DNA of 39,763 nt from Fragilaria crotonensis (lineage: Eukaryota > Bacillariophyta > Fragilariophyceae > Fragilariales > Fragilariaceae): contig JAKSYS010000592.1 in the NCBI GenBank assembly GCA_022925895.1, forward strand, positions 1 through 39,763, read 5' to 3'. The notes below the pieces were generated by a model. That model saw only the letters and a list, made by a program, of their open reading frames with translations, searched no databases and was not told the DNA's origin. Positions 1 to 39,763 of this stretch are shown in pieces. The translations under genes were made by a program, and so were the position numbers. Every line of letters begins with the position of its first letter. Position 1 is the stretch's first letter.

Positions 1-103
1 ACGAACTTGCGAGCAAGGCGCTTAGGTCCTACACCCAAGGCAACGAAACAGAAGATCAAGAGTTGCATGCAGGTTCTGCAGAAGCGAGCCAGTTCCCTTC
101 GAA

Positions 104-1024
104 ATGCAAATCGCAAACGAAGTAAATCTGCTGAATCAGACCGACCCGATACTGCGAAGGGTCGCAGCACTTACGACGACAGCGGATGCGAGCTCGGAGG
201 AGATTGGCATTGCGGCGATACGAACTGGAGATGTGACTTCCGATGTAACCCCAGAAAATGTGGCACGACGCTGGATGGTTGGATTAGAGACGGCAAAGAA
301 CTCCTTGAAGGTGACCACCCAACAAGGAATCCGGTCGATACCGAATCCAGCGACGCGACGTTTTAAAACTCAGATGGCACATCTGCGCTATCCAAGGTTG
401 AGGGGGATGTTTTACGCCGACATAATGGAACCGAAGATCAAATCAATTGATTCGCAACGATATGCTCACATTATTGGGAATGGCCGGGGATACACGAAGG
501 CTTACCCGATGGAGCGTAAGAACGAGTCAATCTATGCGCTAGATGATTTTGTCAAGAAAGTGGGAATTCCAGTATTGTTGTGCGATAACGACGCCACAAT
601 GGAAGGATGGGGCGAGTGGAAGAAGAGGATCCGGAAGTATTCAATTGATCCGAAGTACACGGAACCCTATTCACCGTTTCAGAACAAGGCTGAATTGGAC
701 ATCAGAGAGTTGAAGAGGATGATCCGAAGATTCCAAGACAAGACGCGATCACCAAGAAGACTCTGGAATTATCTCGTCAACCTTTGCGCAAGGATCAGAT
801 CCTTCGTTGCGGGACACATCCGGATCTACAAGGACGCTCTGCCTTCGAACAGGTCCATGGGTGGACACCAGATATTTCGCTCTACGTTATGCATGGTTGG
901 TACGAAGTTATTTCACCTCGACAATGACAACGAGCGGAAGTTGGCATGCTGGTTAGGGCCAGCAGAAGATTATGGTGGCGGGGACGCAGCGTTCCTGTTA
1001 CCGAAGTCGGCAAAGCCATCGTGA
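104..1024 (+). pseudogene. Copia A integrase (306-codon frame, frameshifted 3' end)
   Basis: Retroviral-type integrase core that would insert the element cDNA into chromosomes. The segment near residues 55-95 (RRWMVGLETAKNSL, then TTQQGIRS) is the integrase-proximal region seen in diatom and oomycete copia elements. The catalytic triad is visible as D106 (FYADIM), D161 (LLCDND) and E197 (QNKAELDI), giving a D-x35-E spacing. The C-terminal part (NDNERKLACWLGPAED) is the conserved GPA region before the linker. The nominal start at 104 is only the first ATG after an upstream stop; the original polyprotein would run in from outside the window. After about residue 290 the coding continues in another frame (946-1176). 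Confidence 0.75.
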
Positions 1025-2010
1025 GGAGCACGTTCTGGGCCCTAACACCTGATGAACGTGCAGATCGAAGGGAGGAGATCGCGGAATTGTTGGAATCGAT
1101 AGAAGAGAAGATAGGGATAAGCGGACAAACGAGGAGGTGGCGGAAGAGCTTGGTGAAAATCAGTTTCCCTGGTTGACATCTTCGGGGACTTGAATGACGC
1201 AACGGAGGACGGAGGAGAATTCCGACGCTCCGACGCTGATGATTATACCCGGAGGCTTTTGATCAGTACTTAACTGCTGAGATAGTAACCGACCGCGGCG
1301 GAGATATCCTTCGCGGCACCGTGAAAAGCCGAAAAGAGATCATGACGGAAAGCCAATTGATCGTCAAACCCAAATCCTTTATTGATTCCCGCGAATACCT
1401 TGTGTGTTTCGAGGACGGGACGGAGGAGACATACACTGCGAATCTAATTGCTGAGTGTTTATACTCGCAAATAGATGACGATGGTCGACGCTTGCAAGTG
1501 ATGCAGGAGATCGTTGACCACGAAAGAGTCATAGTGCGCTACGAGAGGACGAGGCGTACTACTCTACCAAGACTGGACCGAAACCAAAGAGAACGACAAA
1601 GGGCTGGCGCCTATTAGTCGAATGGAAAGACGGTTCCAGTACTTGGGTACCGCTGGCAGATTTAAAGGACTCTTACCCAGTTCAAGTTGCCGACTACGCC
1701 GTTACAAACAACCTGTCAAACGAACCAGCGTTCCGATGGTGGGTTCCATTTGTACTCAAGAAACGAGAAAGGATTCTAAAAAAGGTCAAGTCGAAATATT
1801 GGTCGGTTTCACACAAATACGGATTAGAACTCCCGAAAAGTGTCGCCCATGCGTTAGCGATCGACAAGAGAACGGGAACGGATTTCTGGACGAAGGCGAT
1901 CGAAAAGAGATTCGGAACGTTTTCCTGCATTCGAGTTTATCGAAGACGACGACACAAAAGTTCCACCTGGGTACGAGTTCGTTGATACATATTTTGTCTT
2001 CGACATCAAA
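946..2010 (+). pseudogene. Copia A integrase-RT linker region, several frames
   Basis: Fragments of the polyprotein between integrase and RT, spread over frames. 946-1176 carries an acidic, charged stretch. 1321-1617 carries the SREYLVCFEDGTEETYTAN segment, closely matching the TREYQVEFPDGS segment of element B near 4770. Around 1786-1915 one frame reads the WSVSHKYGLELPKSVAHAL-like linker that element B has at about 5175-5235. At least three one-base shifts are needed to follow the coding. No independent gene is supported here. Confidence 0.6.
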
Positions 2011-2502
2011 ATGGACCTTACTAGAAAGGCCAGATTGGTAGCGCGAGGCAATATGACCGAGGCAACGAAGGAACAAACGTTTGCGTCTGTCGTGAGCAGA
2101 GATACGGTGAGACTCTTCTTCCTCTTGGCCGCTCTCAACGATTTAGACCTCTTGTCGTGTGATATTCAAAATGCTTACCTGGCGGCACCGAATAAGGAAA
2201 AGGTGTGGACTAAGTTTACTGATCAATTAGGACCTGAGTACAATGGTAAAAGAGCTATAATCGCGAAAGCTCTCTATGGCTTAAGATCGAGCGGAAGATC
2301 GTTTCGCGACTACTTGGCTAAGAATTTAAGGGAACTGGGCTTCGCGTCGTCGAAAGCTGACCCTGATCTGTGGATGAAAGCGGCGGTCAAACCGAACGGG
2401 GACAAAGTCTACGAGTACGTCATATCGTACGTGGACGACTTGATTTTTCAAGGAATAGATCCGAGGGCTTTATGGATGCCCTGGGACAGCGTTTTACCTT
2501 GA
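2011..2502 (+). pseudogene. Copia A reverse transcriptase fragment
   Basis: Palm and fingers of a copia reverse transcriptase. Motif A is D51 in DIQNAYLAAP and the catalytic box is Y140-V-D142-D143, both intact. LTRKARLVARG near the start is the conserved entry of copia RT. The ATG at 2011 is internal to the original polyprotein; coding enters from upstream in another frame. The frame closes at 2502 after a shift near GGGCTTTATG; a second shift near CCGGGAGC (about 2508) leads to the 2534 frame. The enzyme copied element RNA into cDNA inside virus-like particles. Confidence 0.8.
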
Positions 2503-2533
2503 AGCCGGGAGCATTAAAGAACCAGATACTTAT

Positions 2534-3514
2534 TTGGGCGTTGACATAAAGAAATTCCGTATCCCAGATTCTGACGAGCCCGATAAGGTGCGGTGGGCGT
2601 TCGAGTCAACTTCATACGTGAAGAAGGCGATCGCCGACCTGAAAAAGGAACTTGAAGATGCCGATCTCAGACTGTTGCCAAATGCAAAGACTCCGCTGGC
2701 AAGTGGATACCGGCCTGAGTTAGACCTTTCAGCGGAGTTGGGGAGCAAACAATTGAACTACTATCAAGGTTTGATTGGCGTCCTCAGATGGATTTGCGAA
2801 ATTGGGAGGATTGATGTTTTGATGCCGGTGTCGTTAATGTCGCGGTACTTGGTATCGGCACGACAAGGACATTTAGAACAAGTCTTCCATATTTTTGCAT
2901 ACTTAAAGCATCATCCGAGATCGACAATGGTGTTCGACGATACGATCCCGACATTCCGAGGTGAGCGATTCGTCAAATGTGACTGGTCCGAGTTCTACCC
3001 CGACGCAGCCGAAGCAATACCCGAAAACATGCCGACGCCACGTGGAAAGGATGTCACAATGTCATGTTTCGTGGATGCTGACCACGCAGGGTGTAGAGAG
3101 ACAAGGAGGTCACATTCAGGGATCTTAATATTCGTTAATCGAGCGCCGATACTTTGGTTTTCCAAGAGGCAGAATACGGTCGAGGCGTCTACGTATGGTT
3201 CAGAGTTACTTGCAATGCGACTATCGATTGAGATGATAGAGGGACTACGTTACAAACTGCGGATGATGGGTGTTCCGCTAACCGAGGAATGCTCCGTGTT
3301 TTGTGATAATTCGGCAGTTGTGACTAATTCCCGACCTGAATCGACACTCAAGAAGAAGCACGCTGCAATTAACTTTCACCGCGTACGCGAAGCGATTGCT
3401 GCCGGGACCATCAGGGTGGCAAAAGAAAACACACAGACGAACTTGGCAGATATCTTGACAAAGTTAATGCCAGGACCGAAGATGAAGGAGTTGTTGCATA
3501 ACATACTCTGGTAA
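2534..3514 (+). pseudogene. Copia A RT thumb and RNase H
   Basis: A continuous 326-codon frame with the RT thumb/connection (NYYQGLIGVLRWICEIGR, MPVSLMSRYLVSAR) and a complete RNase H domain. RNase H landmarks are CFVDADHAGC, the STYGSELLA acidic segment, VFCDNSAVV and the TNLADILTK ending. RNase H removes RNA from the hybrid during cDNA synthesis. The stop at 3514 follows HNILW, matching the RILW ending of element B at 14114, so this is the true polyprotein end. The apparent start is not a translation start. Confidence 0.8.
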
Positions 3515-3689
3515 TCGACGACCAACACCCGGGGACACGAATTGGGTAGTCGCGATATAATGGTAACTGTCCATCGAAAACAGTAGGTGACCGTCGCAGG
3601 GTTATATATGTTAACGACGTAGCCGGGGCCTCTGTCGATCGGTTCAGGAAGTGTGATTCGCCTCTGATTCAGGAACTTAATTCAGAGTC

Positions 3690-3876
3690 GCGGGGACTGT
3701 TGATATTACAAGCTACCGGTACTGTATCATTCAGGATGCTATGAATCATGTATCAAGTATCAAGTACCATTATACGGTACTACATCTGCACAGTACGACT
3801 CGGGATTGAAGGATGACTCCGAACAAGGTAATGCTCACTTTTCTATGTTTTAGATAATTCATAACTGAATCAAGAC
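3690..3876 (+). repeat. Putative polypurine tract and 3' LTR remnant of copia A
   Basis: GCGGGGAC at 3690-3697 is a plausible plus-strand primer site. The sequence from TGTTGATATTACA at 3699 has a copia-LTR-like start, and TCAAGACA near 3869-3876 could be its end, giving about 178 bp. The 5' LTR is outside the window, so the limits cannot be confirmed. The stretch 3515-3689 between stop and tract shows no gene. Confidence 0.4.
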
Positions 3877-3950
3877 ATGCTTTCCTGCAAGGATGATCTA
3901 CTTGTAGGATTAACACTGGGGTTCCGGGTTGGCTGATTTCGGATGGCGCC

Positions 3951-4886
3951 TTGGAACAGCGAACGAGACACTGGCAGGACGTCGTCCGCGACTATCAGAT
4001 TCGCCAGACGCTGACGGAGCCCTATAGCCCGTGGCAGAATAAGGCGGAGAGTTCCATTCGCGCTATCAAACGTGGAATTCGGCGGTTCATGCAAGCTGAA
4101 GGATCACCAAAGCGAACTTGGTGCTTCTGCGGCGAATGGTACGCTGGAACGAGGAGACTGACGGCGCATGATACGCCGGTTTTGAATGGTCGAGTTCCGG
4201 CAGAGAGGGTGGATGGTGACACGCCCGACATCTCGATGTACGTCCAGTTCAGTTGGTACCAATGGGTACATTACATGGACCATGACGGAGAGGTGAAGCT
4301 TGGTCGCTGGTTGGGACCGGCAAGAGGGATTGGGAGCGGCAACTGCCATTGGGTATTGCCAATCTCCTGCCGTCCAATCGCAAGGTCAACGGTCTTCCTG
4401 ATCGGGGACGAGATCGAGCGAATGCAGCACACGATTGAGGCAAAGGAACGCTTCGACGAAAAGGTGCAAGACAAGATCGGCGACAGTAAACGCCAATCTG
4501 AGGTTGATGACGACTTCGATGGGTTGTTTCCATCGATCGAGGAAGTTCAGGAAGCGGAACGAGATGCGGACGACGACCTCGAACCGTTCGAACCCGAGTC
4601 AACCAGGAAGGATGCAGATGACTACACGCCCGAGTCGATGGACGAATACATCTCGGCAAGCGTGCTTCTGCCACGTGGCGAAGACGTGGTGCGCGCGAAG
4701 GTTGTTGGTCGGATGCACGGGAGGGACGGTAATCCACTCGGTATGCGGCACTCGAATCCGATCTTGGACACACGGGAGTACCAGGTTGAGTTTCCAGATG
4801 GATCGACTGCGACGTATGCCGCGAATGTGATTGCGAAAACTTATATTCACAAGTGGACGACGAGGGTCGCCACTTTGCCATTTTAA
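3951..4886 (+). pseudogene. Copia B integrase C-terminal part and linker
   Basis: The frame carries the last integrase catalytic residue E33 in YSPWQNKAESSIRA, the GRWLGPARG region, then an acidic low-complexity stretch (VDDDFDGLFPS to EPESTRKDADDY) and the TREYQVEFPDGS linker motif shared with element A. The ORF start is an internal Met; coding extends upstream to about 3900. The frame hits a stop at 4884-4886 and the linker continues in the +1 frame through about 5150. It would have been part of one Gag-Pol polyprotein. Confidence 0.75.
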
Positions 4887-5365
4887 AAGAGATCACCGAC
4901 CACAAGAAAGATGGATCGGCACTGTCAAAGGACGACGGTTTCATCGAGAACCGCCATGGCAGCGTCGTCCCAAGTTGACGACGAGGGGTTGGAAACTCTG
5001 GTCTCTTGGAAGACGGCGCAGCACGGATTGGATTCCGTTAAAGGACTTGAAAGAAGCGAACCTGCCGAGGTGGCGGGAGTACGCGGTCGCCACAAGATTG
5101 CAGAAGAACCTGCATTCGCTTGCAGTGAGATGTACTTCGCCGGCGAGATCGTAATCAAGAAGGTGAAGTCCACCAAGTATTGGTTGCGGTCGCACAAGTA
5201 TGGCGTCGAACTGCCGAAGACTGTGGCGGAGGCGTTGGCGATCGATCGCAGAACGGGGACTACCTTTTGGCGCGATGCCATCGAGAAAGAAATGAAGAAC
5301 GTGATGGTGGCATTCGAGTTCAGCGACGATCCAAGTCCGCCGGTTGGTTACGCGAAGGCGACATG
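4887..5365 (+). pseudogene. Copia B linker up to the nested insertion
   Basis: Two overlapping frames (4831-5154 and 4911-5405) share the coding. From about 5150 the second frame gives YWLRSHKYGVELPKTVAEAL and a segment with FWRDAIEKEMKNV, the conserved copia stretch just before RT. The frame runs into element C at 5366, so its last codons (to 5405) are LTR sequence. The upstream disagreement between frames indicates two or more one-base shifts. Confidence 0.7.
5361..5365. repeat. Target-site duplication (left), ACATG
   Basis: The five bases ACATG precede the TGTGAGACC start of the left LTR and recur exactly after the right LTR at 12581-12585. A 5-bp duplication is the usual integrase footprint for Ty1/copia. 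Confidence 0.93.
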
Positions 5366-5768
5366 TGTGAGACCCTCCCTAGTACGGCGGCTCCACAAAC
5401 AGTGACTCGCTTGGGAGTCGGGTTAGGACAAAGCCGTCGCAATGAAGAGGAACGAACGCAGAAGCAAGAAGGCACGACGCGTGGCGATGTCGATATCGAA
5501 CGTGTGATGGGTGATGTGTTGGCGTTCGTGTTGTGGCTAAGTATATCCTTCGGCCTCTTCACCCTTACGATCAAATGGACCGGCAAGAATGCGATTGAGG
5601 GAATAAAGGATTATATTAGAAGTTGTGTGCCGATGGAGTACATCGGCCTTAAGCTAAATTAGTCGGAGTTGCGCATTTGATAGCGCATCAGCATCGACCG
5701 TAGATAGTCGACCGTGCGCAGTAGACAGTAGCACGGTGTCATGGAGATATATAGAATATGCACTGACA
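5366..5768 (-). repeat. LTR of copia C, left copy (3' LTR of the element)
   Basis: 403 bp, starting TGTGAGACCC and ending GCACTGACA on the plus strand, identical by eye to 12178-12580 over its full length. Since the genes run on the minus strand, this is the element's 3' LTR. A TATATAGAATA stretch (about 5749-5759) is a candidate TATA box in plus-strand sense; no minus-strand promoter is evident. Confidence 0.93.
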
Positions 5769-5780
5769 CACTCCCCCATT
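5769..5780 (-). promoter_or_regulatory. Polypurine tract of copia C
   Basis: Minus strand AATGGGGGAGTG lies directly against the inner edge of the 3' LTR, where plus-strand DNA synthesis is primed. Position and composition both fit. Confidence 0.8.
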
Positions 5781-5833
5781 GTGAGCATAGGTCGCAATGA
5801 GCAAACAGAAGTGCATCGGGAAGAGAAGAGAGA

Positions 5834-6442
5834 TTAGGGCGACATTGGTGCCCAGGGAGCGCCATAGTGACCCATGAGACGACGGACATGACGATGGTGC
5901 AAGGTGGAGCCGAGTGACTTTGTCAAGGAGTCCGCAGAATTGACGACGCCAGGGATATGAGAGAGAACAATTTCTCCATTAGCCTTCCATTCTTGCAGAG
6001 CGAAGTGCTGAATGTCGATATGGCGCGCACGTGGCGTTGGACGACTTGCGTTCACCATGAGGATGGCAGCGGCGTTATCTTCAAACAGGGTCGTCGGTTC
6101 GAGCTGTGGATAACCGAGTTCGAGAAGTATGGACCGCAAGTATTTCGCAATCTTGGCGGCGTGAACGGCAGCGAGGAATTCCGCCTCAGTGGAACTCGTG
6201 GAGACCGTCGATTGTATCTTGGATTTATACGCCAAGGGACCACCGCCGAGCATGAAAACGAGACCGGTGATTGAGCGACGTGTAGTCAGATCGGTAGCGT
6301 GCGCGGCATCCACGTATCCGGCGAGTTCGGTAGGCGACTGTGGTTGCGGGAAAACAGGAGAGATGGATCGGATGGCAGAGGTTGGAAAACGCCGGGCGGA
6401 AGCGATGTAATGAGAGTGCGTCGCCAATAGAACAAACCCCAA
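5834..6442 (-). CDS. Copia C RNase H domain (end of Pol)
   Basis: The 202-codon frame contains a full copia RNase H: YVDAAHATDLTTRRS, the LAYKSKIQSTVSTSSTEAE segment with the catalytic Glu, LFEDNAAAI, and the ending GVVNSADSLTK. The stop at 5834-5836 lies 65 bp from the LTR, as expected for the end of Pol. Coding enters from the RT frame at about 6440, where AATTGGGGTTTG needs one G removed to stay in frame; the ATG at 6442 is not a real start. The domain degrades the RNA strand during reverse transcription. Confidence 0.85.
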   Translation of the reverse strand: MGFVLLATHSHYIASARRFPTSAIRSISPVFPQPQSPTELAGYVDAAHATDLTTRRSITGLVFMLGGGPLAYKSKIQSTVSTSSTEAEFLAAVHAAKIAKYLRSILLELGYPQLEPTTLFEDNAAAILMVNASRPTPRARHIDIQHFALQEWKANGEIVLSHIPGVVNSADSLTKSLGSTLHHRHVRRLMGHYGAPWAPMSP

Positions 6443-7361
6443 TTTTCGTCATACGAAGATATCGCGCTACGCGTCGTAGGGCATCGTAGTGGACTTTAGC
6501 CGGATGATCGGAGAAACGAGCGAGCGTTGTGACTGCATATCCAATGTCCGGTCGAGCGACGACATATGCGTAAATTAACGCGCCCAGGACACTTCGGTAG
6601 GAAAACCCAGCAGCCGTTTCAAGGTCACGGGATTCGGCAGTGTCATCACGAGGCGCAGTGGCGTAATCATCAAACATTTGTTGTGTTGTTGATGCGGCAA
6701 GAGGTTCAATTGGCTTCTCGTCAGCCTCACGTGATCCGGAAGATGACCAACCATAGTGCGCGAGCAGTTTGTCGATGTAAGACTCGCATGTGATCTTGAT
6801 ATATCGATCACATTGTTCGACGTCGACGCCATTGAAAGAATCCAAAACACCTTCGTCACGAAGATCGATACCGTCCTCAGAGCAGATGATGCGCACAAGG
6901 TCTCTGATCGCGTCGGGATTGACACAACCGATGGCCAAGTCATCGACTTGGCGACAGATGAGCATGCGATGGCCTTTGTAGACGCCTTGGTAGAGACTTC
7001 GCTCATGGGTTGTTGAAGTGAAGCCATGACGAGCGATGACGGAATTCACAAACTTCTCCCAAAGCGCGCCAGATTCCGGATGACCTTGAAGGGCATGTTG
7101 GACAGGGAGCACCATGTCACGAGAGATGGCAACCTCGTATCGAGCAAGATACCAATCGGCATACTGGTCGTCGATGACAACGAAAGTCGGTTGATTCGGT
7201 GGCGGTGAGTTCGCGTATGCGTTCGTTGCATCCACTTTTAAACTGACGAAGCCCTCGTGGGCACACAAGGCAAAGAAAAGACGCATGCAAGGTTGTTCGA
7301 TACAACTAGAGTAGGTGTTAGCCAACTTTAGTTGAGGTGCCGCACAGGGGATCCGTCGCAA
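6225..7361 (-). CDS. Copia C reverse transcriptase
   Basis: Copia RT with motif A VDATNAYANSP, the LQGHPESGALWEKF segment, the catalytic box RQVDDLAIG (QVDD instead of YVDD) and the thumb SYRSVLGALIYAYVVARPDIGYAVTTL-type region. QVDD keeps both catalytic aspartates. The true reading leaves this frame near 6440, so the last ~70 codons are out-of-frame. Upstream it joins the integrase frame at GATCCCCTGTG (about 7350), where one base seems missing in the C run. Part of the single polyprotein. Confidence 0.85.
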   Translation of the reverse strand: MRRIPCAAPQLKLANTYSSCIEQPCMRLFFALCAHEGFVSLKVDATNAYANSPPPNQPTFVVIDDQYADWYLARYEVAISRDMVLPVQHALQGHPESGALWEKFVNSVIARHGFTSTTHERSLYQGVYKGHRMLICRQVDDLAIGCVNPDAIRDLVRIICSEDGIDLRDEGVLDSFNGVDVEQCDRYIKITCESYIDKLLAHYGWSSSGSREADEKPIEPLAASTTQQMFDDYATAPRDDTAESRDLETAAGFSYRSVLGALIYAYVVARPDIGYAVTTLARFSDHPAKVHYDALRRVARYLRMTKIGVCSIGDALSLHRFRPAFSNLCHPIHLSCFPATTVAYRTRRIRGCRARYRSDYTSLNHRSRFHARRWSLGV

Positions 7362-8770
7362 CAGTTTCTCGCCTTGCGAGTGCCATCACCTTTGATGGCG
7401 TAGTTCCAATGTTGACGAAGGACAATCGCATCTTTTGGTGCGGGGACAGGGGCACCATACATTTCCTGCTTTGCCATTGAGTCAAGCTGTTTGAATTCAG
7501 CAGCTTGCCACTCTTTCCAATTGGGAAGACGTCGGAGTTTACGTCGCGTGAAACTCCCAAGGCCTTGTTCTTCGGATGTTCCATGAGTCGTTGTGTTGAG
7601 CGATCGCAGCAGAAGCTGTACATGGTCATCATCGAGTTCGTCGGTATTGTCATGACGAGCGACATCATCGTCGATGGACTCTGCCGTCGAAGGTGAAGAG
7701 TTGATCAACGAGATGGTGCGAAGCTGATCAACCGACAGATGAAGCGGCTGGTCGAGATGTCGATCGGCGACGGGGATGTATCGGTCGGGAGCGAACACGA
7801 TCTTGAAGGACGGTGCGTCGGAAGCCACAGCGGCGTGGAGGGCATCCAGGATGGACGCCGCGGTGAACACGGCCACGTCGTTGATTGAAACGACGAAGGC
7901 GCCGATATACTTTCGACGAACATTTCGGATCCGAGAGGCAGTGGTGTTTGGTATTACTCCAGAGACAAAGCCTCGTTTCCGAATATGACATTCTTTGATC
8001 TCGAAGCCGAGGCTGGGATGCTCACAAGAAATGTGAGGGGACAGTTCATCGAGGCGGTCGAAAGGATCGTCGGAAACATCCAAGTTGAGGAGCGGGAGGT
8101 CTAAACGATCAGGTTCGATGACGCCATCGTCGGCCAGGTTCCGTAGAAGCTTTACGTTCGGAGGCGGCTCACTAAGATCGTTCATTCCTTCGTCGAAGCG
8201 CGCATGGGTGGCAGTCTTGACGGTTGAGCTGGCAAGGTCGAAGTAGTACATGACCTTCAGGGAGCGCGAGTAGCCAAGGAAGGTGCCGAGTCGAGAGTTG
8301 GGAACGACGCGACCGTAGCGAGCGGTTGTTGGGCGCACGTGCATACGACATCCGAATGTCCGAAGCTTTGCCAGGTTGGGGAGCGGAGCGCCACACATTT
8401 CGTATGGGCTCGACGGTCGGTCGCCATGGGGAACAAAGTTGTAGAGTCGGATGTAATGGTAGAATGCATATGGCCAGAAGTTTGGTTGTAGATTCGCGCC
8501 AGAAAGCATGGCACGAAGTGCATCGCCGATTGTCTGGTGTGGTCGTTCGCCAGGTCCATTTTGGTGTGACGAGTCGGGACCAGTAAGCTCAACTGCGTAG
8601 CCAAAGTTCGCAAAGGTACGGTGAATGTCGCGACATTTGCCGAGTTCGCCACCCCCCATCCATGCGAACATACTTGTCTGGACAATTAGGAGCATTGCTG
8701 GCAAGCCAGCTATTGATCCAATCGACGGGAGGAGCCTTTGTTGGGAAGGCACGACCGAATATACGGCCAC
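7328..8770 (-). CDS. Copia C integrase (C-terminal half) and linker
   Basis: Contains the last catalytic residue E75 in QNGPGERPHQTIGDALRAML, the FVPHGDRPSSPYEM and FGCRMHV segments, and GRVVPNSRLGTFLGYSRS, all standard copia integrase C-terminal landmarks. The acidic linker (about residues 210-400) and KWKEW-like pre-RT segment follow. About the first 40 codons are out-of-frame: the second catalytic Asp (codon at 8660) is read in the frame of 8589-8954, and a six-G run at 8652-8657 shifts it into this frame. With the first Asp at 8874, the triad is complete and D-E spacing is near 36. Confidence 0.85.
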   Translation of the reverse strand: MAVYSVVPSQQRLLPSIGSIAGLPAMLLIVQTSMFAWMGGGELGKCRDIHRTFANFGYAVELTGPDSSHQNGPGERPHQTIGDALRAMLSGANLQPNFWPYAFYHYIRLYNFVPHGDRPSSPYEMCGAPLPNLAKLRTFGCRMHVRPTTARYGRVVPNSRLGTFLGYSRSLKVMYYFDLASSTVKTATHARFDEGMNDLSEPPPNVKLLRNLADDGVIEPDRLDLPLLNLDVSDDPFDRLDELSPHISCEHPSLGFEIKECHIRKRGFVSGVIPNTTASRIRNVRRKYIGAFVVSINDVAVFTAASILDALHAAVASDAPSFKIVFAPDRYIPVADRHLDQPLHLSVDQLRTISLINSSPSTAESIDDDVARHDNTDELDDDHVQLLLRSLNTTTHGTSEEQGLGSFTRRKLRRLPNWKEWQAAEFKQLDSMAKQEMYGAPVPAPKDAIVLRQHWNYAIKGDGTRKARNCCDGSPVRHLN

Positions 8771-10143
8771 TGAAGTGGTCGGTCAGTAGGGACATAGCAC
8801 GTCTCACCGTTGAGGCCGACGAGAGTGTTGTGTCGGATTGAATCGCGGCTCTTTTGGACCATGAAACCAAAGTCGATTGACAGGCCTTGGTTGCAAGTTG
8901 TCGCCCGCATTGTGGTCCCTGTTCCTTTTGGAGTCTTCCGAAGCTTAGCGGCAAGGCAGATGGGACATTCTTCGAGCTCCGTCGGGAGCTTGAATTGTGG
9001 CATTCCTTTTACAAACCGGTGCATTTCTGATAAACGCCGGAAATTTATGTGTCCAAGGCGTTGATGCCACAGCATTCGCAAGGCCGAGCGGCTGAGGGAT
9101 CGCACGACGTATGCTTCCTGGTGGTTCGGCGAGAATTCCGGGAGGTCTTCGTCGGTGTCCAAGATGTCAGGACGTTCGGTAATGATGTCCTGGTAATCGA
9201 TTGTACGGAATTCAAGACCTGCGGGAGCCATCCCATACCCATAGATGTAGGGCCTTGCGTTACCGTCAGGTGAAACGGGCAACAGGCCTAACGGTGGGTC
9301 CAGGGCAGGTGGAGAATGGCATGCGGTGCAAGTCATGCCGTCGGTCGGATCGAGGATCGTGGCGGCAGTGGCAGGTGCATGTTCCGTGCATAGTTTCCGA
9401 ACGAGGACTTGATCCGAAGGGAGCGGAGCCAGATGGGCTTCGGGCGACGGAGCAATCAAGGCTTCGGTGAACGTCAAACCTCCTCGACTTGCCGTCGGTT
9501 GCAAGATAATGTAGATGTCTTGCGAACTTCGGAGGCGATTCGGGAAGTGAATATGTCCGATGCTCTCGGTGAAGCTTGACATGTGGTATCCATCGGTGCC
9601 CAGCTGCTTCGAAATGGCTGCGTGCGAAATAATGATGCCTGGAATTGTGGGAGTGTAGTACGTCCGAATGAACACGGACGATGGGCCTCCGGCATTTCCA
9701 CGATTATCCACTGGTACACACAAGAAACCGACGCCGACAGGTTGGTGCGCGTGATGACCGGCATCAAAGAGGCGGACGTTTGTGCGGAGTGGACGATAAG
9801 CAAACAAAAGGTGGCGATCGTTGGCAGTGCAAGCCATGGATCCGTTGTCAGCATGTGCGAACGAGAGTTGGCGGGCACGATCATATGTCTCGGCCAACCG
9901 ACGAAGCAGGATGGGATCGGGAGCAACGTCGAGACGGACGGTGTCGGACGGGAAGGGCAGGAAGCACGTCGGCAACTGAAATGGAGATCGAATTGACGTT
10001 GGGGGCTTCGAAACAGGCTTCAAAGTCGACTTCGTCTTCAGCGGTGGCACGGAGCGAATTCTGTTGATATCCCACGAGATCTTCTTTGTCGCCGTCGTCG
10101 TCGTCGTCGTTGGTGGCGGCGACGTCGATGTTGGCGGGTTCAT
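8710..10143 (-). CDS. Copia C protease region and pre-integrase HHCC finger
   Basis: True coding begins near 9950, where the gag frame shifts into this one. ADNGSM (codons near 9850) lies where the aspartic protease active site should be; the usual D-S/T-G is D-N-G here, so protease assignment rests partly on position. LWHQRLGHINFRRLSEMHRF followed by CPICLAAKLRK is the GAG-pre-integrase H-H-C-C zinc finger. LSIDFGFM supplies the first integrase Asp (codon at 8874). The frame is lost at about 8790 (GTCCC). The proline/threonine-rich first ~50 codons (10143 to about 9990) overlap gag and are probably not translated. Confidence 0.8.
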   Translation of the reverse strand: MNPPTSTSPPPTTTTTTATKKISWDINRIRSVPPLKTKSTLKPVSKPPTSIRSPFQLPTCFLPFPSDTVRLDVAPDPILLRRLAETYDRARQLSFAHADNGSMACTANDRHLLFAYRPLRTNVRLFDAGHHAHQPVGVGFLCVPVDNRGNAGGPSSVFIRTYYTPTIPGIIISHAAISKQLGTDGYHMSSFTESIGHIHFPNRLRSSQDIYIILQPTASRGGLTFTEALIAPSPEAHLAPLPSDQVLVRKLCTEHAPATAATILDPTDGMTCTACHSPPALDPPLGLLPVSPDGNARPYIYGYGMAPAGLEFRTIDYQDIITERPDILDTDEDLPEFSPNHQEAYVVRSLSRSALRMLWHQRLGHINFRRLSEMHRFVKGMPQFKLPTELEECPICLAAKLRKTPKGTGTTMRATTCNQGLSIDFGFMVQKSRDSIRHNTLVGLNGETCYVPTDRPLQWPYIRSCLPNKGSSRRLDQ

Positions 10144-11398
10144 CCTCCAAGATGCGATGCATTACTCGATTGTTGGCGCCAAGAGGTGGACGGTTGCGGG
10201 TGTTGGCAGAGTTCAGACGGCTGCGAAATTGTTTGTGTGAATTCGCAATCTGAGCCTTGAGCTGGGGATTGCGTTGTGCTAATCCTTCAGCGACGATATA
10301 ATCCACAAAACGGTTGCAATCTTCCAGCTTGTGACCCGGGAGTTGGCAGCCAAGGCAAACGGAAGACGCATCTTGGTTTTGAGAGATAGCCCGAACCATG
10401 AGATTGATTTCCTCATCGTCGAGGGTGGCGTCTGACGTCGACGACGAGAAATCCGGCGACGCGGTTTCGATCCTCCGGATGATGGACGTCGGCGTTCTTC
10501 CTGACGGCGGATGCTGCGAGGATGGTGGGTCGCGGCCAATCTCGGAGGCATACTCGACGAAAGTCGTCGCGAGTTGCGCCAACGAAAGTTTGAACGGAAG
10601 CGTGCCGTCGAGGCCGGTGCGCTTGTCGCGTTCGACTAAACGTCGGATCTCGGGACGCCATTCGGACGTCAAATTGCGGACAGATAGATCGAGGGCCTCC
10701 GATTCGGTGTACGTGCGAGTGGCTTGGCGCTCGCGTACCATGAAGTCTTGAAGCCGGCGGATGTACAAGCTGAATGTCTCCGTTCGTCGTTGGCGGGGAA
10801 TTTCGCTTGCGGTCGAGAAGACTGAATGCAACAGGGGATGGTGGAGGCGAAATAGGGAGTAGATAGCATGGTATCCCGCCTGCGGTGGGCATCCTTCAAC
10901 AGCGCCATGCTCTCGGGAGCCATTGGGGAATGTGGAGTCCTGGCTCAAAGCAGTGTAGATCAGACCGGACATGAAGGAATCTTTCTCTCGGACGGAAGCA
11001 GGGAGCCAAGTCCACCAAGCACCGTGGATTTCGTCTTCCTTTGCGGATTCATACGGCGGGCACCACACTCCCCATTGTAAGCATGTGGAACAAAAGAGTT
11101 TGAACCAGTGCACGAACGAATCATTTTTGGATGAGTCGAATCTTGGGAAGCTAGCCTTACGAAAATCTTTGAACTTGACCTCGCCATACATGAATTGACT
11201 CATGTAATCTTCGTAGGATTCGGCGCCGAAGGTGACCTCTGCAGAGAAAGGATGCATACGTGTAGGTGTCCGAGTCAAATTACCACCAGTTGTGCGTGGG
11301 CGAGCCGCCGAATTGAAGAGGGGGCGAGGTTCCGGGGGAGTGTGGAACCGTCCAGCAGTGATCGGAGGGCCGTGTCCGCTTGTTGGGCGAGTGTCCAC
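9881..11398 (-). CDS. Copia C Gag with CCHC zinc knuckle
   Basis: A 505-codon frame with a copia-type capsid region (FHWFKLF-like, RRQRTETFSLYIRRLQDFM) and one zinc knuckle CLGCQLPGHKLEDC (C-x2-C-x4-H-x4-C) at about residues 356-369, then an acidic run (DDDDDGDKED). Gag forms the particle and binds element RNA. An in-frame upstream extension reaches the stop at 11528-11530, and an ATG near 11516 in another frame could be the original start. The frame ends at 9881, about 20 codons past the point where Pol coding takes over, giving an overlap that is either recoding or an indel. Confidence 0.8.
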   Translation of the reverse strand: MDTRPTSGHGPPITAGRFHTPPEPRPLFNSAARPRTTGGNLTRTPTRMHPFSAEVTFGAESYEDYMSQFMYGEVKFKDFRKASFPRFDSSKNDSFVHWFKLFCSTCLQWGVWCPPYESAKEDEIHGAWWTWLPASVREKDSFMSGLIYTALSQDSTFPNGSREHGAVEGCPPQAGYHAIYSLFRLHHPLLHSVFSTASEIPRQRRTETFSLYIRRLQDFMVRERQATRTYTESEALDLSVRNLTSEWRPEIRRLVERDKRTGLDGTLPFKLSLAQLATTFVEYASEIGRDPPSSQHPPSGRTPTSIIRRIETASPDFSSSTSDATLDDEEINLMVRAISQNQDASSVCLGCQLPGHKLEDCNRFVDYIVAEGLAQRNPQLKAQIANSHKQFRSRLNSANTRNRPPLGANNRVMHRILEDEPANIDVAATNDDDDDGDKEDLVGYQQNSLRATAEDEVDFEACFEAPNVNSISISVADVLPALPVRHRPSRRCSRSHPASSVGRDI

Positions 11399-11527
11399 CG
11401 GTTGTCCACGGAAAGTGGGAAGTGCAGCCGTGGAGTCGGCTATCTCAACGTCCTCGACGGGCGGTGCGATTTCTCGTTCATGCCGGGTGCGGTCTCGTTG
11501 ATAGGGGCGTCCATCGGGGCAGACGTA

Positions 11528-11998
11528 TCAACCACCGAAGGAGGGCCCTGGCGCGAGCGATGAGATCGACTCGTGAGTGCTCTGGGAAGATGCAGAGGAT
11601 CCCGGCGGCTTTGGGATGTCGATATCCGGAAGTAGGAAGCGGATCATGATAGGGACGTGTACGATGTCGGACGGGCGAGAACGTTCCTTGAGACGTTGGA
11701 CGATGAGGCGCTGGAGCGCCGGCTTTCGTAACGAGATGACGGAGTTGCGGCTGCGGGCGTGGTACATGCCAAATCCGGGGTCGGTCAGTGTAGGCAATAA
11801 CTCTTCCGACAACCATGTGGTGTCTTCGAGTTGTTGGAGAACGCAGTTACGGATGGTGTCGTGATAGGTTTCCGTAAGTGACATTGTAGGCACATCGAAG
11901 ATCTCTGTGAGTGGGATTTCTGCCATCGGGCAGTCCACAATATCGATGGTTATAACGAGACAGTCATTGTCGTATTGAACCTCCTCGGCGTCCACCAT
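11528..11998 (-). CDS. Leader ORF of copia C, unknown function, 156 aa
   Basis: An open frame between the primer-binding site and gag. It starts MVDAEEVQYDND and ends SSLAPGPSFGG. No domain is recognised; it is acidic at the N-terminus and has no obvious membrane segment. It is in the same frame as gag, separated by one stop (11528-11530), so it could be an N-terminal Gag extension cut by a nonsense change, or a separate leader protein. Most copia elements lack an ORF here. Confidence 0.5.
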   Translation of the reverse strand: MVDAEEVQYDNDCLVITIDIVDCPMAEIPLTEIFDVPTMSLTETYHDTIRNCVLQQLEDTTWLSEELLPTLTDPGFGMYHARSRNSVISLRKPALQRLIVQRLKERSRPSDIVHVPIMIRFLLPDIDIPKPPGSSASSQSTHESISSLAPGPSFGG

Positions 11999-12165
11999 TT
12001 TGTTATCGGGTTTCAGAAATATGCGGTCCCGGATGTCTGGTCGGAGAGTATTTTTAACGCGGAGTGGCTACGTGGTTCCCGATATCATGTGAATCGTGTG
12101 ACACCGAAGAACGCGAGAGAACTCGAAATCAGTCGGAGAGTGCGCAGAAAACAGTCGTAGAATTT

Positions 12166-12177
12166 GGGCTCATAACC
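12166..12177 (-). promoter_or_regulatory. Primer-binding site of copia C (initiator-Met half-tRNA type)
   Basis: On the minus strand GGTTATGAGCCC lies directly next to the 5' LTR. Its complement GGGCTCATAACC is the anticodon arm of eukaryotic initiator-Met tRNA, with anticodon CAT, not a tRNA 3' end. This matches the half-tRNA priming known for Drosophila copia. Confidence 0.8.
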
Positions 12178-12580
12178 TGTGAGACCCTCCCTAGTACGGC
12201 GGCTCCACAAACAGTGACTCGCTTGGGAGTCGGGTTAGGACAAAGCCGTCGCAATGAAGAGGAACGAACGCAGAAGCAAGAAGGCACGACGCGTGGCGAT
12301 GTCGATATCGAACGTGTGATGGGTGATGTGTTGGCGTTCGTGTTGTGGCTAAGTATATCCTTCGGCCTCTTCACCCTTACGATCAAATGGACCGGCAAGA
12401 ATGCGATTGAGGGAATAAAGGATTATATTAGAAGTTGTGTGCCGATGGAGTACATCGGCCTTAAGCTAAATTAGTCGGAGTTGCGCATTTGATAGCGCAT
12501 CAGCATCGACCGTAGATAGTCGACCGTGCGCAGTAGACAGTAGCACGGTGTCATGGAGATATATAGAATATGCACTGACA
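12178..12580 (-). repeat. LTR of copia C, right copy (5' LTR of the element)
   Basis: 403 bp, same sequence as 5366-5768. It is the transcription-start LTR because gag follows on the minus strand. Ends are TG...CA. Confidence 0.93.
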
Positions 12581-12585
12581 ACATG
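12581..12585. repeat. Target-site duplication (right), ACATG
   Basis: Exact repeat of 5361-5365, flanking the outer edge of the 5' LTR of element C. Confidence 0.93.
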
Positions 12586-13190
12586 TCACATGATATTTGA
12601 CATCAAGTTCGACCTAACGCGGAAGGCGCGACTCGTCCTGAACGGTGCGAAACATGAAGTACCGAAGGAGATGACCTTCTCGAGCGTCGTTTCACGTGAC
12701 AGCGTTCGGAACGCATTCACTCTTGCGGCATTGAACGGACTCGATATCTTGGCAGCGGACATCCAAAATGCTTATCTCTCGGCACCGACCGAGGAAAGGC
12801 TATACGTCGTTGCCGGGTTGGAGTTCCCACCCGATCTGCGAGGACGACCAGCAAAGATTGTGCGGGCACTTTATGGCATGAAGTCGTCGGGAGCGCGATT
12901 CAGGGACCATCTTGCCGCATCGCTCCGGGACATGGGGTATGTCAGTTGCAAGGCGGATCCGGACGTATGGATGAAGGCTGCGACAAAGGCCGATGGAACG
13001 AAGTTTTACAGTTATGTTTTGGCGTACGTCGATGATATCCTTTGCCTCGACACGAATCCAAAGAATGTGATGGACGCTTTGTCCAAGGTCTACAAGCTAA
13101 AGGATGGGAGCGTCAAGGCACCGGATGTATATCTTGGGGCTGAAGTAAAGCAATTCAAGATACCCGAGTCGGACGAGCCTGAAGATCAGG
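12586..13190 (+). pseudogene. Copia B reverse transcriptase
   Basis: The open frame begins at 12548 inside the LTR of element C, but element B sequence starts at 12586. LTRKARLVLNG, motif A DIQNAYLSAP and the catalytic YVDD (LAYVDDILC) are intact, followed by KADPDVWMKAA upstream of it and YLGAEVKQFKIPESDEPED after it. The frame is lost near 13188 (GATCAGGTGGGCC), with RT continuing in the 13197 frame. About 200 residues of RT are otherwise uninterrupted, so B is less decayed than A. Confidence 0.8.
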
Positions 13191-13196
13191 TGGGCC

Positions 13197-14114
13197 ATGT
13201 CTTCATCCAAGTATGTGACAAGGGCAGTCAAGGACGTCGAGACAGAGTTAGAAAATGTGGGATTGGGGTTGCCGAAACGCACTACGACCCCACTACGTCA
13301 GGGTTATCGACCGGAGTTGGATCAAACGGCGGAGTTGGATGCGCAGCGACTAAACTATTACCAAGGGCTGGTCGGCGTATTGAGGTGGATCTGCGAACTC
13401 GGGCGAGTGGACATACTGATGCCGGTTTCTCTCATGTCACGTTACCTTGTGTCGGCGAGGGAGGGGCATCTTCAGCAATTGTTCCATGTGTTTGCATATT
13501 TGAAACAGTACGACCGATCGACGATGGTGTTTGACGACACGGAGCCAAGCTACGACCCGCGACGGTTTGCCACACAGGATTGGTCGAAGTATTATCCCGA
13601 CGCGAAGGAAGCGATACCGGAAAACATGCCAGAGCCGCGAGGGAAGCCAGTGATGATGACTTGTTTCGTTGATGCCGACCACGCAGGATGTCAGTTGACA
13701 CGTCGATCGCACACTGGCGTGATCCTCTATATCAATCGCGCCCCGATCATTTGGTACTCCAAGCGACAGAACACGGTGGAATCTTCCACGTTTGGCTCGG
13801 AGTTCATTGCCATGAAGATCGCGGTAGAGTTGATTGAGGGGCTGCGGTACAAGTTAAGGATGATGGGTGTTCCGGTTGAGGATCCTTGCAATGTTTTTTG
13901 TGATAATGAGGCAGTCGCCAAGAATTCCACCAGGCCAGAGTCGACTTTGAAGAAGAAGCACCAGGCGATTGCGTACCATCGCACTCGTGAGGCTCAGGCT
14001 CCGGGGACTGTGCGGATTGCCAAGGAAGATGGTGAGACAAACCTGGCGGATATCTTTACAAAGCTCTTGGCGGGACCGAAGCATCGGGATTTATCGCAAC
14101 GCATCCTATGGTAA
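13197..14114 (+). pseudogene. Copia B RT thumb and RNase H
   Basis: A 305-codon frame with NYYQGLVGVLRWICELGRVD, MPVSLMSRYLVSAREGH and a complete RNase H: CFVDADHAGC, the ESSTFGSEFIA segment, VFCDNEAV and TNLADIFTKLL. It is colinear with the element A copy at 2534-3514 with many conservative differences, so A and B are related but not recent duplicates. The natural stop at 14114 follows RILW. Only one frameshift separates it from the RT segment. Confidence 0.8.
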
Positions 14115-14455
14115 TGGGATGGCGTTTGGCCTGCGAAGCAGGTGGCTGGCCTTGGCCTACGAGCGTAGGTGTGGATGGGCTAATACTATTCGGTAATGGA
14201 TGTCCGAACGGCCTCTGGTGTTACGTGATATTTGGAGTATTGTGAGGAGTGCGAATCCGGGGACGAGCGAATCACCGATGGATCGGTATTTTGCTCGCGG
14301 GGACTGAACGAATTCTACTGTGTCTGCGTCATATTGGGCTACGGCCAGACCATGTGGGGTTTCTCCGGACTTAGTTTATAATTTTGTTCTATCCTAATCT
14401 CTAATGCCATGCTGCCCCACAATGATGGATTTCCAGTAGTAACGGTAGGTTTTAT
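14115..14455. other. Non-coding tail of copia B and unassigned sequence
   Basis: Contains the post-stop region and possible 3' LTR edge of element B. No open frame with recognisable content was seen. Confidence 0.4.
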
Positions 14456-15615
14456 TCACGGGAACATATTGGGACTTATGGCATCAGGGCTAGTATTAAG
14501 ATGAAACCACTGTTGGAGGGCCTCGGAGAGAACATGTCGCAACAAAGGGCTGGTCGCCATATTTCTATGAAATTGAGTGATTGCTTGCAACAAAGTGGTT
14601 CGCCACTGCTGCCGGGTGGGGTGTGGACTACGAAGGATGTGGTCTCTGTCTTCTGTGGTATGCTTGCATTTGGGACATGTTCGATTGCCTGAGTCAAATT
14701 TGTTTAGGGAAGAATGAGTGGGCAAGCACTCGTGTACCAACTTGGAATTGTGGACCTTTGAAGTTCGATGAGCTTGAAATCATTATCATGGTGACGGTTG
14801 GCATACTCCGGGATATCTTCGTAGTGTGTCAAAGTCGTTTGTTCTTGGTCATCGCGGTCGGTTGTTTGGCCACACAGTATGTATGTATCTGCTTCCTGCT
14901 TGACTGCCAGATACTTTCCGTATTGAAACGCCAGACATTGAATCCATTGTTTTGAGTGTTGGGTGGTCCACTTGCCAAGGGGTTGCATTAATTTGCCGCG
15001 CGAGTTGCTCCATAGTTATTAACGCGCTTCCAGAGACGCCATTCAAGTTGTGATGGTCGATCTCGGTTAATTCTCATCCAACGACTCATTGTGCTGAAAA
15101 GTGACGAGGTCCCCATAAGCTTCTTGTCCCTTCCACTGGTGTCTTTATGTCAGAGAGAGTGACAGCATTCAAATATAATCCGCAGCAATTGAGTCGCCGT
15201 ATCTGTGCTGGTGTAAATCTCTGCAATCCGATAATTATGTCCATAATATAACAATCATGCTCTCGTTCGAGCGTTGGAATACCGGAATCTTCCACCTGGA
15301 TCCAAGCATAAATGCTTTTTAGATATTGTCGGAGTGCGCCAAACCACTTCAGTTCTAAGTGGGGTAGATGTGTCGTCACGTCTTCCAGCAAGCATCGGGA
15401 CATGCCCAAACTATAGTTCCCCAAGAAATGATGTTTTGCATCAGCTGCCCTGCAATTGTTTTGGCTCTCCAATGTTTTAAGATTGACTGAATGTGTCCAA
15501 TGCCTTCTCGGTCGTCAAACCGTTTAAATTCAATCCCTCCATACTCGCTAGGTCCGTATGCGATTGCTTGATGTATATGCCTGTTAAAGCCGCATCTTAC
15601 GATGACAATGCTCAT
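14456..15615 (-). pseudogene. Remnant of a diatom RT / zinc-finger (non-LTR-type) retroelement
   Basis: Minus-strand fragments in several frames. 15615-15376 gives AYGPSEYGGIEFKRF and HIQSILKHWRAKTIAG, typical of the region after the RT palm in non-LTR-type elements. 15472-15086 gives a segment with LREYL-like KWFGALRQYLKSIYAW and FTPAQIRRLNCCGLYLN. 14740-14456 gives a reverse-transcriptase zinc-binding motif CPKCKHTTEDRDHILRSPH (the canonical second half would be CPH; here the last Cys is Ser). The order agrees with one family member read 5' to 3' on the minus strand, and the same finger type occurs intact at 24700-25381. Decayed, with no active gene. Confidence 0.65.
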
Positions 15616-15992
15616 CGCTTCCTCTGAATTTTTGTTAAGTGTGGCTCTGTAAATTTAGAATTTGGCAGAGGATAACTCAAGCTGGGTACGTAACATGATG
15701 AGTAGAATGCCCATGATTCCTCCCTTGTCAGCGGACATTTCCACAGAAATGGTACCACCTCGTCGTTGCTTTTTGCTTAAAGTTGCTTCTGTTGTTCTTT
15801 TTGACTTCCGGCGGGTTTCTTTTAACCGGAAAGATGCGGATCCTGTATCATCCAAATCGTATGTACAACTACTGGAGACTGGAGTATCATCCACAATTCA
15901 TGAGGACGTGGATTCACTGATTCACTGATTCATTCCCAACCTCCAACCTCGTAGAAGTGTAGCACGCCTTGGATATTCAGTAATTACCTTGA
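15616..15992. other. Unassigned sequence
   Basis: Opposing frames of about 80 codons exist on both strands (15655-15928), the minus one lysine/arginine-rich, but neither shows a recognisable domain. Treated as non-coding. Confidence 0.35.
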
Positions 15993-16022
15993 GGGTAAAG
16001 GTAAAGCACTTTACCTTTACCC
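15993..16022. repeat. Perfect 14-bp hairpin, GGTAAA-type
   Basis: GGGTAAAGGTAAAG, then CA, then its exact reverse complement CTTTACCTTTACCC. It is followed by further TTTACC copies to about 16051 (TTGTTTACCTTTACCC...). Could be a transcript terminator, a slipped-strand simple repeat or an element end. Confidence 0.8.
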
Positions 16023-17751
16023 TTGTTTACCTTTACCCTTTGTTTACCTTTTTCCGTACCCTGCCGAGGCCTATTGGGGACCCCAAACCCCCAAGACGAC
16101 AGTGGGATGTGGTGTGATCGCCCCGAAGATGACAGACGGTTGCTATAAATCTGCATGTAATATGTACATACGCCACCTCATCCTTTGAAGGAAAACGCAA
16201 GCACTGGGAGTGCAAGGTGCAAGTATCAAGGCACAATATTTGTCCTGGTATCGTACCGCCCTACCAATCAGAAATGCTCTTGATACACGACACGGACTCC
16301 GAGCCTTCCGTAGCGTCGAAACTAGTCTGCCACCGCTTCGTTTGTTGCTGACCTTGCTTGTTCCCGTTGCCAACCCCTCTATGAGTGGGATTGTTCTACC
16401 AGATATGGGTCAGTGAGAAGAAGGCTTGTATTGGCGTTACCATGGCTTATGCCACGGTGTTTTTATTTGGTGCTTCAACTCCCAAACCCCTCTTGGTTTT
16501 CGGCGTCTCGTCTGTTCTTTCTTTTTAGGGGTGGGTGGGCGGTATTTAAGATTATTTTAGGACCGATGACACAAGGCACAAATCTGACCGGTTGGTTAGA
16601 TAGTGAGAGGCCTTGTTTGTTTCGGTACAGAGCCAGGCTCGGGTTTGGCTTTAATTTGTCCGAGCTCGCTCATAAGCAGGGTATAAGCTCCCTCAGTCAG
16701 CTAGTTCCATTGTCTGGCCCGTCGTAGGGAGGGCTGTGATCTTGGGTAGGTCACGCTTGCGTTTTAGCTATCGACGGAGTTGTTCCTAACAGAACTCATG
16801 CTTCGCAAGAATCACAGGTTTCGCAAGCATTTGAACAAAAGAATTGTTCTTCTTTTTCATGACACGTCACTGATGATGCGCACGACAACAAGTCTCCGTT
16901 CTTATTCATAAACAACTATTGTTTCGCAAGCTCCACAAGATCTGCAAATTTTCTAGTTATTCCGCGTGGAAGCGTATCCTTTCCAGCTGGACAGTGTCTC
17001 TCGCATTTCACTTGCGATCACTTGAACTTGCATGTCTGCTCCTAAACCACTGCTGTCGGCGGCTCTTCCAGAACCGAAAAGGGCCCGAGCTGTGAACAGA
17101 TTTTTGTACTACAGTGGAATGCATCGTACTCCACTAGTACAGTCATGTAAAATGTACGTTTAAGTTGGGTGCGTAGAACGTTTAATGGCAAGTAGCAAGT
17201 ACTGTAGTACTGCGTACTAGGTGTCAAATACGTGTGGCGGAAATTCGTGCGAAACAGGAATTTCGGAGTGGGTGCTCATAACCCGCGCAAATGGCAAGCC
17301 TCTGTTTGCTAGGGTTATGAGTTACGAGCACTCATGCGAGGGTTATGGGCTCTATCTTTGGAAGAAACTGATTCGCAAGGTTTATGTGTTTTTGTTGTGA
17401 TGTCACGACACGGATTTGCGACACTCGTGTTCTTCGCAAGGAATTTCGCATGATAGGAACGACTCTCTCAGGTTCTCAGGTACAAGTACCAGTACTTGTA
17501 TGCATACCGTGATGATTCCCTTGCCTGGCGTACTAGCTCTACCGGTAGTATAGATTTCTGTACCGTTGTCGCGGTCGTACTGTCGCCGAGTCAGACCTAG
17601 AGTAAGAATATAGTACTTGTAGTAGTACATGGTACTAGTAGTAGTATGATACATGTTGGAAGTACTGGTCCTGCACTCCAGCTGTGTATGCCGAAGCGCC
17701 ATGGATGGTCTGATGGCACGCTTCATGGCATCGAATTGGCCTGATGCCCAC
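16023..17751. other. Non-coding region with GTAC palindromes
   Basis: No convincing gene on either strand. Recurrent features are short TTCGCAAG words (near 16806, 16820, 16923, 17373 and 17436), a perfect palindrome at 17481-17500 (TACAAGTAC, CA, GTACTTGTA), GTAGTAC/GTACTAG clusters at 17614-17652, and an inverted repeat CTCATAACCC (17275-17284) / GGGTTATGAG (17312-17321). Confidence 0.5.
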
Positions 17752-18053
17752 CCACGAAATAAATTCCGAGTCTTGTCCGCATTTCTCTAAGTCCGTTTAG
17801 TCGGATGAGTCGGCCGCCTAGTGGTTTCGTCGTACCGCTGTCTCGCGTACTGTCGCGTCGATTCGTGTGTTGCTGTGTGTGGTTTTCTGGATTCTCCTTC
17901 ATGTTCACGAGGCTAGTGGAACTAAATAGATGGCATCGGAATCTGGTCCTAATAGTTTTGTCTCTCTCTCCTGGTTCGTCTCGCGGGGTCGGTCCCGTGA
18001 TATTCATCTAGCGGGGGTCCGTCGCGTCGTTGTGAGTCGACCTGGTTTCCGCC
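17752..18053 (-). repeat. Split direct repeat B2
   Basis: 302 bp, starting CCACGAAATAAATTCC and ending CTGGTTTCCGCC on the plus strand, identical by eye to 18291-18592. It forms the outer end of the element. Confidence 0.92.
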
Positions 18054-18142
18054 CCATGCAGTGCATGGCCAGGAGGTAACCGGCGCCGGAGGCGCCGATG
18101 AACCTAGGCATCGGGCCAGGAGAGGAGGTGTGGGTGGGTGGG
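18054..18142 (-). other. 89-bp spacer between A2 and B2
   Basis: Contains a GC-rich palindrome GGCGCCGGAGGCGCC and the self-complementary CATGCAGTGCATG. Unique within the window. Confidence 0.6.
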
Positions 18143-18293
18143 ATTAACTAGAGTAGTGTCTTTGTTGATTCGAGTTCGTCCGGATTGTGAGCAATTCGCA
18201 TCTTGTGTTGTGTCCGGGTGTTCGTCTGTCTGTGTCTCGTGTTCGTCTGTCTGACGGCGACTGCTCTCCCTTTCCCGAACTTCGGACATGCCA
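18143..18293 (-). repeat. Split direct repeat A2
   Basis: 151 bp, identical by eye to 24549-24699. Its last three plus-strand bases (CCA) are shared with B1. Confidence 0.92.
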
Positions 18294-18592
18294 CGAAATA
18301 AATTCCGAGTCTTGTCCGCATTTCTCTAAGTCCGTTTAGTCGGATGAGTCGGCCGCCTAGTGGTTTCGTCGTACCGCTGTCTCGCGTACTGTCGCGTCGA
18401 TTCGTGTGTTGCTGTGTGTGGTTTTCTGGATTCTCCTTCATGTTCACGAGGCTAGTGGAACTAAATAGATGGCATCGGAATCTGGTCCTAATAGTTTTGT
18501 CTCTCTCTCCTGGTTCGTCTCGCGGGGTCGGTCCCGTGATATTCATCTAGCGGGGGTCCGTCGCGTCGTTGTGAGTCGACCTGGTTTCCGCC
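18291..18592 (-). repeat. Split direct repeat B1
   Basis: 302 bp, identical by eye to B2. It abuts and overlaps A2 by three bases, reproducing the circle junction. Confidence 0.92.
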
Positions 18593-18639
18593 ATTTTCCG
18601 GTTGTCGTTCGTCCGCAGGATCATGGGCGACTGTGAAGA

Positions 18640-19700
18640 AAGTTTGTCGATTCGTCATGCGCGTGGCGACCCGATCGTGGTGTCTGGCACTTGGATGCGT
18701 AGGTATCTCATGAACGTCCTGCTCCGCCAACGGCCCACCATCTGTATCGTTTCGCTTGGCACACCTGCCAAGTGCATTGCCATGGCCGCGCCCGACCTAA
18801 TCGAGTGCGTACCGATTCGATCGGCCTGGAGTCCCAGCCTCCCTCTCCCGATAGTATTGTCGCGGCCCTCAGCTGTTCGAGGATCGTTTTCGAAGAGACG
18901 TGTTCGAGCTCGTTCGATGTTGTCGATACGAAAGCGTTTATCTTCGGGTTCGTCCGACCAAGTCGTTCGTAGCCTCTAATTCTGTGAATCAATTCCGCAA
19001 GTGTCCGTACCGGACATATGTCTGCCTGACCGGGGTTGTTGTTCCTGTGCTGCGTCACCTTCGCTCCTTTGTCTCCGTTCTTTGTTGTCGATAGGTGATC
19101 GTTACGGCGTCTGCATTTCGGGTTTGTTCGTAGGAGAAAGTCGTCAGCGTTTCGTCCTGTTTCCTGAATCGAACGTCGTCTACTCTGACTACCGATGTTC
19201 GTCTGCCGCCTCCCACGTCGGAGTATTCGCAAGACCTCATGGCGAAGAAAAGGCCGTGACCACCAGTTGTCCGACTGCCACGTCCAACTCGTTCCTGGAC
19301 CAGGATCTCACCTTCCTGATCACTTCAAGAGGAATGGCTTGTTGTTGTGCGACTCCCGGGTCGTCGTCCGCGTACTTCTTCAATTGTAAAGCCAGAAGGG
19401 GGTCGAGGCGTCCGGCGGAGTCGTGGATTGGGCTCTCAAGTTTGTTAAGCCTGAAGGTCTGAGCCACACCGTCGAGGGTGGCACGAATGGTACCGGACAT
19501 GGCTCCATTGCCATCTGTCGCAGGCTGTCTGGAGCGAAGCCGTCCGTCCCGAAGGGCGGCAGCGAAACACGCGAAGATTTCCGTCCTTTCGTTTCGTCCG
19601 AACCGGCGGAGAAAAGGGTCGAGGTCGACTCCGACTCGCTCGAGGAATCGTGCGTAGCAGTTCCAGCTGCTGCTGCGCTTGGCGCGGGTTGAGTCGGCAA
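18640..19700 (-). CDS. Tyrosine recombinase of the YR retrotransposon
   Basis: Catalyses insertion of circular element DNA by strand exchange through a phosphotyrosine. The N-terminal SAM-like part (CYARFLERVGVDLDPFLRRF) is read in the RT frame down to 19237. The first catalytic Arg is in AMRSCEYSDV (Arg codon at 19237), read in a second frame. ADICPVRTLAELIHRIRGY follows in a third. The box THSIRSG (His codon 18807, Arg codon 18798), GRWRS and the nucleophile MRYLRIQ (Tyr codon 18705) are in the first frame again. All core residues R, H, R and Y are present, with frame changes near 19240, 19100 and 18830. The RMTNRQTFF tail lies near 18650. The gene belongs to the same polyprotein or a downstream ORF after RNase H. 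Confidence 0.85.
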
Positions 19701-21426
19701 GAGCTGCGTTTGGGCAGCAGACGCAGCCAGTCTCCAATCTGCGAAATGAGGGCTGGCTGCAAGGGGATGATCCTGAAGTTCTGTGGGACAAAGGGTGAGC
19801 CATGTTTCCTGATGAGCGAGGTGACCTCGTCGTCGTCGAGCGCGAAGTCTCGCGATAAAATGTCCGCCACCTTGTTCTCTCGCCCGGGAACCATTGAGTG
19901 TAGTGGTCGATCTCGTGCGTCAGACAGAAATCAGCGAAACTCCTCGCGATGGTGAGGTGAAGCGGACAGTTGTCGTCGAAGCTGGACTTTGCCAGCCACC
20001 CTGCGGCCGAGGTGCTATCCCCTTGGCTTAGCAGGACGTCCGAGACTGGCGACCACTTTTTTCCTTCGCGGAATTCGACTACCATTCCCACGAAGGCTGC
20101 TAGAAACTCCAACGTATTAAGTGTCGCTCGTCCCGCTAGATCTTCGGGCAGTTGGTATCGCCAAGCAATCCCGCTTTGGAGACCATATCCTCCTATCCCT
20201 TGCGGGCAAGCGTCCACCCGAACGATTCGCGTCGGCCACCTGCAGACCAATCTGTTGATGGAGATCCCTTGCGCCGCTCTTCGCAGGAAGCTCCTCCAAA
20301 GGCTCAGGTCATCGCGTTGGGGATTCGTCAGTCTCGTCTTTCCACTTCGTTTCGATCTCTCGCATGCCTTGTAGAGTCGCCCCATGAAATGCCTGGAGTA
20401 CGGGACGACGTATGCGGCGTGGCTGAGTCGTCCGAGGGTCTTCTCCAGATCGTTCGTCGTTACGTGCGCATGCCTGTTCGCTAGGATCTTGTCGATCACT
20501 TTCGTCCATGCGTGGTATTTGTCCTCAGGCAGAGCGACCGTGAAGCGGCGTGTGTCTACCAGCCATCCCAAGATCATCTTCCGCTCAGATGGTTTCGCCT
20601 CGGCCAGGAACTTCGGGATGGCAAGGATGTCGTCTCTGGGAAAGGATTCGTTTCCCTCTGCGTTGTGGGGTCTTCCCACTATGTGCAATGCAAGGGGAAT
20701 CGCTGCCGAGCTCTTTTCTGCGTCTCTTGGGTTGAAAGCCCCAAAAATGTCGTCCAGGTAACAGTCGAATCTGGGTAGATCGTCGTCGTTTGCGATCGGG
20801 TAGTTCACAGCGAAGAAATCGGCTTCTCCGAATTCGCTCGACCCGTCGATCATTCCATCGTCGTTATCTACGGCTTCGTCAGAATCAAGCAAGTGTTGAT
20901 GCGGCGAGTGGAATACCTTCGGGTCCCAGTCTGATCTCCTGACGAGGTCATTCGCAAGGTCCGTGATTACTTCGGACACGTCGCTCCACTGGGACGGGTT
21001 TGGTGCTCCTCCGAAAGTCATCCTGAGTGCCACGAGGAGCAGGTCGTCAATGCTAGTGCAAGACTTCAGGGCGGTTCGTGCCTTTAAGTGTATTCGTCTG
21101 TAGGCGGATTTGCAGTCCACCTTTGTGAGGAGGATGGGTTCTTTCGGCCACAATTGTCTGAGGTACGAGATGTGGTACATCAGTCGACTGAAAGCCCTGC
21201 CAAATCGTGCGGTCGTCAGTTGTGACGTGTCCACTCTGTCGTTTACGCTTCGTCCTGGGATCCCGCTGGGGTTGAATGACTGGTCGTGTGTGAGCCTTAG
21301 CTTCTCGATGGTCTGTCCCTTCTCGTCGATCGATGTCTGTGCCACCATGCCCAAAGGCGCCACCTCGCAGCCTTCTAATTCCAGAGCGGCCTCCCTCGGT
21401 AGGGGCAGTTGCCAGCCCCTTTCCAC
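19237..21426 (-). CDS. DIRS-type reverse transcriptase and RNase H
   Basis: A 729-codon frame. RT motif A is D104 in TKVDCKSAYRRIHL, the TFGGAPNPSQW segment (about 137-147) is characteristic of DIRS-like RTs, and the catalytic box is Y223-L-D225-D226. RNase H follows with D405 (VRVDACPQGIGGYG), E440 (LNTLEFLAAF) and D470 (LLSQGDSTSAAGW). At about residue 516 (FPGE) coding moves to the 19445-19894 frame, which continues NKVADILSRDFALDDDE, the expected RNase H ending. From about residue 590 the frame is correct again as the recombinase N-terminus. The Met at 21426 is internal; coding enters from 21375-22052. Confidence 0.88.
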   Translation of the reverse strand: MERGWQLPLPREAALELEGCEVAPLGMVAQTSIDEKGQTIEKLRLTHDQSFNPSGIPGRSVNDRVDTSQLTTARFGRAFSRLMYHISYLRQLWPKEPILLTKVDCKSAYRRIHLKARTALKSCTSIDDLLLVALRMTFGGAPNPSQWSDVSEVITDLANDLVRRSDWDPKVFHSPHQHLLDSDEAVDNDDGMIDGSSEFGEADFFAVNYPIANDDDLPRFDCYLDDIFGAFNPRDAEKSSAAIPLALHIVGRPHNAEGNESFPRDDILAIPKFLAEAKPSERKMILGWLVDTRRFTVALPEDKYHAWTKVIDKILANRHAHVTTNDLEKTLGRLSHAAYVVPYSRHFMGRLYKACERSKRSGKTRLTNPQRDDLSLWRSFLRRAAQGISINRLVCRWPTRIVRVDACPQGIGGYGLQSGIAWRYQLPEDLAGRATLNTLEFLAAFVGMVVEFREGKKWSPVSDVLLSQGDSTSAAGWLAKSSFDDNCPLHLTIARSFADFCLTHEIDHYTQWFPGERTRWRTFYRETSRSTTTRSPRSSGNMAHPLSHRTSGSSPCSQPSFRRLETGCVCCPNAALADSTRAKRSSSWNCYARFLERVGVDLDPFLRRFGRNERTEIFACFAAALRDGRLRSRQPATDGNGAMSGTIRATLDGVAQTFRLNKLESPIHDSAGRLDPLLALQLKKYADDDPGVAQQQAIPLEVIRKVRSWSRNELDVAVGQLVVTAFSSP
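19445..19894 (-). CDS. RNase H C-terminus of the YR element in a shifted frame
   Basis: The frame gives VPGRENKVADILSRDF, the conserved end of DIRS-type RNase H, then SPFVPQNFRIIPL, the bridge to the recombinase. It fills the stretch where the 19237-21426 frame is nonsensical (about 19880-19700). One shift enters it and one leaves it. Confidence 0.75.
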   Translation of the reverse strand: MVPGRENKVADILSRDFALDDDEVTSLIRKHGSPFVPQNFRIIPLQPALISQIGDWLRLLPKRSSCRLNPRQAQQQLELLRTIPRASRSRPRPFSPPVRTKRKDGNLRVFRCRPSGRTASLQTACDRWQWSHVRYHSCHPRRCGSDLQA

Positions 21427-21429
21427 TTC

Positions 21430-22350
21430 TTCTTTAGCATTGATATCAACTTCGCTTCGTGGCCTCGGGCCGATTTGTGATTGCCACGGGCGAGGTTGTC
21501 GCGGACGTCGGCGAGGCGGTCGGCGTCGGAAATCTCGCGGAGGGGAAAATCCGCGCCGTCTGAAATGCGCTCTTGGAAGCGCGACCAGAGCGGTGTGCGG
21601 AGAGGAGCGGCGCCAGGAGCGCGGCGGATCGAAATTCGGATCCGGGTGTCACCGCGCTGAACGGTTGGGCGTCCACGGCTGCCCGAGGTCCAGCGCGTAG
21701 CGCCGGAGGACTGCCAGGTTGTGAGCGGCCGCCTCGTGAGTCCATTCGAAGCGGAATTCGGTCGGGTGCGTCGTCGGCTGGGGGGCGTCGAGGATGCTGG
21801 CCAGAGCATCGGCGAGTCGAGGTTCGGGAAGGCGCGGGAAAGGCGAGTCGACATTCGGAAGCGGTATCGTCGGAAGTGGAACCAGGGCGAGTGACTTACC
21901 GTTGGTCCTAGGACCCCCAGAGGGGGTGTCCAGGAGTCGTGACGTGAGACGAACGTCCTCGTTCGCAGTGCCGGGGCGGTCAGCTCCGCGGCGGACGGTC
22001 GTGGGCGGTCGGGCGGGGCGAGGCGGTGTCGCGGCCGCGAGCGATGTCTCATGCGTGGCGATCGTTGCCGTCGGGCGTGGTTGTGCAGCCGGGATTGCTA
22101 TGGACGGACCCGCTATGGGTCCATCGGTCGGCTGGCGCGAGTCGCGGAAAGGCGGTGCGTCCCCTGTCGTTCGTCGATTGTGAAATTCGCGATGGGCTGC
22201 CTCGTGATCAAAGGACCACCGGGAAGGCTGAGCGACGAAAAAAGTTGTAGTGTAAGCAGATGCAGAGGTCCTAATTTCGTTTTCTTGCTGGGCGGCGTCG
22301 AGTCGGACGAGGGTCGGCGCATGCGCGCCCTGCATTGTTCGATCCATGCC
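21430..22350 (-). CDS. YR element region before RT, several frames
   Basis: Overlapping frames 21649-22347, 21446-21745 and 21375-22052 share the coding. 22347 to about 21690 is proline/threonine-rich and ends EWTHEAAAHNLAVLRRYALDLG. The last frame contributes PLWSRFQERISDGADFPLREI and ISMLKKKWKG just before RT. These resemble the RT leader of DIRS-like elements, but no catalytic domain is seen. At least two one-base shifts are required. Confidence 0.6.
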
Positions 22351-22472
22351 CTAACGCTCGCGGTTTGTTCGGTCGTAAGGGCGACGTGCGAAGCGCTCAG
22401 GAAGCAGCTCCGGACACACTTGCCGTTCAAGTGCCAGCGGCAGCACATGTTCGGGAGCGGCCCGCTCCGCAC
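22113..22472 (-). CDS. Gag-like zinc finger of the YR element
   Basis: Near residues 9-30 the frame has CCRWHLNGKCVRSCFLSASH, with Cys/His spacing of a CCCH or CCHC-like nucleic-acid-binding finger at the C-terminus of the gag-like protein. A basic serine-rich tail follows. Upstream coding comes from 22351-22986 and 22647-22943 in shifted frames. Confidence 0.6.
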   Translation of the reverse strand: MRSGPLPNMCCRWHLNGKCVRSCFLSASHVALTTEQTASVRAWIEQCRARMRRPSSDSTPPSKKTKLGPLHLLTLQLFSSLSLPGGPLITRQPIANFTIDERQGTHRLSATRASRPMDP

Positions 22473-22646
22473 GTGATCGAGGAAGACCTGCCAGACGTCG
22501 TTGGCGTCCTTCGTGAACAGGTCCTGCTGCGGGTTCGTGACAGCGTCTGCTGGTTGTCCCTTTCGTCCAGATCGTGCGCCGCCTCCTCCTGATGCGCTGG
22601 GGCTTCCGCCTTCGCGGCAGCGCTGCCCCGGACCCCATCCTGTCTT

Positions 22647-24446
22647 TCAAGAAGTCGCAGGCGGGAAGACGAAGGCTCCGTCCTCCAGTTGCTGACGCGT
22701 CGAACGGAAGTCTAGCAGATTCAGGTTGATATCGTCCTCGTGTTCCACTCCTGCGCACAACACCAAGTATTGTTGCGTGCGTTTCTCGATGAACCAACCG
22801 AGGCGACAGGCGGCCGAGTTGTCTTCGTGAGCTAGCTGTCGTAACGTCGCTAAGGTCGATCCGACTGCTCGCGTCAGGAAACGACACCACTCGTCCAACA
22901 TATGCGTCAACGGGGACCGCGGGCCGAAGAGGAGCTCGGCCACCCCGCCATGTTCTCGAGTAGTCGCGCGAGCTCGTGAAAATCACGCGGGATAGTGAAA
23001 TTGAGCTTCGTCATGCTCTTGATGTCTTTGTCCGAGAATCCAGTTGTCGTGTCTGTCGTCTTAAGTTGCATTTGAACAAGGGTGCTTGCGTGGTCGAGCA
23101 TCCCTGCCCGTCGCGTTCGATCGTGCGAGCGTCTGGGGCCCGCAAAAAGGCTGAAGGCTCCTGGTCTGTCCGAAGCGTCGGCTAGGAAGGATGCGGTCCG
23201 AATGGCTGCGCAGAAACCCATTGGGATGAATGCATCCCTCCCTTTCGTGTTGCGCAAGAAATGGTGTATGTGGTTTTGGACGTACGCCACGTTGCTGAGC
23301 GCTAGGATGTCTGCGAAGGTCTGGACGGGGCGAGTTGGGGTCCTCCCAAGGCGTCCTTCTCCGAAACGAACAGGATCATCCGCTTTGTCGACGGGGAACG
23401 AGTCGAATCCTGTCTTCGGGATTTGAGGAGATGACGCGACTGCGCTAGCGACCTGTCTTTCGAGGCTCGACAAGTTTCTGATGGCGTCGTTCTCTCGTCC
23501 TGGCGTTTCTGACTGATCGTCCGATTGGATGAGGCTTTTAGCCTTCACGGCCAGGTACTTCATGTGTAGGACTTTCGCCCAGTCGTCCGCTCGCCTAGAG
23601 TAAGCTGACGGCCGCCACTCCCCACTTTGTTGGACCGTGAGTGGTTCTGGTGCTCGCTGCAACGCAGAGAACCCATCGAGGTACGTAGGACGCTGCTTCG
23701 GCCAACCTCGACGCCCGGTCGGGTCCGGGTCCTCACTCGCCCTCTGTTTGATGGTCCTGACTATCATCAGGGCCAATTCCTCAGGGTCGGTGACGTATGA
23801 TTCCATGATGGCTGCTGCGATGAACGCCGGAACTGGTACTGTCGGTTTCATGGTGAAACCGACGACCGTGACGTCTTCTGTGTCGCGCGTCCGCGTCGTT
23901 CGTCTTGTCTTGGTCGTTAGTCTCGTTAGTATGTTTGCTCGACTTGGATCTGCCTCTTGGGGCACTGCCTTTCTTGGGGCGTCCTCGTCGCTGCCACAGG
24001 AGGTGGCTCCCGCGCCGGCGCCGATGCCTGTCCGGCGCCTCGCTGACGCCTGACACCGAAGATCTCGTCGTCACCAATTCTTCAATCGCTCTTCGTACGT
24101 CGGACGTAGAATTCCACGTGAGCATTTTGGACCAATCGTAAGGCGTTCCAACGTGGCTTCTGACGATCTGTTTCGTGTCGACCGCCATGGCGGCTGCGAA
24201 TCCACCGCCGCCGAGAAGTGCCCATAGGGCGTTCGTTCCGTCGTTTAGTCCGTCGTCGGCGTCGTGGTGAAAGTGGTGGAACAGACGGATCGTCCCGTGC
24301 GTGTTTACCATCAGGTGTGCGATGTCCGGCGAACACAGGTGTACAAACCCTGTAGACTCCGTATTAATCGAATTCGATTTCGTGTGTAATCTGTTGAGCT
24401 TCGGGACCACTTCCCACTGGTCAAGGGCACGGAAGACGTCTCCCAC
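22647..24446 (-). CDS. Gag-like ORF1 of the YR retrotransposon (three frames)
   Basis: Starts at the first Met (24446), about 100 bp inside repeat A1. Frame one (24446 to about 24000) includes HLMVNTHGTIRLFHHFHHD. Frame two (23965-22907) is the largest piece, about 350 codons, with YLDGFSALQRAP, RRADDWAKVLHMKYLAVKAK and IPRDFHELARLLENMA. Frame three (22943-22647) continues ELLFGPRSPLTHMLDEWCRFL to FVFPPATS. No enzyme motif is present; size, position before the zinc finger and RT, and lack of catalysis suggest a structural Gag-like protein. Frame breaks lie near 24000 and 22950 (GGGTGGCCGAG). Confidence 0.65.
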
Positions 24447-24548
24447 GTAGACGTCATCGTCATAGGGGACGACATGTCGGCCATCCTATCTGCGTTCGTC
24501 GTTCGAGTCGTCGGTCGGTTGGTGGTTTGAGGGAAGAGGCCAGATTAA

Positions 24549-24699
24549 ATTAACTAGAGTAGTGTCTTTGTTGATTCGAGTTCGTCCGGATTGTGAGCAA
24601 TTCGCATCTTGTGTTGTGTCCGGGTGTTCGTCTGTCTGTGTCTCGTGTTCGTCTGTCTGACGGCGACTGCTCTCCCTTTCCCGAACTTCGGACATGCCA
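24549..24699 (-). repeat. Split direct repeat A1 (5' end of the YR element)
   Basis: 151 bp, identical by eye to A2, from ATTAACTAGAGTAGTG to GACATGCCA on the plus strand. Transcription of the element would start in or near this repeat. Confidence 0.92.
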
Positions 24700-25381
24700 A
24701 GCGACACAGCCGGGTCTCGCAAAGTATATTCAGGAGAGATACGGGTGGTCGACCACGGAGATGAAAAACTTAAATTGGTCAGCCCATGGCGCGAGCCTTA
24801 GGCAGAAAATTAAGCGGAAGACTCATTATACGAAACTGGTCCATGGAATCCTCCCGACATGTAAAAACATACATCGACGTGATCTACTCAGGAATAAGTG
24901 CCCCTTATGCCATACCGCCGTGGAGGACTGGAGCCACATATTGAAATGTCCACACGAAAGCCGCGCCACTTGGCGAGCTCAGGCGGTAAAAGCTGTGGCT
25001 GAGAAATGCGACTTCCTCCGCACGAGGCCACTCCTTAAAAGGGTGCTGTGCGACGCATTGACGGGATGGCTTAAACACGATACCGATGACTACATCCTGG
25101 ACTTCCGAACCTATCCGTCCGACGTCCACCGTTTTATCAAACAACAGAACGACTTGGGGTGGCAGCAACTGTTCCTAGGGCGCTTTAGCAACGAATGGAG
25201 TGACCTACAAGACACTTTCTACGCACAGAAAGCAGACGAGAACGAACATACCAAAAAGAAGACAAAGAAACAAACGGGACGCAGGTGGCAAGTTGCAATG
25301 ATCGGACTGCTGTGGGATCAATGGTGGGTTGTATGGGAAAGCCGGAATAAAGATTTACATGGGGCTGATGAACGCTCCTGA
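24700..25381 (+). CDS. RT-associated zinc-finger C-terminal protein fragment
   Basis: The open frame starts at 24593 inside repeat A1, but the true sequence begins at 24700, so the N-terminal RT and RNase H parts are missing. HYTKLVHGILPTCKNIHR is followed by a zinc-binding motif CPLCHTAVEDWSHILKCPH (C-x2-C, H, C-x-H), then WKQWYLVW-like LLWDQWWVVWESRNKDLHG near the C-terminus. This is the 3' end of the diatom RT / zinc-finger retroelement family also found decayed at 14456-15615. The stop at 25379-25381 may be secondary, because AHETRELQRKLREPYD continues in frame after it. Confidence 0.7.
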
Positions 25382-25755
25382 GCGCATGAGACACGAGAAT
25401 TACAGAGGAAGTTGAGGGAACCTTATGACCTTAAGGCAGTTGAGCACTGCAGTGCAAGACCTGATGTATGAAGAGGTAACGGAGCATTATGATCGCCCAA
25501 ATTGGGTTAATAAAACTGGATTGCTATACACGAACCAGTGATCAAAGCGGATTTGAAACGCGTGGCAACGGGATCGAGCCGGCACAAGATCTATTCGGCA
25601 GTTTTGATATCAATGGTCTCATAGGTAATGGATGCATGAAAGTGCATGGAAGCGGGGGCTTGTCTGAAGTGAAAGGCAAGGTTCCGCCGTGTGGGTCGAG
25701 TGTTCCTGGTATGAACACCGCGGCAGTACGTTAATCTAGAGTTCAGTTTTTTTTT
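25382..25755. other. Unassigned sequence, tail of the zinc-finger element
   Basis: About 60 bases of in-frame continuation of the preceding fragment. The 81-codon frame at 25489-25734 has no recognisable domain. A T8 run at 25747 lies just before copia homology starts. Confidence 0.35.
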
Positions 25756-26010
25756 ATCAAGACAATAAAAGTACGATCCTACTGGCCGAAAACGGGAAGG
25801 CGTCAAGTGGAAAGCGAACTCGACATATCAACATTCGTTATTTCTTTATCAAGGATCGAGTGGCCTCTGGAGAGGTCAAAATTGAGCATTGTCCTACCAA
25901 CGATATGGTTGGTGACTTCTTTACTAAACCTTCGCAAGGGATGCAATTTATAATTTGGACCGCTCGGAACGAAGTCCTCCATTCAGCAGACGATGACGAC
26001 CAAATAAATA
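25756..26010 (+). pseudogene. Copia D RNase H C-terminal fragment
   Basis: Starting at TATCAAGACAATAAAAG one frame, with one shift, gives the copia RNase H end: YQDNKSTILLAENGK, then RHINIRYFFIKDRV, and VKIEHCPTNDMVGDFFTKP. HINIRYFFIKDR differs in type from elements A to C, so this is a separate copia lineage. Coding downstream of about 26010 (to 26237) no longer resembles copia. Confidence 0.7.
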
Positions 26011-26855
26011 TCCGGTCCACAGAAATTGCGGAAATCAAGGCACTGTACCGACAACCTCACTTACTTCGAGTATGTGATCGTCACTACTGTGAAAGGCCCA
26101 TGGATAGTATCATTAACGGATCTTCTTCCATTCGTCGCCGTTGGCTACGAAGCGTTCGGAAATCGATCAAGGAGAATGAACAGGATGGTGGACGACAAGC
26201 TCTTATTACAACTTATTTTGCACCAAAAATGGGGTAACGATGTGGCCACATGCAGACGGAGAAATCTACATATTTAGATGAAACTCTCGCGGGTAACACC
26301 GCCGGGGTGGGGTACGCATTCTGGGCCTAACGGTCTGGACGAGGCGATAACCCGATAATTAGTTTACGTTTTGTTTCAATTTATAAAGTTCCGTGACGAG
26401 ATCATGAACGTCAATCCTACGACCTACGATGATGGATCGCAAGATTGCAGGAGTGTGTTGAATAATATTACTGACGGAATGACCGGACATAGTGAGAGGA
26501 CGAACTGAGACGAAACGAATACCGGATGGAGAACCGTGGAGTCTAAACAAGACATTAAGGAGAAACCGAAGCGGTCACGATTAAGTGCCGGCAAGACTGA
26601 GAACGTATCACGTGTGAACGAAAAGGTCAATTGTAAACGGACCAGCTTGGGAAAGGAGTGATAGTCTCATTCTAATTTAATTTTCCGATTTACAAGCGAT
26701 TTAATCTCCCAGTGTTGACTGCAGTACTGTATCGTTGTCTAATTGGCACGTAGGTACTGTGTGTTAATATTGTGGTTTCAACACTTACATGTATGATACT
26801 ACGAGCCGCTAAAAAGGTTGCAGCTCGGATTATTGTCGACACCACACTATTCCAA
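26011..26855. other. Unassigned sequence downstream of copia D
   Basis: 26026-26277 and 25860-26237 are overlapping open frames without recognised domains. A G-rich CCGGGGTGGGG at 26303-26313 could be a polypurine tract with LTR sequence after it, but no second LTR exists for comparison. Confidence 0.3.
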
Positions 26856-27919
26856 TCACAAAAATTGACTACTAAACCAGCGGCAAAGGCTCTGCGCATC
26901 CTCAACCTGGCACCCCAATGTCTGATTTGGATCGCCAAAAAAGAAGTTGACAATGGACCGTCCGTAAATAGCGGTATACATATTCAAAGTCGCTTCCACC
27001 GAATCCAAACCATGCGCGTCACGCGTTTCCCAATCATTAGGTGAGACAGCTGGCAGCATCGAAGCATCATTCAAGTCCTCCCAACGTCGATCTGATTGTT
27101 CCGACGGTTGATCCACCTCAGAGTCTGCGGGGGAAAGAGGTTTATGATGCCTTTGCTCAGAAATAGTGTTGACAGTAATGCAACCGTTCTTTCTATGCTT
27201 GGAAGCTTCTTCAAGCACAGCAAGTTGGTTATCCTGCAGCGCCGAAGTGAAGTCAAAAGGTGTTTTCGGTGAGGAAACGGATGCATAGGTATTCTTCTCT
27301 GGCTTTGTTGGAGCACCATGGCAATGAGGGGCCTCGTCGTCAACAGTGATCTCGGCCCTATTGTCGTATGACTTGATGCTGCACATTTCCTCCAGGGTTT
27401 GTTCCTCCCCAGAGATGACTGGCTTGGCCTGGTCTGTGTACTTTTGTTCTGTAATGGCGGGACGGAAGTTCTTCGGAACCACTTTCATGTTGCCCCCGAT
27501 CGTAGCCGTTGACAGTCGAGCATCGCGAAGTCCGTGACCCACCTTGTTCACGGCCATATGATGAGGCGCTTCAATCCAGGTCCCAGTTGAGGATCTCTGG
27601 AGAAAACGATAACCCAGCGCTTCAAGCTTGAGAATCAACATCTTGACCACGGCCGTCTTTTCCCCTTCGAAGTGCTTTATTCGTGGTATAGTGGACCGTA
27701 TTTCTTCACCATTTTGCGAAAGACCCTGTTGCCTGGGTTGTTGTAGGACCCGGGACCGCGTCCAAGCAAAATGTCTGTCGGCTCAATCAACAACATGGTT
27801 GGAGCCTCGAATCTGGTTGCCAACCCCTCCTGCAATGTGCCTTGACGGTTCATGCGAGGGCTCGAATTTGGATTTGCCTGTTCCGAAGCGAGATGAAGGT
27901 AACATTTTTTATGGGACAT
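26856..27919 (-). CDS. DUF6824-type diatom protein, split by one frame change
   Basis: Frame one (27919-27677) contains EPTDILLGRGPGSYNNPGN and VFRKMVKKYGPLY, the start of the DUF6824 domain (usual pattern D-x-L-x-G-R-G, H/N-x-GN-x-x-F-R). Frame two (27650-26856, 264 codons) resumes with MVKMLILKLEALGYRFLQ and STGTWIEAPHHMAVNKVGHGLRD, the domain's end. Between them GAATAAAGCAC needs one extra base to read through; no GT-AG intron fits the ~25-bp gap. The C-terminal ~180 residues are polar and unremarkable. The domain occurs in many diatom proteins of unknown role. It is the only clear candidate host gene apart from the oxygenase. Confidence 0.7.
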
Positions 27920-28386
27920 CTCGACTACATATAGAAACCGACGTGAAATCTACTTGTGTCGACAGTCTTTTCTGAACCTCGCATACGTGCACTTATATCC
28001 TTCTCTATATATATATTGCTTCGTGCGATTGTGGCACGCAGTGTTCTGGATGTGAAACGACCTTAACGCAAGAAATTTTATCTTATCTATTTGTATTATA
28101 GGTAATGCAGTCATGCATGTGCTTCAAAATGGTATTGACATTGGGTCAGCTATGCGGTCATGCGTCATTTGGCAGAACCAAACTGGGACCTTGGTATTAA
28201 GTCGTTCTTGCATGCCGTTACCAACTTTTGCATGTGTCAGATCAACGAGCCTACTGTAGTACTTGTAACTGGTACATGCTTACAGAACAACTGCTTTTGT
28301 CGCGTTCCGACACAGTGCACTATGTGATAAAAAAACTCAAAATCTAATTTACGTGCTGCCGCTGTATCCAACGAAGGAGATACTCG

Positions 28387-28890
28387 CATAAACATAGTAC
28401 TCTATCTGGACAACCAAAATTACGAGAGTAGCTGGACGGATTTAGAAACCGCTAATTTCACCACATACATGCACGAAGATTGACGATTTCGGTAACTAGA
28501 GAGTAGTACTACGCCCTGAAACATATGGGGTTACCGTAGCTTGTTTGTGGTTAGGTGGGACAGTTCAAAAGATGAGGCGAGTTAAAATTTTGGAAATTTT
28601 TTGGGAATGTAAACTTTCGCTTCGTAATTAAATTGCACATTTTTATATCATGTCAACAAAAGCAACGAACGACAGTACTGCTTCTTTGACACTGTTAGTA
28701 CTTGTTGGTATGCCGGTAATCTAATGTTCTGTCAAATTTGCAGTCAAATATCCAACTTTTGCATTTCTCGCGGCCACTTCAAAGTCAACATGGTCAAAGT
28801 CAATTTTGATTATAGAAGTGCGTTCACGTCGCAATTTTTTAATCCTACGGCACCTTCCATACAAAAAATTACATGCTACTAATTTAATCG
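28387..28890 (+). repeat. Diverged direct repeat, copy 1
   Basis: Aligns with 29341-29815 through CATAAACATA at the start, CCAAAATTACGA, GGKTACCGTAG, TTCAAAAGATG, TTCGTAATT, an ATGTCWACRAAAG start and TCCTACGG/TTCTACGG near the end. The ATG at 28650 opens a 24-codon frame beginning MSTK. Confidence 0.6.
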
Positions 28891-29340
28891 CACTAACGGT
28901 CGCAAAAGCATGCGTTCAATTACGAACCACGAAATATTCCTGCTGTCCATGTCGACTGCAATTCGAATGTAATCATTGCTGAATAGATAAATTCCAAGAT
29001 GGCAGACTCCTAGAATAGACCCTTCCGATGTATTTGTAACGTGAAGAAAAACTTGTTCCGACTTGAGATTGTCAAAAGGGACTCAATTTGCCACACTAGT
29101 GACTGAATGTCCAGTTACTATGTTTAAAAAAATCTCGAAAAATAAAATTAGACCACTCATAACTCCATCAATATACACTGTATCACTGCTTTGAGTAGCT
29201 GAAAAGAAAGCCCTTTATGAGATCTTTAATTTGCTGCCGTTAGAAGTTGTGTATGAAGTGTGCCGATACAGCGAATAATTTTTCTAGTCCAGGTACTATG
29301 TTTATGCTTGTACTCGACCCACACGGTCCAACACTACCAG

Positions 29341-29815
29341 CATAAACATATAGTAATGGGACGACCAAAATTACGACAGAAACGGGACAAATGCAAAATC
29401 GAGCCAAATCACATTATCCATTAATGTTCATCGAACATTTCGCCCAGTGAAGAGTTGCTCTAAACCTCAATGCATGTGGGGGTACCGTAGGATTTTTTTG
29501 TGCAAGAGGTCTCATTCAAAAGATGGCGCGGCTCAAAAAGTTGATGTATTTTTACACGCAATTATTTTTAGTTCGTAATTTGAGTACAAAATTCTAGAAC
29601 ATGTCTACGAAAGGGAAGACTGGCCATAACGCTTCTGCGACCGCGGTAGCATCTGTTGGTGGGCAAGTGACCGTGTCAAGTTGGTACGTATTTTGTTGCT
29701 TGCGGCTGCACTGAAATTGCCATCGTGAAATTAGAAAATGGCCAAGAAAAAATGAGGTTCGAACTCCAATCAGTTTTTCATTCTACGGTAAAATCATACT
29801 AACTAATTTATTTGC
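29341..29815 (+). repeat. Diverged direct repeat, copy 2
   Basis: Partner of 28387-28890. The ATG at 29601 opens a short frame that also begins MSTK, with differences at synonymous positions (TCA/TCT, ACA/ACG), hinting at past coding selection. Confidence 0.6.
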
Positions 29816-29820
29816 ATCCG

Positions 29821-30021
29821 CCTAAGGGGGCGGGCCTAAAAATAGATAAAATATCCACAGATATAGATACTTTTACTTGATACGGCGGGTGTCATTTTTA
29901 ACTGAGGATTTGTACGGTGGGTGTCACTTTTTGTACGTCGTGTGTCACTTTTTATTTAGAGACGTGTACGTCGGGTGCTACGCCGCGTTCCCGTAGATCC
30001 CGTACCATCTCAATTGGCGCG
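29821..30021 (+). repeat. Iterated-motif leader I
   Basis: Starts CCTAAGGGGGCGGG, then ATAGATAAAATATCC and TACTTTTACTTGATACG. TACGKYGKGTGYYA-type copies begin at 29881, 29913, 29934 and 29967. The block closes with ATTGGCGCG near 30013. The order is shared with leaders II and III. Confidence 0.75.
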
Positions 30022-30042
30022 CTAACCCCTAACCCCTAACCC
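30022..30042. repeat. Short telomere-like array, (CTAACCC)3
   Basis: Exactly three 7-bp units directly after leader I. Too short to be a telomere, but TTAGGG-like in the reverse complement. Confidence 0.7.
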
Positions 30043-30758
30043 GGCGGCACACCATCCCATCGATCTCCACGGGGTACCCCCAGTCTGTCGCGTCCCCGGT
30101 GCCCCTGGTTGCTCCCATGACCCTCTTGCCGGTGTGACTCGCGTTTGGGAGTGCCAAACCAACAATCACGACGAGTGTCAATGATGTCTCCTCCTCGACG
30201 ATGCTCCCAGTGTCGACCGTGTTCACGAGGCTCCCAATCAGGCGCACCACCTTCTCGACCCAACGCACACTGCATACCGTCACCTTCAACATCACACCAA
30301 ACGCCCGAACGTGGGCGCTTCCGTTCACCATGCCACGAACCAGGATCACGACTGCGGCAAAGACTCCAGTGGTTATCCGACGAGCCCGGATCACGACTGC
30401 GGCAAAGACTCCGGTGGTTATCCGACGAGCCCTTGCCACCATAGCCAGGCTCACCCTCGCGACCGCTCCGATCCGGATGCCGACCGCCGTATCTGTGTTC
30501 ACGAGGTGCGTTTCGCGTTCCACACACCTCAAATTCCCATGACCGCAAGTTTCGACACCTCCGAAGCGATTCCCACCCGCTTGTTTGACGTTCTCCATCA
30601 ACATAATCGTCACATCCGCCGATGAAAGCAGCAGCCTCACCGGAACACGAGTGATGTTCCCTGGAACGGATTTTTCCACGTCGATCGGATTTTTCCTCGA
30701 AAATCGGACCCGTATCACGAGATGCGACATCACCAGGGCACCGCGCCACGCAATCCAC
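30036..30758 (-). other. GC-rich segment with long open frames, coding uncertain
   Basis: A 240-codon minus frame (30758-30036) and a 234-codon minus frame (30733-30029) overlap, and plus frames of about 100 codons are also open. The 240-codon frame would encode an arginine/glycine-rich protein with a duplicated NHRSLCRSRDPGSSD unit. Base composition leaves few stops in any frame, so open length is weak evidence. It fills the body of the segment headed by leader I. Confidence 0.3.
30343..30432. repeat. 45-bp tandem duplication, two copies
   Basis: Unit begins GGATCACGACTGCGGCAAAG at 30343 and again at 30388, differing at one base. Its length is a multiple of three, so it would keep any frame open. 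Confidence 0.85.
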
Positions 30759-30771
30759 GTAACCGCGGATC

Positions 30772-30983
30772 CCTAAGGGAGCGAGCTTCTATGTAGATTA
30801 TATATCCTCAGGTATGGATACTTTTATTAGATACGTTGGGAGTGATTTTTGTACGTCGGGAGGGACATTTTTGTACGTCGAGAGGGATCCCCCAGTAATG
30901 ATTCCTACGTTAGACAGCTCGATTTTGTACGTCGGGAGTTACGATCGATCCAAGTAGAATTCGGTACTATCGAAATTGGCGCG
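30772..30983 (+). repeat. Iterated-motif leader II
   Basis: Starts CCTAAGGGAGCGAG, then TAGATTATATATCCTCAGGTATGGATAC in two parts. TACGTYGGGAG-type copies begin at 30832, 30852, 30874 and 30928, with a weaker TACGTTAGAC at 30906. It closes with ATTGGCGCGG near 30975. About 175 bp of unassigned sequence follow before leader III. Confidence 0.7.
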
Positions 30984-31156
30984 GCTCCCGACTGACTTTA
31001 TTACACAGGCACACAAACATCACGGCTTGTCCATAACAAACTCATCATTCCCATCATGCCATCATCAAGCTCTCCTCCAATACAAAAGCTGGTTAACGGA
31101 ATTATCAGTCCTGTTGTTTCTGTCCGTCTTCCGGTGCAAAGCACAGAGATCGACCC

Positions 31157-31350
31157 CCTAAGGGGGCGGGGTTCAAATTAGATAAAATGTCCTCAAGTAT
31201 AGATGCTTTTACTTGATACGGCCGGAGGGGAAATTTGTACGTCCGGAGGGGAATTTTATACGTCCGGAGGGTTTTTTACTTAGGAACGAATACGTCCGGA
31301 AGGAAAACGCTATCCGTACAATTTGCTCGTACAAAAATATGGTGCAATTT
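31157..31350 (+). repeat. Iterated-motif leader III, first copy
   Basis: Starts CCTAAGGGGGCGGGG. TACGKCCGGAGGG-type copies begin at 31217, 31238, 31259 and 31291. Its GGTGCAATTT end corresponds to GGCGCAATTT in the second copy. Confidence 0.8.
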
Positions 31351-31475
31351 AGGTGCATCAACTCATCGAATGATAGTCTTTACGTATGTTAAACCAGGTA
31401 TGGTCAAAATGTTTTTGCCGCCCAATTTTTGAACTATGCACTCGGCACTCCTGGTACAAGCGCCATTATCACATC

Positions 31476-33307
31476 ATGATGACCACCCTTGAGATACAAG
31501 AGGTGACTACCAACAACATGTCTCCTTTGCAAGCATCTGATCAACTTGATCACCCCCCTGCATCACTTCAAGGTATATTTTCCATTTCTCCCTTTGGACT
31601 TGGGTGTCGACTCTGCCCAAAAAAAGTGTCTATCCAGATCAATGAGAGATGCATCCGTGAGCATGTCAAAAAACATGGTTTTGACAGCAGGGCCGCGTCT
31701 ATCCGTTCCCTTTTTGATACTTTTGTAACAAAACTGGAAGTCATAAAGGCTGCTGGAACAATTGAGCCGTTCCGAATTGACAACAGTACTTATAAGGGAT
31801 TTTCATGCATCTGCGGTGAAGTTTTTCCAAGAAAGGACAACGCACGCCGTCACTGCACAAGGTTGGTTGTGATCCGTCTTGTCTCCAGAAGGTTGAGCTC
31901 ATCAAATTGTGTTGTGGTCAATTTGTTTCAGAGGTGCAAATTGACAAGTTCTTCAACACTGTACCTCGAATCACGCAGCAATTTGATTACTGCAAGGCAA
32001 GAGCGGCTTTGCTTCCTTTCCTTCCACCCAGGGAAAAGCACGACCATACGTACACACACATGTACACCCCATCATTGATGGTTGTGTTTGTCCACAAGAC
32101 TTTGTAAGAAGGATAAAAATGACTTCATTTCTATCCATTCTCCACTGAGCCAAATGCATGAGACAGTTCTGATCAAAATTCATAACCAAGCTGAAAATTG
32201 GCTTTGAATTTTGCGCAGAAGAATATTTTGATGGTGCTAGGGAATCTCCGCGCTGGACTACAAAATTTTGATGCTGGTGAAGTCAATGGTATGTCACAAG
32301 GGAAGACTTATACGATGCAGCATGATCCATCCAGCTTACTACCTGAATTGAAGAAGCTTTTATCCTATTCCTATCGCAAGGGCCTTTTTGCATCAAGGGT
32401 TTTGATGAAAGCGATGAATTTGCAGTCGCATATTTTGAAAGATTTTTTGCTTGAAGTTCCACCATCAGTTGCCACGCATCCCTTTGCGGTGGAATTCTGT
32501 CTCATGTTTCCTTTTCGTATCTGCTCAGGAATCAAAAATCTCTGATATCCTGTGACACTGTGTCATCGTTATTCTCCAAGGTAGCATCGCTTCTGAAAGC
32601 AGCAGTAGTTCCCGTCATCTGCTCTTTTCAGAGCAGTCATCCACCCATTCTGGAGATTTGCTTGTGTCATCTATTCGCAAGGCTCCGTACTCCATATTCT
32701 GTCACCGATGGTTCGACAAATAAGAGAAATGCATGAACGACTACCAAAAAGGCAAAACTATGATTGACTCCGTGGAAATATCATTGTTGACCAATATGCA
32801 TTTCCATCGACAACTGGTCACGATAGTACCCACAGCCTTACCTTGATGCGGAGTCGCTAACTCATTTGGCTGATGGTTCCTGGTGGAGCCTGTGGTGATC
32901 CATCAACATTTATCAGAGTCCATGTCGATGATGATACGGCAGACATTTCATTGCTCGATGTCACTCCCTGTTGGAATTTTGGACTTTCATTCCTTGTTGA
33001 TCATTTGGATTGTTTAACGGCACTGTTGAAGATGGCATTTCATGGTTTTGGAGGAGGATCTGCAAGGATGAGAGAGTTGACAGAACCAACTATGTTTCAC
33101 TGCGTGTACAGCAACAATGCTTTATATTACTCCATGACGTCACTGAAGGGTTTTAACAGTTCTTCTCGTCGTCGGTTTAAGAAAGTGGAGCGAAAACTCC
33201 CTCCTGTCATCACTCGATACTTTTTGTTGTACCGATCTCTCGTCAATGCGAATGTGAATCTTTTTGAGCAATCCAATTCCCTTTTCATCTTTCCAAAGCG
33301 GATAACA
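31476..33307 (+). pseudogene. First copy, zinc-finger N-terminal part of the helicase gene
   Basis: The 31386-32078 frame carries the OrsD-like finger segment GCRLCPKKVSIQINERCIRE and HVKKHG, then reads on through SIRSLFDTFVTKLEVIKA without the break present in the second copy. It fails soon after CTRL (about 31862), where the second copy is intact. Further pieces are at 32198-32545 and 32873-33367. The helicase domain is absent because the copy stops at 33307. Not a functional gene as assembled. Confidence 0.65.
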
Positions 33308-33502
33308 CCTAAGGGGGCGGGGTTCAAATTAGATAAAATGTCCTCAAGTATAGATGCTTTTACTTGATACGGCCGGAGGGGAAATTTGTACGTCCGGAGG
33401 GGAATTTTATACGTCCGGAGGGTTTTTTACTTAGGAACGACTACGTCCGGAGGGAAAACGCTATCCGTACAATTTGCTCGTACAAAAATATGGCGCAATT
33501 TA
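33308..33502 (+). repeat. Iterated-motif leader III, second copy
   Basis: Starts CCTAAGGGGGCGGGG. Motif copies begin at 33368, 33389, 33410 and 33442, with the same spacing as the first copy. It heads the longer, helicase-containing unit. Confidence 0.8.
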
Positions 33503-33626
33503 GGTGCATCAACTCATCGAATGATAGTCTTTACGTATGTTAAACCAGGTATGGTCAAAATGTTTTTGCCGCCCAATTTTTGAACTATGCACTCGGCACT
33601 CCTGGTACAAGCGCCATTATCACATC

Positions 33627-35789
33627 ATGATGACCACCCTTGAGATACAAGAGGTGACTACCAACAACATGTCTCCTTTGCAAGCATCTGATCAACTTGA
33701 TCACCCCCCTGCATCACTTCAAGGTATATTTTCCATTTCTCCCTTTGGACTTGGGTGTCGACTCTGCCCAAAAAAAGTGTCTATCCAGATCAATGAGAGA
33801 TGCATCCGTGAGCATGTCAAAAAACATGGTTTTGACAGCAGGGCCGCGTCTATCCGTTCCCTTTGATACTTTTGTAACAAAACTGGAAGTCATAAAGGCT
33901 GCTGGAACAATTGAGCCGTTCCGAATTGACAACAGTACTTATAAGGGATTTTCATGCATCTGCGGTGAAGTTTTTCCAAGAAAGGACAACGCACGCCGTC
34001 ACTGCACAAGGTTGGGTTGTGATCCGTCTTGTCTCCAGAAGGTTGAGCTCATCAAATTGTGTTGTGGTCAATTTGTTTCAGAGGTGCAAATTGACAAGTT
34101 CTTCAACACTGTACCTCGAATCACGCAGCAATTTGATTACTGCAAGGCAAGAGCGGCTTTGCTTCCTTTCCTTCCACCCAGGGAAAAGCACGACCATACG
34201 TACACACACATGTACACCCCCATCATTGATGGTTGTGTTTGTCCACAAGACTTTGTAAGAAGGATAAAAAATGACTTCATTTCTATCCATTCTCCACCGA
34301 GCCAAATGCATGAGACAGTTCTGATCAAAATTCATAACCAAGCTGAAAATTGGCTTTTGAATTTTGCGCAGAAGAATATTTTGATGGTGCCAGGGAATCT
34401 CCGCGCTGGACTACAAAATTTTGATGCTGGTGAAGTCAATGGTATGTCACAAGGGAAGACTTATACGATGCAGCATGATCCATCCAGCTTACTACCTGAA
34501 TTGAAGAAGCTTTTATCCTATTCCTATCGCAAGGGCCTTTTGCATCAAGGGTTTTGATGAAAGCGATGAATTTGCAGTCGCATATTTTTGAAAGATTTTT
34601 GCTTGAAGTTCCACCATCAGTTGCCACGCATCCCTTTGCGGTGGAATTCTGTCTCATGTTTTTTTCGTGTATCTGCTCAGGAATCAAAAATCTCTCTGAT
34701 ATCCTGTGACACTGTGTCATCGTTATTCTCCAAGGTAGCATCGCTTCTGAAAGCAGCAGTATGCTCCGTCATCTGCTCTTTTTCAGAGCAGTCATCCACC
34801 CATTCTGGAGATTTGCTTGTGTCATCTATTCGCAAGGCTCCCGTACTCCATATTCTGTCACCGATGGTTCGACAAATAAGAGAAATGCATGAACGACTAC
34901 CAAAAAGGCAAAAAACTATGATTGACTCCGGTGGAAATATCATTGTTGACCAATATGCATTTCCATACGACAACTGGTCACGCATAGTACCCACAGCTCT
35001 TACCTTGATGCGGGAGTCGCTAACTCATTTGGCTGATGGTTCCTGGTGGGAGCCTGTGGTGGATCCATCAACATTTATCAGAGTCCATGTCGATGATGAT
35101 ACGGCAGACATTTCATTGCTCGATGTCACTCCCTGTTGGAATTTTGGACTTTCATTCCTTGTTGATCATTTGGATTGTTTAACGGCACTGTTGAAGATGG
35201 CATTTCATGGTTTTGGAGGAGGATCTGCAAGGATGAGAGAGTTGACAGAACCAACTATGTTTCACTGCGTGTACAGCAACAATGCTTTATATTACTCCAT
35301 GACGTCACTGAAGGGTTTTAACAGTTCTTCTCGTCGTCGGTTTAAGAAAGTGGAGCGAAAACTCCCTCCTGTCATCACTCGATACTTTTTGTTGTACCGA
35401 TCTCTCGTCAATGCGAATGTGAATCTTTTGAGCAATCCATTCCCTTTTCATCTTTCCAAAGCGGATAACACCTTCAAATTTTGGTGTTCCAAATTTGTTC
35501 AGGAATATTTTCAATTTGGATTCATCACCCGATATGCGGCAGATTCGACAATTTTGGGCGTGTGTTTCAAACTTTGTTACTGGTGACGATGAGGATGGAA
35601 AGGCTTTTTGACATCCACAGCAAGTTCTGTGGCGGCATCAAAATGGGGCACTCAAAGATGACACATGGTGTTGCTTATTCAAGCAAGCGACTTGGGGCTG
35701 AAGAATCTCACTTCAATGCTTATCACTTTGCCATCGGGGACATCCTACCAGATGTCTCATCTGCAATCATGCAAACTATCATTGGGTGA
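33627..35789 (+). CDS. OrsD-like zinc-finger and recombinase-like N-terminal part of helicase gene
   Basis: Begins at MMTTLEIQEV (33627), within a frame open from 33537. An N-terminal finger has C74, C77, H93 and H97 (numbered from 33537) after GIFSISPFGLG, like the OrsD (formerly DUF3505) region of fungal proteins. A second Cys/His group, FSCICGEVFPRKDNARRHC, follows. Frames 33697-34557 and 34588-35586 continue the protein, with MAFHGFGGGSARMREL and RKLPPVITRYFLLYRSLV. 35481-35789 gives GIKMGHSKMTHGVAYSS, resembling the GHS-x2-T box of tyrosine recombinases. Breaks lie near 33866, 34557-34590, 34700 and 35560. The OrsD and recombinase links are from pattern recognition only. Confidence 0.6.
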
Positions 35790-37659
35790 TATTCGGATGG
35801 CAATGTCGCTACGGTATCCGAAGGCTATTTTAACTGATGGACACAACTATCTTTCATCTCAACAGAAGGAACTTGTTGAGTTTGGATACGGTCGTGAACA
35901 TGACTTATATCAGAGACCACAACATTGCTTTGGACTTCTTGCCCCTGGTGAAGGAAAATCTGAAGTTTTCATTATTCCAACCATTGCAAGACGGATCGGC
36001 AATCAAAGAAGCAAAATGATTATTCATGTGTCGCCCTATAATTTTTTGGCTCTCTACCAATTCAATAATGCAACCACTGCTTTTGACAAAGTCGGCTTTG
36101 GAACAAGCATTTCCACTTGCATCTTCACTGGCGGGGACATCAATGTTGGATTGCTACCCGATGAGCTTTCCAACAAGGAGGATCTCCCAAACATTCTCTT
36201 TCTCAACCTGGACGCTCTCTTCAACTTGTTCACGTTTCATTTTGAAACATTCAAGTCGTGGATTGACGTCATGGATAAGATTGTTATTGATGAGGTCCAT
36301 ACTTTTCTTACAGAATTAAGCTTTCGGGAGAAGTATCAGGTTTATTGGAGACTTGCTGTTCTTGGGATTCCGATTGTGGCATTGAGTGGATCAGTCCCTT
36401 TGTTCATTCTTTCTAAATTTGCAATGCGACTTTGTTTGTCTCGTGACAAACAGATGAATGACATCAAGATTATTCACGGCGGGCTCCTTTTTGGACATTT
36501 TCCTCATGGATTCCGAATCAAATTTTCAGTCACACCGAGATACATACACCAAGTTGCCAGTTTTGCTATTCATCGTGTGCATGAGGGTGTGGGAGCAGTT
36601 CATATCTTTGTTGTTGACAAGTGTGATGGAGAACTTCTTGAACAGCGCATTACATCCAAATCTGTAAATTGTGTCTTCATATCGTCTGATACCCCCGCAG
36701 AAGATTTGAAGGCTGTTGCTAAAAAATGGGGCATGGGAGGATTCGACATCCTGATATCAACCTCGATTGCATTAGTTGGGAATGAAAATCCTGCTTGCCG
36801 ATTCGTTGCTTGCGCGGGGTACCTGTTCGATGCTATGCAGGTTATTCAAGGGTTTGGTCGCCTTCGACAGTACATGAGAATTCCTAGCGGCCAAATCTTC
36901 TTTGCGGCACCAGAAGCCTTGTCAAAACGAAGAATCAAGGACGATGAACAGCGATTCACAAGGCTTCTGAATGAAAACCTTGTATCTGAGGGGGATCATG
37001 CACTTTTTAGACAAACAATGACTTCGGGCGGTGTACGTGACTGGACCATGGATGCAGCATCAGGAAACCGTGACTGTGCATTGAAGGTTATGTCACAGTC
37101 ATTTGGAAAAGAGATGGAGAATTGCGGTGCTTGCCATTTTTGTCGCCACATTCCAACCCATAATGCTCAGGCTGAGGCCACCAAACGGATGGCAACTGAA
37201 AGGCGAAACGAACAAGCGACTGAACGAGTCCTTCAGAAGCTCGCTTTGTGTTGTCTTGCGTGCAACAAGACTTATTGTCGTGGAATCCCCTTATTGAATG
37301 GGAAGGGCAGCAAATCACTGCCTGAGAATAAAGGTTGTTGTTTCCTCTGGAAAAACTGTTATCAATGCGGTGTGAGTTCTCATGACCGCCAGCTTTGTTT
37401 TGATAAGACCTATTTGAATAATGTGGCTTGTTGTGAGTGTTGGGTTTTCAAAAAGGTACCAGGCTCTAAACATCACGCAAAGACAGATTGTGAAGTAAAG
37501 GGTAGGTTGAGGCGGTTGTTGTCACATCATTTTGTTAACACCAAGGTTAAGGGATCATTCAAGGACTTCCTTGAGGGTATCTACACTTCCTCGACCTCGT
37601 TCTGTGAGTTCATGGCTGTGATTGATAGTACTTACAATACAAAAAATAATTCTATTTAG
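35790..37659 (+). CDS. RecQ-like superfamily 2 helicase domain with cysteine-rich tail
   Basis: The frame opens at 35665, but about the first 40 codons are out-of-frame. Numbered from 35665, helicase landmarks are Walker A A93-P-G-E-G-K-S99, the DEAH-type box D209-E-V-H212, motif III-like LSGS (240-243), motif V FDILISTSIALVG (360-372) and motif VI Q395-G-F-G-R-L-R401. The tail has CGACHFCRH (487-495), CCLACNKTYC (529-538) and CCFLWKNCYQCG (558-569), candidate zinc sites like the RecQ zinc domain. It would unwind DNA using ATP. Fungal subtelomeric and mobile-element RecQ-like genes have a comparable finger-plus-helicase layout. It ends at 37659, 21 bp before the minisatellite. Confidence 0.75.
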
Positions 37660-37680
37660 AGAAGAGCTAAGTTGTTGGAA

Positions 37681-37950
37681 GGCACTGGAATGTTTTGTTC
37701 GAGTAGCCCCGCGGAGATTTACTGTCCGTCAACCGGGGAACGCGGGGCACTGGAATGTTTTGTTCGAGTAGCCCCGCGGAGATTTACTGTCCGTCAACCG
37801 GGGAACGCGGGGCACTGGAATGTCTTGTTCGAGTAGCCCCGCAGAGATTTACTGTCCGTCAACCGTGTAACGCGGGGCACTGGAATGTTTTGTTCGAGTA
37901 GCCCAGCAGAGATTTACTGTCCGTCAACCGGGGAACGCGGGGCACTGGAA
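37681..37950. repeat. 65-bp tandem minisatellite with internal hairpin, four units
   Basis: GGCACTGGAATG starts at 37681, 37746, 37811, 37876 and 37941 (partial). Each unit has arms GCCCCGCG and CGCGGGGC around a ~27-nt spacer. Units 3 and 4 carry changes that weaken the left arm. It lies between convergent genes. Confidence 0.9.
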
Positions 37951-38028
37951 TATTATCAAGTAATCATGAAGTGCGTAACAATCATCCAGATTGTTTGCAC
38001 CTGTAAACACACAACTACTAAAACAGAG

Positions 38029-38720
38029 CTAATTCAAACTATTATCATTCTTACCAACCACAGCCGTCTTCAGGTACAAGGACAAACAAAAGACATCCAC
38101 ACTTTGAAATGCAGAAGTACGAGAGGACAAACAGTGGTGATACAGCGGATTGAAAATCAGCATGTCACCTGGTCTCAATGCAACAGCGATTCCTTGTTCG
38201 GCAAAAGTGAAATAGTTACTGACATCAGCATCCATGCTGTACCTGTCAATGTCTTGCTGCAGTCCGTGCTCAGAAGTAACGGTTGTCAAAGAATAAAAGA
38301 AATCCTCATCAACATGGGAATTCAAATAGTAGTTCCGCCCACAAGCAAGACTTCCCCAGATTGGATTGGAGGACACTCCACTGATCTCCTTCCACTCACC
38401 AAGTACTTGTGCAATGCGCAGACCACGGAGTTCGTTTGATGGAATGTAGCCCTTGGCAGCTTCCTCACAACGTGCCATTAACTTTCTAATTGAGTTCCTG
38501 TCAGCAATGTTCAATTTCTGCGGCCAGATCTCAGAAACGCCCACAGAGCCTCGGTTTGGTTTCAATCCCACTGTCACATACTTGCCATTGTCTTCCGCCA
38601 CTGTGATTCGAGTCTTTCCACGCACTTCAGCTGCTCGCTTCGCATCATCTAAGGCATACAGAGAAGCAATTGTCTTTTTCACATGTGTCATTTTATGGAT
38701 TGCATCGTGACGGGGATCAA
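38029..38720 (-). CDS. 2-oxoglutarate/Fe(II) oxygenase-like domain protein
   Basis: The frame (Met at 38691, open to about 38720) reads DPRHDAIHKMTHVKKTIASL upstream and ends KTAVVGKNDNSLN. Candidate iron ligands are the H-x-D of SHVDEDFFYSL and the distal His in FNPLYHHCLSSR, where the Arg may bind 2-oxoglutarate. VALRPGDMLIFNP is the beta-strand before the distal His typical of the double-stranded beta-helix fold. Substrate is unknown. Coding upstream to about 39200 continues in other frames. It is convergent with the helicase gene across the minisatellite, and could be a host gene or cargo. Confidence 0.65.
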
Positions 38721-39220
38721 GGTAAACACAGTGTCACCAGCAGCAGACTCCATTCTGGCTCCAAAATGGTGTCGATTACCTTTAGATCTTCCATTGCTGA
38801 AAGCATAATGCCATTGTCAATGGGATTGGGAGACTTCTCCTGGGTGTCCCACTATAAAACACAGGGCGCGTGCTCAAGAATGACCTTCCCATTGCGTGCA
38901 CATTTGATGGCAACACCTCCTGAAGGCTGGCGATTTTCTTTGACTTCTTATTATCTCTACGTTTGCCCAGCTTGCTATTTGGCGTACCTTTGTCGTCGAT
39001 GCATCGTGTGCAACCATCACTCTGTGACTCGAATTTGTCTTCGACTTGTAGACATGCTGGAACCCCGCTTCTTGGGATTGGGATTGTCATCACTTACATC
39101 ATCATCTGAGTATTCTTTGCTGTGTGTATTCATGTCGATCTGGGCTCTGCCACCATTCCCGATGTCCAGACTAGCTGTGTCCATTTTCTCAATGATAGGG
39201 AAGCATGTATGCCGTCGCAT
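38721..39220 (-). pseudogene. N-terminal extension of the oxygenase-like gene, broken frames
   Basis: 39220-39017 encodes a polar acidic segment (KEYSDDDVSDDNPNPKKRG) and 39093-38782 a segment with CTRCIDDKGTPNSKLGKRR and a lysine-rich stretch. A third frame near 38850-38720 reads PIDNGIMLSAMEDLKVIDT. These join to 38720 only with two or three one-base changes, such as at TTTTGG (about 38767). A short intron is also possible, but no pair of sites is compelling. Confidence 0.4.
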
Positions 39221-39763
39221 TAATCATGCCCCCCCAGTCATTGGTCTCGGCGCTGCGGCTACCTGGTACATCATGGTGAGCAGCGTCCATTTCGCTACAA
39301 GAGTACAAACATTAAAGGGCAACACAGAAGCGATGCAGGATTAATGAGAAAACACAAAAAAAGTGATTCCAAACAGGTGCATTTGCTTTCTTGTTAAGAA
39401 TATTTGTAAGTAATAAATTTTTAGTAAGACTTAATTTGCTAACAATTTAATTAGTATCCAAATTCAATACACATACATGAAAGCTAAGTGTTTCATGTGT
39501 TAACAAGTCATGCAAAGGTATATTTAACAATGATGGGAGTTGAAAGATGCCGGTACTTAGATTATTATTGACTTGCATTTAATTGTAATAAATAACTAAA
39601 TGGTTGGATTAATATATTCTACACTTTATTTAATTAGCCTTAACTAGAAGTCTAAGATTCCTTAATTAAAGGAATCATGGACAAATCTGTGCGTTGAAAA
39701 TAAAAACACGATTCATTTCGTGTAACAAAACTGACGTTTTGCGATGACGTTTATATACAATTA
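39221..39763. other. AT-rich non-coding end of window
   Basis: High A+T with many TTAATTA words, no open frame of note. It may hold the promoter of the minus-strand oxygenase-like gene. Confidence 0.5.

Follow-up and report, generated by a model that had tools for sequence, protein, structure and literature searches.

Drosophila HeT-A/TART and the rotifer Terminons are retroelements that lie head-to-tail at chromosome tips with one fixed end, the outer end being eroded. Starships carry their recombinase gene, the DUF3435 captain, first at one end and have a defined far end. According to PMC3212892, each of the two termini of a Crypton bears a short direct repeat of 4 or 6 bp. According to passages of PMC7473861 and PMC12857005, fungal telomere-linked (subtelomeric RecQ-like) helicases (TLH) are multi-copy SF2 genes near telomeres, many of them truncated. 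For fungal subtelomeric RecQ genes, its own and those of others, PMC7473861 reports the helicase core and no further domain.

We analyzed a window of 39,763 nucleotides of the diatom Fragilaria crotonensis (contig C551; C-numbers denote contigs of the same genome) and searched the genome (62.1 Mb) for related sequences. Like fungal TLH, the element family of this window has multi-copy SF2 helicase genes adjoining telomeres, a resemblance in place and enzyme. In contrast to TLH, it adds zinc fingers and a recombinase-like domain, together with leaders and a TET-like gene that faces the helicase. As with HeT-A/TART and Terminons, its units lie head-to-tail, are attached by one fixed end and are eroded at the outer one. 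However, no reverse transcriptase family was found in the nine larger ORFs scanned from the C490, C754 and C592 elements. With Cryptons and Starships it shares a putative tyrosine recombinase as the presumed mobility enzyme and a short sequence common with the target, but, unlike in Cryptons, only one terminus was recognized, the outer side extending as far as the telomere. We can name no known kind of element (Starships being compared by description) that combines a single end, a recombinase and a telomeric terminus. Among the results listed in literature searches, no title or abstract opening described a recombinase-helicase element at telomeres.

The initial annotation had described four leaders with a common start and repeated TACG-type motifs, the two of type III preceding a zinc-finger/helicase gene. 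All four were confirmed, at 29821, 30772, 31157 and 33308, each opening with CCTAAGGG, and within the window both type III leaders precede such a gene. At loci outside the window, leaders of types I and II likewise stand 5' of a helicase gene. The features of this region are:

29821 to 30022, plus strand: leader type I (GGGTGTC class), cut after ~202 nt
30022 to 30042, plus strand: telomere-like tract CTAACCCCTAACCCCTAACCC, judged from its sequence to be inverted relative to a right-hand telomere
30039 to 30770, minus strand: antisense ORF tail fragment, 57% identical to C754 ORF 4502-5956
30772 to 30980, plus strand: leader type II (GGGAG class), its joint with the ORF fragment lying at CC
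31157 to 31330, plus strand: leader type III, copy 1, with four motif anchors
31157 to 33307, plus strand: element copy 1, type III, comprising the leader and helicase protein residues ~9-597, then cut by the next leader
33308 to 33481, plus strand: leader type III, copy 2, joined at CCT
33308 to 39763, plus strand: element copy 2, type III, reaching the contig end
33720 to 37617, plus strand: putative zinc-finger / tyrosine-recombinase-like / SF2 helicase protein, corresponding at 52-54% identity to residues 9-1318 of the C490 homologue, with a broken frame
37681 to 38005, plus strand: tandem array of a 65-bp repeat, separating the helicase gene from the TET-like gene, the two being convergent
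38035 to 38976, minus strand: TET-like 2-oxoglutarate dioxygenase, corresponding at 56-57% identity to residues 168-485 of the C592 homologue, with a broken frame

TACG-anchored motifs lie at 29881, 29913, 29934 and 29967 in leader I (steps of 32, 21 and 33 bp) and at 30832, 30852, 30874, 30906 and 30928 in leader II (20, 22, 32 and 22 bp). The type III anchors (31217, 31238, 31259 and 31291; 33368, 33389, 33410 and 33442) are 21, 21 and 32 bp apart in each copy. These spacings are those given earlier for all leaders, except that the 54-bp gap of leader II divides into 32 then 22 bp, not 22 then 32. The alignment of copy 1 with the start of copy 2 (2172 columns) is 98.3% identical and has 25 gap openings; some of the frame breaks may therefore stem from errors in the assembly. 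Among eight window ORFs, DEAD was the only Pfam family above its curated cut-off; Helicase_C, DUF6824, zf-RVT, DUF1644 and TRI9 fell under theirs.

The leader pattern gave 128 matches in the genome versus 12 for the reversed control, making the leader a multi-copy and not a single-copy sequence. In viral contigs the pattern matched once, and no relative was detected by tblastn. We examined the sequence around 112 leaders on 30 contigs. For 54 of these the exact start is partly a product of selection, since the retrieval pattern contains CCTAAGG; the other 58 were obtained by overall similarity regardless of the head. Among the 58, CCTAAGG stands exactly at the start in 51, is displaced by 1-3 nt in 4 and is missing in 3. 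They form 23 families, in which 51 of 71 motif-to-motif steps measure 19-22 or 30-34 bp, compared to a mean of 14% and a maximum of 29% in a shuffled control (20 sets, same families). Thus, the periodicity is kept across families, and random spacing was not found. Motif copy number alone is in modest excess, exceeding the maximum of 60 base shuffles in just 2 of 8 families. A search with the array alone returned 60 matches, 9 of them without a head at the expected place. Sorted by eye, 3 of the 9 reflect a 34-nt register offset of headed leaders, 3 have a lost or changed head, and 3 resemble other repeats brought in by truncated leaders, one of these at window position 26456 on the minus strand. 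The match at ~26456 (80 nt, to sequence carried in a truncated leader) is probably another dispersed repeat.

Behind the leaders, elements occur both with and without a detectable helicase. Where found, helicase similarity starts ~290-420 nt past the leader start. Leaders without a detectable helicase gene (e.g., C23:3690 and C783:6210) are what would be expected if they belong to non-autonomous derivatives. The earlier reading of these leaders as termini of a mobile-element family stands in part: the family is multi-copy and the leader is its terminus, while a telomere end, tip replacement and a recombinase-like domain are additions of the present analysis.

To define how leaders are joined to the preceding DNA, we used 39 leaders with an intact upstream homologue readable through the junction. 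Of these, 33 were kept, after dropping 2 leaders without an exact CCTAAGG start and 4 repeats of one 15-nt upstream sequence; homologues themselves carrying CCTAAGG at the joint were likewise excluded. In 27 of the 33, the homologue goes on with at least CC (background 4.4%; binomial 2e-31 assuming independence) and in 18 with at least CCT (background 1.3%; binomial 6e-26 under the same assumption), leaving 6 junctions with 0-1 nt in common. In the window, the homologue of the fragment upstream of leader II (C411:13973) continues CCGTCG, and the intact upstream homologue at 33308 continues CCTTCAAA. We also looked outward on the same contig for the lost continuation of the target at 26 junctions. 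There was no match in 11; the matches at the other 15 were on inspection taken for same-family copies, other homologues or tandem repeats. A target remainder distal to the element is thus not recognizable at the sequence level in these 26 junctions. Eleven pairs of loci have a common upstream sequence, and in four of them different leader families begin at the same base (one of the four sits in a tandem repeat). Short leader stubs occur in tandem before some leaders, e.g., before C588:12139.

Among 90 distinct sequences upstream of the junction, C occupies position -1 in 53% and, more weakly, position -2 in 36%. As a consequence many junctions read CCCTAAGG, which contains one telomere unit CCCTAA. 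Addition of leaders onto telomere repeats was considered and rejected: CCCTAA or TTAGGG occurs within 40 nt upstream in 4 of 112 leaders, and all four are leader heads.

On all 22 contigs with at least two leaders, these have a single orientation. Contigs C23, C490, C592 and C754 open with long (CCCTAA/CCCCTAA)n arrays and their leaders face the telomere, nearness to a chromosome end being read from these four telomere contigs only. The remaining leader-bearing contigs lack a telomere at their ends. Leaders on C122, C572, C521, C300 and C349 and one leader on C121 face contig ends 30-75 kb off, and a leader chain on C273 (33164-37500) lies ~155 kb from the contig end that it faces. Note that the C273 element is interrupted, as seen by eye, by unrelated transposon-like sequence.

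The intact element on C490 has its leader at 10243. A 1,324-aa helicase protein follows in a single frame (9864 to 5893), then a long ORF of opposed direction, repeats and finally the telomere. C754 is 99.6% identical to C490 over 9.78 kb, the compared piece ending 243 bp before the leader is reached; the two have the same leader and different DNA before it. A longer version of the element, with four additional common ORFs, is present on C592 and C783. The terminal element of C23 has kept its leader; of the helicase, just the last 52 residues were found. An SF2 helicase gene (DEAD, E 2e-13) adjoins the telomere in the terminal elements of C490, C592 and C754. In the two ends that were compared as far as the telomere, no second terminus was recognized. 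At C411:23107, TTAGGGG repeats in telomere orientation cap a truncated helicase gene, and beyond them lie further DNA and one more leader; this is a healed chromosome tip later made internal. A degenerate interstitial telomere array of a few hundred bp occurs at C427:70.3-70.8 kb. We took it as unrelated to the leader system, there being no leader on C427 among the matches listed.

The element protein looks like a chain of zinc fingers, a tyrosine-recombinase-like domain and an SF2 helicase, in that order. In the recombinase-like region, five of the six positions of the catalytic set R-K-(H)-R-H/W-Y are invariant in 32 of 32 members, with an H-Y spacing of 9; where tyrosine recombinases have the box II histidine, these proteins have T, R, V, I or L. 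A structural model (mean pLDDT 69.7; residues 635-780, the tyrosine region, below 50) matched the catalytic-domain fold of tyrosine recombinases, while Foldseek alone returned no match at E<=0.001. Pfam found neither PF00589 nor another recombinase in the 32 element proteins, and none of the 62 places listed in a PF00589 search of the genome lies at an element gene. Aligned by hhalign with Cre, XerD, lambda Int and six diatom recombinase-like ORFs, the region scored a probability below 1%; the positive control likewise failed, which makes this comparison uninformative. A PDB profile search with the element protein returned helicases. Those sequence matches that bear an organism name (most bear none) are from Fragilaria.

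The initial annotation had also proposed that each array tracks its own binding protein. Comparing C588:12139 with C783:13479, we observed 44-60% identity at 100-400 nt past the leader start, then a block at 88%, and 94-100% at 500-1,100 nt. The same change occurs later between C411:13318 and C411:7568, where identity rises from 43-77% to 91-96% at ~700 nt. In the C588:12139/C783:13479 pair the switch falls near the end of the first zinc finger, indicating that leader arrays and first finger travel together. Their joint change would fit recognition of one by the other; close linkage alone could also cause it. The proposal thus gains indirect support, in that leader and first finger change as one block in this pair; the finger may bind the array.

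Taken as a whole, a recombinase model is moderately probable, in which the element is one-ended and mobile, with the leader as its only fixed terminus and the telomere as the other. Its description as one-ended and telomere-facing stands on much firmer ground than the enzymology does. Each unit would have its leader on the inner side, its body outward, and the subtelomeric repeat and telomere on the outer side. The element protein would bind the iterated motifs of its own leader, with zinc finger 1 setting family specificity. The recombinase domain may then act at the first bases of the leader (CCT of CCTAAGG) and pair them with a CC or CCT site of a different chromosome. Copying or strand exchange, aided by the helicase, would move the DNA from leader to telomere onto the new chromosome, the old distal piece being lost. 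Recombinase action at the leader head and CC(T), with exchange or copying to the telomere, would account for the fixed inner base, the telomere as outer end, the CC(T) joints and the lost tip, and also for exchange between leader families at the same base. Tentatively, and with somewhat less confidence, we go further and propose a transposable chromosome end, in which a zinc-finger tyrosine recombinase-helicase swaps or copies tips onto CC(T), and arrays and first finger form a swappable specificity cassette.

Several other origins were considered. Host break-induced replication or ectopic subtelomere recombination, as in yeast Y' elements, would make the encoded protein a passenger. It could provide the 99.6% identical ends on two contigs; short common junction bases are usual in microhomology repair, and the telomere-capped truncation at C411:23107, made internal, shows breakage and healing. 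However, such events should start anywhere in the 10-13 kb, yet 55 of the 58 head-independent leaders have CCTAAGG within 3 nt of the start. Nor does host recombination predict different leader families at the same upstream base, and break-induced replication, though it would copy tips, leaves the fixed start unexplained. We judge this origin unlikely. End addition by reverse transcription in the HeT-A/Terminon style, from an RNA ending in the leader complement and primed by a chromosomal 3' CC(T), would produce the fixed attached end, the eroded outer end and the polarity, and the 2-3 nt of priming-like pairing and the tandem leader stubs are in keeping with it. Against it are the lack of a reverse transcriptase in the nine scanned ORFs and of a consistent poly(T) run upstream of the leader at the junctions examined, although RNA 3' ends can be non-polyadenylated. 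We regard this route as quite improbable.

That the element is an ordinary two-ended tyrosine-recombinase transposon of Crypton or Starship type, inserted at CC(T) and having later lost its distal part, is very unlikely. The short common bases at insertion sites and a recombinase-like gene placed first at one end, as in Starships, would suit such a transposon, but neither a second terminus on the two ends compared to the telomere nor a target remainder in the 26 junctions was recognizable, and the one orientation per contig (22 of 22) also speaks against it. The start of helicase similarity shortly after the leader would be natural if leaders just served a subtelomeric gene family as promoter or silencer arrays and were not mobile termini. 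This leaves unexplained the joint of nucleotide 1 to unrelated truncated DNA and the leaders without a detectable gene, and we give the reading very little credence; leaders may have a promoter or silencer function in addition to their role as termini.

Returning to the recombinase model, the window is best explained as the inner part of a chromosome tip made by four successive end replacements. In outward order, these would have delivered the cut leader I with the inverted tract and ORF fragment, leader II, type III copy 1 and copy 2. The tract at 30022-30042, (CTAACCCC)n in the wrong orientation between the cut leader I and the ORF fragment, may be filler from the repair of a break or else a linear molecule's left end.

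If the model is true, it describes a kind of transposition that does without a second end, and chromosome tips of a freshwater diatom are renewed or hijacked without telomerase or a retroelement. It would also be a natural example of a DNA-binding specificity cassette changing together with its binding array, and it suggests seeking a hidden recombinase domain in other subtelomeric helicase families, e.g., fungal ones. Should fungal telomere-linked helicases have the same domain and leaders, the description would be of a class that includes them.

The TET-like protein has the TET-like fold and the HxD...H motif; a PDB profile search with it returned nothing. Its ORF lies opposite the helicase on at least 14 contigs for which both are listed. 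On C12 the nearer TET-like copy is opposite the helicase and others, ~146 kb off, are not. In comparison to TET2, CcTet, NgTET1 and CMD1, the gene here adjoins a helicase-recombinase in a telomere-facing element; perhaps its product demethylates the arrays. TET-like dioxygenase genes are numerous in the genome (at least 92 matches), many on contigs without a helicase among the matches listed.

Elsewhere in the window, a DIRS-like retroelement was identified by eye at 18708-21426 on the minus strand, with a reverse-transcriptase-like ORF and pieces matching a tyrosine-recombinase-like ORF at C40. Positions 104-14114 contain several Copia-type retrotransposon ORFs on both strands, as judged by eye from their translations.
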